Positions 1 to 64,000 of a stretch of 64,000 nt of DNA are shown here, in pieces. Source of the stretch: Pseudohongiella sp. O18 (GTDB lineage: Bacteria > Pseudomonadota > Gammaproteobacteria > Pseudomonadales > Pseudohongiellaceae); assembly GCF_021729085.1 (NCBI RefSeq), contig NZ_JAJSAR010000003.1:248001-312000 (forward strand), written 5' to 3'. The notes below the pieces were generated by a model, which was not told the origin of the DNA, did not search any database, and was given only the letters and a program-made list of their open reading frames with translations. Position 1 is the first letter of the stretch; each line of letters opens with the position of its first letter. The translations under genes and the position numbers were made by a program.

Positions 1-36
1 TTAGCCATGAGCCGTCATCGTGAGCAAAGTAGCGAT

Positions 37-723
37 ATGAGCATATCAGAACCTGGAATCAGTTTTGTTACTGAAAGTGCTATTCTCCTGCAGTTCGCTG
101 AACCTTCGCTGAACAGCGTTGATGTCGAGCTGCAGGCCAGAATCTGTCAGCTGGCCAGTACCCTGCAGGCACACCTTCAGATTGGCCCCTTAGTGACCGA
201 TGCGGTACCGGGGCCAGGCAGTCTTTTGCTGGCGCTGCGAGACGGACATGCGGCGCGTCGTGTGCTGCGCGAAGCTGAGCAGCTCTGGCAACACCTAGAA
301 TTCAATGCCAGCGCAGGTCAACGACATGATATTCCGGTGCATTACGGTGGCGACCATGGCCCTGACCTGCTGGCGGTTGCTGAAATCACGGGCTTTTCCC
401 CGCGCGAAGTCATTCAGCGCCACTGTTCGGTAGACTACTTTGTATTGTGTCTGGGTTTCATGCCGGGCTTCCCGTATCTTGGCGGCATGGATCCGGCACT
501 GGCCACACCTCGCAAGGATAATCCGGCAACCCGCGTGATGCCTGGCGCCGTTGGCATTGGTGGCGCCACAACCGGCATTTACCCCTCGGCGAGTCCGGGC
601 GGCTGGCATATCATCGGACGCACTTCCATCAAACTCTTCGACCCTGAGAAGCAGCTTCCCAGCCTGCTGCAGCCAGGCGACTGGGTTCGATTTGTAGCGG
701 TCAATGAGGAGCTCCCGGCATGA
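37..723 (+). CDS. pxpB: 5-oxoprolinase subunit PxpB (KipI family)
   Basis: Small subunit of the cytoplasmic ATP-dependent 5-oxoprolinase PxpABC, which opens 5-oxoproline (pyroglutamate) to glutamate. The protein carries the family core GFMPGFPYLGGMDP, then a Gly-rich stretch (GAVGIGGATTGIYP) and SPGGWHIIGRT near the C-terminus. The frame is open from an ATG at base 7, but the ATG at 37 puts the usual short tail of about ten residues before the conserved ESA segment, so I prefer it. The Shine-Dalgarno site is weak for both. The stop overlaps the pxpC start as ATGA, so the two are translationally coupled. The family was formerly described as a sporulation kinase inhibitor (KipI). That role does not fit here because pxpC and pxpA follow directly. 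Confidence 0.93.
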   Translation: MSISEPGISFVTESAILLQFAEPSLNSVDVELQARICQLASTLQAHLQIGPLVTDAVPGPGSLLLALRDGHAARRVLREAEQLWQHLEFNASAGQRHDIPVHYGGDHGPDLLAVAEITGFSPREVIQRHCSVDYFVLCLGFMPGFPYLGGMDPALATPRKDNPATRVMPGAVGIGGATTGIYPSASPGGWHIIGRTSIKLFDPEKQLPSLLQPGDWVRFVAVNEELPA

Positions 724-1688
724 TAGAGGTCATCACCACAGCGCCACTTTTGACCGTGCAGGATCAGGGCCGATTCGGCATGCGCCATCTCGGTGTACCT
801 CGCTGCGGCATGATGGATGCCCCAGCCCTGTTGCGGGCCAACCTGCTACTGGAGAATGATCCGCTGGCCGCTGGTCTGGAAATTTCTGCTGGACCCGTGG
901 TCCTGCAGAGCGATCGGGACCAGCATATTGTTCTGTCTGGCGCAGATATGTCAGCTCAGCTATTGCAGGCCGATATGCAAACCGTGGTGCAAAATTATCT
1001 GCCGCCAGGATTCATTATGCGCTGGCCCGCAGGAACACGACTGCTACTCAACCGCCCTCAGATTCCCGGACAACGCGCTGTTCTCGCCATTGCCGGAGGC
1101 ATTGATGTTGCCCCCACACTAAACTCCCGCAGCACTGATCTGAATAATCAGCTTGGCGGTTATCAGGGGCGCGCCCTGCGGGCGGGAGATCGATTGCCCG
1201 TTGGCGAAGCGGCAAATCAGCAATTTTCTTCCGGAGGCATTCGGCAACCAGCCATCACCATGTCACTGCGCGCCATACGCGGGCTGGACTACGAGCATTT
1301 CGATCCCCAAAGCCAGAATGCTTTATGGCAGTTTCCGTGGCGAGTGCAGGCCAACAGCAACCGCACCGGGCTACGTTTGTCAGGCCCCACCCTGAGATAT
1401 CAGGGAGACACCTTGCGTCTGTCAGCCGGAGTGCTGCCCGGACTGTTGCAGGTGCCAGGCAATGGTCAGCCGATTCTGCTAGGCTGCGACGCCCAGACAA
1501 CCGGAGGCTATCCGGTCATTGCCAGCGTCATCGAGGTCGACTTCCACCAGCTTGCTTATGCAACACCTGGCACGCTTCTTTATTTCACGGAAGTAAGCGT
1601 TGCTGAAGCGCAGGGTCTACATAGCGCCGGGCAGCATGAGCTGCAGATACTCAGGCAACAGATACAGTACCGGAAGCAGGCAAGATGA
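720..1688 (+). CDS. pxpC: 5-oxoprolinase subunit PxpC (KipA / biotin-dependent carboxyltransferase-like)
   Basis: Second subunit of the 5-oxoprolinase, 322 residues, the normal length for the KipA/AHS2 family. The N-terminus IEVITTAPLLTVQDQGR followed by GVPRCGMMD is the family signature, and LLGCDAQTTGGYPVIASV lies near residues 250-270. The fold resembles the carboxyltransferase domain of urea amidolyase, and with PxpB it is thought to form the part acting on 5-oxoproline. The start ATG overlaps the pxpB stop and the stop overlaps the pxpA start (both ATGA), so all three are made in fixed proportion from one transcript. Confidence 0.95.
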   Translation: MIEVITTAPLLTVQDQGRFGMRHLGVPRCGMMDAPALLRANLLLENDPLAAGLEISAGPVVLQSDRDQHIVLSGADMSAQLLQADMQTVVQNYLPPGFIMRWPAGTRLLLNRPQIPGQRAVLAIAGGIDVAPTLNSRSTDLNNQLGGYQGRALRAGDRLPVGEAANQQFSSGGIRQPAITMSLRAIRGLDYEHFDPQSQNALWQFPWRVQANSNRTGLRLSGPTLRYQGDTLRLSAGVLPGLLQVPGNGQPILLGCDAQTTGGYPVIASVIEVDFHQLAYATPGTLLYFTEVSVAEAQGLHSAGQHELQILRQQIQYRKQAR

Positions 1689-2428
1689 AGGCAACGCAGG
1701 TAGACCTGAACGCAGACCTGGGTGAAGGCGCCCCCAATGACAGAGAGCTGCTGCAGCTGATCAGTTCTGCAAATATCAGTTGCGGCGCTCACGCTGGCGA
1801 CGCTGACAGTATCCGGGCCGCGCTGCAAAACGCTGTCGAGTTTGGTGTTGTCGTTGGCGCTCACCCCTCATATCCGGACCGGGAACACATGGGCAGGCGC
1901 TCGCTGGACATCCCGATAAATGAGCTGCGCGACAGCATCTTGCGACAATTGAAATATCTGTGCGACATGGCTTCATTTGAAGGTGCTCGCGTCTGTCACG
2001 TCAAAGCACATGGCGCACTTTACAATGACATGGCCACTGATCAGGCGCTGGCTGAAAAATTCTGCGACTGGGTAAGGGAGTTCGACACCAGACTGACAGT
2101 AGTGGGACTGGCGGGAAGTGCATTGCTGCAGACAGCCAGAGTTTTTGGCATCAGAACCCGTGCGGAGGCGTTTGTGGACCGGCGCTACCAGACAGACGGC
2201 ACGCTGGTGCCACGCTCACAGCCTGACGCCCTAATTCATGATGCCGATGCCGCGATTAAGCAGGCCCTGTCAATCATTAAACATGGTTACCTGATGACTG
2301 TAACGGGGCAGCGGCTTTCGGTGAATGCCGAAACATTTTGTGTGCACGGCGACACACCAGAAGCACTGCTTTTCGCCAGCCGTCTTGTCACAAGCTTGCG
2401 AGAGGAAGGTATCAGGATTGCCAGTTAA
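1685..2428 (+). CDS. pxpA: 5-oxoprolinase subunit PxpA (LamB/YcsF family)
   Basis: Third subunit of the cytoplasmic 5-oxoprolinase, 247 residues, full length. The start VDLNADLGEGAPND, then SANISCGAHAGD and GAHPSYPDREHMGRR, are diagnostic for LamB/YcsF, as are VKAHGALYNDM and AFVDRRYQTDGTLVPR. The fold is a deacetylase-like barrel. The pxpBCA unit lets the cell recycle spontaneously formed pyroglutamate or use it as a glutamate source. The last 17 bases overlap the end of gspN, which converges from the other strand, so there is no room for a separate terminator. Confidence 0.95.
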   Translation: MKATQVDLNADLGEGAPNDRELLQLISSANISCGAHAGDADSIRAALQNAVEFGVVVGAHPSYPDREHMGRRSLDIPINELRDSILRQLKYLCDMASFEGARVCHVKAHGALYNDMATDQALAEKFCDWVREFDTRLTVVGLAGSALLQTARVFGIRTRAEAFVDRRYQTDGTLVPRSQPDALIHDADAAIKQALSIIKHGYLMTVTGQRLSVNAETFCVHGDTPEALLFASRLVTSLREEGIRIAS

Positions 2429-3113
2429 ACAGATAACTGCCAGATTCATCCTGTTCCAGCATAAGCGCCAGCCACTCAGGTAATGTGATTGATTGATTAC
2501 CAATCGGCGACAGGCGAAGCTGAACCTCTGAAACCTGACCATTGTTCATCGTAACAGCAACGTCCAGTGCCACTTCACCAACGTCAATGTGATCCCTCGT
2601 CCCCTGCCCCAGCACCGTGATGCCAGCCTGCGACCAGAGCCCACGTGCGCGGGCTACCGCAGACCCGGCCTGCAAGGCCACTGGCTCAACAAGTTGCAGC
2701 GCCAGGTGGCCCAGCAATCGGACGCTTTCTTCCCGCCACAGGACGGCGGCGGGCATGTCCGCGGAGGCCTGGCTCAGCAACACAGTTCCGTTGGTTTGCA
2801 GGCAGGCGCGGGCGTCTACGGACTGGAGCTGGCCGGCTATCGGGCGGGCACGCGACTGCACATCTGCACACAATTGACCCTGGATGAGTCGGGATGGAAG
2901 CCATTGCCATTGCAGCTCGCCGATATCCAGCACGACCTGTGGCTGCCGTAGCATTGCTCGATCCACTGCGCCCCGCCACAATGTGCCGTCAACACCGAAC
3001 AATTGCAGGCCGGCAACCTGGGCAGGCCCCACCAGCAAAGTCGCCGGTGCAAGCAGTACGATCCATACCAGCGTCATTGGAACCACCAGCCATAGAACGC
3101 GAGTGCTGGTCAC
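2412..3113 (-). CDS. gspN: Type II secretion system protein N
   Basis: Last gene of the gspC-N operon, 233 residues. GspN is an inner-membrane protein with one N-terminal anchor (here about residues 7-28, LWLVVPMTLVWIVLLAP) and a periplasmic body. LFGVDGTLWRGA near residue 40 is typical of the family. It is an accessory, non-universal part of the T2SS and its precise role is poorly defined. Identity rests on that motif, the size and the terminal position after gspM. The start lies one base past the gspM stop. The 3' end overlaps convergent pxpA by 17 bases. Confidence 0.85.
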   Translation of the reverse strand: MTSTRVLWLVVPMTLVWIVLLAPATLLVGPAQVAGLQLFGVDGTLWRGAVDRAMLRQPQVVLDIGELQWQWLPSRLIQGQLCADVQSRARPIAGQLQSVDARACLQTNGTVLLSQASADMPAAVLWREESVRLLGHLALQLVEPVALQAGSAVARARGLWSQAGITVLGQGTRDHIDVGEVALDVAVTMNNGQVSEVQLRLSPIGNQSITLPEWLALMLEQDESGSYLFNWQS

Positions 3114-3114
3114 G

Positions 3115-3612
3115 TCAACGGCCTCTCACTGTGACGTTTACAGACAGGCCCGCGGCCGCTGATGGCACTATGGTCATGCTCTCGACACGGTTACGGCCAC
3201 CCGCCTCGACTGCTGACAGCCACTGCAGCAGATTGTTCATGGCCACCTGCTCCATGCGAATGGTGGCCGACTGACCATCAATCGCAGGTTCCAGTGTGCT
3301 TACCCGCAGGCCGGTTGCGCTTGCCGCATCATCGAGAAACTGCGGCAGACTTGCCATCGCGGTCCCAAGCTGGCGCTCATCGCGCAACTCGATCAACTCC
3401 TGCGCGAGACTCTGTACAGCAAGTACCTGCTGGCGCGCCTCTGTGACCCGTCTTTCTGACAGCTCTCTGGCCGCATTCAGCGGCTGGACGATGGCAGCCC
3501 AAAGCAGGTACACCAGCAGCGACGCACCACATGCCAGCAGCCACAATTGCTCACGTCCGGTAAATTGCTGCCAGCGCTGTATCAACTTGACCTGCAATGC
3601 TCTCAGTTTCAT
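3115..3612 (-). CDS. gspM: Type II secretion system protein M
   Basis: Inner-membrane GspM, 165 residues, a normal length. A short cytoplasmic tail rich in Lys/Arg/Gln precedes one transmembrane segment at about residues 23-42 (LWLLACGASLLVYLLWAAIV). A coiled coil (ARELSERRVTEARQQ) and a small ferredoxin-like periplasmic domain follow. GspM pairs with GspL in the assembly platform that links the GspE ATPase to the pseudopilus. The start codon overlaps the gspL stop as ATGA, which supports stoichiometric synthesis of the two partners. Confidence 0.9.
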   Translation of the reverse strand: MKLRALQVKLIQRWQQFTGREQLWLLACGASLLVYLLWAAIVQPLNAARELSERRVTEARQQVLAVQSLAQELIELRDERQLGTAMASLPQFLDDAASATGLRVSTLEPAIDGQSATIRMEQVAMNNLLQWLSAVEAGGRNRVESMTIVPSAAAGLSVNVTVRGR

Positions 3613-4856
3613 GGCGCTACCCCGCTGACAAGCAGATTGGCCTGTTGCCGACTGCCAGCCTGACTGATATTGCGCGCCTGCGCTGACAGCCCTGCATTTC
3701 CGAGTGCTTCGCTAAAGGCGAGCAGCTGGGAATTGCTCTGCGCAGTCAACGCCAGTTGTAACTCCTGGCGCGCCGCCAGGAAGTTCACACGGTGTACACG
3801 CACATCGCCGTGCTGCAAAAGCACCGGCGCGATCTGATCCAGCAGTGGCAGCACCGATGCGCTGGCACCAGAGCCGCGAAGTTGCGCCAACTGGCTGCGC
3901 AGCTGTTGCTCAGCATCTACCAGTACACCCTGCGGCACGGCAGTCCGGTAAACCTGTTCCACCTGCTGCTGTATGCGGCGATAATCAGCGTTATTGATCT
4001 GCAGTTCTATAAAACTGGACAACATAAAAATCAGCAAGGCTGCCGCCGCTGCAATGACAGGAATCCGCGCCGGTCGCCACAGTTTTTGCCAGCGTACCGG
4101 CGCCGCAAACTGTCCCTGACGCAGTTCGATGGCGCCCGGCATCTCAAACGTCAATGCATCCCAGGGCTCGTTAACAATGGATACTCTCGTCCGGACTTCG
4201 CCCCGAATGCTCTCTGGCAACATACTGACGATATCGTCAGCTTCGGACTGTGAACTCGCAAACACGTGCAACGCCGGCACGTGCAACGCCGGGCTGGCTC
4301 CAGCAACGGCTTCGCGCTGGACTCGTTCTGCAACGAGAGGCAGCATACTGACATCAACAGATAGCCCGAGACCGCTGAGCTGTGTCGGCAGCCAACCATC
4401 GTCAGCTCCGTCCGTGACCAGTATTTTCCAGTCATCGTTATCGCCATCTATCAACTGACCGGTAACAAAACAGCGTGATACTTCAAGGCCCGCTGATTCC
4501 AGGGCTTCTATCTGCTCTGCAAACCACTCCCGGTCAACATAGGCAAGCGTGACGGTCTCCGGCTCAACAGCACCAATGGCAATATGCAGGGATTGAATAT
4601 CACCGGCAATGTCTGACTCCAGTTCAAACGGAATCAGTCGACTGAGATGTTTTCTCTCCTCCGGTCTGTAGGGCAGGCGACGCATGACCAACTGTGGTCC
4701 GTCCAGCATCAGCCAGACCTGAGCACCAGGGTGCTGCTTACACAGCGTTTGCAGTGATCCTTTCTGAGAAGCAGCCAGCCAACCGGCGCGTCGGTCGTAT
4801 CGCCGCCAGCGATAATGACCCGGAGTCGATTCCGGCCTGATTATCAATACACTCAT
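3609..4856 (-). CDS. gspL: Type II secretion system protein L
   Basis: Bitopic inner-membrane protein, 415 residues. The cytoplasmic actin-like domain (about 1-240) recruits the GspE ATPase. A transmembrane helix follows at about 264-284 (PVIAAAAALLIFMLSSFIEL), then a coiled coil and a ferredoxin-like periplasmic domain that contacts GspM. RRLPYRPEERKHLSRLIPFE near residues 59-78 is typical GspL. A perfect 15-bp tandem duplication gives PALHV twice at about 189-198, inside the cytoplasmic domain. It lies between gspK and gspM in the canonical order. Confidence 0.93.
   Translation of the reverse strand: MSVLIIRPESTPGHYRWRRYDRRAGWLAASQKGSLQTLCKQHPGAQVWLMLDGPQLVMRRLPYRPEERKHLSRLIPFELESDIAGDIQSLHIAIGAVEPETVTLAYVDREWFAEQIEALESAGLEVSRCFVTGQLIDGDNDDWKILVTDGADDGWLPTQLSGLGLSVDVSMLPLVAERVQREAVAGASPALHVPALHVFASSQSEADDIVSMLPESIRGEVRTRVSIVNEPWDALTFEMPGAIELRQGQFAAPVRWQKLWRPARIPVIAAAAALLIFMLSSFIELQINNADYRRIQQQVEQVYRTAVPQGVLVDAEQQLRSQLAQLRGSGASASVLPLLDQIAPVLLQHGDVRVHRVNFLAARQELQLALTAQSNSQLLAFSEALGNAGLSAQARNISQAGSRQQANLLVSGVAP
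4263..4292. repeat. Perfect 15-bp tandem duplication inside gspL
   Basis: The 15-base unit CACGTGCAACGCCGG occurs twice head to tail with no mismatch (4263-4277 and 4278-4292). In the gspL frame it duplicates the pentapeptide PALHV. The unit is a multiple of three, so the frame is kept. It looks like a recent slippage duplication in a tolerant loop. Confidence 0.95.
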
Positions 4857-4859
4857 TTT

Positions 4860-5957
4860 TCAATTCACCAGTGTTTCAAACGGATTTTCGTGAAAGGAGT
4901 TGTGATAGCGCGCCAGCGTCGTCACGCCACTCCCGTCACGATGAATCAGTGATGTCAGGTAACGGGAAACCTCACCGATTGTGACCTGTATGTAGGCCAG
5001 AAAATATTCGCTGCTTACGCTGTATGTGGGCACTTGACCTGCGGCGTCCCCTGACTGTCCGGGATCAGACTGCAGGCCAGACTGCTGCGCGGACTGCAAA
5101 AATTCAGTGACAGACACAAAGGCCTGTTGATCCCGCAGCTCCAAAAACGTGTCCACGACGGCCTGCTCAGCAAAGGTCAGGGTGTTTTCGTCATTGACGC
5201 CTGACATCACTGATGCCGATGCCGTGTTGATATTGATGGATGTCGCAACTGGCAGGGCAACCACACGTGGCCGCAATGCCTTCAGAAGCTGCGGCGTGAT
5301 GTGTCGCACCATCGCCAGCTCGCTCACATCATGCATGAGCTGATTCGCAGACTGTGCGACCGTGCCAGCGCCTGTGTAATAAAGTGACTCGGCGCCTGAC
5401 AGGCCACTAACTCGGTCATCCTCGTCGATCCAGTCTACAATAGCCTCGGTGATCGCGACCGCTTGCGCTTCGGTGACAGCCATTTCGGGCAGGCTCTGCA
5501 ACATGCGTATAAAGTGCCGCTGTGCAGCACTGAAACGAACTGAGCTCAATGCGCCCAGATCGTCAAAATTTTCTGTTTTGTATACCAGATTGTTGATATT
5601 GAACCGCCCTTGCGCGTCCTCAATGAATACGCGCAGAAAACCATCGTCGGTTGGCATGGGGGGCAACATCGCAGCCCAGCTCTCACCAAGGTGATCAACC
5701 GGCTCTGCAGGCCTGTCGCCTGCCCGCTGCGAGTCCATAAGCAATACCTGAGCAGCCAGGGTTTCAGCTCCCTGCAGATAGGTATCAAATCGTTGCTGCA
5801 TTAATCTTGCCTCCGCCATCGATGCGCTTCGTACGAAGGACTCAGCAAATTGAGTCGCCAGCACTGCGACCATGGCAGTCACCAGCATGGCCAGTATGAG
5901 TGCACTACCAGTCTGCTGAAGACGCTGGCTTGCAGCTTTTGAATGCTGATCGCTCAC
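4860..5957 (-). CDS. gspK: Type II secretion minor pseudopilin GspK
   Basis: Large minor pseudopilin, 365 residues. The prepilin leader ends ...LQQTG and is followed by SALILAMLVTAMVAVLATQF. Position +5 after the cleavage glycine is Leu, not Glu, and that absence is the hallmark of GspK, which caps the pseudopilus tip with GspI and GspJ. The large globular domain includes GRFNINNLV near residue 113 and the helical SAM-like insert with IVDWIDEDD. The start overlaps the gspJ stop (ATGA). A prepilin peptidase (GspO/PilD) is needed for processing and is not in this window. Confidence 0.94.
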   Translation of the reverse strand: MSDQHSKAASQRLQQTGSALILAMLVTAMVAVLATQFAESFVRSASMAEARLMQQRFDTYLQGAETLAAQVLLMDSQRAGDRPAEPVDHLGESWAAMLPPMPTDDGFLRVFIEDAQGRFNINNLVYKTENFDDLGALSSVRFSAAQRHFIRMLQSLPEMAVTEAQAVAITEAIVDWIDEDDRVSGLSGAESLYYTGAGTVAQSANQLMHDVSELAMVRHITPQLLKALRPRVVALPVATSININTASASVMSGVNDENTLTFAEQAVVDTFLELRDQQAFVSVTEFLQSAQQSGLQSDPGQSGDAAGQVPTYSVSSEYFLAYIQVTIGEVSRYLTSLIHRDGSGVTTLARYHNSFHENPFETLVN

Positions 5958-6706
5958 GTTGATGCTCCGCCCGCTGAAAACGCCATCGGCAACACAAACA
6001 CCCGGCGCACCTCACCCAGACCCGAAACGCGCAAACTGACTTCGATGGCCGCCGGTAAGCGGCGCTGGCGCTGCAGAATTTCGTTGTCCCCGGCAGCAGC
6101 AGCGAGCGGCCAACCCGATATCCAGCCCGCATCATCGATTGATGAGCCCTGGGTAGTGACGCCAACCGGCAGGAACCGCCAGGAGACCTGCTCTACAGCC
6201 TGCAACAGTGGCATGGACTGCATTGGAGGTGTGCCCAGCGCCTGATTGCTTTCCTGCCAAGAATCGCGGTACAGCGTGCCGTCAGGTGACAGGCGGTAGA
6301 GCACCCGTTGCAGCTCCGATCGCGGAGACGCCATTGGGTTGTGCCAGGCGTGTCTGCTGAACCAGATCATGGCACCCTGTCGACCACTGAGTGCTTCCAG
6401 AGAAAACGCATTATGTGGCACTGCCAGCATTACCACCCGCTCATCGGTGTCACCAAGCACTGACTGCAGCGGATCAACCCCAGTGGCCGGCATCGGTAAT
6501 GGGCGATTGGCAATGTGCTCGATATCACCGTTCAATAATTGCCAGAACCGCTCGATCTGCTCTATTTCCTGCATGAGTTGATCGCCGCGTTCACGGGCTT
6601 CTATCGCGCTGTCCAGAAACTGATAGGACACTGCAGCAATCATGACCGTGATTGACATCGCGATCAGCAGTTCGACCAGCGTAAATCCACCCTCAGTCCT
6701 GACCAT
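5954..6706 (-). CDS. gspJ: Type II secretion minor pseudopilin GspJ
   Basis: Minor pseudopilin of the tip complex with GspI and GspK. The leader is cut at TEGG|FTLVELLIAMSI, with the conserved Glu at +5. The frame is open from 6736, but the ATG at 6706 has GGAG six bases upstream and gives a normal seven-residue leader, so I use it; the ATG at 6712 is the alternative. The protein is then 250 residues, somewhat longer than many GspJ. Translation starts inside the end of gspI (14-base overlap) and stops on the gspK start, so expression is tightly coupled. Confidence 0.92.
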   Translation of the reverse strand: MVRTEGGFTLVELLIAMSITVMIAAVSYQFLDSAIEARERGDQLMQEIEQIERFWQLLNGDIEHIANRPLPMPATGVDPLQSVLGDTDERVVMLAVPHNAFSLEALSGRQGAMIWFSRHAWHNPMASPRSELQRVLYRLSPDGTLYRDSWQESNQALGTPPMQSMPLLQAVEQVSWRFLPVGVTTQGSSIDDAGWISGWPLAAAAGDNEILQRQRRLPAAIEVSLRVSGLGEVRRVFVLPMAFSAGGAST

Positions 6707-7130
6707 CGGCATCTCCACTGAGCGCTGAGGGGCCAATCGCCTGAGCAGCAGACAGATAGCTGGTCAGACTGGCCAGCGTGTCGGCAGGCCGCTCCATGGC
6801 TGCCACATCAAGCCGGTGGCGTAGCAGACCCGGCACAGGTGTCTCTTCCACCGACAACTGCCATGACCATCGACGCCCGGCAAGTTCAGTTTCGCCCTCC
6901 CGGAACGCTGCAGTCGACATGATTCCCGCCGCCGCATCCAGCTGTAAATGTGACATCTGATTCTTAGCAACCCAGCTGGCAATGGTTTGCTGGCGAAACC
7001 GGTCGGTAGCATCCAGTTGTGCGCCCAACTGGAACATCAGCGCCGGCAGCGCGATTCCGACGACAAGCAATGCCACCATCACCTCAATCAGGGTAAAGCC
7101 GAGCTGTTCCGATCGCTGATTGTGCATCAT
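6693..7130 (-). CDS. gspI: Type II secretion minor pseudopilin GspI
   Basis: Minor pseudopilin, 145 residues. Its leader is cut at EQLG|FTLIEVMVALLVVG, with Glu at +5. The following WVAKNQMSHLQL segment matches the conserved WxAxNxxxxL pattern of GspI. With GspJ and GspK it forms the tip of the pseudopilus that pushes folded exoproteins through the GspD channel. Two adjacent ATGs are possible (7130, 7127), with GGTGAG upstream. A 63-base gap to gspH is one of the larger gaps in the operon. I see no terminator in it. Confidence 0.93.
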   Translation of the reverse strand: MMHNQRSEQLGFTLIEVMVALLVVGIALPALMFQLGAQLDATDRFRQQTIASWVAKNQMSHLQLDAAAGIMSTAAFREGETELAGRRWSWQLSVEETPVPGLLRHRLDVAAMERPADTLASLTSYLSAAQAIGPSALSGDADGQD

Positions 7131-7193
7131 GCGCTCACCATTGCAGGCTCATTAGCTGAACTGTCCGAACCAGCGGGCTGTGGAAATTTTTCG

Positions 7194-7736
7194 CTACCAC
7201 TGTGTTTCAATGACCCCTGATTCCTGAGTGGCGACACGAGCAAGCTGTGTTTCTCCACTCGCCGTTTGCACTGACAACTGCAAGATGAATGGCGTCGTTT
7301 CGCCAGTCGGATACATGACCAGCACAGGTTCATTTGATTCATCGCCAGATTGGAGCCCACGGCGGGCCAGATCAACAGGCTGTTCTTCGACCCATAAATC
7401 GAGCTGAAGGGATGGCGGTAATTCAGCCTGTAATTCCATGTCGTCATCAATCTGCCACTGACCGTTACGCCAACGAGACCACACGAGCTGCCAGCCTTCA
7501 TCAGCCAAATCTTCAGGTGCCCTCAGATGCATTCCTATCGGTTGCGCCATGACGACTGCCCGATTTGACGCAAGGCCAATCAGCTGGCTCACATCCTCTG
7601 CGATATCCAGAGCCTGGTCGTCAGCGTCTGAACCCCGCCCCACGGAGAACGCCACCGTGCTGACCAGCAGCGCAGCGATTGCCATCACCACAAGAAGCTC
7701 GACCAGACTGAAACCACGGGCCGCGCCAGGGCTCAT
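7194..7736 (-). CDS. gspH: Type II secretion pseudopilin GspH
   Basis: Minor pseudopilin joining the tip complex to the GspG fibre, 180 residues from the chosen start. The leader is cut at GAARG|FSLVELLVVMAI, with Glu at +5. The frame is open to 7826, deep in gspG, but the ATG at 7736 lies four bases past the gspG stop and leaves a seven-residue leader, so it is preferred. The hydrophobic helix is followed by GRGSDADDQALDIAEDVSQL and a beta-rich body, as in the family. The order G-H-I-J-K is canonical. Confidence 0.91.
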   Translation of the reverse strand: MSPGAARGFSLVELLVVMAIAALLVSTVAFSVGRGSDADDQALDIAEDVSQLIGLASNRAVVMAQPIGMHLRAPEDLADEGWQLVWSRWRNGQWQIDDDMELQAELPPSLQLDLWVEEQPVDLARRGLQSGDESNEPVLVMYPTGETTPFILQLSVQTASGETQLARVATQESGVIETQW

Positions 7737-7740
7737 CGGG

Positions 7741-8241
7741 TTACTGTTCCTGATTCTGCCAGTTGCCATAATCAGCGTTTTGCCCCTCACCACCACGCGT
7801 TCCGTCGGCACCAAAGGTAAAGACATCGTACTGTCCGTTCTGACCGGGACTCAGATAGCGATAGGGATTCCCCCATGGATCGACTGGCAGAGCTTCCAGG
7901 TAGCCATCCTGCTTCCAGTTTGTCGGCACCGGCTCCAGCGTCGGTCGGTCTACCAGTGCCTGCAGCCCCTGCTCGCTGCTGGGATAGACATAGTTATCCA
8001 GGCGATACATACGCAACGCAGTTTCGATGGCGCTGAAATCGGCGAACACTTTCTGCACTCGTGCCTCATCGGCACGGCCGAGAACATTGGGCGCAATAAT
8101 GCTGATAAGCAGGCCCATGATGACCAGCACTACCAGTATCTCGATGAGACTGAAGCCTTGTTGCTTCCTGATAGATTTTGCTTCTGGCAGCGCCAGAGCT
8201 GAGCTGTTTGTGCTGTTAACGGCAGCATTTTTAACCAACAT
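7741..8241 (-). CDS. gspG: Type II secretion major pseudopilin GspG
   Basis: Major subunit of the pseudopilus fibre. The prepilin site is KQQG|FSLIEILVVLVIMGLL with Glu at +5. The mature part has PNVLGRADEARVQKVFADFS and the PVDPWGNPYRYLSPGQNGQYD calcium-site region that identifies GspG, and the C-terminal GADGTRGGEGQNADYGNW also fits. I chose the ATG at 8241, with GGGTGAT a few bases upstream, over the in-frame ATG at 8253. The leader is long for a pseudopilin (about 29 residues). Secretion requires assembly from GspG, so it is normally the most abundant product of the operon. Confidence 0.96.
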   Translation of the reverse strand: MLVKNAAVNSTNSSALALPEAKSIRKQQGFSLIEILVVLVIMGLLISIIAPNVLGRADEARVQKVFADFSAIETALRMYRLDNYVYPSSEQGLQALVDRPTLEPVPTNWKQDGYLEALPVDPWGNPYRYLSPGQNGQYDVFTFGADGTRGGEGQNADYGNWQNQEQ

Positions 8242-8265
8242 AGAATCACCCATCGTCTGAACTCG

Positions 8266-9486
8266 TTATATCAATGTGTTGATATCAAAAATTGGCAGCA
8301 GAACTGCCAGCATGATCAATGTCACCAGACCGCCCATCAGCACAATGGTCAGCGGTTCCATCAATGCCATCATGGTGCTGAGCCTGATGCTCAATTCCCG
8401 TTCCTGGTTTTCGGCAGCATAGGCCAGCTGACGCCCCAGGCTGCCATTCGCTTCTCCATTGGCGGCCATCTGCTCAAGGAGTGGAGGAAACGCCGCGCAT
8501 TGACGCAGGCTCTTGCTGAAGCTGCCACCCTCCTGGACTGCAGTGGCCACGGTGCGTGCCGCGGCGCGCATGACCTCGTTATTGAGAACCTGTGCCGCAA
8601 TGCGGACTGATTCCAGCAATGGCACTCCGGAGCCAAGAAGTATCGCCAGCGTCGAAGCAAAACGTGCACTTTCCAGCTGCCGCAGGTTTTCACCAACACC
8701 TGGCACCTTGAGTAAAAATCCATGCCAGCGCAGGCGGTTTTCGACAGCCTGCAGCCACCAGCGAAACAGTACCCCGCCTAATGCAATGGCACACAGCAAC
8801 AGCAAGGCCCATGGTGAGCCCATAAACTCACTGACGCTGATCAAAGCCTGTGTCAGACCAGGCAGGTCACGTCCAGATGTGGCGAACATGGTGACCAGTC
8901 GCGGCACCACAAAGGTCATCAGCAAGGCCACTACCAGCAGGCTGACCGACAGTAATGCCAGAGGGTAGATCATGGCGGTGCTGAGTTTCTGACGCGCCTG
9001 CTGGCCTGTTTCTGTGTACTCTGCCAGGCGCTCCAGCACCGGACCCAAGTAACCCGCGGATTCACCTGCCCGCACCATGGCGCAATACATTCGGTCAAAC
9101 GCCGCCGGGTGCTCTGACATTGCCTGTGCCAGCGAATGGCCTTCGACAACCCGCGACCTGACCTGAGACAGTATGCCTTTCACTTTTATCTGCCGTGACT
9201 GCCGGGCACTGATCTGCAGTGCCTCGTCCAGCGGCATGCCTGATTGCACCAGCGACGCCAGTTGTCTGGTAATTAATGAAAGCTGGGCGACCGACAGGCG
9301 GCGCGGTCGCCACCAGAGAGACTGACCGCCACTGGCATCATTGGCAGCACTGGTCACGGTAACTGTCATGGGTTTCATGCCCTGGCTGCGCAGCCGTGCA
9401 CGCGCCTGACGCTCGCTGTCAGCCTCCAGCACACCACTCACCGGCTTGCTGTCGGCGCCCAGTGCTTTGTAGCGGAACGAAGCCAT
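8266..9486 (-). CDS. gspF: Type II secretion inner-membrane platform protein GspF
   Basis: Polytopic inner-membrane protein, 406 residues, the usual length. It has two repeated cytoplasmic GspF domains (about 70-195 and 270-395) and three transmembrane helices, including LALLSVSLLVVALLMTFVVPRL and, at the C-terminus, TIVLMGGLVTLIMLAVLLPIF. SLVQSGMPLDEALQ and ILLGSGVPLLESV are the paired domain signatures. It forms the base on which the pseudopilus assembles and contacts GspE. It follows gspE by three bases. Confidence 0.96.
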   Translation of the reverse strand: MASFRYKALGADSKPVSGVLEADSERQARARLRSQGMKPMTVTVTSAANDASGGQSLWWRPRRLSVAQLSLITRQLASLVQSGMPLDEALQISARQSRQIKVKGILSQVRSRVVEGHSLAQAMSEHPAAFDRMYCAMVRAGESAGYLGPVLERLAEYTETGQQARQKLSTAMIYPLALLSVSLLVVALLMTFVVPRLVTMFATSGRDLPGLTQALISVSEFMGSPWALLLLCAIALGGVLFRWWLQAVENRLRWHGFLLKVPGVGENLRQLESARFASTLAILLGSGVPLLESVRIAAQVLNNEVMRAAARTVATAVQEGGSFSKSLRQCAAFPPLLEQMAANGEANGSLGRQLAYAAENQERELSIRLSTMMALMEPLTIVLMGGLVTLIMLAVLLPIFDINTLI

Positions 9487-9489
9487 GAC

Positions 9490-10953
9490 CTAGATCCCCG
9501 TGCCCATGGCAGTCACCCGCAGCACCTCTTCCAGACTGGTTTCGCCGGCCAGTATTCGCTGCCTTCCATGCTCGGACAAGGCAGGACTGGTCGCCCGTAC
9601 ATGGGCTTCCAGGGCTGGCTCTCCAGCCTGATCGTGAATCAGTCGACGCATGGTGGCGTCCACCTCCAGCACCTCGTAAAGGCCGGTTCGGCCGCGGTAA
9701 CCGGTGTGGTTGCACTGATCACAGCCGGCGGCTCGCCATACCTGCGTCCCTTCCGTAAATCCGAAACGCTGCTGCTCTGCCGCATCGGTTGCAACCGGTT
9801 GCTTGCAGTCGTTACAGAGACGTCGAACAAGACGTTGCGCCAACACCAGTTGCAGACTGGACGCCAGCAGAAATGGCTCGATGCCCATATCCTGCAGTCG
9901 AGTGACCGCGCCCACCGCCGTGTTGGTATGCAGGGTCGACAACACCAGGTGTCCGGTCAGTGAGGCCTGCACGGCAATCGCCGCGGTTTCCTGGTCACGA
10001 ATTTCACCCACCATCACCACGTCTGGATCCTGTCGCAAAATGGCGCGCAGACCGCGGGCAAAACTCATATCCACTTTGGTGTTGACCTGTGTCTGGCCGA
10101 TGCCGGGAAGCACATATTCAACTGGATCCTCAATCGTCAGAATATTGCGCTCGCGACTGTTGATATGCTGCAGACCTGCATATAGCGTCGTGGTCTTACC
10201 AGAGCCAGTCGGTCCTGTGACCAGTATGATGCCGTGAGGTCTGGCCAGTGCACTGGCAAACAGCGCATGAATGGGTGCCGGCATCTGCAGTTGTTCGAGT
10301 TTCAGCTGACCGGCAGCCTGATCCAGCAGGCGAAGCACCACTCGCTCTCCGAAAGCAGACGGAATGGTGGACAGGCGAATGTCCACCGCGTGACCCGCCA
10401 GCCTGACACTGATGCGCCCATCCTGAGGCAGTCGCTTTTCGGCTATATCCAGACGCGCCATGACCTTGAGACGCGAGACCAGCACAGGTCCCAACTCAGA
10501 GCGTGGCGCCAGCACATCGCGCAGAACACCATCCACGCGGAAGCGGATTGCGACACGCTGTTCAAAAGGCTCGATATGTACATCTGATGCCTGTTCGCGA
10601 ACGGCCTGCGACAACACGGCGTTGATCAGTCTGATCACCGGAGCATTGTCGGCATCAGACAGCAGATCACTGTTGCCGGGAATATCATCAACCAGTGCCG
10701 TCAGGTCGATATCGCCACCCAGCTCATCAGCCGCACGCTGGGCGTCATCTGCCCCACTTTGATAAAGCGTGGTCAGCCGCTGCTGAAATTCGTTTGCTGA
10801 TATTACGACCGGCGTGAATCCATGACCCATGATGCGACGCAGTTCCAGCAGCACATTCAGCGCAGGTTCACCCCGACAGATCACTTCGCCGTCATCAAGC
10901 AGCACACCTTTGCCGTTGGCAAAATCATAGGGCAGAACATAGTGCTGGTTCAC
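9490..10953 (-). CDS. gspE: Type II secretion ATPase GspE
   Basis: Cytoplasmic hexameric ATPase that powers pseudopilus assembly, 487 residues. Walker A GPTGSGKT is at 247-254, the Asp box and Walker B (VVMVGEIRDQETA) follow, and the His box is in LVLSTLHTN. The tetracysteine zinc site is intact as CNDC and CDQC in the C-terminal third. The N2 domain with ASDVHIEPFEQR is also present. The start overlaps the gspD stop as ATGA. It differs from PilB/PilT mainly in this operon context and the GspE-type zinc insert. Confidence 0.97.
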   Translation of the reverse strand: MNQHYVLPYDFANGKGVLLDDGEVICRGEPALNVLLELRRIMGHGFTPVVISANEFQQRLTTLYQSGADDAQRAADELGGDIDLTALVDDIPGNSDLLSDADNAPVIRLINAVLSQAVREQASDVHIEPFEQRVAIRFRVDGVLRDVLAPRSELGPVLVSRLKVMARLDIAEKRLPQDGRISVRLAGHAVDIRLSTIPSAFGERVVLRLLDQAAGQLKLEQLQMPAPIHALFASALARPHGIILVTGPTGSGKTTTLYAGLQHINSRERNILTIEDPVEYVLPGIGQTQVNTKVDMSFARGLRAILRQDPDVVMVGEIRDQETAAIAVQASLTGHLVLSTLHTNTAVGAVTRLQDMGIEPFLLASSLQLVLAQRLVRRLCNDCKQPVATDAAEQQRFGFTEGTQVWRAAGCDQCNHTGYRGRTGLYEVLEVDATMRRLIHDQAGEPALEAHVRATSPALSEHGRQRILAGETSLEEVLRVTAMGTGI

Positions 10954-13001
10954 GGCTGATCTTCCTGCGCCTCGGCATCAGGGGCGTCCAGCAGCGTCTC
11001 CCAGGCAGGCAGCAGTGGCATTTGTGAGTCGCCAAAAATACCACCATGGACAGGCTGTTGCAGAAGCTGTTGATTACGGATGTGTTCGTACTTTTCAGCG
11101 GTTGCGCCGCGCAGGGCGTTGTCATCGCGCAGGATAGTCGGTCGTATGAATACCAGCAGATTGGTTTTCTGCACCGAACTGGAGGTGGAACGAAACAATC
11201 GGCCCAGGCCTGGTACGCTGCCCAGTACCGGCACACGACTTTCACTCTGAACCACATTGTCGCGAATCAGGCCGCCCAGCACCACGGTCTCACCATCTGC
11301 TACCGTTACGCGAGTTTCAATTTTGCGTTCGTTGGTGATCAGGTCCACCGCACCTGCTTTCTGGGAAATGCTGGAGATTTCCTGAGCGATGTCCAGCGCC
11401 ACCTTGTCACCACGATTGACATGTGGCGTGACTCGCAAGGTGGTACCAACATTCTGTCGGGTAATGGTCTGGAACGGATTCTGAACATTACCGCTGTTGC
11501 CCGTGCTGGTGTAGGACCCCGTGATGAACGGCACACTTTCACCAACAGTAATAAGTGCCTCGGTGTTATCCGTGGTCAGGATATTTGGCGTAGACAGAAT
11601 GTTGGCGCCAGAGTTGGCCTGTAACAGATCTATCAGTGCCAGCAGGTCGGTGCTGCCGCCGAGGCGACCGATACCAATGGTCTGTCCGGCAGCACTGGCC
11701 AGACCAGCCGCCAGGTTTTGCAGGCCTTCCTCGCGGTCTTCATTGAGTGCGCCATCGGCAATAAGTCCAAGTCGCTGCAGATTGGCGCCGGGCTCAAAGC
11801 TGCCGGCAAACGCGCCACTTTCGTCCCTGAACAGCCACTGGATTCCGAGGTTCTGCCCCACATCATCATTTATCTCGACGATAATGGCCTCGACCAGAAC
11901 CTGGGCGCGCTGGATGTCCAGCCGCTGCACTACATCCATCAGAGAATCGATGATGTCCATGTCTGCAGTAATGATGACCGCGTTATTGTCAGGGTCAGCT
12001 TCAACACTGGCACGGCGCGCACCATCAGCTGCTGCTCCCTCGGTGACACCCTGCGCCGGCGCCGCACCACCCAGTTGAAAAGTGTTACGTATGACCGAGG
12101 TCAGTACCTCCGCAACACGCTCGGCACTTGCGTATTCCAGATAGACAACACGAGTGTTGCCGGTCTGCTCACGCGGCTTATCAAGCAGGGTAATGAGTTC
12201 CCGGATGGTGTCCCGCTGTCGTTTGCCACCTGTCACCAGCACTGAGTTCGTGCGTGTATCCGCATTGATCTGCAGCCGCGAGGTGACCGGTTCCTGATCA
12301 GCGGCCACCTGGTCTTCATTCATTTCGCGAAGCAGGGCAACAATGTCGCTGGCCTGCGCAAACTGCAGGCTAACGACTTCGGTTTCCGGCACTGAAGACT
12401 GATCAATGCGATCCAGAATCTGTCGAATACGCTGCACATTGGCAACCGTGTCGACCAGAATGATCATATTTCCATCGGGGTAGGCAGACATCTGCCCGTT
12501 GCTTTGCGACACCAGTGGACGCAGCACTGGCAGCACCTGATTAACAGACACATTGTCGAGCTGGATGGCCTCGGTGACATAGCGACTGCTGTCGTTGCTG
12601 TCGTAACTCGAGAATGGCAGCGGCGCCGAGCGCACTTCCTGCGACGGTACGATGCTGACCATATTGTCGCCGGTTTCCACGGCGGTAAACCCGGTGATGT
12701 CCAGGGCTCTGAGAAAGATACGGTAATAGTCCTGAGCGTTGACAGGCGAGCTGCTGATAACGGTTATCTCGCCGCGCACGCGCGGATCCAGAATCATCGT
12801 TTTCCCGGTCACATCCTGTACAGCCCGAATAACCTCGAGAATGTCACTGTTACGAAAATTTGGCGTCCACATGGCTTCCTGGGCAATGGCTGTCACGGAT
12901 GACAATGCCAGCATGAATGACAGGCACAAAGGAGCCATCCAGTCAGGCTGGATCTTGCGGATAAGCAGATTGGCAGGATTCGCTTTCATTAACTCTCTCA
13001 T
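10950..13001 (-). CDS. gspD: Type II secretion outer-membrane secretin GspD
   Basis: Outer-membrane channel of the T2SS. A signal peptide (hydrophobic core LCLSFMLALSSVTAIA, cut before QEA) precedes the N0 domain and three N1-N3 repeats, with VYLEYASAERVAEVL marking a later repeat. The secretin core holds VPFITGSYT and VPVLGSVPGLGRLFRS. The ATG at 13001 lies just past the gspC stop; 13016 and 12989 are also in frame. Length is about 683 residues. No pilotin or GspAB gene is in the window, so how this secretin reaches the outer membrane is not shown here. Confidence 0.96.
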   Translation of the reverse strand: MRELMKANPANLLIRKIQPDWMAPLCLSFMLALSSVTAIAQEAMWTPNFRNSDILEVIRAVQDVTGKTMILDPRVRGEITVISSSPVNAQDYYRIFLRALDITGFTAVETGDNMVSIVPSQEVRSAPLPFSSYDSNDSSRYVTEAIQLDNVSVNQVLPVLRPLVSQSNGQMSAYPDGNMIILVDTVANVQRIRQILDRIDQSSVPETEVVSLQFAQASDIVALLREMNEDQVAADQEPVTSRLQINADTRTNSVLVTGGKRQRDTIRELITLLDKPREQTGNTRVVYLEYASAERVAEVLTSVIRNTFQLGGAAPAQGVTEGAAADGARRASVEADPDNNAVIITADMDIIDSLMDVVQRLDIQRAQVLVEAIIVEINDDVGQNLGIQWLFRDESGAFAGSFEPGANLQRLGLIADGALNEDREEGLQNLAAGLASAAGQTIGIGRLGGSTDLLALIDLLQANSGANILSTPNILTTDNTEALITVGESVPFITGSYTSTGNSGNVQNPFQTITRQNVGTTLRVTPHVNRGDKVALDIAQEISSISQKAGAVDLITNERKIETRVTVADGETVVLGGLIRDNVVQSESRVPVLGSVPGLGRLFRSTSSSVQKTNLLVFIRPTILRDDNALRGATAEKYEHIRNQQLLQQPVHGGIFGDSQMPLLPAWETLLDAPDAEAQEDQP

Positions 13002-13002
13002 A

Positions 13003-13884
13003 TCACGGCAGGCCAAGCGTGGCCCTGTTCAGATTGACAGTCTGCAGGGTGCCGTCGCGTGACACCTGCAGCTGTACCGTTTGTGATTGCTGCAGCTGAC
13101 CCAGCAGGGATTGCAGCTGACCAAGGTCATTGATGGACGTACCATCGACGGCAGTAATGATGTCGCCGATTGCCAGACCGGCATTTGACAGAAGATCGGC
13201 GCGACTGCCATGACGGATGCGCAGACCAGCAACTCCTTCCAGATTGACCATTTGCAACCGCATGACGCGAGCCAACTCTGCTGCCTGGTCCATGCCGGAC
13301 ACTGGTTCCGTCGTGTCCTCACTCACGGAGCTCGACTGGGCAGTCGTAACTGGTGCAACTGCTGAAGTCGCCCCATTGGCTGCAGCAGGATCGTAAAGCC
13401 GAAGTCGCTCTATCCGACCATTGTTGTTCAGCGTGACATGATCACTGAAGATCTGCTCTAGAGTCACACCGGCGGAGGTGCCCTGTAGCACGTCGCCAGG
13501 CCGATAAACCTGTTGCTGGTCACCACTGGCAATGATGGCTCGGGATGAGGACGGCTCAGTGCTGAGTACGGCTCCGCGTAACACAAGTTGTAAGCGAGTG
13601 TCATCGGCAGTAGCAGTTTCACTGACCATGTTTGAAGCAGACAGTCCCCTGGCTTCCGTCAATGTGAATGCCTGGGCTATGCGGGCAAGATCTACAGAAC
13701 GGGACTGAGTCGCAACATTATCGGCGCGCGTTACCGACGGCGGCGCAATACCTTCCGCGGCATCGGGAACCAGCAACCAGAACAGTCTCGCCAGCGAGTA
13801 TCCTGACCAGATCAGCACTGCCAGAGTCAGCAGTACTGCAAGTCCGGACACCCACAGGCGGGTTTGCGCAAGTTTGTTCAGCAT
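13003..13884 (-). CDS. gspC: Type II secretion protein GspC with PDZ domain
   Basis: Bitopic inner-membrane protein that gates substrate entry by binding GspD. A transmembrane helix (about residues 14-35) is followed by the homology region (LVLRGAVLSTEPSSSRAI, then the VYRPGDVL segment) and a C-terminal PDZ domain (GLRIRHGSRADLLSNAGLAI, then GDIITAVDG). The frame is open to 13947, but that would overlap the receptor gene. The ATG at 13884 has GGAG five bases upstream and leaves a 16-base gap, so I use it. That short gap and the lack of a terminator suggest co-transcription with the TonB receptor. Confidence 0.93.
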   Translation of the reverse strand: MLNKLAQTRLWVSGLAVLLTLAVLIWSGYSLARLFWLLVPDAAEGIAPPSVTRADNVATQSRSVDLARIAQAFTLTEARGLSASNMVSETATADDTRLQLVLRGAVLSTEPSSSRAIIASGDQQQVYRPGDVLQGTSAGVTLEQIFSDHVTLNNNGRIERLRLYDPAAANGATSAVAPVTTAQSSSVSEDTTEPVSGMDQAAELARVMRLQMVNLEGVAGLRIRHGSRADLLSNAGLAIGDIITAVDGTSINDLGQLQSLLGQLQQSQTVQLQVSRDGTLQTVNLNRATLGLP

Positions 13885-13900
13885 CGTCTCCGAATAAACC

Positions 13901-16576
13901 TTACAGTTTCCACTGCAGGTCAAGACGCAAACGCGAACCGGTAGCAACGTCGATGATTTTTACATCATCCTGATAGAATTCGCGGTTTTCGTCGAGCAGG
14001 TTCTGCGCACGCAATCTGACAGTAATGCGGTCTGTCGGAAAATAAGAGTACGTCAGGTCCAGTGAGTGGAACGGATTTTCAAACGCATCTGGTGACTCAT
14101 TACGGCCACCGAAGAAGACCCGCTCACCAAACACGTTGTACAGCAATGACGCGGCGTGTCTGCCGTTGTCAGAGTCGTAGCCCAATTGCGTGTTGACCAC
14201 ATATTCCGAGTGGCCAGTCAAACGACGGTCCAGGCTGGTCTGCGAGCTGGCAGCGTCAAATGTCAGCTCGGAATCGCTGAGCACCAGATTGCCACTGACA
14301 AAGAAGCCGCGGCCGATGTTCTTCAGGCCTTCAAACTCCACACCGTAGATCTCGCCAGCCTCTGCGTTGTCAAAGCTCAGCAAACGCGCGTCCTGTGGAC
14401 CTGGTCGTTCAACTCGCTCGATCGGACTGGAGATATCCTTGTAGAACAGTGAAACCGTCAGGTTGTCACCGTTATCAAAGAACATTTCGGTGCGTAGGTC
14501 AAAATGATCAATGTCCGAGAAACTCAGGTTCGGGTTGCCTTGAACACGGTCATTCAACTCGGGGTCAATGAACTGAATGTCTGCGTACTCTCGCAGGTCA
14601 GGACGGACAACCGTCTTGCCATAGCCGAGTCGTACCTGGAAATTATCTGTACCAAACAGGCCATCCTGCATATAGGTCAGTGCTACAGACGGATAGAAAT
14701 CATCATCCCGCAGCAGCGCATTGCTATCTGGCTGGTTAATATCTTCGATTACTTCATTGAGGAAGTCGCCAGAGTAGTCAAGCAGGTTCAATGGAATCAC
14801 GCCGCGGGAGAAATCTTCCCAACGCACACCCGCCGTCATCCGCCAGTTGTCCATAAAGTAAGAGTCCACCATACCGAAGGCAGCGATTTTGCTTTCACCG
14901 GCAACGTAACTCTCGGTACCAAAGTTGGAACCCATGTTCAGGAAGAAGCCATTATCCAGATCCGCCAGGTTATCATCGCTGAAAACCTGCGATGGCAGTC
15001 CTTCGCGACCTGTCGGGCCCATCACGATGTTGGCAGTATAGCCGTAGTACTCACGAGCTTTTTCGCTGTAGTTGTAGCCACCAGAAACGGTGCCATTTGT
15101 GAAACCAAGGTCAAAATGTGCATCAGCCTGATAACCCCAGCTTTCTACACTGTCTTCCAGTTCAAGGAAGGCAAACTGAGCCGACGAGCCAGTGTTGACC
15201 TGGGTTGAAATCAGCTGCTGTGAACCCGGGTCGAGAATATTGGTCGACTGTACCGAGCTTGAATTAGGCACATTGGTGCTGGCCTGGGCGTCTGAGTAGA
15301 ACCAGCGCAGATCAACTCCGTTTACGAAGCTGAACAGACTGCGCATTGGCAGACGTTCGAGGTCGTAGGCTTCCAGGGAATGCTCTCCTACAACCTGGTT
15401 AACGAACAATTCGCGCTGTTCGAGACGCGACACATTAGTCTTGCGCTGGCGACCACTGGCCTGCTGGAAATCGGGGTTGAAGCCCAGCACGATGGACGCC
15501 TGATCTTCATCATCCTGCAACAGGTAGGTGTTGGTGGAAATGGTATGCCGGTCCTGATACGACAGACTCAGGTTCAGTGCAGCAGTCAGACTGTCATTTG
15601 TGAATGTTCGCTGAATATTGCGGAAGGTTTCATCCGGGTTGCTGAAGCTCTGCTCGAACTGATCGGAGTTGCTCTGGCTAGTACCAATTGCGCCGTTGGC
15701 GAGTACACCAAATGTCAGATCATTGTTGATATCAAATGCATTGCCCAGCGTCACGGACGCATTGGTATCCGGATCCAGGGACGTTGTGCTTTCGATATCA
15801 ACATCGCGGTTAATTGAGCGCAGCAGTTCGCGGTTGATGCGAATGCCTTCAAGCCGTTGTGCTTCCGTCGGCGTACCAACACCTGGATACTCAAATCGCG
15901 TGATATTGGAAGGACTGATATCGCCCTGATAAGTATTCAGCGCATTCATGATGCCTTCTGGCAGGTCACCCTGGTCGCCCAGGTTGCGCAAGCCGTCACC
16001 GCTGTTTTCGGTGTTCCAGCCTGCACCCACCGACACATCGAATACCAGGTCATCCGGGGTGCCACGAGTACGAATATCAACGTTGCCGCCACCGAAGGCT
16101 GCCGGCTGGTCTGATGAATAGGCCTTGTGAACTTTCACTGACTCCAGAATCGAGGCAGGAATGTAGTCCAGCGGAATCACGTTGCGGCTCAGCTCAGGTG
16201 AAGGAATTTCTGCACCGTTCAGTGTTGCGCTGGAGTAGCGCTCACCCAGACCACGCACATAAATGAACTTGCCGTCCACCAGCGACAGACCAGTCACGCG
16301 GCGCAAAGCCATGGCCACATCGGAGTCACCGGCGCGTGAGATTTGCTCGACGCCGACCACTTCGGCAGCGAAGGGCTGTTCCACCCGCTCCATGATGATG
16401 GAGCGCGCCGCATCACGCAGGCGTCCCATGACCATGATTTCTTCCACCTGGGGTGCCGGGACCTGGGCAGCCTGTCCAGCCTCTTCCTGCGCCAGGACCT
16501 TAGCTGAAACGGTTGCTGCACCTGACATTACGACTGCAATCGCACACGTCAGTTTGCGTGGTTGCCAGTTCATCAT
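13901..16576 (-). CDS. TonB-dependent outer-membrane receptor
   Basis: About 891 residues: a signal peptide (ending ...TVSAKVLAQ), a likely TonB box around EEIMVMG, a plug domain (ISRAGDSDVAMALRRVTGLS, IYVRGLGERYSSATLNG) and a 22-strand barrel. Transport is energised by TonB-ExbBD; the substrate is not evident. There is no N-terminal signalling domain or CarboxypepD-like domain. The frame opens at a GTG at 16585, but AGGTGAT sits eight bases before the ATG at 16576, which I prefer. The last residue is Leu, not the usual aromatic. It lies between the beta-helix lipoprotein and gspC, all on one strand, suggesting a joint function in nutrient capture. Confidence 0.93.
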   Translation of the reverse strand: MMNWQPRKLTCAIAVVMSGAATVSAKVLAQEEAGQAAQVPAPQVEEIMVMGRLRDAARSIIMERVEQPFAAEVVGVEQISRAGDSDVAMALRRVTGLSLVDGKFIYVRGLGERYSSATLNGAEIPSPELSRNVIPLDYIPASILESVKVHKAYSSDQPAAFGGGNVDIRTRGTPDDLVFDVSVGAGWNTENSGDGLRNLGDQGDLPEGIMNALNTYQGDISPSNITRFEYPGVGTPTEAQRLEGIRINRELLRSINRDVDIESTTSLDPDTNASVTLGNAFDINNDLTFGVLANGAIGTSQSNSDQFEQSFSNPDETFRNIQRTFTNDSLTAALNLSLSYQDRHTISTNTYLLQDDEDQASIVLGFNPDFQQASGRQRKTNVSRLEQRELFVNQVVGEHSLEAYDLERLPMRSLFSFVNGVDLRWFYSDAQASTNVPNSSSVQSTNILDPGSQQLISTQVNTGSSAQFAFLELEDSVESWGYQADAHFDLGFTNGTVSGGYNYSEKAREYYGYTANIVMGPTGREGLPSQVFSDDNLADLDNGFFLNMGSNFGTESYVAGESKIAAFGMVDSYFMDNWRMTAGVRWEDFSRGVIPLNLLDYSGDFLNEVIEDINQPDSNALLRDDDFYPSVALTYMQDGLFGTDNFQVRLGYGKTVVRPDLREYADIQFIDPELNDRVQGNPNLSFSDIDHFDLRTEMFFDNGDNLTVSLFYKDISSPIERVERPGPQDARLLSFDNAEAGEIYGVEFEGLKNIGRGFFVSGNLVLSDSELTFDAASSQTSLDRRLTGHSEYVVNTQLGYDSDNGRHAASLLYNVFGERVFFGGRNESPDAFENPFHSLDLTYSYFPTDRITVRLRAQNLLDENREFYQDDVKIIDVATGSRLRLDLQWKL

Positions 16577-16615
16577 ATTCATCACCTTTACCTTAATCTA
16601 TGCCTTTCTGGAAAC

Positions 16616-16640
16616 CCGAACGGGGACAAGTCCTGTTCGG
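16616..16640 (-). other. Hairpin between the lipoprotein and receptor genes
   Basis: CCGAAC and GTTCGG form a 6-bp stem around an inner GGA/TCC pairing. On the minus strand the hairpin follows the lipoprotein stop and is not followed by a T-run, so it is a poor intrinsic terminator. It may protect the upstream mRNA end or act as a partial attenuator setting more lipoprotein than receptor. Confidence 0.4.
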
Positions 16641-16680
16641 CCTCATCCCCGCTCTGGGCTGCGCTTGATTGCGCTGACTG

Positions 16681-18330
16681 TTACAGGCCGGTTGTCCAGC
16701 CAGATACCCAGTCGTCACCCGCTTTCACAGCACCGATGAAGTCCACAGACTCAAAGAATGAGCTGCTGCCGGAACCACCCAGAGCCGGCGCTGCGTCAGC
16801 GCTGAAGTTATCCTGCAGACGTGTCACATCGAACACAGTCACATTGATCGCCGCACCGTTGGCATCAGTCATGCTGGGAGCAGTGACATAAGCCGTCGGG
16901 TTGGACGGGCTCAGACCAGTGAGCACCGTAGCGGGCAGATTGGCTGATGCATCAACGACGGCGTTGCCATTGCTTGTCCACCAGTTGCGCAGGTCCAGAC
17001 CGGCACTTGAAGACACTTTCAGTGACTCGGTACAGGCGATCACGTTGCCACTGGCAGCACTGATACCACTGTTGATACCAGCGATTGTCTGTGAGCTCTC
17101 CACTTCAAAACACTCGTTACTGGCCATGCCGCTGGCATTGGAGGTAATGATCGAGTTGTACTGTTCAAAGTAGCTGCCCTCACGATACAGCGGGCCTTCT
17201 GCATCACCTTTGGAGGAAGGCGCAGTACCTGCGTTGGTATCGACATTTGAGGTGATACAGGTCATGTTGGAGACACGGCCTTTGGTGTAAGGAGCGATAT
17301 TATCGGGCTGTGAGTCGCCGGTGTTATCGGCTTCGATACAACGGTTGGAGCCAGAGGTCTGAACAATCAGTGCGAACTGAATATCGCCTACCCAGCCCTC
17401 TGAGTAGTCGATGGAATCGTCGCCTACGTTGACAGCCACGACGTTCTTCAGGTCAACTGCACCGCCGAACATTTCGAAACCATCATCAAGCGTGGTGTAA
17501 GTCTGCACGTACTCAATCGTCGTTCCAGAACCTACCGCATTCAGAGTCAGACCATTCAGCTCGTCACCATCAACCACCTCAAACCCTGCGTGACGAATCT
17601 GCACGTACCGCAACAGACCGGAGCTTTCTGAGTTGTTGTTACCACCGTAAGTGGCCGGACGACCTTCTGAGGTCACGTGGCAATTGTGCGGATTGCTGGC
17701 TGTTGCCTGACGATCAGCATCGGTACACTTGTTGGTCAGACCATTACCATTGATCTGAACGCCGCCCCAAAGGCCACGATCAGACTGAGTAGCCTGGTTG
17801 TCGCGCAGGTCACGGACCGCACTGAAAATAATCGGCTTGCTACGCGTGCCATCGGCAACGATTCGCGAACCGCGCGCGATTCTGACGTAGTCTTCCGCAT
17901 TAAAGAAGGCAATCTTGGCGCCGGCGCCAATTGTCAGGGTTGCACCCTCGCCATCCTGAGGAATACGGACACCCTGCGCTGCAGAATTCGCATTAACATC
18001 GCGACCAACGAACAGGCTGTCTTCAAAAATGTGCAGGCCGCCATTTGGCAATTCATTGATAACCAGGTCGGTGGTCAGAGGGCGTGTATCGCTGACAAAG
18101 GTGTTAGAGTACGTGCAGTTACCACCACTAAACGCTCCCTGAACTGCCTGCCCGGACACGGTGTAACTAGCGCAGGGATTGGTTGTACCGCCACCACTAT
18201 TGCCACCGCTATTAGTGGTGTTGTTTGAGTTTGAAACCGTTGTGGAAGGAGCCAGCGTGACACCACCACCGTCGCAAGCTGCGACTGCTGCGGCCAATAC
18301 ACTGACACCAAAGATTGTTTTAATATTCAT
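16681..18330 (-). CDS. Surface-type lipoprotein with parallel beta-helix-like body, candidate T2SS substrate
   Basis: 549 residues, function not known. The N-terminus is a lipoprotein signal ending LAAAVAAC with Asp at +2 (CDGGG), then a Ser/Thr/Asn/Gly-rich linker to about residue 50. The body has repeated beta-strand turns of beta-helix type (GATLTIGAGAKIAFF, SRIVADGTRSKPIIFSAV) and eight further cysteines spread through it, suggesting disulfides formed in the periplasm. In E. coli, Asp+2 avoids Lol sorting, and the T2SS-secreted lipoprotein pullulanase uses it. Position just before a TonB receptor and gspC-N therefore makes T2SS export plausible, but this is inference. Such proteins are sometimes mislabelled as transporters; I see no membrane helices beyond the signal. 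Confidence 0.8.
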   Translation of the reverse strand: MNIKTIFGVSVLAAAVAACDGGGVTLAPSTTVSNSNNTTNSGGNSGGGTTNPCASYTVSGQAVQGAFSGGNCTYSNTFVSDTRPLTTDLVINELPNGGLHIFEDSLFVGRDVNANSAAQGVRIPQDGEGATLTIGAGAKIAFFNAEDYVRIARGSRIVADGTRSKPIIFSAVRDLRDNQATQSDRGLWGGVQINGNGLTNKCTDADRQATASNPHNCHVTSEGRPATYGGNNNSESSGLLRYVQIRHAGFEVVDGDELNGLTLNAVGSGTTIEYVQTYTTLDDGFEMFGGAVDLKNVVAVNVGDDSIDYSEGWVGDIQFALIVQTSGSNRCIEADNTGDSQPDNIAPYTKGRVSNMTCITSNVDTNAGTAPSSKGDAEGPLYREGSYFEQYNSIITSNASGMASNECFEVESSQTIAGINSGISAASGNVIACTESLKVSSSAGLDLRNWWTSNGNAVVDASANLPATVLTGLSPSNPTAYVTAPSMTDANGAAINVTVFDVTRLQDNFSADAAPALGGSGSSSFFESVDFIGAVKAGDDWVSGWTTGL

Positions 18331-18391
18331 ACCTTAGCTCTCTCCGGGATGGAATCAAGAATCCTGAATGGCCGTATACTGAACGAGTTCT

Positions 18392-18409
18392 TTGTCAGAA
18401 CTGTGACAA
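18392..18409. promoter_or_regulatory. Perfect inverted repeat TTGTCA-N6-TGACAA
   Basis: An 18-bp palindrome with 6-bp arms lies about 60 bases before the lipoprotein start, in the likely 5' leader. The arm is the same hexamer found in the Pho-box-like direct repeats at 18516-18533. It could be a second protein-binding site or an RNA hairpin. Confidence 0.4.
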
Positions 18410-18496
18410 GTCTCGAAAAATCCACGGCTCCCGGTCTCAGCCTTCAGACTGACGCTTTATTGATGCCTATCAATGATTTGTGTTTCGATATGAGGG

Positions 18497-18533
18497 ATAG
18501 TAATGACACTGTTACATGACAAAATCATGACAA
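18497..18533 (-). promoter_or_regulatory. Pho-box-like direct repeats and -10 upstream of the lipoprotein-receptor-T2SS unit
   Basis: Read on the minus strand, TTGTCAT-GATT-TTGTCAT (18533 to 18516) is two identical 7-bp units with an 11-bp period. This is the layout of a PhoB box (consensus CTGTCAT, 4-nt AT-rich spacer, CTGTCAT). A -10-like TACTAT (18502-18497) follows at about the distance seen in Pho promoters, where the box replaces the -35. A third GTGTCAT (18509-18503) is slightly out of phase. The orientation points to the lipoprotein gene, with an untranslated leader of about 160 bases. The divergent sulfur gene at 18558 could also be affected. Confidence 0.6.
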
Positions 18534-18557
18534 TTTGGTAAATAACAGGAACGCAGC

Positions 18558-19598
18558 ATGATCTTCAGACAACTGTATGATTCGGTATCTTCCACCTACA
18601 CTTACCTACTGGCAGATGAACACTCGGGTCAGGCGATCCTGATCGACCCGGTATTCGAACAGGTGACCCGCGATCTTGCCATGCTCAGAGAACTGGAGCT
18701 CAAACTAAAGATCGTTGCTGATACCCACGCACATGCCGACCACGTTACTGCAGCATGGCTTTTGAAGCAGCATACAGGCTGCTGGATAGCCTCGTCAGCT
18801 GCTGCCGGAGCCGAAAACGTTGACCTGCCACTAAAGCACGGCGACAAATTTGGCGTGCAGGGTGTAAAGCTGGAAGTCAGGGCCACACCGGGCCATACCG
18901 CCGGTTGTCTGACTTATGTGCTGGACGATTACAGCATGGCATTCACTGGTGATGCATTATTGATCCGCGGCTGCGGACGCAGCGATTTTCAGCAGGGCGA
19001 TGCATCTCGCCTGTACCACTCCATAACCGAGCAGATTTTCTCACTGCCTGACGATTGCGCCATCTACCCCGCCCATGACTACAATGGACGCACACGCTCG
19101 TCCGTCGCGGAAGAAAAGCTGCACAATCCCAGAGTAGGGGGAAATGCAAATGAAACCGATTTTGTACAATACATGAAAGCCATGCAATTACCTCATCCCA
19201 AAAAAATAGATGAGGCACTTCCTGCGAACATGCGAAGTGGCAAACCAGAAGACGGCAAGTTACCTGACGAACCCGACTGGGCAGATATTCGCATAAGTTT
19301 CGCAGGCATCCCCGAGGTAACACCAGAATGGGTAGTACATAACCAGCCATCTGTGACAATCATTGATGTTCGCGAAGCCGAAGAGGTTGAACAGGATATT
19401 TCAATTCTCAGCAACGCCATCAGCATCCCATTAAATCAGCTGCGTGATCGTCTTTCAGAAATACCCGGCGACAAACCGATAGTGACTCTTTGCCGCTCAG
19501 GCAAACGATCATCGCTGGCCTACAGCATTCTGAAAAGCGCTGGCTTTGACAAAGTTGCCAACATCCGGGGCGGCATTCTGAATCTTCCTGCCCGTTAA
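18558..19598 (+). CDS. Persulfide dioxygenase-rhodanese fusion (ETHE1-like)
   Basis: 346 residues with two domains. Residues 1-240 are an ETHE1/Blh-type metallo-beta-lactamase fold with THAHADH at 56-62, His113 in TPGHTAG, Asp132 in TGDALL and His173 in PAHDY. Residues 250-346 are a rhodanese domain with catalytic Cys312 in CRSGKRS. ETHE1 enzymes use one iron to oxidise glutathione persulfide to sulfite, and the rhodanese moves sulfane sulfur, so the fusion probably detoxifies sulfide in the cytoplasm. AGGAA precedes the ATG. It stands alone; no sulfide:quinone reductase or CstR regulator is adjacent. Confidence 0.88.
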   Translation: MIFRQLYDSVSSTYTYLLADEHSGQAILIDPVFEQVTRDLAMLRELELKLKIVADTHAHADHVTAAWLLKQHTGCWIASSAAAGAENVDLPLKHGDKFGVQGVKLEVRATPGHTAGCLTYVLDDYSMAFTGDALLIRGCGRSDFQQGDASRLYHSITEQIFSLPDDCAIYPAHDYNGRTRSSVAEEKLHNPRVGGNANETDFVQYMKAMQLPHPKKIDEALPANMRSGKPEDGKLPDEPDWADIRISFAGIPEVTPEWVVHNQPSVTIIDVREAEEVEQDISILSNAISIPLNQLRDRLSEIPGDKPIVTLCRSGKRSSLAYSILKSAGFDKVANIRGGILNLPAR

Positions 19599-19702
19599 TT
19601 CAGGCTGTTCAGCAAAGGTTAATACTCAGGCTTCTAGGCTGTCTCTGTAAGCGCCCAATCGCTAGTTGGGCACAGTCAGAGGCAATGCGAAGGAGCAGCG
19701 GC

Positions 19703-20551
19703 ATGAGTAACAAGCGAGAAGTCAAGACCATCCGAAACCGTTATATACGACGCCTGTTCGGCATTATACTGCCAGCCTGCCTGCTGATACCGGTCAGTGT
19801 CAGTCATGCAGACGAAGAGCATGTTGCAAGTGCCTGCGCCACGCTTGAGTTCATGGCGAAGATGACTGCACTGAACCTGCTGTTGCCTGCCAACAATGAT
19901 GATGTCGCCGAACTGCAGCTGGCCAGTCAACAAATGCGCGAACTGAATCGCCTTGCCTGCCAGCCGGTTGTGCACGATGGCGGGACACGCTATCAGAACA
20001 CCTATGCCAATGGGCGCCAGGTATCCATTGATCTGTTCAATCAGGCCTGGTACTTCCCGAATGGCCAGGTTTTCACAACACATCCAGGCCGCAATTCAGC
20101 CATCTACTACCCCAATGGTCAGTTGCTGGCATATGGCTGGACACGCGGCGAAGAAACCGTTTTCTGGCCGAATGGAAACCCTGCCACGTTCAGCTTCCGG
20201 ACCGAGCAGGAGGCGTGGTACTACCCTGACGGGCATATTATTACTTACCTTGCAGGTGTGCAGGGTGCGCGCTGGTTTTATCCGTTCGCGCGACTGGACG
20301 GGCAAGTCGGCCAGGAAATGATTTCATCGAAGTGGGGACGTTCCGGCGAATACTTCAGTCACTTGCGGTTCTCCCGGAATGGACTGGCCTTCGTGGAGCA
20401 GCAGCGGATCCGCGGCAAGCTGGTGCTGTCTGACGCCGAGCTTCTTGACGTCCCGGGTGTCCTGCTGATGGTGACACGCCTTTACCAGGCTCCTGACGAG
20501 GCCATGCTGTTTCTGCCAGGAGATGGCAGCATCGCCGGGGCGCCCTACTGA
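19703..20551 (+). CDS. Exported protein with Y-x-P-N-G repeats, function unknown
   Basis: About 282 residues. I do not recognise a named family. A signal peptide with a basic start and the core FGIILPACLLIPVSVSHA precedes the mature DEEHVASACATLEF. From about residue 105 to 190 a unit built on aromatic-(Y/F/W)-P-(N/D)-G recurs: YFPNGQVF, YYPNGQLL, FWPNGNPA and YYPDGHII, reminiscent of MORN-type beta-hairpin repeats. The ATG at 19703 has AAGGAG seven bases upstream; the earlier in-frame ATG at 19685 has no such site. The gene is monocistronic, with a candidate small gene ending 11 bases past it on the other strand. Confidence 0.7.
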   Translation: MSNKREVKTIRNRYIRRLFGIILPACLLIPVSVSHADEEHVASACATLEFMAKMTALNLLLPANNDDVAELQLASQQMRELNRLACQPVVHDGGTRYQNTYANGRQVSIDLFNQAWYFPNGQVFTTHPGRNSAIYYPNGQLLAYGWTRGEETVFWPNGNPATFSFRTEQEAWYYPDGHIITYLAGVQGARWFYPFARLDGQVGQEMISSKWGRSGEYFSHLRFSRNGLAFVEQQRIRGKLVLSDAELLDVPGVLLMVTRLYQAPDEAMLFLPGDGSIAGAPY

Positions 20552-20561
20552 GGACAGGGCG

Positions 20562-20669
20562 CTAGATTTGCCCCAGCAACTGCACAACACCCAGCGTCAG
20601 CAGCCAGGCGGCCATCACAAAGACGAAGGATCGCCTGGCTTTCACCACCGCGCAAAATTCTTGTTTCAT
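20562..20669 (-). CDS. Candidate small single-span membrane protein (35 aa)
   Basis: An ORF too short for routine calling. It encodes a basic start (MKQEFCAVVKARRS) followed by one hydrophobic helix (FVFVMAAWLLTLGVVQLLG) and a short tail. GGGGAG lies ten bases before this ATG; an in-frame ATG nine bases earlier (20678) is too close to that site. A -10-like GATAAT occurs on the same strand at 20715-20710. The charge pattern fits an N-in membrane peptide. There is no family assignment, and it may be a chance ORF in the gap before the response regulator. Confidence 0.4.
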   Translation of the reverse strand: MKQEFCAVVKARRSFVFVMAAWLLTLGVVQLLGQI

Positions 20670-20810
20670 CAGTTTCATACTCCCCACATTTCCGGCGCTT
20701 TTTTCTGTTATTATCTGGCTCGCAGTTTCGATAGTGCTAAAAACGGCATCGTTTGTCGTTGATCCAGTTCACAGTCATTGTAAAAAAATGTACGCTACCT
20801 GCTTTACGGT

Positions 20811-21566
20811 ATGAATAATAACAATTCGGTATTAATGCTCGTTGATGACGACCCGGTATACACCCGGATACTGTCGCATCAGTTAAAAAATCGAGGCTAT
20901 CAATGCCTCGTCTGTAATGACGCCACGCAAGTTTTGCCGTCCACTCAGGCTTCCAGCCTGAACGGCGTGACGGACGGTGAATTGCCCGATGTCTTTATTC
21001 TGGACTACCACCTGGGCAATGAGTCGCAATCCGGACTGGATTTATGTCGGCAGATACGCGTATATCTGGACAGGCCCGTCATCATGTTATCGAACGACGA
21101 CACCACAGATATCAAAGTATCCTGCCTGAACGGCGGTGCCGACCAGTACATCGTCAAGCCATGCGACCTGGAAGAACTGGTGGCACGCATCGAGGTAGTG
21201 AATCGCAATCGACAGCGACTGTCCCGGGTCTCCGACCATCAGGGCGCGGCACGCTCGGCCATGACCATCCCACTCAGTGAAACCTTCAGGCTGGACCGCC
21301 AGAGCCACAGTATTATCGGTGATAATGGGAAATCCGTACCACTGACTGAGAAGGAGGCCGCCTTGCTGGAGCTGTTCTTCTGTCAGCAGCCGCATTTTAT
21401 CAATCGCTATGGGGCGTTTCAGAGCCTTTATGGCTATGAAATGGATCCCAGCAATCGATCTATCGATATTCTCATCAGCCGCCTGCGCCGCAAGCTGGCA
21501 ACGGCAGATCCGTCTTTCAGGATTCGTACCCGGCGTGGCGAAGGTTATGAACTCTCCCTGGGGTGA
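20811..21566 (+). CDS. OmpR-type response regulator
   Basis: 251 residues. The receiver domain has the acidic pair Asp12/Asp13, phosphoacceptor Asp65 in ILDYHLG, Ser94 at the switch position and Lys116 in VKP. From about 150 a winged-helix DNA-binding domain ends in DILISRLRRKLATADPSFRI-type recognition helix and wing residues. It should be a transcription factor at the end of the phosphorelay formed with the next two genes. Its stop overlaps an in-frame GTG of the HPt gene. No strong ribosome site precedes the ATG. Targets are unknown. Confidence 0.9.
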   Translation: MNNNNSVLMLVDDDPVYTRILSHQLKNRGYQCLVCNDATQVLPSTQASSLNGVTDGELPDVFILDYHLGNESQSGLDLCRQIRVYLDRPVIMLSNDDTTDIKVSCLNGGADQYIVKPCDLEELVARIEVVNRNRQRLSRVSDHQGAARSAMTIPLSETFRLDRQSHSIIGDNGKSVPLTEKEAALLELFFCQQPHFINRYGAFQSLYGYEMDPSNRSIDILISRLRRKLATADPSFRIRTRRGEGYELSLG

Positions 21567-21571
21567 CTGAC

Positions 21572-21943
21572 ATGAATACGCTTCCGGCTCGAAGCAAATC
21601 CTCAGCGCTGTTTGATGCCAAACGGCTCCCGCAGGAACTCGAGTCCGATGAACAGGCTTTACTGCAGTCGCTACACGAGCATTATCAATCCCACTTATCC
21701 GCGATCATCCTTGCTTTGCAGAAGGCCATTAACATTGATCAGGACCTGGCCCGGGCTGCCAGCCTGGCGCACAGCGTGCGTGCTTCCAGCATTAGCATCG
21801 GCGCGCGACGGGTGGCTGAGTTGATGGCTGAACTGGAAACACACGGTGAACGAGGAGACAGCCAGACATGCCAGCAGTTGCTGGCTCAACTGCAAGAGGC
21901 ATGGCCAGCAACCTGTCAGGCAATGCGCGAGGCTTTAATGTGA
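21572..21943 (+). CDS. Histidine phosphotransfer (HPt) protein
   Basis: About 123 residues, all helical, a free-standing HPt domain. The phosphoacceptor is His67 in AHSVRASSISIGARR, matching the HxxK/R-x-S-x-x-x-G pattern of HPt proteins, with Arg in place of the common Lys. It would carry phosphate between the receiver of the hybrid kinase downstream and the OmpR-type regulator upstream. The ATG at 21572 is preceded by GGGGTGA; a GTG at 21563 overlapping the regulator stop is also possible. Confidence 0.82.
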   Translation: MNTLPARSKSSALFDAKRLPQELESDEQALLQSLHEHYQSHLSAIILALQKAINIDQDLARAASLAHSVRASSISIGARRVAELMAELETHGERGDSQTCQQLLAQLQEAWPATCQAMREALM

Positions 21944-21952
21944 GATGTCCCT

Positions 21953-24478
21953 GTGACTGAAAACATTCCTCCAATACATGATGCCGGGTCAACACATCGT
22001 CTGTTACTGGACCTGGCACTCGCCATTTCGCTTGAAGATCGTGCCGATGTGTTATGTCGACGATTTCTTTCCACTCTCTTCGAACACATACAGGTCCGCT
22101 GCGCTCAAGGCTACGCTGCCCTCGAGCTAAAGCCTGTCATGCACGTTCCTGGCGACGAAGCTGTTGTCCTGGTCCCCGACAATTCAACAACACGACAGCT
22201 TTTGTCCCGACATGCAGATGAAACACCGGCTGCGATGCGCCACTTTCCTGTTGCGGACAATGCCACACTGATTATTCATTGTGATACCTGGTCACTGTCG
22301 GAGACCGACAGCCACCAATTCATGCGCATACTCGACAAACTGGGCAGCGCGCTGCAGCAGTCGCAGAATCGCCTGGGTGAAATCGAGCGCAGCCGCCGCC
22401 TGTCGCTTGCCACACATGCTGGTGGCATTGGTGTCTGGGAGTACAAACTAAGCTCGCAGACACTGAACTGGGACGAGGAAATGTTCAGGCTGTTTGAGGT
22501 CGACCCGGCACAGTTCAGCGGCGGTATAGATGACTTCCGGCGCTGGCTTGACCCAGCAGACGCGGCCGATGTGGTTACCCTGCTTGGCAACCTGATCAAG
22601 CTGGACCTCAAAGAACCAGCCGAATATCAATTTCGCATCACAACGCCAGGCGGCGTGACTAAAAAGCTGGCAGGTTATGCCTCCTTGACGACAGCGCAAG
22701 ATGGTTCAGCGCAGATCATTGGGGTCAACTACGATATTACCGAACTTGAGCTGGCGCGCACGCAATCGCTTTACCGATCGCAATTGGAAAATCTGCTGAT
22801 CACGCTGTCAATGAAAATGGTCAGGGCCGATGCCACGGAAATTGATTATCTGACAACCGAAGCTCTGCGCGACGTTGGTCAGTTTGTTGGTGCGGACCGT
22901 GCCTATCGTATGGATTATCTGTTTGACGAGCGCATCATACGCAACACCCACGAATGGTGTCGGGACGGTATAACGCCGGAAATAGACAACCTGCAGAACG
23001 TGCCTATCGATGACATCCCTCTATGGGTAAACACCCATACCAGCGGCCTGCCATTCTATTGCACTCGCGTATCCGAGCTCCCTGAGGACAACGTCCTGCG
23101 CAATATACTCGAACCCCAGCAGATTCGTTCCATCGTCACCATTCCATTGATCGACAATGATCGCTGCACCGGATTCATCGGCTTTGATGCCGTACACCAG
23201 GAACGTCACTGGACTGAAGTTGATATCACCATTCTCAAGCTGCTTGCCGAGCTGCTCGTGAATGCCGAGCGCAGACGGGGTCATGAGCAAGCGCTGCAGG
23301 AGGCCAATGCAGCACTGCGCAATTCGCGGGATACCGCCGAAAGGCTGGCCAATGATGCGCGAGCTGCGAATGAGGCTAAATCACGTTTTGTGGCACGCGT
23401 CAGTCATGAAATTCGCACGCCTTTGCATGCCATCATGGGTTTGACAGATATCGCACTGGAGCATGTCGACGACCGCCGGTCACGACAGACCTTACATGCC
23501 ATTCATGATGCCGGCGCAACGCTGCTGGAGATCATCAACGACATTCTCGATTTCTCCAAAGTTGAGGCCAATGAAATCACCATCGAAAAGGTCGTGTTCA
23601 GTCCCGCCGATATTCTGGAGAAACTGAGTCGCATGTTTTTGCCACTGGCAAAACAGCAGGGCCTGGAACTGATTGTGAATCTCGATGATTCTGGCCACAT
23701 GCCACGAATCGGCGACGCCTTGCGCATTCGTCAGATACTGCACAACTTTGTCAGCAATGCGATCAAATTTACCAGTATGGGCTCTGTGTCCGTGAGTGCC
23801 ACGGTTAAAGATGAGGATTTACTGTTCAGTGTGACGGATACCGGTATTGGTATCGCCAGCGCCGATCAACCTCGCCTGTTTGACGCGTTTTATCAGGTTG
23901 ATGACCGCGATAGCCGTTCGTACTCCGGCACCGGGCTTGGGCTGACAATAGCCCATCAACTGGCCAACAAACTCGATGCCACAATCGCTGTCGCCAGCGA
24001 GAAAGGTAAAGGCTCCACTTTTACGCTGCAGTTGCGCGCACCGCGCGCCGCCATCCAGGCCACAGAAGATATTGCTGCCGACGGAGCGCCCGTCAAAAGT
24101 CGCCCTCTAAGCATCCTGCTGGCCGAGGACGACCCCATTAACCAGCAATTAACCAAAGCTTTTCTGGCCAGCAGTCATTGCCTTCTTGATATTGTCCCCA
24201 ATGGGGCAGCCGCAGTAGACGCCGTCCGCAATCATGACTTCGACCTCATTCTGCTGGATTGTCAGATGCCGGTGATGGACGGTTATGCGGCCACAGCCCA
24301 GATCAGGGAACTATCAGGGCCACGGACGCCCATAGTCGCCATCACCGCAAGCGCCCTGGAACAGGACAAACAACGCTGCCTGCAGGCGGACATGGATGAT
24401 GTCCTGACCAAACCGTTCAGTAAAAGAGAGTTGTTACGCCTGATTGAACGCTGGACGGCTACGCCAGCGACCGACTGA
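21953..24478 (+). CDS. Hybrid sensor histidine kinase (PAS, GAF, HisKA, HATPase, receiver)
   Basis: 841 residues with no evident transmembrane segment, so probably cytosolic. Residues 1-135 are an unassigned sensory region. A PAS domain spans about 140-262 and a GAF domain about 275-440. HisKA has His485 in SHEIRTPLHAIMG. The ATPase shows NFVSNAIKFT, DTGIGIA and GTGLGL. The C-terminal receiver has Asp769 in LLLDCQMPVMDG. A GTG is the only start close to the HPt gene (nine-base gap). Kinase to receiver, HPt, then OmpR-type regulator is the likely phosphate path. The last 45 bases overlap convergent modF. Confidence 0.93.
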   Translation: MTENIPPIHDAGSTHRLLLDLALAISLEDRADVLCRRFLSTLFEHIQVRCAQGYAALELKPVMHVPGDEAVVLVPDNSTTRQLLSRHADETPAAMRHFPVADNATLIIHCDTWSLSETDSHQFMRILDKLGSALQQSQNRLGEIERSRRLSLATHAGGIGVWEYKLSSQTLNWDEEMFRLFEVDPAQFSGGIDDFRRWLDPADAADVVTLLGNLIKLDLKEPAEYQFRITTPGGVTKKLAGYASLTTAQDGSAQIIGVNYDITELELARTQSLYRSQLENLLITLSMKMVRADATEIDYLTTEALRDVGQFVGADRAYRMDYLFDERIIRNTHEWCRDGITPEIDNLQNVPIDDIPLWVNTHTSGLPFYCTRVSELPEDNVLRNILEPQQIRSIVTIPLIDNDRCTGFIGFDAVHQERHWTEVDITILKLLAELLVNAERRRGHEQALQEANAALRNSRDTAERLANDARAANEAKSRFVARVSHEIRTPLHAIMGLTDIALEHVDDRRSRQTLHAIHDAGATLLEIINDILDFSKVEANEITIEKVVFSPADILEKLSRMFLPLAKQQGLELIVNLDDSGHMPRIGDALRIRQILHNFVSNAIKFTSMGSVSVSATVKDEDLLFSVTDTGIGIASADQPRLFDAFYQVDDRDSRSYSGTGLGLTIAHQLANKLDATIAVASEKGKGSTFTLQLRAPRAAIQATEDIAADGAPVKSRPLSILLAEDDPINQQLTKAFLASSHCLLDIVPNGAAAVDAVRNHDFDLILLDCQMPVMDGYAATAQIRELSGPRTPIVAITASALEQDKQRCLQADMDDVLTKPFSKRELLRLIERWTATPATD

Positions 24479-25960
24479 ATCTTCCTCATCCATTGCGCAG
24501 ATTAAATGGTGATTGATACTGCGTGGTGCATCTTCGTCAGTGTGACTCACGTAGATCAAATGTGTTTGTCCTTGTGCTGCGATCAGGTCCAGTAGCTGCA
24601 GCAGTCTCGCCCTGTATACATCATCGAGGCCGACGCAGGGCTCGTCCAGTATCAGGATCAGTGGTTGCTTTACCATGGCACGGGCCAGCAGCACAAGCCG
24701 CTGTTCACCAAAAGACAACTCACTGAAAAAACTTTCAGCGGCACCAATCAGCCCCAGGGCCTGCATCCAGGCTTTGGCATGAGCACGCTGAGTCGCACCA
24801 ATATCTGCATACAGCCCCACGGTGTCGTGAAAACCACTGCAGATAACATCAAGCACCCGCCAACCGCTGACGTATTGACGCTGTAGTTCGTTGGAAACAA
24901 TACCGAAGTGCGCCTTCACATCCCAGACAGACTCGCCCGTGCCACGGCGATGGCCGAACATAACAACATGCTGGCCGTAGGCTTTGTGGTTGTCGCCGTC
25001 GAGCATGGCCAGAAGTGTTGATTTCCCGCAGCCGTTGGGACCTTCCACCAGCACGTGGTCACCCCAGTTCATCTGCCAGCTGAAATCACGAAACACATGC
25101 TTATCGCCGTACTGGACACTGACGTGTTTCAGTTCAATCAATGGCTGTGATCGACTGGGCGAGATGGCACTTTTTAATCGGTTACTGACGGTCATTGTCG
25201 GCGTCTCAGGCAAAGTGATGTCACTGGGCAACTGTGGAGACAACAACTGCTGGCAATAAGGGTGTTGGCTGACAGGCCCTGTTTCGCCTTCAGTAATCAT
25301 TTTCAAATCACGAATGAGGGCCATATGGCTCAGTCTGGAAAACAGCTGATTCTCGCGTCGAGCAAGCAACAGGGTAGTATTTCCAGGCGTCATCCATTCG
25401 GTAAGCGCCTGAGTGATGACGGTTACGCTGTCTCTGTCGATACTTTCCAGCGGTTCGTCCAGAACCAGCAATCTCGGACGCTGGGCAAGTGCACGGGCGA
25501 TCAGTGCACGCCGGAACTGCCCTGAGGAGAGGAAGCGAATCCCCCTCTCAGCAAGATCATGGATACCCAGCGCTCGCAGGTAATACTGAACCTCACTGTC
25601 GTTGACCCGAGCGAGACCGGAGGCCAGCGCCCAGACCGTCGTCCCACTGTCTGCCCCACTGGCTTCAAACTCACTGACATCAAATCGATTGTCGCGCTGC
25701 CATAAACGCTGCTGCTCTTCAAATGACACAACACACACGTCGACGCGCGGATCAAAACCATCGTGATACATTATGTGCGAGCGGGCCAGCGGGAGTTTAC
25801 CAAGCAGAGCATCAAGTAACAGCGTTTTGCCAGCACCGTTGCCACCAAACAGACACCAGTGCTGGCCCTCCCGGATTTCGAAGAAATCCACCTGCAACTG
25901 CAACCGGCTGGTAACCCTGCAGTTGAGGTTCTTGATTGAAAACAACGCCTGATCAGTCAT
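24434..25960 (-). CDS. modF: ModF-like tandem ABC ATPase
   Basis: 508 residues with two ABC nucleotide-binding domains in one chain and no membrane part. Walker A motifs are GGNGAGKT (about residue 39) and GPNGCGKS in the second half. Signatures are FLSSGQFRR and ELSFGEQRL, and Walker B segments are LLVLDEPLE and LILILDEPC. Length and layout match ModF (PhrA) of E. coli, which sits beside the molybdate operon there, but no modABC or modE is present here, so the cellular role is open. It starts 11 bases after the esterase stop, likely in the same operon. Its end overlaps the kinase gene by 45 bases. Confidence 0.85.
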   Translation of the reverse strand: MTDQALFSIKNLNCRVTSRLQLQVDFFEIREGQHWCLFGGNGAGKTLLLDALLGKLPLARSHIMYHDGFDPRVDVCVVSFEEQQRLWQRDNRFDVSEFEASGADSGTTVWALASGLARVNDSEVQYYLRALGIHDLAERGIRFLSSGQFRRALIARALAQRPRLLVLDEPLESIDRDSVTVITQALTEWMTPGNTTLLLARRENQLFSRLSHMALIRDLKMITEGETGPVSQHPYCQQLLSPQLPSDITLPETPTMTVSNRLKSAISPSRSQPLIELKHVSVQYGDKHVFRDFSWQMNWGDHVLVEGPNGCGKSTLLAMLDGDNHKAYGQHVVMFGHRRGTGESVWDVKAHFGIVSNELQRQYVSGWRVLDVICSGFHDTVGLYADIGATQRAHAKAWMQALGLIGAAESFFSELSFGEQRLVLLARAMVKQPLILILDEPCVGLDDVYRARLLQLLDLIAAQGQTHLIYVSHTDEDAPRSINHHLICAMDEEDSVGRWRSRPAFNQA

Positions 25961-25971
25961 CGCCCTTGAAC

Positions 25972-26961
25972 TCAGGGACGGTTGCCCAGCGCACGCTGCA
26001 TGATTTCGTTCTGTACCGGCATGAATTGCCCAACTGAGCGCCGCCAGTATTCGGAGTTGTGACGGCCCTGTGTCTGCATGTAGGTGAATGGGACGTCGTT
26101 CAGCAGCAGTACCTGCATGAATTCGCGTGCGTCATTGATCAGGCCATCACTGAGTCCGGCATCGAAATAAAAATGTGGCAGCTGACTCTTTGGCACATTA
26201 TAGATGATCTGAAACGGGTCGTAGGCCCGCGCCTGCTCCACGGTGGCGAAGTCCACACCTAGCGGATTTCGCTCTTCCTGCGTGCTGAATCCAGGGATAT
26301 CAATAATCTGGGATATGACGGCGTCTGCCCGCGCCAACTCGGGCGAATCGGCTGCGGTACGCGATTGTGGCGCTGGTCTTTGCTGTGCGATTGCGTCTGC
26401 GCGCTGTCTGGCATGAGTCAACGCACCACTGGTGCTGGCCACTGACACAAACATGTCCGGGTGACGCAGCGCCAGCATCAGCGCACCGTAGCCGCCCATC
26501 GACAAACCAGCAATCGCCCGTCCTTCGCGTCGGGCATGAGTCCGGAAATTCGCATCGACGTAGCCTATAACGTCCTCGATAATATGATCTTCCCAGTGAT
26601 TGCGCTGCCCGCCTGCACTTTCCGCATAATTGATATACCAGCTATTGCCGGCATCTGGCATCACCACTATCAGCTCACCGATATTGCGGGCGTAGAACGC
26701 AGCCCCAAGGTTTCGTCCCCACACAGTATAGTTCTGCATGTAACCATGCAGCAGATACAGCACAGGGTAGCGTCTGTCGCTTTGTTCGTAGTCAGGCGGC
26801 AAAACGATATCGAACTTCATCCGGCGGCCAACGGCAGGACTGTCAAAGCTGATCGTCTGCAGTCCATCTGGTAGTGGTGCAGAGGGCGGGGACTGGGCAA
26901 AGGTTGCAGAGAAGCAGCTCAGGCACATCACCAGGAGCAGTGTTTGTCGTAGAGAATACAC
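25972..26961 (-). CDS. Secreted esterase of the PF00756 (esterase D/antigen 85-like) family
   Basis: 329 residues, alpha/beta-hydrolase fold. A signal peptide (LRQTLLLVMCLSCFSATFAQ) shows export. The nucleophile is Ser154 in AGLSMGGYGA, the oxyanion region is VLYLLHGYMQN, and the likely acid and base lie in DAGLSDG and TQGRHNSEYW. I place the start at a GTG with AAGGAGAT six bases upstream; the longer open frame runs back into the preceding lipoprotein gene. The 20-base gap to that gene and 11 bases to modF suggest a three-gene unit. Substrates of the family vary (feruloyl, acetyl and enterochelin esters), so specificity is unassigned. Confidence 0.87.
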   Translation of the reverse strand: MYSLRQTLLLVMCLSCFSATFAQSPPSAPLPDGLQTISFDSPAVGRRMKFDIVLPPDYEQSDRRYPVLYLLHGYMQNYTVWGRNLGAAFYARNIGELIVVMPDAGNSWYINYAESAGGQRNHWEDHIIEDVIGYVDANFRTHARREGRAIAGLSMGGYGALMLALRHPDMFVSVASTSGALTHARQRADAIAQQRPAPQSRTAADSPELARADAVISQIIDIPGFSTQEERNPLGVDFATVEQARAYDPFQIIYNVPKSQLPHFYFDAGLSDGLINDAREFMQVLLLNDVPFTYMQTQGRHNSEYWRRSVGQFMPVQNEIMQRALGNRP

Positions 26962-26981
26962 CTGAGAATCTCCTTTCAGTC

Positions 26982-27419
26982 TTACTGTGGCGGTGGTGCC
27001 AGTGAGTCTACTGGTAAAGGCCCTTCGTAGCGTTGCCGATCTTCCTCGGTTGCCGCCTCTCGACACTCACCTCGCACTTCGAAATGCTGCAGACCCTGCT
27101 CACGATACAGCTCAAAGAAGCCGGTGCGGCAGTACTCAGTCTGAAGAAGGACGTTATCAATACGCTCTGTGACATCATATTCACCGATTGGAAGCTGTTG
27201 TCGCCGCGACGGATCAACGGGTGTCTGGACGGTGGCGGGCTGTGGTCGATGATAGTTACGCTGAAACACAAAAAACTTTGTGCCGTCTGCCGAAATCTCC
27301 GGGATGAGAAGCTCATCAGCGGAAGGTGCCTGCCACCTGGGGCCACCCCCGCAGGAAGACAGGACCAGTGCAACCAAAGCAGTGATCAGGACAGGACGGC
27401 TTGCTGACAATATGTTCAT
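26982..27419 (-). CDS. Small lipoprotein, function unknown
   Basis: 145 residues. The signal peptide ends in lipobox LSSC, followed by GGGPRWQAP. The rest is polar, with a central FFVFQRNYH segment and two further cysteines (EYCRTGFFEL, RGECREA) that could pair. Residues +2 and +3 are Gly, with no inner-membrane retention residue, so an outer-membrane inner-leaflet location is likely. I recognise no domain. It is first in the probable unit with the secreted esterase and modF. Confidence 0.75.
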   Translation of the reverse strand: MNILSASRPVLITALVALVLSSCGGGPRWQAPSADELLIPEISADGTKFFVFQRNYHRPQPATVQTPVDPSRRQQLPIGEYDVTERIDNVLLQTEYCRTGFFELYREQGLQHFEVRGECREAATEEDRQRYEGPLPVDSLAPPPQ

Positions 27420-27584
27420 TCACATTTCCAGATTGGAATCGGATCACGGCATGGGTCTGTTACTGCTGTGTTGAGCTGCTTCGATGTTAATCGATCCCGG
27501 CAAGTGCTGTACAGCCCAGCGCCGCTGGCTGGCGACTGCAAAGCAGACTGAGCAGAATTCCTGGCAATCCACCTCGGTTCCGGC

Positions 27585-27612
27585 AAAAAAAAGGGCGACC
27601 GACTGGTCGCCC
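27585..27612 (-). terminator. Rho-independent terminator of the redoxin/cytochrome c fusion gene
   Basis: On the minus strand GGGCGACC-AGTC-GGTCGCCC is a perfect 8-bp GC-rich stem with a 4-nt loop, followed at once by eight T. It lies about 20 bases past the stop of the gene ending at 27634. It separates that gene from the lipoprotein-esterase-modF unit. Confidence 0.93.
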
Positions 27613-27633
27613 TCTTACTGCAACTTGCTCAGC

Positions 27634-29424
27634 TTAGTTTGTGCTGCTGACCAGGTTAGCGTCGTCTGATTCGGCCTGAGCCTGGTAGCGGCTCTGGTCT
27701 ACGAACTTGTAGTAGACCTGACCGAAGAACATCTCATCCCAGCTCTGGTCACCCCATGGCACTTCACGTGCAGGATCAGGGTTGGCTTTGTTCTGGGTTG
27801 AGTTGTCAAATGCACCGGTAACTACAATACGAGTACCTGCGGGAACACGCTTTTGCTCAGCCAGTTTGTATTCCATCTGCCAGTTATAGTCGTAATTGGC
27901 GATGTTGGCCAGCAGCTCAGTAGAACCATCCGGGTAGTGTGCTTCGAAGCGCATGTACTTGCCACGGAAGTGCATGTGCGGCAGGAAGCTGTGCAGATAC
28001 GCATCGTCCGGGATCACGATTTCGGTCTGCTGCTCGAAATTGGGATCGTACGGAGGAATGTTGGTCCATGTAGGTGTAAAGATACACGCACACTCGCCTG
28101 TCATACGCTCTTCCGGAATCTCATCTTCATCGTAGAACCAGACACCAATGCGGCTGGCATCTACTGACTCACGGCCGGTTGTTGTGTAATGAAGCTGAAT
28201 AGCGATGGTAGAGCCGTCCATCAGCAGACCACCGGTATTGGGCTCTTCCACGTATGGCGCAGCACCAGGGATGTAGGGCGTGATGTAAGCCTGATTCGGA
28301 TCAGGCGTGCTTACAAAGCCGTTTCCGCTAGGGCGCACACCCGGCTTGAACAGTGCGTTCAGCGTGTGGTGCAGCACAGTGCGGTCACCAGGCATATACT
28401 GGCTGGCCTTCACGTAGCGATCTTTGCCTTCCGGCAGATTGATCGGGATGAATTCATAGCGGTAATCCAGGACACCGGTTGCGGGAATCTGCTGCTCCGG
28501 AATCTCGATTACGTAGTCCGGCTCGCCGAATGCCCACTCGGTTGGTGGCCACTCAATCATCGCCAGCGGATCTGTGGAGCCATCTTTCTGCGAACCTGCC
28601 GCAATCCAGTCCAGCACCTTGCGCTGATCTTCGAAAGGCACAACGTAGCTGTTACGGAAGTTACCCACATGCGGGTCCATCTGGCCCGGCGGCATACGCT
28701 TGGTCATCAGTACTTCGCGGATCATCGGGCTCCAGCCCTGCACCATCGCATGACTATTAAGAGCGAACGGTGCTACACCACCTTCGCGGTGACAGCTTGC
28801 ACAGTTTTCAGCAATGATCGGCGCTACGTCTTTCTCGTAGGACACTGAGCTTGGATCACGCTCCACATATTCAACTTCCGCGCCGCTGGCTGCCACGTAT
28901 GCGGTGCTGACGGCATTGCCGGCTGCAACCTGGGCCAGTGCATCAGCGAATGGCTGACCAGCATCACCACGGTAAACAACCGAGAACGATTTGGGGTCGT
29001 ATATGACAGCTTCGCCAAAACGCTCAATACCCATGGACTCGGAAACAGCCTGAACATCATCGATCAGCACAGGTATTTCGGTATTCAGCGCGGCAACATC
29101 TGCTGCCACTTCGTCACGAGCCTCACCCAACGGGTTGATCATCATGAACTGAATACCCTTGTCAGCGTATTCCGCTTTCAGGGCAGAGAACTGGCCAAGT
29201 GCCGCACGGGTTTCTTCGGCGCCATTACCCTGCACCAGAAACGCGATGGCCTTGTTGTTGTCATACCACGCCATGTGGTGGTAATAACCCTCGTGATCGA
29301 GAAGGGCAAAATCCCCAACCCGCTCATCGGCAGCATGGCTGAAGCTTGCGCTAAAACCCAGTGCCAGGGCAGTGATGGCGCCACCAGCTGCCATCCTGCT
29401 GCTCTTTCGAATCCAACTGATCAT
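27634..29424 (-). CDS. Exported redoxin / cytochrome c / copper monooxygenase-like fusion protein
   Basis: 596 residues. A signal peptide is cut near residue 32 (FSHAA|DE). Residues 35-185 resemble a thioredoxin-like redoxin domain but lack an obvious CxxC. A heme c site CASCH is at 208-212 in a DVAPIIAENCASCH context typical of planctomycete-type cytochrome c domains. The C-terminal half resembles PHM-type copper type II monooxygenases, with His pairs at 352-353, His412 in QLHYTTTG and HMH at 483-485. A periplasmic copper/heme redox enzyme is likely; the substrate is unknown. I chose the ATG at 29424 because GGAGGGG precedes it. A strong terminator follows. Confidence 0.82.
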   Translation of the reverse strand: MISWIRKSSRMAAGGAITALALGFSASFSHAADERVGDFALLDHEGYYHHMAWYDNNKAIAFLVQGNGAEETRAALGQFSALKAEYADKGIQFMMINPLGEARDEVAADVAALNTEIPVLIDDVQAVSESMGIERFGEAVIYDPKSFSVVYRGDAGQPFADALAQVAAGNAVSTAYVAASGAEVEYVERDPSSVSYEKDVAPIIAENCASCHREGGVAPFALNSHAMVQGWSPMIREVLMTKRMPPGQMDPHVGNFRNSYVVPFEDQRKVLDWIAAGSQKDGSTDPLAMIEWPPTEWAFGEPDYVIEIPEQQIPATGVLDYRYEFIPINLPEGKDRYVKASQYMPGDRTVLHHTLNALFKPGVRPSGNGFVSTPDPNQAYITPYIPGAAPYVEEPNTGGLLMDGSTIAIQLHYTTTGRESVDASRIGVWFYDEDEIPEERMTGECACIFTPTWTNIPPYDPNFEQQTEIVIPDDAYLHSFLPHMHFRGKYMRFEAHYPDGSTELLANIANYDYNWQMEYKLAEQKRVPAGTRIVVTGAFDNSTQNKANPDPAREVPWGDQSWDEMFFGQVYYKFVDQSRYQAQAESDDANLVSSTN

Positions 29425-29748
29425 TTTACCCCTCCGACTAAAACCAGCTAGCCAAAACCACTCTGGCTGAGCCAAAAATTGATGCGATTCAAACCTTAGT
29501 TTAAAAGACCCGCTTGAGCCGCTAGTCCATTCGGGCGGCGACCATTATCAGATTAACTGATACCGCTTATTCGCAGCGTTACTAAGACATTGAAAATCAG
29601 GCGATTAAACTATAATTCTGAGTCTATTCAGGATTCTGATCGTACCACCGTGCGGTGCAAAGTCAAATGACGAAAGTCATTTTCTGAGGCGCTGGATTGC
29701 CGGCGTACAGCACACCTGGCGACCACAGCCATAGACAGGTCGGATTGT
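29425..29748. other. Intergenic region between the redox fusion gene and the tetR gene
   Basis: About 324 bases with no supported gene. It must hold the promoter of the minus-strand redox gene and the 3' end of the TetR gene. It contains the palindrome listed separately at 29546-29562. A plus-strand TTGAAA (29590) and TATAAT (29611) pair has only a 15-base spacer and faces no plus-strand gene. Confidence 0.6.
29546..29562. promoter_or_regulatory. Palindrome TATCAG-N5-CTGATA, candidate TetR-family operator
   Basis: A perfect 6-bp inverted repeat with 5-bp AT-only spacer (attaa) lies about 120 bases upstream of the redox fusion gene and about 190 bases past the end of the TetR-family gene. Size and symmetry suit a TetR dimer site. 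The pairing with that regulator is inference from proximity. Confidence 0.4.
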
Positions 29749-30375
29749 TCAGTTTAGCAGCGCGTGAAGCGCGTTGCGCAGGCTTTTACGGAACTCGGTT
29801 TCTGAGTGGAATCCGCACAGATAACCCTGCAGCAGGTGATAGTAGAGGGCGAAAGCGCTCCAGGCGGCGGTACCGGTATACAGATTCTTCGACAAACGCC
29901 CGTCTCGCTTGGCTTTTTCTATAAGTTTCATCAGCTTGGCGTAGGTGCGGTTCATGATCTGATCGATATCTTCGCGGCGTTGCTCTGTCGCAGAAAACGA
30001 CAGCTCCTTGAGCACAGTGCGGGACAGCACCTCATCCTGACTGAGGTAGCGGATATGCCCATCAAAGAAAACCATCAACTGGTCAATTAATGGCGCATCT
30101 GGCTCAATTTCCGCATAGGATTGCTCAATCATGCTGATGATGTCGTCTTTAAAGACCATCACCAACAGATCTTCCTTGCTCTTGGCATACAGATAGAGTG
30201 TACCCAGGCCGACATCGGCTTCCGCCGCAATATCCTGAATCGTGGTATTGGTGAAGCCTTTCTCGACAAAAAGGATACGGGCCGCCGCGACGATCCGCTG
30301 CAAGCGGATTATCTTTTTGCGCTCACGCAAACCCAGGGTTGCGAACGCAGGATTGTCGGCAGGGTTTACCGTCAT
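29749..30375 (-). CDS. TetR-family transcriptional regulator
   Basis: About 208 residues. The N-terminal helix-turn-helix is intact: RIVAAARILFVEKGFTNTTI, then DIAAEADVGLGTLYLYAKSKEDLL. The ligand-binding C-terminal domain is all-helical and not assignable to a ligand. I use the ATG at 30375, with AAGGTGG upstream; a GTG at 30384 is also open. It is divergent from the glutaredoxin gene (about 140 bases) and lies upstream of the redox fusion gene on the same strand, so either could be a target. Confidence 0.92.
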   Translation of the reverse strand: MTVNPADNPAFATLGLRERKKIIRLQRIVAAARILFVEKGFTNTTIQDIAAEADVGLGTLYLYAKSKEDLLVMVFKDDIISMIEQSYAEIEPDAPLIDQLMVFFDGHIRYLSQDEVLSRTVLKELSFSATEQRREDIDQIMNRTYAKLMKLIEKAKRDGRLSKNLYTGTAAWSAFALYYHLLQGYLCGFHSETEFRKSLRNALHALLN

Positions 30376-30517
30376 ATCGACCACCTTGTCCGAGGCCCGG
30401 AATTTAGTGTCGTCTGCAATGTATGAACACCTGATTTATCTTGCCGTAATTTAACGGCGCTAAAGATTACCATACTCAGTTATGACACAATAGCGTTTAT
30501 TTGCCGCGGGAAAAGCA

Positions 30518-30883
30518 ATGAGTGAGACCGATCTATCCCCACAAACCTCAGATATCAATGCCCTGCTGGGTGTCAGCAAAACGCCAGTGACAGTCTTCAC
30601 GCTGTCCTGGTGCAGCTATTGCCACGCAGTTAGACAGTTGCTGGATCATCTGAAAATTGCATACACCACTGTGGAGCTGGATACCGGAGAGTACGCCAAC
30701 CCAGACCGCCATCAACAAATGCGGCGTGAACTGCTGGAAATGACCAGCAGCCGGACACTGCCGCAGGTTTTTGTGGGAGCCTCACATAACATCGGTGGCT
30801 ATACAGAGACCAGGCAGGCAGCTCAGAGTGGAAAACTGCAGGAACTGGTTAATGCGCAGCTGGTCGCCCGGCAGCAAAATTGA
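30518..30883 (+). CDS. Glutaredoxin
   Basis: 121 residues: a glutaredoxin fold with a 20-residue N-terminal extension. The active site is Cys32-Ser-Tyr-Cys35 (CSYC, a variant of the usual CPYC), with the cis-Pro segment TLPQVFVG and the glutathione-site GGYTE. It would reduce disulfides or glutathione-mixed disulfides in the cytoplasm. It lies 14 bases before a small membrane protein on the same strand and is divergent from the TetR gene, probably sharing a control region with it. Confidence 0.9.
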   Translation: MSETDLSPQTSDINALLGVSKTPVTVFTLSWCSYCHAVRQLLDHLKIAYTTVELDTGEYANPDRHQQMRRELLEMTSSRTLPQVFVGASHNIGGYTETRQAAQSGKLQELVNAQLVARQQN

Positions 30884-30897
30884 CGGTATGAACTGAC

Positions 30898-31338
30898 ATG
30901 ATCACGGCGGCAATTGATTTCCTGCATCTCATCGCGCTACTCGGCTGGGCAATCGGCTTGCTAATAGTTGCCATGGCGCCGCGTGAAGCTGTCAGCCACG
31001 ACGACCTGAAAGGGATAGTAAAAGTCTATCAATGGACATTAATCGCCTTGCTGACAGCAATCACTGCAGGACTGACCTTGTGGCTGATGGTTGGAAAACC
31101 GGCAGAATTCTATAGTAACAACCCACTGTTTCACGCCAAACTGTCCCTGGTTGCTTTGCTCATTCTGTTGACAGCCTGGCCTGCCGCATTCTTCTGGCGT
31201 CAGCGGCACACACTGACACCGGACAAACACATCGAGGACACCCCCGGCGCCATCACGCGACTACAAAAAGCCGCCGTGGCAGTGGTTATCGTGACCCCGG
31301 TTCTGGGCTGGCTGGTGGCAAGAGGCATAGGATACTAG
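30898..31338 (+). CDS. Small four-helix membrane protein (DUF2214/CopD-like)
   Basis: 146 residues with four hydrophobic segments (about 5-27, 45-66, 82-102 and 124-143). The first has DFLHLIALLGWAIGLL and the third HAKLSLVALLILL; the embedded His residues resemble the haem or copper-ligand pattern of CopD/DUF2214-type proteins. I am unsure of the family name. It is likely co-transcribed with glutaredoxin. No function is demonstrated. Confidence 0.65.
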   Translation: MITAAIDFLHLIALLGWAIGLLIVAMAPREAVSHDDLKGIVKVYQWTLIALLTAITAGLTLWLMVGKPAEFYSNNPLFHAKLSLVALLILLTAWPAAFFWRQRHTLTPDKHIEDTPGAITRLQKAAVAVVIVTPVLGWLVARGIGY

Positions 31339-31345
31339 TCGACCA

Positions 31346-32023
31346 TCAGGCGGACCTGGTATTCAGCGTCGACTGAAGCCAGCTTGAGATATCCCTGATT
31401 TCCTCCAGACAAACGGTATGCTGCATTGGGTAGCTGCTGTATTCTGGCTTGTAGCCTTTGGCCTGCAGCGCAGCGACTGCCTGCTGTCCCAACGCCTCTC
31501 GCACGACCGGATCGGCCGTGCCATGAAAGACTCTGATTGGCAGCTCTCGATTCGCCTGATTGACTGTCACGGTGTCGGCCGTCGGGAAGTAACTGGACAG
31601 CGACATGATACCTGCCAACGGATGTGGACAGCTAAGGCCCGCCTCCAGCACAACCGCTCCTCCCTGCGAGAATCCAGCAAGGATAATGCGTCGACTATCG
31701 ATGCCAGCCGCCATCTGGGCTTCAACCAGTTCATGCACGGCTGCAGCCGATGCGCGCAGCTGAGTTTCATCCACCCGCCGGCTGACATCCATTTCCAGAA
31801 TGTCATACCATGCCGGCATGACATACCCCTGGTTTATGGATACCGGGATCGATGGTGCATTCGGAAAAATAAAGCGTACCGCCATGTCAGACGGAAGTCG
31901 CAACTCGGGTACAATGGGGACAAAGTCGCTGCCATCGGCACCCAGGCCATGCAGCCATATAACCGCCGCATCGGCGTGTCCATCCGGGCGGGTTTCTCTG
32001 ACAAGCGCGGGCAAATTAGTCAT
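31346..32023 (-). CDS. Carboxylesterase/phospholipase (Abhydrolase_2 family)
   Basis: 225 residues, cytoplasmic alpha/beta hydrolase of the EstB/YpfH/acyl-protein-thioesterase type. The oxyanion strand is VIWLHGLGADGSDF. The triad is Ser119 in AGFSQGGA, Asp171 in FHGTADPVV and His202 in YPMQHTVC. NAPSIPVSINQGYVMPAWYD is strongly conserved in proteobacterial members. The start at 32023 has AAGGA six bases upstream; a longer open frame to 32044 lacks this. Probable substrates are short-chain esters or lysophospholipids. It is divergent from the methyltransferase-like gene. Confidence 0.92.
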   Translation of the reverse strand: MTNLPALVRETRPDGHADAAVIWLHGLGADGSDFVPIVPELRLPSDMAVRFIFPNAPSIPVSINQGYVMPAWYDILEMDVSRRVDETQLRASAAAVHELVEAQMAAGIDSRRIILAGFSQGGAVVLEAGLSCPHPLAGIMSLSSYFPTADTVTVNQANRELPIRVFHGTADPVVREALGQQAVAALQAKGYKPEYSSYPMQHTVCLEEIRDISSWLQSTLNTRSA

Positions 32024-32113
32024 CAAGCATCCTTCGCGGTTCAATTGTTGATTTAGGTAATTTCGACATTATAGGAAACTTTAGGGTCAATCGACCACGC
32101 AAGAGGAACAACC

Positions 32114-32905
32114 ATGCTGAACAAGTCGACACAGCACCTGGCACACATGCTTACCGCGGTATGCCTTCTCGCTGGTCTGATGACCGGGGCGCTCGCGCAA
32201 AGCCTGGACGGCGAGGCGCTCAAGGCACAGATCAGTGGCAGTGATCGCGACATCAGCGATCGAATGCGTGATTCAGCCCGACAACCTGTGGAGGTACTGC
32301 AGTTTCTGGGTCTGGAACCAGGCATGACGGTGCTTGATGTGTATGCCGCCGGTGGTTATTACACTTACATACTCTCAAAAGCGGTCGGCCCGGCTGGAAT
32401 CGTGTACGCGCAGAACTCGCCGAGGGCGCTTCGTTATGACGAAGATCGCACCGACATAAGTCAGGGCGACGCGCTCGCCAACAAGATACGGGACGGCCAG
32501 TTGCAGAATGTCGAGCGGATCGATCGCGGCATCCAGGACTCGGGACTGCCAGAGGCTTCTGTAGATTTTGTGCTGGTATCGCAGATTCTGCACGATTACT
32601 TTAACCGCAGCCCCGCGAGCGCTTACAGCCTGCTGGTCGAGCTGCATCGTTTGCTTCGACCAGGCGGCATTATCGGCATCATTGATCATCATGGTGCACC
32701 TGGCAATGACAACCGCCGACTGCACCGCATGGTGCAGTCCGATGCAGAGCAGGTAATTACTGATGCGGGCTTTATCATCGAGGCGGAGAGCGAGCTGCTG
32801 CTCACTGATGGAGACAACCCGCGTCGATCAATTTTTGATCCCATGCTCAATCGTGGAACCAGCCAGTTCCTGCTGCGTGCCCGCAAACCGGCCGACTCTC
32901 TGTAA
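32114..32905 (+). CDS. Exported SAM-methyltransferase-like protein
   Basis: 263 residues. It begins with a signal peptide (MLTAVCLLAGLMTGALA, cut near residue 28), which is odd for an enzyme that needs cytoplasmic S-adenosylmethionine. The body has a class I methyltransferase core: MTVLDVYAAGGYYTYILSKA (motif I, with Ala-Gly-Gly), VYAQNSPR, and FVLVSQILHDY (motif IV region). LRPGGIIGIIDHH follows. It belongs to the COG4798-like group of predicted methyltransferases. Either it has another role in the periplasm or SAM is available there. An SMI1/KNR4 gene follows after 32 bases. Confidence 0.82.
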   Translation: MLNKSTQHLAHMLTAVCLLAGLMTGALAQSLDGEALKAQISGSDRDISDRMRDSARQPVEVLQFLGLEPGMTVLDVYAAGGYYTYILSKAVGPAGIVYAQNSPRALRYDEDRTDISQGDALANKIRDGQLQNVERIDRGIQDSGLPEASVDFVLVSQILHDYFNRSPASAYSLLVELHRLLRPGGIIGIIDHHGAPGNDNRRLHRMVQSDAEQVITDAGFIIEAESELLLTDGDNPRRSIFDPMLNRGTSQFLLRARKPADSL

Positions 32906-32937
32906 TCGCCCCCCAGGTATCTAATCAGGTAAACACC

Positions 32938-33363
32938 ATGGAAGACATCATCGATCTATTGCATGAATTGAGTGAGGACGTACCAGTTGCGCTGGAGTTG
33001 CCTGATGACGATCTGCTTGTCGAGATTGAGGAAGAGCTGCTGCTGTCATTACCCGACGACCTGCGGGTTTACTTATTGGAGGCCAGCGACGTTGTGCTCG
33101 GATCCTTTGAGCCGGTAACAGTAACCGATCCGCGCTCACATACCTATCTGCCTGAAGTCGCGGCGATCATGTGGAATGAAGGTATGCCGCGCCACCTGCT
33201 GCCGGTTTGCCAGGCTGGATCGGGTTGCTACTGCATCAGGGAAGACGGTGTAATCCTTTACTGGAATGGCGAAAAGCTGGGCAAGGATCCGGAAGGCAAC
33301 AAAGAGTGGCAAAACCTGTGGGAGTGGATCAGGGACACCTGGCTCCCACAGGCAGAGGAATAA
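32938..33363 (+). CDS. SMI1/KNR4 family protein
   Basis: 141 residues, strongly acidic. The SMI1/KNR4 (SUKH) fold is suggested by EEELLLSLPDDLRVYLLEAS near the N-terminus, then LPEVAAIMWNEGMPRHLLPV and the strand pattern DGVILYWNGEKLG. SUKH proteins include immunity proteins of contact-dependent toxins, but no toxin gene is adjacent, and solitary housekeeping members like this are common. Likely cytoplasmic. It shares the strand of the methyltransferase-like gene and converges on the chemoreceptor. Confidence 0.82.
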   Translation: MEDIIDLLHELSEDVPVALELPDDDLLVEIEEELLLSLPDDLRVYLLEASDVVLGSFEPVTVTDPRSHTYLPEVAAIMWNEGMPRHLLPVCQAGSGCYCIREDGVILYWNGEKLGKDPEGNKEWQNLWEWIRDTWLPQAEE

Positions 33364-33385
33364 GCTTCGCGCCCGAACTGAGGCG

Positions 33386-34774
33386 CTACAGCAATGCCGA
33401 TAGCCGGGCGTCTGCACCCAGCACTCTCACCAGCTTGCCATTCTGAAACACCGGAACCGATACCGTAAAACAGAACTCGTCAGTGGCCGACGAACGGTAC
33501 ACATCGGATATATAGGTCTTTCCGGTGTCAACGACCCGCTTGAACCATTCCCGTGAACGCCAGTCTTTACCTCGTGCCGATGCCCTGTCCGCTGTCGGCG
33601 ACAGATCAGCGGCAAAAATATTCTCGGAAACCTGAATTCCATCGGCACCAACCAGGTACATGAGTTCGAACTGTTGGTGCTGGTTGAGCGCTGTAGCCAG
33701 TCGGGACTCCATGCTTCCACGATCGTGACTGACAAGCTCGGGTGCCGCAGCCAGCTCCGCAATAACCTCACCGGCAAGCCTGTGAATCTGCAACCGGAAA
33801 CCACCCAGACCTTCCAGCAGCGAGTCGCTCTGGACATGAATTGCATGTCCGAGCTCATTCACGCGCGCCGCCTTGGTCTTCATATCCGCCGCTACACTTG
33901 AGACTGTGTGCACGTCACGGTTGACCGCCTGCATGGCCTGACTCATCTGCTCGGTGCTGGATACTATGCCATGAAATCGCTGATCAAGGTTATCCATGGC
34001 TTCACGGACTTTGCAGAGCTCCTGGCCAATGTGCTCCACACTATCCGAACCTGCTGTCACTGCTTCACGCATCTCCTTGCCCGCGACGCCCAGACCCGCC
34101 ACCTGCTCGGTAAAATTCTCAATAATCATTGAAACCTGGCTGGTGGCATCTGTTGTGTTGTTGGCCAGAGCCCTGACCTCTTCGGCAACGACAGCAAATC
34201 CACGCCCGTGCTCGCCGGCCCGAGCGGCTTCAATGGCCGCATTCAGGGCCAGTAGATTGGTCTGTCTGGAGATATCGGAGATGGACGAGATTACCTTGAC
34301 GACTTCCTGCAATTGCAGCTGCAGGCTCGCGATGACACTGCCGAGATGCTCTTCAGTGGCGTTGATGCGAGTGATGCTCGATCGGGTGCGGCTACTGTCA
34401 GCTTCACAAGTACGTATGGCATCCGCCACTTCGGCCGACAATTTGGCAACATCCTGCGTCGCTGGCAGCAGTTCAGCTTCAATAGCAGTGGTAACCTGCT
34501 CACTGCTGCTGGCGATGGCTTCCGACGACTGCGCCAGTTGCTGTCCCGTGCGCGTCGTGTCACTGGCAATGGCGGACATTTCAGGCGCCTGACAGGCGAT
34601 GGTCACGGCAGCCTCAATGCAGTGTTTGATTCGGCTGTGCAAAGTCTGTTTCAGTGCAGTCAACGCAGCGTCATGTTGTGCCCCGGCGCCAGCGCCGAGA
34701 TCCAGATTCCTTGCAAGTTCATCAATTGACTGTTCAATATTGCCGCGAAGCCGAGAGTTCGACAAAAACTTCAT
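33386..34774 (-). CDS. Soluble chemoreceptor with C-terminal Cache-like sensor
   Basis: About 462 residues with no transmembrane helix. Residues about 75-340 are the antiparallel coiled coil of methyl-accepting proteins, with the hairpin tip that binds CheA/CheW (SRQTNLLALNAAIEAARAGE, then HGRGFAVVAEEVRALA). After it comes a PDC/Cache-like domain (MYLVGADGIQVSEN, DWRSREWFKRVV, GKTYISDVY, FTVSVPVFQNGKLV). This reverses the usual sensor-first order and puts a normally extracytoplasmic fold in the cytosol. AAGGAG precedes the ATG at 34774; the frame extends to a TTG at 34783. No che or flagellar genes are nearby. Confidence 0.87.
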   Translation of the reverse strand: MKFLSNSRLRGNIEQSIDELARNLDLGAGAGAQHDAALTALKQTLHSRIKHCIEAAVTIACQAPEMSAIASDTTRTGQQLAQSSEAIASSSEQVTTAIEAELLPATQDVAKLSAEVADAIRTCEADSSRTRSSITRINATEEHLGSVIASLQLQLQEVVKVISSISDISRQTNLLALNAAIEAARAGEHGRGFAVVAEEVRALANNTTDATSQVSMIIENFTEQVAGLGVAGKEMREAVTAGSDSVEHIGQELCKVREAMDNLDQRFHGIVSSTEQMSQAMQAVNRDVHTVSSVAADMKTKAARVNELGHAIHVQSDSLLEGLGGFRLQIHRLAGEVIAELAAAPELVSHDRGSMESRLATALNQHQQFELMYLVGADGIQVSENIFAADLSPTADRASARGKDWRSREWFKRVVDTGKTYISDVYRSSATDEFCFTVSVPVFQNGKLVRVLGADARLSALL

Positions 34775-35105
34775 GATTAGCAACTCCTTCCGTGGACTAC
34801 TGCTTGTTGATATCTGCTTCTGATGCCACGATCACACAGTATTGACTGAAGCAATTTCAGTGCCATTCGCGTGTCATCGCGCTCACTTTATGGCATACGA
34901 CGCAAAATTTGCCGACAATACGAGGGCTTGCTGAGACTGACAGCAATCTGCGCGGGTTCCCGGCTGGAGCGAACGCGCTACCTGCTGTCCCCTGGAGAGC
35001 TTTTGTCACTCCCGGGTGCAAGCCAGTCTGCACCAACGCGGACACTTGAATCAGGCATTCGCACCAGCTGTGTGCAGATCAGATCACCAGAGCAGACGCC
35101 GTTTA
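34775..35105. other. Intergenic region without a supported gene
   Basis: About 330 bases between the chemoreceptor start and the glpD stop. Short open frames exist on both strands but have no ribosome site, no family resemblance and no terminator. The part near 34790-34860 must hold the chemoreceptor promoter; I see no clear sigma-70 pair there. Confidence 0.6.
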
Positions 35106-36617
35106 TCAGGTATCACGTGCCATGTAACCTTCTAAATCAAGAACCTGTTCCTGCGTAAAACGGATACCCAGCTTTGTTCGTCGCCAGAGTATGTCGTCGG
35201 CCGTCATCGCCCATTCTTTAGCGATCAGGTAGTCCACTTCGCGAGCATAAAGACCCGGGCCAAACTGCCGGCCAAGATCAGCCACTCCATTCACACCATC
35301 AAGTAACTCTCGAGTTGATGTGCCGTAGCGTTTCACCCAGGCGGCAATCTGTTGAGCTGGTAAAGCCGGGTGCTCCTGTTGCAAAACGCTCAGCAATGAA
35401 GCCTGGTCAGTAAAATCACCTCCCGGCAGATTGGCGGTCCTGGTCCAGGGCTCCCCCATGTCGGGAAATATCTCACGAAGCTGACGAAGTGCCGACTCAG
35501 CCAGATGCCGGTAGGTTGTGATCTTGCCCCCGTACACCGTTAACAGTGGTGCCTCGCGCCTGTCGAGCTGAAACGAGTAATCACGGGAGACTTTACTGGC
35601 GGACTTTCCGACTGCCTTATCGCTTTCCTCTTCTACCAGCGGCCGGACACCCGCGTAGGTATGAACAACATCGGCTGGTGATATATTCCGCTTGAAGTAC
35701 TGGTTAACCACGTCACACAGATATTCGATTTCCTGCGACGAGATTTTGGCATCTGCTGGATCGCCGGCGTAATCCTCCTCGGTCGTGCCTATCAAGGTGT
35801 AGTCATCTTCGTAGGGAATGACAAACACTACCCGGCCATCAGCATTCTGCAACAGGAAGGCCTCCTCGCCAGGATGCATTCTTGGTACCACAATATGCGA
35901 TCCTTTCACCAGTCTCACCGCCCGGTTATCGGTGCCTGATTGTGTGAGGACACGTGTTACCCATGGCCCTGCTGCATTAACCACACAGCGAGCACTCACT
36001 TTTGTGACCTCACCACTGCGCTCATTCAGAAGTTCAGCCAGCCAGCGACCTTGTTTTCCTTTCTGCTGCGCTGTCAGGTTGACACAACGATGGCGCGGCA
36101 GGACCTGGGCCCCATTGCTGGCAGCCTGCAGGGCATTAAGAATGACCAGGCGTGAATCATCCACCCAGCAGTCTGAATATTCGAAACCACGCCGGTAATC
36201 GGAGCGCAGTGGTCCGTCGTCACTGAAGGAAATGCTGCGGGATCCGGGTAAAGTGACACGGCGAGCCAGGTGATCGTACAGGAACAGGCCGATGCGAATC
36301 ATCCAGGCCGGGCGCAACTGCTTGTGATGAGGTAGCCGAAACCGCATCGGCCAGATGATGTGAGGGGCGGCACGCAGCAGCACCTCGCGCTCTTCGAGCG
36401 ACTCGTGGACCAGTTTGAACTGCCAGGTTTCGAGATATCGCAGACCACCATGGATGAGCTTGGTACTGGACGAAGAAGTCGCACCGCCAATGTCTGCCTG
36501 GTCACACAGGACCACTGACAGACCTCTGCCTGCTGCATCCGCGGCTATGCCGGCTCCATTGACACCTGCTCCGACTACCAGCAAGTCAGTTTGTATAACG
36601 CCTGATTGATCCGGCAC
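35106..36617 (-). CDS. glpD: Aerobic glycerol-3-phosphate dehydrogenase GlpD
   Basis: FAD-dependent, membrane-associated enzyme oxidising glycerol 3-phosphate to dihydroxyacetone phosphate and passing electrons to quinone. The N-terminal FAD site is [34 protein letters not shown] and the C-terminal [10 protein letters not shown] are GlpD signatures. I place the start at a GTG with AGGGGGAC six bases upstream, giving about 503 residues; the open frame to a TTG at 36674 would extend into the shared control region. It is divergent from glpK with about 100 bases between them, unlike the glpFKD-type operons of many relatives. Confidence 0.95.
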
Positions 36618-36638
36618 TTTGTCCCCCTGTACACCGTT

Positions 36639-36653
36639 TACGTATCGAACGTA
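36639..36653. promoter_or_regulatory. Inverted repeat in the glpD-glpK control region, candidate GlpR operator
   Basis: TACGT-ATCGA-ACGTA is a perfect 5-bp inverted repeat centred between the divergent glpD and glpK genes. Its minus-strand core TTCGATA resembles part of the known GlpR operator (ATGTTCGATAACGAACAT). A TATAGT -10-like element for glpK lies just beyond it at 36657-36662. No glpR gene is in the window. Confidence 0.45.
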
Positions 36654-36698
36654 TGTTATAGTAGCACGCAACAATAAGCGAAAAAGGAGGCCGGTGCG

Positions 36699-36725
36699 AT
36701 GGAAACGGAAAACACCTATGAGTGA
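36699..36725 (+). other. Candidate 8-codon leader ORF overlapping the glpK start
   Basis: The strong AAAAAGGAGG (36681-36690) is placed eight bases before this ATG but 27 bases before the glpK ATG. The frame reads METENTYE and stops at 36723-36725, six bases into glpK, so ribosomes ending here could reinitiate at the glpK ATG at 36718. The alternative is that glpK itself starts at a GTG at 36694, only three bases from the site. Confidence 0.45.
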
Positions 36726-38214
36726 CTATCTGTTGGCTATTGATCAGGGAACGACAAGCAGTCGGGCCATCATTTTCACGCGGAATGGCGAGCGCGTCGC
36801 AGTTGGTCAGCACGATTACCCACAACACTACCCCAATGACGGATGGGTCGAGCATGAAGCCGAAGATATCTGGACAACAACTGTCCAGAGCTGTCGTGAG
36901 GCTCTCACTGCCAGTGGAATCCAGCCGTCAAAATTGGCCGGTATCGGTATCACCAACCAACGCGAGACCACGCTGATCTGGGATCGTCGCAGCGGCAAAC
37001 CCATCCATAAAGCCATCGTCTGGCAGGATCGTCGCACTGCAGCCTTCTGTGAGAAGCTTCGATCACGCCTTGAGCGTGAGGGACGTCCCGATCTCGTCCA
37101 GAAAAAAACCGGCCTTCTTATCGACTCCTATTTCTCGGCCAGCAAGATCCACTGGCTGCTTGAAAACGTGACCGGCGCACGCGACGCGGCAAAGGCAGGG
37201 CATCTCGCTTTTGGCACAATCGACACTTTCCTGTTGTGGCGCCTGACTGGCGGCAAGGAACACAGCACCGACGCCACGAACGCCTCTCGCACCATGCTGT
37301 TCAATATCCAGACGCAGCAATGGGATGAAGAATTACTGGATCTGTTTGATATCCCAGCCTCATTGCTACCTCAGGTTAAGGATTGCGCTGCCGACTTTGG
37401 GCAAACCTCGTCTGAGCTGCTGGGCGCGCCCGTGCCAATCTGCGGCATGATTGGAGACCAGCAGGCTGCAGCGTTCGGGCAGGCCTGTTTTCAACCTGGT
37501 ATGGCAAAGAGTACATATGGCACTGGCTGTTTTCTGCTGATGAATTCCGGCGAACAAATTCTGGAATCTCGCCACAACCTGCTTGCTACCGTGGCCTACC
37601 GGCTTGACGACAAGCCTGTTTACGCACTGGAAGGCAGCATCTTCATGGCAGGTGCCACCATGCAGTGGCTGCGCGATAAACTTGGCCTGTTCAAGTCAGC
37701 CGCAGAAACTGAGGCCCTGGCCAATCAGGCTGACCCTGGATTGTCTGTCATGCTGGTGCCAGCATTCACTGGCCTGGGAGCGCCCTGGTGGGATGCCGAT
37801 GCGCGTGGTGCGATTTTCGGTTTGACACGTGACGCAGGTATCCCAGAGATCGTTGCTGCCGCACTGATGTCGGTGGCCTACCAGACCAAGGACCTGCAAA
37901 AGGCCATGGAGTCAGATGGTCAGCGTCCAACCATGCTGCGCGTAGACGGCGGTATGGCAGACAACAATTTTGCGATGCAACGACTTGCCGATTTATTGGG
38001 CGGCCCTGTCGACCGACCACAGATCACGGAGACAACCGCCCTTGGCGCCGCCTTTGTAGCAGGTCTGCAGGCTGGCCTGTATGGCTCACTCGAAGACATT
38101 TCAGTGCTGTGGCAGCTGGAGCGTCAGTTCGAGCCTACCCAGCCGAAAGAGTGGCGCGACGCTCAGTACGCCCGCTGGCTGGACGCCGTGCGCAGAACCC
38201 GGAGCCAGTCATGA
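36718..38214 (+). CDS. glpK: Glycerol kinase GlpK
   Basis: Phosphorylates glycerol with ATP to glycerol 3-phosphate, the substrate of GlpD. 498 residues, FGGY kinase family. The start [19 protein letters not shown] is the phosphate-loop signature; [26 protein letters not shown] and [13 protein letters not shown] follow, then [11 protein letters not shown] near the C-terminus. The start choice follows family alignment, although the best ribosome site fits a short leader ORF. No glpF channel gene is adjacent. The stop overlaps the next gene (ATGA), coupling it to the phosphatase. Confidence 0.96.
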
Positions 38215-38849
38215 GAACCTTGCATCTTATTCGGCATGGCGAAACAAACTGGAATCGCGAGCGGCGCGCACAGGGACAGCAGGAATCTGTTCTGACTGAC
38301 ACTGGCCGTGAGCAGGCCAGACAACTGCGACAGGCATTACGCGACATTCCAGTGCAGGCTGTTTTTGTCAGCAGCAGTCAGCGCGCCCGCGAAACGGCCG
38401 AGATCGCGTTCAGCGAGCGAGACGTGCCAATGGAATATTGCGACCTGCTCAGGGAAATCAATATGGGACCCTGGGAAGGACAACTGTATGCAGACATCCA
38501 GAAAAACGATCCGCAGCGCTATCATGCATTCTGGAATCAACCTGATGCGTTTTTGCTGAGCGGTGCGGAGACCTTTGCCGACATCCAGCATCGAGCGCTG
38601 AGCAGACTGGAAAAAATACTGGCAGAAACTGAGGCAGGACATATCGCGATCGTCAGCCACGGCGTCTGGATAAAATCGCTGCTGTGTGCAATCGAAGGCC
38701 GCGACCTTGCTGATCTGTGGCAACCTCCTGCCATGCATAACTGTGCACGCAGTACGATACAAATCCAGCGCGACGGCAGTCGTCGTATAACTCTCTATTG
38801 CGACAAACCTTACGAACACCCTTCCGTGGAGATTCAAAATGAGCACTGA
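38211..38849 (+). CDS. Histidine phosphatase family protein (phosphoglycerate mutase-like)
   Basis: 212 residues. The catalytic loop is LIRHGETNW with His9; the second catalytic His is in IAIVSHGVW. It belongs to the GpmB/CobC-like branch of cofactor-independent phosphohydrolases rather than glycolytic mutases, judging from length and from [14 protein letters not shown]. Its substrate is unassigned. The ATG overlaps the glpK stop, so it is co-expressed with glycerol kinase, which hints at a small phosphate ester. Its 3' end overlaps the next gene by 11 bases. Confidence 0.88.
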
Positions 38850-39633
38850 AAACAAGACAAAAGCCGGATTACCGTTAATCTTGACGGTATTAGCGGGCAT
38901 TGCAGGTATCGGTCTGGGATTGACCGCCCTGGCTGCACCTGTCGGTGTCTGGCTGCAGGCCTGGGACTTCCGCCAGGGTTTCTCCATTTTGCGTTCAGCC
39001 CAGCCACTGGTGGCCTGGATAACGATAGGCTGCGCGCTGGCGACCGTCATCGTCTTTGGACTGGGGCGTCGGCAGAGTGACAGCAATGCCGGCCGAAACA
39101 CTGCCATTTGCCTGGCTGCGACAGTGGTTGCGGCAATCGCCTGGTACGTTCCCCAGTCCTATCTTCCGGGCGCGGGTCGTACGATTCCTCCGATCCATGA
39201 CATCAGCACGGATGTGGCCAATCCGCCGCAGTTTGTTGATGTGCTGCCACTAAGAGGCAGCAACAGCAACCCGACAGTTTATGGCACCGGCAACCCCAAC
39301 TACACACCTGAGCAGCATGCAGAACTGCAACTTGAAGCCTATCCAGATGTGAGCACTCAGACATTCTCAGAGCCTGTCGATGTTGTGTTTGAACGCGCAT
39401 TGGCGGCAGTCGACGCATTGGGCTGGGAGCTGGTGTCTCAGGTGCCTGATGAGGGGCGCATTGAGGCCACTGATACAACCTTCTGGTTCCGCTTCAAGGA
39501 TGATGTCGTCATACGGATTCAGGAGACAGAGGACGGTACGACGGAACTGGATGCTCGTTCAACTTCCCGCGTTGGTCTGAGTGACGTCGGCAAAAATGCC
39601 GAGCGGCTGCGGGCTTTTTTTGCTGAACTCTGA
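38839..39633 (+). CDS. DUF1499 membrane protein
   Basis: 264 residues. Three hydrophobic helices at about 12-40, 55-75 and 88-105 are followed by a soluble DUF1499 domain (YPDVSTQTFSEPVDVVFERA, then LGWELVSQVPDEGRIEATDT and STSRVGLSDVGKNAERLRAF). DUF1499 proteins are widespread and of unknown function. The start overlaps the phosphatase gene by 11 bases, so glpK, phosphatase and this gene form one unit. Confidence 0.88.
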   Translation: MSTENKTKAGLPLILTVLAGIAGIGLGLTALAAPVGVWLQAWDFRQGFSILRSAQPLVAWITIGCALATVIVFGLGRRQSDSNAGRNTAICLAATVVAAIAWYVPQSYLPGAGRTIPPIHDISTDVANPPQFVDVLPLRGSNSNPTVYGTGNPNYTPEQHAELQLEAYPDVSTQTFSEPVDVVFERALAAVDALGWELVSQVPDEGRIEATDTTFWFRFKDDVVIRIQETEDGTTELDARSTSRVGLSDVGKNAERLRAFFAEL

Positions 39634-39663
39634 ATGAAGTTCCGGTAGGCTTGTCCGCTGGAT

Positions 39664-39692
39664 CCGGTTGCTGCCTGCAGGGTGGCAACCGG
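39664..39692 (+). other. Stable hairpin after the DUF1499 gene
   Basis: CCGGTTGC and GCAACCGG form a perfect 8-bp stem that can extend by two wobble and two GC pairs to a TGCAG loop. No T-run follows, so it is not a standard intrinsic terminator. It could define the 3' end of the glpK unit or a Rho-dependent end. Confidence 0.4.
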
Positions 39693-39736
39693 GACACTCT
39701 GGCCAACCGTCAACGGCATAAAATCGCGAGACCGAA

Positions 39737-40267
39737 TTGAATCACACTAAACCCTCACCCCAATCCCTTCGGGACCGACTGATAAACGACGCGACGTCGA
39801 CTCGCCCCCGGGCATTGCTTATTTTCTTGGCGATCGCAGTCACCTGCCTGTCTCTGTCCCAGTTAAGCAGCTGGCTGGTAAACAGCTCACTGTCTATTGG
39901 CAGCAGTGTGGCCGTAGTCGATGGCGTGTTTAATGTCACTCACGTGCGCAATCTGGGCGGTGTTTTCGGAATGGCGCAGGGCAAAGGCTGGCTGTTTGCG
40001 CTTTTCAGTATCGCACTGATATCAGTTCTTTGCTGGTACCTGGTGAAAGGAAAACAGGTTCGCCAATACGAGTTCATATTTTTCGGCTTTGTCGCCGGAG
40101 GCGGAATCAGCAATATCCTTGATCGGCTAATCTACGGAAGTGTTGTCGACTTTATTGATATCCGCGCAATCCCATTCTGGAACTACGTCTTTAATACTGC
40201 CGACGTATTCATCCACGTCGGACTTTGGCCTCTGTTATTTATTGGCCTGTTCTGGCACAGGGACTGA
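39737..40267 (+). CDS. Signal peptidase II (LspA) paralogue
   Basis: 176 residues with four hydrophobic segments. The catalytic Asp pair is present: Asp129 in GGGISNILDR and Asp156 in FNTADVFI, with the connecting VVDFIDI strand. LspA cleaves lipoprotein signal peptides before the lipidated Cys. The first conserved box is altered (SQLSSWLV rather than the usual DQxTK) and the second reads RNLGGVFGM rather than NxGAAFG, so this is probably a divergent second copy; the usual lspA sits between ileS and ispH, not here. The start is a TTG, and no ATG lies near the N-terminus. Confidence 0.82.
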   Translation: MNHTKPSPQSLRDRLINDATSTRPRALLIFLAIAVTCLSLSQLSSWLVNSSLSIGSSVAVVDGVFNVTHVRNLGGVFGMAQGKGWLFALFSIALISVLCWYLVKGKQVRQYEFIFFGFVAGGGISNILDRLIYGSVVDFIDIRAIPFWNYVFNTADVFIHVGLWPLLFIGLFWHRD

Positions 40268-40305
40268 ATTGTCAGGCCCCAACTGAACTGGTCCGTTTCT
40301 GCTTT

Positions 40306-41421
40306 CTAAGGCAGCACGTCCTGCAGCGCGGCCATCAGCAAACGCACATGGGTGGCGTCCGCGCTGTGCCCCATCAATCCAATACGCCAGATTTGGCCCG
40401 CCAGCGGACCCAGGCCTGCGCCAATTTCCAGGTTCCAGTCGCTCAGTAGCGCATTTCTGATCGCTGTCTCATCCACTCCCTCAGGAACCTTGACAGCATT
40501 AAGCTGGGGCAGTCGCGACTCTTTTGCCACAGCCATCTGCAGCCCCATCGCTTCCAGACCTTCAACCAGCGTGTGGTGGTGCTGCGCATGCCGGGCCCAG
40601 GACTGTTCAAGCCCTTCTTCCTCCAGAATGCTAAGAGCCTCATGGAGAGCATACATGGCATTAACTGGCGCCGTATGATGATAGCTGCGCTTTTGCCCGC
40701 TCCCCCAATAATCCATTATCAGGTTCATATCCAGGAACCAGCTTTGCACACGTTCGCGTCGACTCTTGATTCGCTCTACTGCTCTGGGGCTAAAACTGAC
40801 TGGAGAGATACCTGGCACACAGGACAGGCACTTTTGTGTGCCGGAATAGATCGCGTCGATCTCCCACTCATCGACTTTAAGTTCGATGCCACCCAGCGAG
40901 GTAACGGCGTCGACTATTGCAAGACAGTCATGTTGATGCGCCAGCGCGGCCAGTGACTTTGCGTCACTGCGCACACCTGTTGACGTTTCAGCATGAACAA
41001 ATGCCACCGCTACAGCATCCGGGTTGGCCAACAGGGCTTCCTCGACTTTGCCGGGATCGACAGCTGCCCCCCACTCTGAGCTAACCATTACCGCAGTGCC
41101 ACCGCAGCGCTCGACGTTTTCTTTCATTCGCCCGCCAAAAGCACCATTTTGGCAGACAATTACTTTGTCTCCTGCTTGCACAAGATTTACAAAAACCGCT
41201 TCCATGCCAGCTGAACCTGGTGCTGAAACGGGCAAAGTAAGCTCATTTTCTGTCTGAAAGGCATATTGCAGCAGCCGCTTGATATCATCCATCAATCCGA
41301 TGAAGGCGGGATCAAGATGACCAATAGTTGGACGGCCAAGAGCCTCCAGCACACGCGGACTGACATCAGAAGGACCCGGCCCCATCAAAACCCTGTGTGG
41401 TGGATAGAATGTCTTGGTCAT
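40306..41421 (-). CDS. Class V aminotransferase (alanine-glyoxylate / serine-pyruvate type)
   Basis: 371 residues, PLP enzyme. The start PHRVLMGPGPSDVSPRVL is the signature of the alanine-glyoxylate/serine-glyoxylate group. GSAGMEAVFVNLV binds cofactor phosphate, HAETSTG and Asp171 in IVDAVTSLGG contact PLP, and Lys197 in YSGTQKCLS forms the Schiff base. It converts glyoxylate or pyruvate with an amino donor and probably serves photorespiratory-type glyoxylate or serine metabolism. The donor cannot be fixed from sequence. It is transcribed away from the alpha-operon terminator just upstream. Confidence 0.92.
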   Translation of the reverse strand: MTKTFYPPHRVLMGPGPSDVSPRVLEALGRPTIGHLDPAFIGLMDDIKRLLQYAFQTENELTLPVSAPGSAGMEAVFVNLVQAGDKVIVCQNGAFGGRMKENVERCGGTAVMVSSEWGAAVDPGKVEEALLANPDAVAVAFVHAETSTGVRSDAKSLAALAHQHDCLAIVDAVTSLGGIELKVDEWEIDAIYSGTQKCLSCVPGISPVSFSPRAVERIKSRRERVQSWFLDMNLIMDYWGSGQKRSYHHTAPVNAMYALHEALSILEEEGLEQSWARHAQHHHTLVEGLEAMGLQMAVAKESRLPQLNAVKVPEGVDETAIRNALLSDWNLEIGAGLGPLAGQIWRIGLMGHSADATHVRLLMAALQDVLP

Positions 41422-41442
41422 ATGCTCCTCCCAAACAAAAAA

Positions 41443-41461
41443 GCCGGGACACAGTCCCGGC
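41443..41461 (-). terminator. Rho-independent terminator of the alpha operon
   Basis: GCCGGGAC-ACA-GTCCCGGC is a perfect 8-bp stem with a 3-nt loop. On the minus strand six T follow, and an A-run on the other side gives TTTT on the plus strand. It lies about 50 bases past the rplQ stop and ends the ribosomal cluster. It is nearly symmetric, but the aminotransferase gene begins beyond it, so bidirectional use is not needed. Confidence 0.93.
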
Positions 41462-41512
41462 TTTTATGTATTTGAACGCAGAAAATTATCCGCGACATCA
41501 ATACAGCTTGCT

Positions 41513-41905
41513 TCAGTCTTCAGCGCCTTCCTCAGCGCCTACACCTGCCGGACGATCCACCAGCTCTACATAAGCCATAGGTGCTTTATCACCAGCGCGG
41601 ATACCACATTTCAGGATACGGATGTAGCCACCAGGACGACCCTGGTAACGCGGACCGAGATCCGTGAACAGCTTACCGACGGCAGACTTGCTACGCAGAC
41701 GGCTGAAAGCCAGACGACGGTTGGCAACGCTATCCGTCTTGGCCAAGGTAATCAGAGGCTCCGCAACCATACGCAGCTCTTTTGCCTTGACGACAGTGGT
41801 CTTAATGATTTCGTGCTCAACCAGCGAGGCAGTCATGTTACGGAACATGGCCTTACGGTGCGCAGAGTTTCTGTTCAACTGACGTCCACTATGACGATGA
41901 CGCAT
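41513..41905 (-). CDS. rplQ: 50S ribosomal protein L17
   Basis: 130 residues, last gene of the alpha operon. [38 protein letters not shown] and [20 protein letters not shown] are typical L17. It binds 23S rRNA near the exit-tunnel face of the large subunit. It is 69 bases past rpoA and followed by a strong terminator. Confidence 0.98.
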
Positions 41906-41974
41906 ATCTACAATTCCTATTTCAACCGCAGCCTCACGGCTGACTCGCTATAGTATTTTAATCCGATGACGGTA

Positions 41975-42967
41975 TTACTTGTCTTCTGTACGCAGGCTAG
42001 CCGGCGGCCAGTTTTCAAGACGCAGGCCCAGTGAAAGTCCACGAGTAGCCAATACGTCTTTAATTTCTGTAAGCGACTTTTTACCCAGATTTGGAGTCTT
42101 CAGCAGTTCAACTTCTGTGCGCTGAATCAGGTCGCCAATATAATAAATATCTTCCGCTTTCAGACAGTTTGCAGAACGAACTGTCAGCTCCAGGTCATCG
42201 ACCGGACGCAACAGAATCGGGTCAATCTCGTCTTCGGGCTCTTCCGGTGCAGCAGCTTCCTGGCTTTGCAGGTCAACAAACACAGCCAGCTGGTGCTGCA
42301 GGATTGTTGCTGCGCGACGGATCGCTTCTTCTGGATCAATTGTACCGTTCGTACGCAGATCGATAATCAGCTTGTCCAGGTCAGTACGCTGCTCTACTCG
42401 AGTGCTCTCAACAGAGTAGGCAACGCTCAGCACCGGACTGTAAGTGGCGTCCAACTGCAGACGACCAACAGCGCGAGTCTCATCGTCATCATGACGTCGG
42501 GAATCGGCAGGAACATAACCTCGGCCTTTACGTACCACCAGTCGCATGTTCAGCTCACCTGACCCATTCAGGTTGGCAATCTCGTGCTCCGGATTGACGA
42601 TCTCGACATTGTGGTCGGTCTCGATATCAGCAGCTGTGACAACGCCAGGGCCTTTCTTGCTCAGGTTGAGCACGGCCTCGTCCTGGCCGTTCAGAATCAC
42701 TGCAACACCTTTCAGGTTCAGCAGGATCTCAATAACGTCTTCACGAACGCCTTCGATACTGCTGTACTCGTGCACAACACCATCGATTTCAACTTCTTCC
42801 ACTGCACAACCAGGCATGGAAGACAGCAGGATTCTTCTTAATGCGTTCCCCAGAGTATGGCCGAAACCACGCTCAAGAGGCTCAAGCACCACTTTGGAAT
42901 GATACTTGTCAAACTCTTCTACCTTGATCAACTGTGGTGTAAGAAAATCCGACAACGAAATCTGCAT
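41975..42967 (-). CDS. rpoA: RNA polymerase alpha subunit
   Basis: 330 residues. The N-terminal domain (to about 235) dimerises and nucleates core enzyme assembly ([20 protein letters not shown]). A linker with EEPEDEIDP leads to the C-terminal domain ([34 protein letters not shown]) that binds UP elements and activators; residues equivalent to E. coli Arg265 lie in that helix. It sits between rpsD and rplQ as in all gammaproteobacteria. It is the target of any local activator, including the proposed PhoB-type control at 18.5 kb (PhoB contacts sigma-70). Confidence 0.99.
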
Positions 42968-43036
42968 GGGGTCACCCTTAACAATTAGCCCGGTAATGTT
43001 TAACTCTACTTCCGAATAACGCCTGTTTAAGCAGGT

Positions 43037-43657
43037 TTACTTGGAGTAAAGCTCGACGATCAGGTTTTCGTTAATATCCGCTGAGAGATCAGCACGGTCT
43101 GGCTTGCGGGTAAACTGACCTTCCCGTTTGCCCGAATCGACAGTGATCCACTCAACCGGCGTACGCTGGTTGGCAAGCTCCAGCGCTGACTTGATCCGCA
43201 GCTGTTCTTTGGATTTCTGACGAACAGCAACGACATCACCGGGATTAACCTGATAAGACGGCACATTAACAACGCTACCGTTAACAGTGATCGATTTGTG
43301 AGACACCAACTGGCGCGACTCAGCGCGAGTTGCTCCGAATCCCATTCGGTACACAACGTTATCCAGTCGCGACTCAAGCAACTGCAGCAGGTTTTCGCCT
43401 GTTGCGCCCTTACGACGGGCTGCTTCCTTGTAATACGTGCGGAACTGACGCTCGAGTACGCCGTAGATGCGTCGTACTTTCTGCTTTTCACGCAGCTGAA
43501 CGCCGTAGTCAGACAGACGGCCGCGTCGTGCACCGTGCTGACCCGGAATCGTTTCCGCCTTGCACTTGCTGTCGAGCGGGCGAACGCCGCTCTTCAGGAA
43601 CAGATCGGTTCCTTCGCGTCGTGCGAGTTTACATTTGGGGCCTAGATAGCGGGCCAT
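43037..43657 (-). CDS. rpsD: 30S ribosomal protein S4
   Basis: 206 residues, one of the first proteins to bind 16S rRNA and, in E. coli, the translational repressor of the alpha operon. The start [20 protein letters not shown] and the S4 RNA-binding domain ([25 protein letters not shown]-type helix as [14 protein letters not shown]) are intact. It lies between rpsK and rpoA. The 69-base gap to rpoA contains no clear promoter. Confidence 0.99.
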
Positions 43658-43729
43658 ACACTGACTCCTGTTTTCTAAATCTCGGTTATTAGCCGGAATA
43701 AGCTATTACTGATCCTACGACTCTCGCCT

Positions 43730-44128
43730 TTAGACGCGACGCTTTTTCGGGGGTCGACAACCGTTGTGGGGAATCGGTGTCACATCAGTGATCACACCCA
43801 CTTTCAAGCCACAGGCGTTCAAGGCACGCACTGCCGACTCACGGCCAGGGCCAGGACCATTGACCTTAACATCCAGGTTTTTCAGACCATAAAGCTCGAT
43901 GGCAGTCTTACCCGCACGCTCCGCAGCAACCTGAGCGGCGAATGGCGTACTCTTACGCGAACCGCGGAAACCAGAACCACCAGATGTAGCCCAGCTCAGA
44001 GCGTTGCCCTGGCGGTCAGTGATGGTAACGATGGTGTTGTTGAACGACGCATGAATGAATGCAATTCCGTCAATAACGGCTTTTCTTGCCTTCTTTTTAG
44101 GCGCTGCTTTAGCTGCTGGCTTAGCCAT
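43730..44128 (-). CDS. rpsK: 30S ribosomal protein S11
   Basis: 132 residues. The Lys/Ala-rich start ([18 protein letters not shown]) is followed by the S11 core [40 protein letters not shown] and the C-terminal [17 protein letters not shown]. It sits on the small-subunit platform, next to the mRNA E-site path. The gene follows rpsM by about 40 bases in the alpha operon. Confidence 0.99.
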
Positions 44129-44170
44129 AGAAAATTCCTGAATAAGATTAAAGCGTATTGTCTCTAAATA

Positions 44171-44527
44171 TTATTTGCGAATCGGCTTACGCGGACCCTT
44201 ACGTGTACGGGCGTTAGTCTTGGTGCGCTGACCACGTACTGGCAGTGACCGGCGATGACGAATACCGCGGAAACAGCCTAGGTCCATCAATCGCTTGATG
44301 CTCATGGATACTTCACGACGCAGGTCACCTTCTACAGTGAACTTGCCAACCTCGGCACGCACATTGTCGAGTTCTTCCGGTGACAGTGCACTGGTTTTTG
44401 TCGAAGGAGCGATGCCCACGCGTTCACAAATCAACTTAGCGCGCGTGGCACCAATCCCGAAGATATAACTCAGGGAAATAACCAGGTGCTTGTTATCTGG
44501 TATGTTGACACCGGCAATACGTGCCAT
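44171..44527 (-). CDS. rpsM: 30S ribosomal protein S13
   Basis: 118 residues. [34 protein letters not shown] and the basic tail [18 protein letters not shown] are S13 hallmarks; the tail reaches the P-site tRNA. It is first in the alpha operon proper. GGAG precedes the ATG. In E. coli the rpsM leader is where S4 binds to repress the operon; the leader here (44528-44590) can form two short hairpins. Confidence 0.99.
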
Positions 44528-44624
44528 AGCTTGACTCCAATCTTTTAATTTACGCGTTTACCAGAGAACCTGGACCCCTAAATTCAGGGGCGCAAAGGAT
44601 ATACTCTGGCGAATTAAAAATCAA
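44528..44624 (-). promoter_or_regulatory. Probable alpha-operon promoter and leader
   Basis: On the minus strand TTGATT (44624-44619), a 17-base spacer and TATCCT (44601-44596) form a sigma-70-like promoter between rpmJ and rpsM. The leader then forms CCCCT-GAATTT-AGGGG and CCAG-GTTCT-CTGG stems before the rpsM ribosome site. By position this is where S4 autoregulates the operon in E. coli, but I cannot show the same pseudoknot. Confidence 0.45.
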
Positions 44625-44631
44625 CCAGTGC

Positions 44632-44748
44632 TTAACCCTGGCGCTGCTTGTGACGGGGCTCTGCGTCGCAGATAACTCGTACGACTCGGTTGCGCTTGAT
44701 CACCTTGCACTTACGGCAGATTTTCTTGACTGATGTTCTGACTTTCAC
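44632..44748 (-). CDS. rpmJ: 50S ribosomal protein L36
   Basis: 38 residues, starting at GTG. The protein reads as a standard L36 with the zinc ligands Cys11, Cys14, Cys27 and His33 ([19 protein letters not shown], then PRHKQRQG), so it is the zinc-binding (C+) form. It lies between secY and rpsM at the end of the spc operon, its usual place. Confidence 0.97.
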
Positions 44749-44811
44749 TTTCTACTCTCCATTCAACGTCGGGTATCGCCCGAGACGCTCTAAATTCAAG
44801 TTCCCGACGGC

Positions 44812-46134
44812 CTAGCGGCCTCGACCGAAACTACCCAAATTGGACTTTTTCATAAGAGAATCATACTGATGCGACATCAGATGCGCCTGTACCTGTGACA
44901 TAAAGTCCATGCTTACGACCACAACAATCAACAGCGCGGTGCCGCCCAGGTTAAACGGTACATTCGCCATCATCTGAAAGAAATTCGGCAACAGACACAC
45001 GATAGTGATGTAGATCGCACCAAACATGGTCAGTCGCGTCAGAACAGCATCAATGTACTTGGCTGTCTGCTCACCGGGACGGATACCCGGGATAAATGCG
45101 CCCGAACGCTTCAGATTATCCGCTACATCTTTCGGGTTAAACACCAGCGCGGTGTAAAAGAAACAGAAAAAGATGATCATCGCGCTGAACAGAATTACGT
45201 ACAGAGGCTGACCCGGACCAATCAACAGCGCGAGATCCTGCAGCCATTCGGCTCCTTCACTCTGTCCAAACCATTGTCCGATGGAAGCCGGAAACAGCAG
45301 GATACTGCTTGCGAAAATCGCCGGAATCACGCCCGCCATATTCACCTTGAGAGGCAGATGGCTCGACTGTGCCTGATAAAGTTTGTTGCCCTGTTGACGC
45401 TTGGCGTAGTTAACCGTGATGCGACGCTGCCCGCGCTCGATAAACACAATACCGGCAATCACGATGACCGCAATTATGGCCACCACAAACAACAGCAAAC
45501 CGCTGATCTGACCTTCGTACGCCTGCGACAGCGAGCTGCCTATTGCGGCGGGCAGACCTGCCACGATGCCGGCGAAGATCAGCATGGAGATCCCGTTACC
45601 TACGCCACGCTCGGTAATCTGCTCACCCAGCCACATCATGAACATCGCACCTGTCACCAGCGACACAATGGCAGTGAAGGTGAAGCCCAGACCCGGGTTG
45701 TAAGCCATCGGTGCCAGCAGGCCAACGGCCATGCCAGTACCCTGCACAATCGCCAGCGCCAGAGCGCCATAACGGGTGTATTGCGTGATCTTGCGACGAC
45801 CCGACTCACCCTCTTTCTTCAGCTGTGCCAGGTAAGGGTTTACCGCACTCAGAAGCTGCATGATGATCGATGCGGAGATATACGGCATGATGCCCAGGGC
45901 AACAATACTCATACGCTCCAGCGCACCACCAGAGAACATGTTAAACAGACCGAGGAAGGTACCTTCGTTCTGACTGAACATGTTAGCCAGCTGCGCTGGA
46001 TCGATACCAGGAACCGGTATATGCGTGCCGACACGATAGACAAATATGGCAAACAGCAGGAACAGCAGACGAGCCTTCAGCTCACCTAGTCCCGCTCCAA
46101 TCCCTTCACCTGACATATTGGGTTTCTTTGCCAT
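44812..46134 (-). CDS. secY: Protein translocase subunit SecY
   Basis: 440 residues with ten transmembrane helices, the channel of the SecYEG translocase. [58 protein letters not shown] and [20 protein letters not shown] are conserved SecY segments. It exports the signal-peptide proteins predicted elsewhere in the window, including GspD, the receptor and the lipoproteins. It is encoded in the spc operon after rplO. Confidence 0.99.
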
Positions 46135-46168
46135 CTTTAATCAATCAGCTCTTTCGGTAGTTGCAAAA

Positions 46169-46654
46169 TTAAGCGCTAGCTTTTTTGGTTTTTTTCTTTC
46201 CTGCGTACTCAGGTACAACAGGATCGATCACCTTGCCACCAGCCGCTTCAATTGCCTGACGCGCACCTTTAGTGACACGCAGACCTTCTACAGTAACAGC
46301 TTTGGTCACGTCACCAGAAAGCATGATCTTTACTCGCTTGATGCCACCGTTGATCAGGTTGGCAGCTCGCAGTGTTTCGATGCTTACAACGTTGCCTTCC
46401 AGGGCATTCAGTTCGCTGGTACGAACTTCGCCGGTCAGACGACCAATACGTGAGCTGAAACCGAACTTCGGCAAGCGACGCTGCAAAGGCATTTGACCGC
46501 CTTCGAAACCTGGACGTACTGTACCGCCGCTGCGTGACTTTTGACCTTTGTGACCTGTACCACAGGTCTTGCCCCAGCCGCTTCCAATGCCGCGTCCAAC
46601 GCGCTTCGGAGACTGGGTGCTGCCCTCTGCCGGGCTCAATGTATTCAAATGCAT
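46169..46654 (-). CDS. rplO: 50S ribosomal protein L15
   Basis: 161 residues, about 17 longer than E. coli L15 through a Lys/Ala-rich C-terminal tail ([14 protein letters not shown]). The start [20 protein letters not shown] and [20 protein letters not shown] are typical. It is a late assembly protein of the large subunit. It lies between rpmD and secY, three bases after rpmD. Confidence 0.98.
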
Positions 46655-46657
46655 CTG

Positions 46658-46840
46658 TTAACCCTCAACTTGCAGCATGTAGCTGATCTTGTTGATAATG
46701 CCGCGGACAGCAGGCGTGTCCTGCAGCTCCACAGTCTGGTGCATACGACGCAGACCCAGACCTTTCAGGCACTGACGATGACGCTCCATCGTGCCGATCG
46801 GACTGCGAACCAGCGTAACTTTAACTGTTTTGTTGGCCAT
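46658..46840 (-). CDS. rpmD: 50S ribosomal protein L30
   Basis: 60 residues. [20 protein letters not shown] and [19 protein letters not shown] match bacterial L30, with the usual short ferredoxin-like fold. It is encoded between rpsE and rplO in the spc operon with gaps of only a few bases. Confidence 0.98.
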
Positions 46841-46845
46841 AACGC

Positions 46846-47355
46846 TTAACCCAGGATCTCTTCAAGTGTCTTACCACGCTTGGCTGCAACACTCTCAGCC
46901 GCACGCATCTCTTTCAATCCCTTGAACGTCGCGTTAACAACGTTGACCGGATTGGTTGAACCGTAACATTTAGCCAGAACGTTCTGGATACCAGCGAGTT
47001 CCAGCACCGCACGCATCGCGCCACCGGCGATGATACCGGTACCTTCGGATGCTGGCTGCATGTAGATCTTGGACGCGCCATGACGCGCCTTGACCGGATA
47101 CTCCAGTGTATTACCGTCCAGCGACACGGAAATCATGTTGCGACGTGCGGCTTCCATGGCCTTCTGGATCGCCAATGGCACTTCACGTGCTTTGCCGCGA
47201 CCGAAGCCTACTCGACCGTTACCGTCACCTACTGCGGTCAACGCAGTAAAGGCGAAAATACGACCACCTTTAACTACTTTGGCGACACGGTTTACCTGGA
47301 TGAGTTTCTCCTGCAAACCTTCTTCGTTCTTTTTCGCCTCGTCTCTCAGTGCCAT
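46846..47355 (-). CDS. rpsE: 30S ribosomal protein S5
   Basis: 169 residues. The S5 N-terminal RNA-binding domain ([39 protein letters not shown]) and the C-terminal domain ([19 protein letters not shown]) are complete. S5 helps control decoding fidelity; spectinomycin contacts lie in the N-terminal loop. The order rplR-rpsE-rpmD is canonical for the spc operon. Confidence 0.99.
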
Positions 47356-47367
47356 AGTTCTAAACCC

Positions 47368-47718
47368 TTAAAATTCCAAGCCGCCTTCACGTGCCGCATC
47401 AGCCAACGCTTTGATTCGACCATGATAGTTGTAACCGGAACGATCGAACGCCACTTTGCTTACGCCAGCCTGTTTGGCACGTTCAGCAATCAGTGCGCCG
47501 ATTTTGCCGGCCGCTTCAACGTTTCCTGTTGCCTTACCACGCAGGTCTTTTTCAACTGTGGAGGCAGAAGCCAACACTACATTGCCTTCAGGGGCAATGA
47601 TCTGCGCATAGATATGGCGCGGAGTACGATACACGCACAATCGGTTTACACCGAGCTCCGCTATTTTTGCTCTGGTACGTCGTGCGCGACGGATACGAGC
47701 TACTTTTTTATCGTTCAT
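47368..47718 (-). CDS. rplR: 50S ribosomal protein L18
   Basis: 116 residues. [20 protein letters not shown], the basic 5S rRNA-binding start, is followed by [20 protein letters not shown] and the C-terminal [25 protein letters not shown]. With L5 and L25 it binds 5S rRNA into the central protuberance. It lies between rplF and rpsE. Confidence 0.99.
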
Positions 47719-47729
47719 AATGTCACGCC

Positions 47730-48263
47730 CTACTTTTTCTTCGCTTCTTTTCTGTAAACATTCTCATCCGCGTAGCGAATACCCTTGCCCTTGTAAGGCT
47801 CTGGTGGACGGAACTTGCGGATCTCAGCGGCTACCTGGCCAAGCAGTTGCTTGTCAGCCGAATTCAGTACGATTTCGGTCTGAGAAGGTGTATCTGCTGT
47901 GACACCAGCTGGCAGCTGATAATCGATTGGATGAGAATACCCTACTGTAATATTGACAGTGTTGCCCTGTGCCTTGGCTCGATAACCAACGCCCTGCAAC
48001 TGCAGCTTGCGCTGAAATCCTTCACTTACGCCAACAACCATGTTGTTAACGAGTGCGCGGAATGTACCAGCCATCGCAACTGCTTCGCGAGACTGGTTCT
48101 TCGCGGACACGCGCAGGACTTCACCGTCTTTCTCGATCTGCACATAGTCATGCAGTTCAAGATTAAGACTGCCTTTGCTGCCTTTGACAGTGACCGCTGA
48201 ACCAGCGATTGTTGTCTCCACGCCTTTGGGCAGCGAAATCGGATTTTTTGCTACTCTGGACAT
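47730..48263 (-). CDS. rplF: 50S ribosomal protein L6
   Basis: 177 residues, two repeated L6 domains. [40 protein letters not shown] and the C-terminal [15 protein letters not shown] are diagnostic. It sits near the sarcin-ricin loop and the factor-binding site. It lies between rpsH and rplR in the spc operon. Confidence 0.99.
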
Positions 48264-48301
48264 AATCGTGCTCTATAAACTGTTAGTAAGAATCGTGTGT
48301 A

Positions 48302-48700
48302 TCAGAATACCGTACACAGAACTTCACCACCGATGCCGGCAGCACGTGCTTGCTTGTCTGTCATCAACCCTTTGTTGGTTGACACAATCACAATGCCCAG
48401 TCCCTGACGGTTGCGGGGCAGTTCTTCTTTGCCCATGTACTGACGCAGACCAGGACGGCTGACTCGTTTGATTTCTTCGATAACCGGCTTGCCCTGATAG
48501 TATTTCAGATCAATGACCAGCTCGCGCTTGGCGCTGACATCGTCACTGACTGAGTAACCACTGATATAACCCTCATCCTGAAGAACGTTGCAAATGGCAA
48601 CTTTCAGCTTGGACGCGGGCGCGCTCACCTGGGACAAGCGGGCCATTTGTGCATTTCGAATGCGTGTCAGCAAATCTGCAATAGGATCTGACATACTCAT
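48302..48700 (-). CDS. rpsH: 30S ribosomal protein S8
   Basis: 132 residues from the ATG at 48700, which has GGAGA at good spacing; the ATG two codons later is the more usual S8 start ([14 protein letters not shown]). The C-terminal [33 protein letters not shown] matches S8. It binds the central domain of 16S rRNA and in E. coli represses the spc operon at the rplE start. It lies between rpsN and rplF. Confidence 0.98.
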
Positions 48701-48715
48701 AATAAATTTCTCCGC

Positions 48716-49021
48716 TTACCAGCTTGCCTTGGTCAGTCCCGGCACATCACCACGCATCGCTGCTTCACGCAGCTTGTGACGACAAATACCAAATTTACGA
48801 TATACACCGTGGGGACGACCGGTGATACGGCAACGCTTCTGTTGACGAACAGGGCTTGCATCGCGTGGCTGCTTCTGCAGCTGGATCTGCGCCTGCCACT
48901 TATCATCTTCGCTGGCATTCACATCAGCGATGATTGCTTTCAGGGCAGCTCGCTTGGCAGCAAACTTGGCAACTGTGCGCGTACGTTTTTCTTCACGTGC
49001 AACCATTGAGGTCTTGGCCAT
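48716..49021 (-). CDS. rpsN: 30S ribosomal protein S14
   Basis: 101 residues, the long zinc-free (C-) type: the region that would hold CxxC pairs reads [20 protein letters not shown] with only isolated cysteines. The start [20 protein letters not shown] and the end [10 protein letters not shown] fit. It is in the small-subunit head. The start is two bases from the rplE stop. Confidence 0.98.
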
Positions 49022-49023
49022 CT

Positions 49024-49593
49024 TTACGACTCCTTGGCGGCAGCTTTGCCGGTCAATGCTTTAAATGGGAAGCGCATCGCCGTCAGCAGGGCGCGTCCTT
49101 CTTCGTCGTTCTGTGCAGTAGTAGTGATGGTAATATCCAGACCACGCAGCTTGTCGACTTTGTCGTATTCAATTTCCGGGAAGATGATCTGTTCAGTCAC
49201 ACCCATAGCGTAATTGCCACGACCATCAAATGCCTTCGGGTTCAGACCACGGAAGTCACGAATACGTGGAATCGCGATGTCAACCAGACGATCCAGGAAT
49301 TCGTACATACGCTCGCCGCGCAGTGTGACTTTGGCGCCAATTGGCCAGCCAGCACGAATCTTGAATCCGGCAATGGATTTACGCGCTTTGGTGATAACCG
49401 GCTTCTGACCACTGATCATGGTCAATTCAGCGACGGCGTTATCCAGCAACTTCTTGTCGCCGACGGCCTCACCTACACCCATATTCAGTACCACTTTAGT
49501 GATACGGGGTACACGCATCGGATTGTCATACCCGAACTGTTTGGTCAGTGTGGGTACTACGTCACTTTTGTAAAATTCTTTCAACTGAGCCAT
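49024..49593 (-). CDS. rplE: 50S ribosomal protein L5
   Basis: 189 residues, about ten longer than E. coli L5 because of a short AAAKES-type tail. [40 protein letters not shown] and [14 protein letters not shown] are conserved. It binds 5S rRNA and contacts P-site tRNA. It lies between rplX and rpsN. Confidence 0.99.
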
Positions 49594-49613
49594 GTTGGCG
49601 ACCTGAGTTTCCG

Positions 49614-49925
49614 TTAATCAATGACTTTGTTAGTGGACTTGAAAATCCGCTTTTTCTTTCCATCTTCAACCTGAAAGCCGACGCGGTCAGCTTTGTTGGT
49701 CTCCGGATTGAAGATCGCTACATTGGAAACATCCAGCGCAGCTTCCTTCTCAACGATACCGCCTGCAATACCCGCATTGGGGTTAGGCTTGGTGTGTCGT
49801 TTTACAATATTGATACCACCGACAATCACCTTGGTTTCACCGACCAGGCGCGTCACGGTTCCCCGCTTGCCCTTGTCTTTTCCGGCGATGACGATTACTT
49901 CATCATTAGCTTTAATCTTACGCAT
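49614..49925 (-). CDS. rplX: 50S ribosomal protein L24
   Basis: 103 residues. The KOW motif [20 protein letters not shown] follows the start MRKIKAN, and [13 protein letters not shown]-type residues appear as [20 protein letters not shown]. It initiates large-subunit assembly on domain I of 23S rRNA. It lies between rplN and rplE in the spc operon. Confidence 0.99.
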
Positions 49926-49946
49926 ATTCCGCGGCCTCGATATCTG

Positions 49947-50315
49947 TCACAGCACTTCTGGTGCCAGGGAGATGATTCGCATGAACTTTTCAGTTCGCAA
50001 TTCACGCGTCACAGGCCCAAACACACGAGTACCGATAGGCGCCTGCTGGTTGTTCAACAGAATCGCGGCATTGTCATCAAACTTGATCAACGAGCCATCA
50101 GTTCTGCGAACACCTTTCTTCGTGCGAACAACGAGTGCTGAAAGCACCTGTCCCTTTTTAACTTTGCCTCGGGGAATCGCTTCTTTCACTGTCACTTTGA
50201 TGACATCCCCGATGCGGGCATAACGACGATGTGAGCCACCGAGCACTTTGATACACATTACTCGCTTGGCACCACTGTTATCTGCCACATCTAAATATGA
50301 CTGTACCTGAATCAT
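49947..50315 (-). CDS. rplN: 50S ribosomal protein L14
   Basis: 122 residues. [40 protein letters not shown] and [19 protein letters not shown] are standard L14. It forms part of the intersubunit bridge and the binding site for RsfS. In E. coli it is the first gene of the spc operon. The 76-base gap upstream of it holds no convincing promoter here, so it may be read through from the S10 operon. Confidence 0.99.
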
Positions 50316-50391
50316 CGATTCTCTCCGAACCCTTAAACTGTCGCTTTAGCAACAACGCCGACTGGCGCCAGAAACCCATTTACCGCCAGAA

Positions 50392-50670
50392 TCAGATCTG
50401 CGTTGCACGCTCATCAATTGATACCAAAGACCAGGTCTTGGTCTTGGAGATCGGTCTGACTTCTTTAACCGTAACTCGATCACCTTCGCGACAATCATTG
50501 TTCGCATCGTGCGCATGCACTTTTGAAGAGCGAGTTATGAACTTTCCATACACCGGGTGCTTAACCCGACGCTCGATCAGCACAACAATGGACTTGTCCA
50601 TCTTGGCGCTGACAACTTTGCCGGTCACAACGCGACCGGTCTGTACTGCTTCTGTTTCATTAAGCGACAT
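50392..50670 (-). CDS. rpsQ: 30S ribosomal protein S17
   Basis: 92 residues. [40 protein letters not shown] and the C-terminal [13 protein letters not shown] identify S17, an OB-fold primary binder of 16S rRNA. It ends the S10 operon in the usual order rplP-rpmC-rpsQ, two bases past rpmC. Confidence 0.99.
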
Positions 50671-50672
50671 AA

Positions 50673-50870
50673 TCAGGACCCACTTTTCTGCTTTTCAGTA
50701 ATGATGGTCTTAATCCGGGCAATATCCTGCTTTACTGCAGAAAGCACATGAGTCTGTGCCAGTTGTCCGGTCCGCTTCTGAATCCTGTAGTTGAACTGGT
50801 CACGATACAGGCCATTGAGCTGCTCGTTCAGCTCAGAAACTGACTTTTCTCGCAATTCGCTGGCTTTCAT
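50673..50870 (-). CDS. rpmC: 50S ribosomal protein L29
   Basis: 65 residues, a two-helix protein at the tunnel exit next to the SRP/trigger factor site. [20 protein letters not shown] and [17 protein letters not shown] are typical. The ATG overlaps the rplP stop (TGATG), so it is translationally coupled; a GTG one codon earlier is also in frame. Confidence 0.98.
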
Positions 50871-51283
50871 CACATTACCGTCCGTTTTACAAAAGTGGTT
50901 TCAAACGGCAGCTTGGCAGCAGCCAGTTGAAACGCTTCGCGCGCCAGACCTTCGTCTACGCCTTCGATCTCAAACATCACACGACCGGGCTGAATCTGGG
51001 CGACCCAGTACTCCACGCTACCCTTACCTTTACCCTGACGAACCTCGAGAGGCTTCTGGGTAATTGGCTTGTCGGGGAAAACCCGAATCCAGATTTTACC
51101 GCCACGCTTTACGTGACGAGTCATGGCACGACGGGCAGCTTCGATCTGACGCGCAGTCAGGCGGCCACGACCCAGGGCTTTCAGGCCAAACTCGCCGAAA
51201 TCCACTTTGCTGCCACGATGAGACAGACCGCGGTTACGGCCCTTCATCATCTTTCTAAATTTAGTACGCTTTGGTTGTAACAT
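50870..51283 (-). CDS. rplP: 50S ribosomal protein L16
   Basis: 137 residues. [40 protein letters not shown] and [20 protein letters not shown] are conserved L16 segments, including the arginine that YcfD hydroxylates in E. coli. It organises the A-site tRNA region of the large subunit. It lies between rpsC and rpmC. Confidence 0.99.
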
Positions 51284-51296
51284 CTTGGCCTATCCT

Positions 51297-51965
51297 CTAC
51301 TTGGACGCTTTCTGGGGAGCCGCAGGGGCTTCCTTGTGGCCAAGGATCTCGCCTTTGAAAATCCAGACCTTAACGCCAATGATCCCGTAAGTTGTGCTAG
51401 CCTCTGAAGTCGCGTAGTCGATATCGGCACGCAGTGTGTGCAATGGCACACGACCTTCCCGATACCATTCTGTTCGGGCAATTTCTGCACCGCCCAGACG
51501 ACCGCTGACCTGAATCTTGATACCTTCCGCACCCTGGCGCATGGCGTTCTGTACAGCGCGCTTCATGGCGCGACGGAACATGACACGTCGCTCCAGCTGC
51601 TGCGAAACACTGTCAGCAACCAGTTGCGCATCGAGGTCAGGCTTACGGATCTCTTCGATGTTGATGTGAACCGGCACGCCCATCTTGGCAATCAGAGCGG
51701 TTCTCAGCGTCTCTACATCTTCGCCTTTCTTACCAATCACGATACCTGGACGGGCAGTGTGAATAGTAATGCGGGCTGTCTGCGCCGGACGTTCGATATC
51801 AACACGTGAAACAGACGCATTGGCAAGTTGCTTGCGGATGTAATCACGCACCTGCAAATCAACCAGCAAATGCTCAGCATAATCTTTGCCTTCGGCAAAC
51901 CACACTGATGTGTGCTTTTTAACTATACCAAGCCGAATTCCGGTTGGATGTACTTTCTGACCCAT
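51297..51965 (-). CDS. rpsC: 30S ribosomal protein S3
   Basis: 222 residues. [20 protein letters not shown] and the KH domain ([20 protein letters not shown]) are intact, and the C-terminal domain includes [20 protein letters not shown], part of the mRNA-entry helicase site. It lies between rplV and rplP. Confidence 0.99.
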
Positions 51966-51974
51966 CCTGATCTC

Positions 51975-52307
51975 CTACTTATCGGCTACTTTAACGGTGA
52001 TGTGACAGGTACGCTTCAGAATGCGATCAGCACGGCCTTTGGCACGTGGACGGATTCGCTTCATGGACATACCTTCGTCGACGTAGATAGTGGAGACTTT
52101 CAGCTCGTCCACATCCGCCCCTTCATTATGCTCGGCATTCGCAATCGCAGAGTTCAACACCTTCTTGATGACATCAGCACCCTTCTTTGGGCTGAAGGTC
52201 AGCAACTGAAGTGCCTCTTCGACATTCTTGCCGCGGATCTGATCGGCTACCAATCTCGCCTTCTGGGCAGAGAGCCGAGCGCCGCGCAATATTGCTACAA
52301 CTTCCAT
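51975..52307 (-). CDS. rplV: 50S ribosomal protein L22
   Basis: 110 residues. The globular part ([20 protein letters not shown]) and the long beta-hairpin that lines the nascent-peptide tunnel ([20 protein letters not shown]) are present and full length, with no macrolide-resistance type deletion. It lies between rpsS and rpsC. Confidence 0.99.
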
Positions 52308-52324
52308 CTCAATTTCCCCACTTA

Positions 52325-52600
52325 TCAGCGCTTGGCTTTCTTGTCTGCCGCGTGACCGCGATAGTTACGCGTCAGCGCGAATTCACCCAGCTTGTGACCA
52401 ACCATGTCTTCGGTCACAAAAACCGGCACATGCTGCTGTCCATTGTGCACAGCCAGCGTCAGCCCGAGCATATCTGGAGAAATCATCGAGCGTCGTGACC
52501 AGGTCTTAATAGGACGCTTGTCATTAGCATCGCGTGCTGCCTGCACTTTTTTCATTAAATGAAGGTCTATGAAGGGACCTTTTTTCAGTGAACGTGGCAC
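52325..52600 (-). CDS. rpsS: 30S ribosomal protein S19
   Basis: 91 residues. [40 protein letters not shown] and [20 protein letters not shown] are typical S19. It pairs with S13 in the small-subunit head. It lies between rplB and rplV. Confidence 0.99.
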
Positions 52601-52624
52601 TTTAATTTCCTCTGTTGTCAGGCC

Positions 52625-53455
52625 TTATCGGCTAGCATTTCTGCGGCGGACGATCATATTGGTCGTTCGCTTGTTAGTTCTGGTCTTGTAGCCTTTGGTC
52701 GGCTTACCCCATGGCGTCACAGGGTGACGGCCACCGGAGGTACGACCTTCACCACCACCGTGCGGGTGATCAACCGGGTTCATGGCCACACCACGTACCG
52801 TCGGTCGAATACCACGCCAGCGTTTGGCACCGGCTTTACCCAGGGAGCGCAGGCTGTGCTCAGAGTTGGAAACCTCTCCCAGCGTTGCGCGACAATCGGC
52901 CAGCACTTTGCGCATCTCACCAGACTTCAGACGCAGCGTGACGTGATTACCTTCTTTAGCCACCAGCTGCACTGAGCCGCCAGCGCTTCGCGCGATCTGA
53001 GCGCCTTTACCCGGCTTCAGCTCAACGCAGTGAACCGTGCTACCCAGCGGGATGTTGCGCAGCGGCAGACAGTTACCTGTCTTGATCGGCGCCTCATCAC
53101 CTGAGACCAGCGTGTCGCCAGCAGAAATCTTGGCCGGCGCAATAATGTAACGGCGTTCGCCATCGGCGTAGAGCAGCAACGCAATGTTGGCCGTACGGTT
53201 GGGGTCATACTCCAGACGCTCAACCTTGGCTACGATGCCGTCTTTATCACGACGGAAATCGATAATTCGGTACTTTTGCTTGTGACCACCGCCCGCATGA
53301 CGACGAGTGATGCGTCCAGCATTGTTTCGACCACCAGTCTTTGACTTGGTCGCCACCAAACCAGCGTAAGGCTCACCCTTGTGCAAATCAGGGTTTACGA
53401 TTTTTACGACGAACCTGCGCCCTGGCGAGGTGGGTTTACATTTAACAACTGCCAT
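52625..53455 (-). CDS. rplB: 50S ribosomal protein L2
   Basis: 276 residues. The C-terminal loop [20 protein letters not shown] carries the conserved His near the peptidyl-transferase centre. [20 protein letters not shown] and the start [19 protein letters not shown] are typical. It is needed for subunit association and tRNA binding. It lies between rplW and rpsS. Confidence 0.99.
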
Positions 53456-53470
53456 AACCGCGACCCTTTC

Positions 53471-53770
53471 TTACGCCATCTCCGCAAAGTCAATTTCCTG
53501 ACCCTGCGCCAGCTTCACGTAAGCCTTTTTCCAGTTTGATTTTTGTCTCAGCTTGCCACGCGCAGTACGCTTGGTCTTGCCCTTGACGTTGAGTACCTGC
53601 AGATCTTCCACTGTCACTTTGAACAGTGTTTCAATCGCTTCACGGATCTCAGGCTTGGTTGCGTCATTGGCAACACGGAACGCAACCTGGTTGTTGCGGT
53701 CTGCAATCAGCGCAGCCTTCTCAGATACGTGCGGCCCAACGATAATCGTGTAAAGTCTCTGTTGGTTCAT
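53471..53770 (-). CDS. rplW: 50S ribosomal protein L23
   Basis: 99 residues. The start [40 protein letters not shown] and [20 protein letters not shown] match L23, the trigger factor and SRP docking protein at the tunnel exit. The ATG overlaps the rplD stop by four bases. Confidence 0.99.
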
Positions 53771-54390
53771 GACAACATCTCCTCAACTTTTTTCAGCGCA
53801 GGAACAGTCATCAGCACCTTCTCGAAACCGATCAAACTGACCGGATCCAGACCTGACACATCCAATACATCAACGTGACGCAGGTTGCGAGCTGCCAGGT
53901 ACAGATTTTCTGCCACTTCATCAGCAACGATCAGTACGTTATCCAGCGAAAACTCTTTCAGCTTGCTCGCCAGATCTTTGGTTTTGTGCGTATCAACGCT
54001 GAACTGCTCAACAACGACCAGACGATCCTGACGCAGCAACTCTGACAGAATGCTGCGCATTGCACCGCGGTACATTTTGCGATTCAGTTTTTTGCTGTGA
54101 TCTTGGGGACGCGCAGCGAAGGTTACACCACCGGTACGCCAGATAGGGCCACGAGTGGTACCCGCACGCGCACGACCGCTACCCTTTTGACGCCATGGCT
54201 TACGACCACCACCTGCAACTTCGGAACGTGTCTTCTGCTTAACAGTACCCTGACGGGCGCCTGCCATGTAGGTCACGACCGCCTGATGTACCAGCGCTTC
54301 GTTAAATTCTTTGCCAAACGTTTCTTCTGAAACAGAAACAGTGCCTGCTCCGGCCTTTTTACCGGGCTGCGCAAGATTCAATTCCATCAT
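53767..54390 (-). CDS. rplD: 50S ribosomal protein L4
   Basis: 207 residues. The tunnel loop [20 protein letters not shown] and [20 protein letters not shown] is intact. In E. coli L4 also represses the S10 operon by binding its leader. GGGGG precedes the first of two ATGs. It lies between rplC and rplW. Whether L4 control operates here is open, since the rpsJ leader is short but the rpsJ-rplC spacer is long and structured. Confidence 0.99.
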
Positions 54391-54393
54391 TGC

Positions 54394-55047
54394 TTACCCC
54401 CTGGATCCGGCTGACTTGACAGAAGGACGCACTACCACGTGTGAGCCAGTAGCTCCCGGGATGGCACCTTTTACCAACAGCAGATTATTTTCGGCATCCA
54501 CGCGAACGACTTCGAGAAACTGAGTCGTTACGCGCACATCACCCATGTGTCCAGCCATCTTCTTGCCTTTCCAGACACGACCAGGCGTTTGACACTGACC
54601 AATTGAACCAGGAGCACGATGAGACAGTGAGTTACCGTGAGTTGCATCCTGTGCGCGGAAATTGTGACGCTTGATGGCGCCAGCGAAGCCTTTACCTTTT
54701 GAAGTGCCGGTTACGTCTACACGCTGACCTGCTTCAAACAGAGCAACTGTCAACTCAGCACCGGGGGCGAACTCAGCCAGCTCCTGCTGACCAGCGCGGA
54801 ATTCCCACAGGCCGGCACCAGCTTCTGTTCCAGCTTTCGCGAAGTGACCCGCCAAAGAGCGCGAAACGCGGGAAGCTTTGCGCTCACCCACAGTCACTTG
54901 AACGGCGCTGTAGCCATCCACTTCCTCAGTTTTCAACTGAGTAATTCTGTTTGGGCTGACCTCTACCACTGTCACTGGAACAGAATCTCCAGCTTCAGTA
55001 AATATACGGGTCATGCCGCTTTTTCGACCGACCAAACCAATCGACAT
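54394..55047 (-). CDS. rplC: 50S ribosomal protein L3
   Basis: 217 residues. [40 protein letters not shown] and [20 protein letters not shown] are the conserved segments, with the Gln that PrmB methylates in this last motif. L3 reaches the peptidyl-transferase centre and starts large-subunit assembly. It is separated from rpsJ by an unusually long 191-base spacer. Confidence 0.99.
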
Positions 55048-55238
55048 TTTTTGAACCTCATCGTGTACGGGGCTTTAACCCGCTATGGCTGCTATCGCAT
55101 TACACCATGTTTGCCTGGGGGCTTTTGGACCCCGCCAAGCCAGCTGTTATCAGTTGTTTCAGAGTTGAACCATTACTGAACCATTCTCGCTTCTATCTAC
55201 AAACCCGGCCTAACACAAAATTCTGGATCACTCAGCCC
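55048..55238 (-). promoter_or_regulatory. Long structured spacer between rpsJ and rplC
   Basis: 191 bases inside the S10 operon, where E. coli has about 30. It holds no gene. On the minus strand it contains CGGGG-tccaaaag-CCCC (around 55118-55134), a second GC stem CGGGttaaagCCCCG (55068-55082) 20 bases before rplC, and a 9-bp direct repeat AATGGTTCA (55166-55174, 55177-55185; 11-bp period). It could be an autoregulatory leader, an attenuator or an internal promoter region. Confidence 0.45.
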
Positions 55239-55550
55239 TTACCCAAGACTGATCTGCACTTCCACACCTGCCGCCAGGTCCAGCTTCATCAACGCATCCA
55301 CTGTTTTCTCTGTCGGCTCTACGATATCAAGAAGGCGCTTGTGCGTTCTGATCTCGTACTGATCGCGCGCATCTTTATTCACGTGCGGCGATATCAGAAT
55401 CGTGTAGCGTTCCCTGTTCGTTGGCAGAGGGATTGGCCCTCTCACCTGCGCACCGGTTCGCTTGGCAGTATCGACAATTTCCTGAGTAGACTGATCAATC
55501 AGCCGATGATCAAAGGCCTTCAGCCGAATTCTGATACGCTGATTTTGCAT
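55239..55550 (-). CDS. rpsJ: 30S ribosomal protein S10
   Basis: 103 residues, first gene of the S10 operon. [40 protein letters not shown] and [20 protein letters not shown] are typical, as is the end [14 protein letters not shown]10 is in the small-subunit head and is also NusE in antitermination. GGAG precedes the ATG. It has its own consensus promoter about 90 bases upstream. Confidence 0.99.
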
Positions 55551-55639
55551 CTAGTCTGCTCTCCAAACACTTTTTAAATTAAATACTTACTTTTTTTGTT
55601 ACCCGGATCCCAGTTGAGGACCGGAAAAAAGGAAGCGGA

Positions 55640-55668
55640 ATTCTAAGGCTGACACAGCCCCATGTCAA
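55640..55668 (-). promoter_or_regulatory. Consensus sigma-70 promoter of the S10 operon
   Basis: On the minus strand TTGACA (55668-55663), a 17-base spacer and TAGAAT (55645-55640) give a near-perfect promoter, 90 bases before rpsJ. The upstream flank is AT-rich (GTAACGAAATAGTTTTC), compatible with an UP element. The predicted leader is only about 80 nt, shorter than the E. coli S10 leader. Confidence 0.85.
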
Positions 55669-55725
55669 GAAAACTATTTCGTTACAGCAAATTTAGTCTT
55701 CTTTGACCCTAACACAGCGAAGCAA

Positions 55726-55754
55726 TAAAAAGAGGCGGCCTATCGACCGCCTCT
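55726..55754 (-). terminator. Rho-independent terminator after tuf
   Basis: On the minus strand AGAGGCGG and CCGCCTCT pair as an 8-bp stem with an 8-nt loop, followed by TTTTTATT. It sits 20-45 bases past the tuf stop and separates the str operon from the S10 promoter. Confidence 0.9.
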
Positions 55755-55771
55755 CTTATGCCTTCACCGAC

Positions 55772-56968
55772 TTACTCGATGATTTTGGATACCACGCCAG
55801 CGCCTACAGTACGACCGCCTTCACGGATCGCAAAACGCAGACCTTCATCCATCGCAATCGGAGCAATCAGCGTTACCAGGAACTTCAGGTTGTCACCAGG
55901 CATAACCATCTCGACACCTTCCGGCAGCTCAACCGCACCAGTCACGTCAGTCGTACGGAAGTAGAACTGCGGACGGTAGCCTTTGAAGAATGGCGTGTGA
56001 CGACCACCTTCTTCCTTGCTCAGTACGTACACTTCGCCTTCAAACTTGGTGTGCGGAGTGATTGAACCAGGCTTGGCCAGTACCTGACCACGCTCAACGT
56101 CTTCACGCTTGGTACCACGCAGCAGAACACCCACGTTCTCACCTGCACGACCTTCGTCGAGCAGCTTGCGGAACATCTCAACACCCGTACAGGTAGTCTT
56201 GGTGGTGTCTTTCAGACCAACGATTTCGATCTCGTCGCCAACTTTAACGATACCGCGCTCAACACGGCCAGTAACCACCGTACCACGACCAGAGATCGAG
56301 AACACGTCTTCGATTGGCAGCAGGAAGGGCTTCTCGATGTCACGCTCAGGCTCAGGGATGTACTCGTCCAGAGTCTCAACCAGCTTCTTCACAGCTGAGG
56401 TACCCATTTCGTTGTCGTCCTGACCGTTCAGTGCCATCAGCGCAGAACCGATGATGATCGGCGTGTCGTCGCCCGGGAAATCGTAAGTGTCGAGCAACTC
56501 GCGCACTTCCATCTCAACCAGCTCCAACAGCTCCGCATCGTCAACCATGTCCGCTTTGTTCATGAACACAACGATGTAAGGAACGCCAACCTGACGGGAC
56601 AGCAGGATGTGCTCACGCGTCTGCGGCATGGGGCCGTCAGCAGCTGACACTACCAGAATCGCGCCGTCCATCTGCGCCGCACCAGTGATCATGTTCTTCA
56701 CATAGTCAGCGTGTCCGGGGCAGTCAACGTGTGCGTAGTGACGGTTTGGTGAGTCGTACTCAACGTGCGCAGTAGAGATGGTGATACCACGCTCTCTTTC
56801 TTCCGGCGCATTGTCGATCTGGTCGAAAGCACGCGATTCACCAGTACCCCACACATCAAAGCAAACGCGCGTCAGCGCTGCTGTCAGCGTTGTTTTACCA
56901 TGGTCAACGTGACCAATTGTTCCCACGTTGACGTGTACTTTTTTACGTTCAAATTTACCCTTAGCCAC
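55772..56968 (-). CDS. tuf: Elongation factor Tu
   Basis: 398 residues. The GTPase motifs are [17 protein letters not shown] and NKADM (as MNKADMVDD), plus the effector region [15 protein letters not shown]. The C-terminal domains have the kirromycin-site region around [16 protein letters not shown]. It delivers aminoacyl-tRNA to the A site. It is the only tuf copy in the window; a second, if any, would lie near rplK/secE upstream of rpoB. It follows fusA by 38 bases. Confidence 0.99.
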
Positions 56969-57006
56969 AATATCACCTCGTGAAACTAGTCTATATTTTC
57001 AGAAAA

Positions 57007-59103
57007 TCAGCCTTTGTTTTTGCTGATGATGGACTCAGCAATATTCGATGGCACCTCACCGTACTTCAGGAATTCCATGGTGTAGGTCGCACGACCCTGC
57101 GAAATGGAACGCAGGTCGGTTGCATAACCAAACATTTCTGACAGAGGCACCTCAGCATTGATCACTTTACCGCTGGAGGTGTCATCCATGCCCTGAACCA
57201 TGCCACGACGACGGTTAAGGTCACCCATCACGTCACCCATGTTCTCTTCTGGAGTAACCACCTCAACTTTCATGATTGGTTCCAGCAGCGCCGGATCAGC
57301 CATCAGAGCGCCTTTCTTGAGCGCCATGGAGCCAGCGATTTTGAACGCCATTTCACTGGAGTCAACGTCGTGGTAAGAGCCATCATAGACTGTGACTTTC
57401 ATGGCCAGCAGCGGATATCCCGCCAAACAGCCATTTTTCATCTGTTCCTGAACGCCTTTATCAACGGCAGGGATGTATTCACGGGGAATCGCACCACCCA
57501 CAATCTCGTTCACAAACTGGTACTCTTCGTCTGCCGGCAGCGGCTCGATGCGCAACCAACAGTGACCAAACTGACCGCGACCACCGGACTGCTTGACGTG
57601 CTTACCTTCCACTTCAACTGCCTTGCGGATGGTTTCACGGTAAGCCACCTGCGGCTTGCCGATATTGGCCTCTACGCCGAATTCACGACGCATACGGTCA
57701 ACCAGAACGTCCAGGTGCAACTCACCCATACCGGAAATAATGGTCTGGCCTGACTCTTCATCTGTCTCAACACGGAACGATGGATCTTCCTGAGCCAGCT
57801 TGCCCAGAGCAATACCCATCTTTTCCTGGTCAGCCTTGGTCTTCGGCTCAACAGCAACCGAGATTACAGGATCAGGGAAGTCCATCTTTTCCAGAACGAC
57901 GATACGGCTTGGATCACACAGAGTTTCACCAGTGGTAACGTCTTTCAGACCGATGGCAGCAGCGATGTCGCCGGCCATTACTTCTTTGATCTCGTCGCGG
58001 TTGTTGGCGCGCATCTGCACCATACGACCGACACGCTCTTTCTTCATCTTTACCGAGTTGTAGACAGAGTCGCCAGAATTGAGCTTGCCTGAGTAAACAC
58101 GGAAGAAGGTCAGCGTACCCACAAACGGGTCCGTGGCAATCTTGAACGCCAGGGCCGCAAATGGCTCATCATCACTGGATTCACAGCGGATAACAGAACC
58201 ATCTTCCAGCGTACCTTCGATGTCCTTCACTTCTGTCGGTGACGGCAGGTATTCAACTACCGCGTCCAGAACAGCCTGAACACCCTTGTTCTTGAATGCG
58301 GAGCCACAGAAGGTTGGAACAATTTCGTTGGCCAGCGTACGAATACGGATACCAGCCTTGATTTCCTCTTCAGTCAGCTCACCGCCTTCTAGGTACTTGT
58401 TCATCAGCTCTTCGTTGGCTTCGGCAGCTGCCTCGACCATGTATTCGCGCCACTCTTCAGACTCAGCCTGCATGTCAGCAGGAATGTCTTCGTAAGCCAC
58501 GGTCACGCCCTGGTCAGCTTCGCTCCAGACGATGCTCTTCATCTTCACCAGGTCGATAACACCCTTGAAGTTGTCTTCAGCACCGATGGCCAGTTGCATG
58601 GGCACAGGAATGGCACCCAGACGGTTCTTGACCTGTTTGACCACTTTCAGGAAGTCAGCGCCGGCACGGTCCATCTTGTTAACAAAGATCAGACGCGGCA
58701 CTTCGTAGCGGTTTGCCTGGCGCCATACAGTTTCTGTCTGCGGCTGCACACCTGAAGAACCACACAGCACTACTACAGCACCATCCAGCACTCGCAGTGA
58801 ACGCTCAACCTCAATGGTGAAGTCCACGTGTCCGGGTGTGTCGATGATGTTGACACGGTGTTCATCGAACTGCTGACTCATACCACGCCAGAATGTCGTC
58901 ACGGCAGCAGAGGTAATGGTGATACCACGCTCCTGCTCCTGCTCCATCCAGTCCATGGTGGCAGCGCCGTCGTGTACTTCACCAATTTTGTGGTTCATAC
59001 CTGTGTAGAACAGGACTCGCTCGGTCGTAGTTGTTTTACCAGCATCTACGTGAGCACAGATACCGATATTTCTGTAACGGCTCAATGGGGTTCTTCTGGC
59101 CAC
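57007..59103 (-). CDS. fusA: Elongation factor G
   Basis: 698 residues. GTPase motifs are [19 protein letters not shown] and [10 protein letters not shown]. Domain II-V landmarks include [16 protein letters not shown] and [20 protein letters not shown], the tip of domain IV that enters the A site. It catalyses translocation and, with RRF, ribosome recycling. The gene has its normal place between rpsG and tuf in the str operon. Confidence 0.99.
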
Positions 59104-59144
59104 AATCGCACCTATATGCTTAAAAAATTGAATTTAATGATTTA

Positions 59145-59615
59145 TCAGAAACGGTAGTGCGAGAACGCCTTGTTGGCTTCAGCCATACGGTGCACATCTT
59201 CACGCTTCTTGACCGCGCTGCCGCGGCCCTGAGATGCGTCAGAAATCTCACCGGCCAGACGCAATGCCATGGACTTCTCGCCACGCTTGCGTGCATGCTC
59301 AACCAACCAACGCATTGCCAAAGCGGTACGGCGCTCTGCGCGCACTTCAACTGGAACCTGATAGGTTGCACCACCCACCCTGCGAGACTTCACCTCAACC
59401 ATCGGTGCAATTTGCTCAAGGGCTTTTTCAAAGGTTTCCAGCGGATCACCACCGCCATTTTTGGTCACTGTATCCAGTGCACCATAGACAATCTTCTCGG
59501 CAACTGACTTTTTGCCGTCTTCCATCACGTGGTTCATGAACTTGGCCAGCACCTTGCTGCCATATTTGGCATCAGGCAGGATTTCACGTTTTGCTGCCAC
59601 TCTTCTTCTGGGCAT
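59145..59615 (-). CDS. rpsG: 30S ribosomal protein S7
   Basis: 156 residues. [40 protein letters not shown] and [20 protein letters not shown] are standard S7. It nucleates the small-subunit head and, in E. coli, represses the str operon at its own start. The rpsL-rpsG gap (88 bases) is where that control acts in E. coli. Confidence 0.99.
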
Positions 59616-59703
59616 AACTCACCTCACTATTCAGGTAAATCCACGATTCACACCCGTCACCGACGAATGTCACGCGGCCTTACTGGAAAAATTTATTTGA
59701 AAA

Positions 59704-60078
59704 TTAAGACTTTGGACGCTTAGCACCGTACTTGGAGCGACCCTGACGACGTGCTGATACGCCTGATGTATCCAGGCTGCCGCGCACTGTGTGATAACGC
59801 ACACCCGGAAGGTCTTTTACACGACCACCACGGATCAGGATCACAGAGTGCTCCTGCAGGTTGTGACCTTCACCGCCGATGTAGGAGGTGACTTCATAAC
59901 CGTTAGTCAAACGCACACGACATACTTTACGCAGTGCTGAGTTTGGCTTCTTTGGTGTAGTTGTGTAGACGCGGGTGCACACGCCACGTTTTTGCGGGCA
60001 ACCTTGCAGAGCGGGCACGTCACTCTTGGCGACTTTGCTCTGTCTTGGTTTACGAACCAACTGGTTGATAGTTGCCAT
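59704..60078 (-). CDS. rpsL: 30S ribosomal protein S12
   Basis: 124 residues, first gene of the str operon. [40 protein letters not shown] and [17 protein letters not shown] are intact. The lysines equivalent to E. coli Lys43 and Lys88, where streptomycin-resistance changes occur, are unchanged. It monitors codon-anticodon pairing at the decoding site. AGGAG precedes the ATG. Confidence 0.99.
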
Positions 60079-60177
60079 TCATTACTCCTGAACTAGTCAT
60101 TTAAATACTTGTACTCCGGCGTGCAGCCGATTACTGCGATTCCGTGGAACCACAGACAAAAGACCACTCACCAGAGT

Positions 60178-60218
60178 AAAGGATGCGAGAGTTTAAAGAC
60201 CTCGCATCCTCTAGTCAA
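60178..60218 (-). promoter_or_regulatory. str-operon promoter inside an inverted repeat (probable rpoC terminator)
   Basis: On the minus strand TTGACT (60218-60213), a 17-base spacer and TAAACT (60195-60190) form a strong promoter for rpsL. The same bases hold GGATGCGAG and CTCGCATCC (60209-60201 and 60189-60181), a perfect 9-bp inverted repeat followed by TTT, which as RNA would form a hairpin after rpoC. The spacer is one arm and the -10 lies in the loop. Confidence 0.75.
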
Positions 60219-60251
60219 CTGAATTAGGCGCTACAGTCGGGTTTCCCCGGT

Positions 60252-64000
<3,749 letters not shown>

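What the first reader, a model, noticed from the sequence alone, without database searches (positions are those of the whole stretch)
18497..18533. Pho-box-like direct repeats facing a lipoprotein-TonB receptor-T2SS unit
Two identical TTGTCAT units with 11-bp period on the minus strand, followed by a -10-like TACTAT, match the layout of a PhoB promoter (PhoB box in place of -35). The first gene downstream is the lipoprotein, then the receptor, then gspC-N with no evident terminator. If real, a complete T2SS would be induced by phosphate limitation. Pho control of a T2SS is known for the Hxc system of Pseudomonas aeruginosa, but not, to my knowledge, in this gene arrangement.
Basis: partly seen in the sequence, partly recalled or inferred. 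Interest (0 to 1): 0.75.

Follow-up and report, generated by a model that had tools for sequence, protein, structure and literature searches.

The report
Phosphate-starvation promoter of an ElpS-type operon
A marine bacterium appears to carry a phosphate-starvation switch in front of genes for a surface lipoprotein, an outer-membrane receptor and a protein-secretion machine, an arrangement already described in Caulobacter.

Summary
The repeat is real. TTGTCAT-N4-TTGTCAT (18516-18533, minus strand) is the window's best match to a Pho-box matrix built from pst/phoB loci of ten genomes (21.6 bits; 0 of 150 shuffled windows reach 21.5). A strict pattern has 7 matches in the 3.47-Mb genome; the others include pstS, pstC, a phosphate-selective porin and a phosphoesterase gene. 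The backward pattern has 5. Sense-strand boxes recur before related lipoprotein genes: at least 12 bits in 16 of 26 loci, window included, antisense 0 of 26; among named loci 43 of 79, against 31 of 458 other genes, antisense 13 of 79. Fifteen of 80 named loci hold phoB- or pst-like genes nearby. Pho control of the lipoprotein is very likely. Control of the whole T2SS is plausible but open: no box precedes receptor or gspC, and a strong hairpin follows the lipoprotein gene. The novelty claim fails: Caulobacter elpS-TonB receptor-gspC-N with phosphate-induced elpS was published in 2010, and its T2SS was placed in the PhoB regulon in 2024. A new member of a known kind; the recurring box before lipoprotein-receptor pairs is worth following.

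The parts
18516..18533 (-). Pho box (site 1), TTGTCAT-N4-TTGTCAT
   Evidence: best matrix score in the window
18503..18509 (-). third TGTCAT-type unit (GTGTCAT), 13 bp after the second, out of the 11-bp register
   Evidence: sequence
18497..18502 (-). -10-like TACTAT, 13 bp from the box (own pstS has 10 bp)
   Evidence: its role is inference
18392..18409 (-). second, weaker Pho-box-like site TTGTCACAGTTCTGACAA, starting 79 bp before the lipoprotein ATG
   Evidence: 12.7 bits
16681..18330 (-). ElpS-like lipoprotein, 549 aa, lipobox Cys19; no Pfam or NCBIfam match
16618..16654 (-). hairpin between lipoprotein and receptor genes, no U tract; other spacers of relatives also fold
13901..16585 (-). 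TonB-dependent receptor (PF00593, PF07715; TIGR01782 below its cut-off)
13003..13947 (-). gspC (PF11356, PDZ); the ORF as listed overlaps the receptor by 47 bp, true start may be later
10950..13016 (-). gspD secretin
9490..10953 (-). gspE ATPase
8266..9486 (-). gspF
7741..8253 (-). gspG
4860..7501 (-). ORFs 7127-7501, 6693-7130, 5954-6736, 4860-5957 in the positions of gspH, I, J, K (named by position; I, J, K have matches in the same order in relatives, H gave none)
   Evidence: no family search was run on these four
3609..4856 (-). gspL (TIGR01709 over cut-off)
3115..3612 (-). gspM (weak match to a GspM model, far below its cut-off)
2412..3113 (-). gspN (PF01203)
18558..19598 (+). divergent MBL-fold protein with C-terminal rhodanese domain; its ATG is 24 bp from the Pho box

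Best explanation
The direct repeat is a PhoB-binding box that activates transcription of an ElpS-type surface lipoprotein gene when phosphate is short. PhoB~P binds the 11-bp repeat in place of a -35 element, and transcription runs through the lipoprotein and TonB receptor genes into gspC-N, with a hairpin after the lipoprotein gene that probably lets less message reach the receptor and T2SS genes. Shown by computation: the box, its likeness to the genome's own pst/phoB/porin boxes, its recurrence before related lipoprotein genes, the gene order. Inferred: PhoB binding, the start site, readthrough past the hairpin into gsp, and that lipoprotein, receptor and T2SS together serve phosphorus scavenging.
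For: Matrix from 24 sites hand-chosen from the scan of pst/phoB loci of 10 genomes, none from lipoprotein genes: site 1 scores 21.6; with 11 sites from outside the genus 18.7, still the window's top site; 0 of 150 shuffled windows and 0 of 2000 shuffled spacers reach 21.5. Strict pattern: 7 matches in the genome, among them pstS, pstC, a Porin_O_P gene, a calcineurin-like phosphoesterase gene (there inside the first 53 bp of the ORF as listed) and this site. The genome has PhoB over cut-off, PhoU and Pst. Related lipoprotein genes: sense score at least 12 in 16 of 26 loci (window included), antisense 0 of 26; named loci 43 of 79 against 31 of 458 other upstream regions. The four other genus members fetched have lipoprotein-receptor-gspC in order and a box of 16.9 bits or more. 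G110 keeps a 22.4-bit box with no MBL match in the 1500 bp upstream. phoB- or pst-like genes lie in the fetched flanks of 15 of 80 named loci.
Against: No expression or binding data. The strict pattern read backwards also has 5 matches in the genome, so specificity rests on where the 7 lie, and 2 of the 7 are not before an evident Pho gene. Antisense scores of at least 12 occur in 13 of 79 named loci. The -10-like element is 13 bp from the box, not 10. The 28 nt after site 1 resemble the genus promoters only weakly (8% of window positions do as well), and MAFFT aligned the relatives' boxes with site 2, not site 1. 5 of 26 loci have no convincing box (L021, L025, L026, L031, L033); two of them (G168, G189) have gsp genes about 7 kb after the receptor. 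In the nine alphaproteobacterial loci with gsp genes after the receptor only 2 of 9 score at least 12, so the matrix does not support a box in most of the loci that most resemble Caulobacter. The hairpin may stop most readthrough. In Caulobacter the receptor was reported constitutive and the T2SS produced in rich and poor media, gspE and gspL rising 1.7-fold in poor medium, against the later PhoB-regulon listing.
Confidence: 0.8

Rival explanations
1. The box is a working Pho box, but only the lipoprotein message responds; receptor and T2SS genes are made from other promoters and the hairpin ends or trims the induced transcript.
For: Strong spacer hairpin; spacer hairpins with T-rich tails in L016, L024, L035 (read); Caulobacter RT-PCR as reported. 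Box and gsp genes come apart: of 20 relatives, 12 showed no gsp genes in the stretches fetched (mostly downstream), and in 2 (G024, G135) gspE-to-gspD lie upstream of the lipoprotein gene and its box, where the box cannot drive them.
Against: No U tract after the hairpin in the window; no promoter-like site on the minus strand between lipoprotein and receptor in a simple consensus scan; T2SS counted in the Caulobacter PhoB regulon.
Confidence: 0.38
2. Site 1 serves (or derives from) the operator of the divergent MBL-rhodanese gene, and site 2 at 18392-18409 is the true counterpart of the relatives' lipoprotein box.
For: Site 1 is 24 bp from the MBL ATG; four relatives have a near-palindrome ATGAC-N6-GTCAY 31-34 bp from that gene, scored as a box toward MBL at 20.6 and 16.8 bits in two of them (L099, L100); MAFFT aligns site 2 with the relatives' boxes.
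Against: Site 1 is a direct repeat reading toward the lipoprotein and scores 21.6 against 12.7 for site 2; the best score toward MBL in the window is 6.5. G110 has the box without an MBL match upstream. The sequence after site 2 fits the genus promoters worse than that after site 1.
Confidence: 0.12
3. Chance repeat without function.
For: Loose pattern not enriched in the window; backward pattern 5 against 7 in the genome.
Against: Shuffles and recurrence before related genes.
Confidence: 0.04

Closest known systems
Caulobacter crescentus elpS (cc0170)-cc0171-gspC-N
   Same: Same gene order (lipoprotein, TonB-dependent receptor, gspC-N), phosphate-starvation induction of the lipoprotein gene, T2SS counted in the PhoB regulon (PMC2996285, PMC11208175).
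   Different: Alphaproteobacterium; there ElpS release depends on the T2SS and the receptor was reported constitutive.
Pseudomonas aeruginosa Hxc T2SS (named in the finding; details recalled)
   Same: Phosphate-regulated T2SS.
   Different: As recalled, it exports an alkaline phosphatase and lacks this lipoprotein-receptor head.
Classical PhoB promoters (E. coli phoA, pstS; recalled) and this genome's pstS, pstC, phoB and porin boxes
   Same: Two TGTCA-type units, 11-bp period.
   Different: -10-like element 13 bp away; 10-11 bp at pstS, pstC and phoB.

Membership tests
PhoB box | two direct units, 11-bp period, YTGTMAY-like | tested here: met
PhoB box | genome encodes PhoB, PhoU and Pst with such boxes | tested here: met
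PhoB box | -10 element at about 10 bp | tested here: inconclusive
   13 bp to TACTAT; only weak alternatives closer (sequence)
PhoB box | conserved upstream of related genes | tested here: met
   16 of 26 at 12 bits or more, 5 of 26 without a convincing box; 43 of 79 against 31 of 458; but 2 of 9 in alphaproteobacterial loci with gsp genes
PhoB box | PhoB binding and phosphate response | not testable with these tools
   needs experiment
ElpS-type operon | lipoprotein, TonB receptor, gspC-N on one strand | tested here: met
   gspH-K by position
ElpS-type operon | lipoprotein homologous to Caulobacter ElpS | not tested
   ElpS sequence not in hand; homologues in nine alphaproteobacterial loci with gsp genes downstream
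ElpS-type operon | T2SS-dependent release of the lipoprotein | not testable with these tools
   needs experiment

The most novel reading that the evidence does not exclude
The basic unit is not the T2SS operon but an old Pho-controlled pair, a surface lipoprotein (perhaps beta-helical) plus its own TonB receptor, spread over marine Gammaproteobacteria and beyond and sometimes set beside phoB/pst. The pair would capture a phosphorus-bearing polymer or organophosphate and pass it inward; T2SS genes joined it several times, downstream (this genus, alphaproteobacteria) or upstream (G024, G135).
Probability: 0.4. Interest if true: 0.6.

Novelty: new member of a known kind. Interest (0 to 1): 0.38.

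Why it matters
If true, a published Caulobacter phosphate-starvation system extends to the Pseudohongiella group and, as a lipoprotein-receptor pair, to many marine Gammaproteobacteria. That makes the unknown job of ElpS-like proteins (no Pfam or NCBIfam match here) testable: a receptor and a lipoprotein switched on together by phosphate hunger point to a phosphorus-containing ligand.

Tried and rejected
Loose pattern counts were uninformative (43 matches against 26 for the backward control). The first upstream extraction was wrong because genome-search loci are not turned; redone. Using the stretch after the boxes to decide between site 1 and site 2 gave no clear answer. A fold model of the lipoprotein (mean pLDDT 69; residues 1-48 and 459-549 below 50) found only weak matches in the PDB, mostly beta-helix enzymes and tailspikes among the 50 listed, none at E up to 0.001, and a profile search of PDB sequences found nothing up to E 1; a beta-helix is a lead only. 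PADLOC gave nothing. In one search my start-codon rule picked inner starts in L132, L137 and L141; they stayed in the count of 79, and L168 was dropped for short upstream (80 loci to 79). In one search, L032 (cut start) was dropped, and L036-L038 (multi-domain ORFs) were not scored. The 458 control regions include genuine Pho genes (for example phoB in L128), and shared descent was not corrected for, so the Fisher values are descriptive. A draft of this report said that gsp genes were absent near the pair in 14 of 20 relatives; the GspD places showed two (G024, G135) just upstream, outside the first fetch, and searches confirmed this, so it is 12 of 20 in the stretches fetched; upstream of those 12 only about 0.6 to 3 kb was looked at. 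After that check the confidence of the best explanation went from 0.82 to 0.80 and that of the first rival from 0.35 to 0.38. Direct comparison with Caulobacter ElpS was not possible.

Full report
What is there. On the minus strand at 18533..18516 the sequence is TTGTCATGATTTTGTCAT, followed after 13 bp by TACTAT at 18502..18497. A third unit, GTGTCAT at 18509..18503, is out of register. A second site, TTGTCACAGTTCTGACAA, lies at 18392-18409. Downstream on the same strand are a 549-aa lipoprotein, a TonB-dependent receptor and gspC-N; H to K are named by position. The divergent gene 18558-19598 encodes an MBL-fold protein with a rhodanese domain. The closest named relatives of the lipoprotein, at 80-81% identity, are a Pseudohongiella MAG, 'Gammaproteobacteria bacterium LSUCC0112' and two further gammaproteobacterial MAGs, so the window most likely comes from the Pseudohongiella group.

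More than chance. I built a matrix from 24 sites, hand-chosen from a consensus scan of pst and phoB loci in ten genomes, none from lipoprotein genes. Site 1 scores 21.6 bits, the best in the window; the next are 14.8 (50189-50206) and site 2 at 12.7. A matrix of the 11 sites from outside the genus also ranks it first (18.7). None of 150 shuffled windows and none of 2000 shuffled copies of the 227-bp spacer reached 21.5. In the whole genome a strict pattern has 7 matches, and 5 when read backwards as control. The 7 are at pstS, pstC, a Porin_O_P gene, a calcineurin-like phosphoesterase gene (inside the first 53 bp of the ORF as listed, whose start may be later), this site, one before a gene of the uridine kinase family, and one between chemoreceptor and GGDEF genes.

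Recurrence. Of 194 genomes of the order searched, 67 (own included) have a match to the lipoprotein, many covering only its central part; the 30 best gave loci, of which I examined 27 and scored 26, the window's own among them. Sense-strand scores are at least 12 in 16 of 26 and antisense in 0 of 26. Five have no convincing box (L021, L025, L026, L031, L033). Among 80 named loci, 79 could be scored: 43 have a sense score of at least 12 within 250 bp (46 within 300 bp, antisense 13), against 31 of 458 other upstream regions. Several relatives show four half-sites in an 11-bp register (L016-L018, L024, L028, read by eye).

Neighbours. The receptor follows the lipoprotein on the same strand in 20 of 20 relatives fetched at 20 kb and within 4.5 kb in 69 of 80 named loci (8 of the other 11 have no receptor match, some of them on short contigs). 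Among the 20 relatives gsp genes follow directly in the 4 genus members, about 7 kb on in 2 (G168, G189), lie upstream on the same strand in 2 (G024, G135, order gspE to K then D, then lipoprotein), and were not seen in the stretches fetched in 12. In nine alphaproteobacterial loci (L134, L151, L156, L157, L163, L165, L167, L170, L171; class partly from recalled taxonomy) GspC or GspD matches follow the receptor, the Caulobacter order; only 2 of these 9 have a sense score of at least 12, one of them beyond 250 bp. In 15 of 80 loci a PhoB-like match (50% identity or more), PstS, or PstC with PhoU lies in the fetched flank; in L128 and L131 the phoB-like gene is the nearest divergent match. All 21 genomes checked have a GspD over the family cut-off somewhere.

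What the operon probably does. PhoB~P would switch on the lipoprotein gene and, by readthrough, receptor and T2SS genes. No box precedes receptor or gspC: best scores -0.3 and 4.4 in the window, 0.0 or below in the four genus relatives. The 98-nt spacer folds at -39.7 kcal/mol (z -5.6); its 37-nt hairpin lacks a U tract. The spacers of the 17 relatives folded are also strongly structured (-20 to -42 kcal/mol over 110 nt, no shuffles run on these). I expect more lipoprotein than T2SS message; that is inference.

Which gene. Site 1 reads toward the lipoprotein; the best score toward MBL is 6.5. G110 keeps a 22.4-bit box with no MBL match in 1500 bp upstream. But site 1 is close to MBL, two relatives have a strong box-like site toward MBL, and alignment does not settle whether site 1 or site 2 is the counterpart of the relatives' box.

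What is known. PMC2996285 (passages and Discussion seen) describes cc0170 (ElpS), cc0171 and gspC-N in this order in Caulobacter, a similar organisation in Xanthomonas, Sphingomonas and Hyphomonas, elpS induction by phosphate starvation, a constitutive receptor, and T2SS genes expressed in rich and poor media (1.7-fold rise in poor). PMC11208175 (passages and section 11 seen) counts the T2SS among PhoB-regulated functions. The two differ on the T2SS. The arrangement and its phosphate control are therefore not new. I saw no paper on wider Pho-box recurrence before such genes in Gammaproteobacteria in the listings, in a library that lacks most subscription journals.

Verdict. A real Pho box with high probability, an ElpS-type operon in a new lineage, T2SS induction plausible but open. 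The part worth following is the wide lipoprotein-receptor pair with its Pho box.

Noticed in passing
L098, L099, L100, L066 (31-34 bp before the MBL-rhodanese gene): A near-palindrome ATGAC-N6-GTCAY in four genus relatives, a possible operator of the divergent MBL gene, not seen in that form in the window.
   Followed up: partly
G000:C1:617909-619684: A second GspD-type secretin over the family cut-off outside the window; the other four genus members searched also have two.
   Followed up: no
L036, L037, L038 and G106: Lipoprotein-related ORFs of about 1175-1288 aa with three or four separate matches, as if the domain were repeated in tandem.
   Followed up: no
L182:618-1553 (G000:C3:225816-225833): A strict Pho-box match at the start of a calcineurin-like phosphoesterase ORF beside an ABC transporter ATPase, a likely further Pho operon about 22 kb before the window.
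   Followed up: partly
L186, L187 (G024, G135): T2SS genes in the order gspE, F, G, I, J, K, then D, upstream of the lipoprotein gene on the same strand.
   Followed up: partly
window 20811-24478: A response regulator and a hybrid histidine kinase with PAS/GAF domains near the operon on the other strand; the regulator matches the PhoB model only weakly (114 bits against a cut-off of 296).
   Followed up: no
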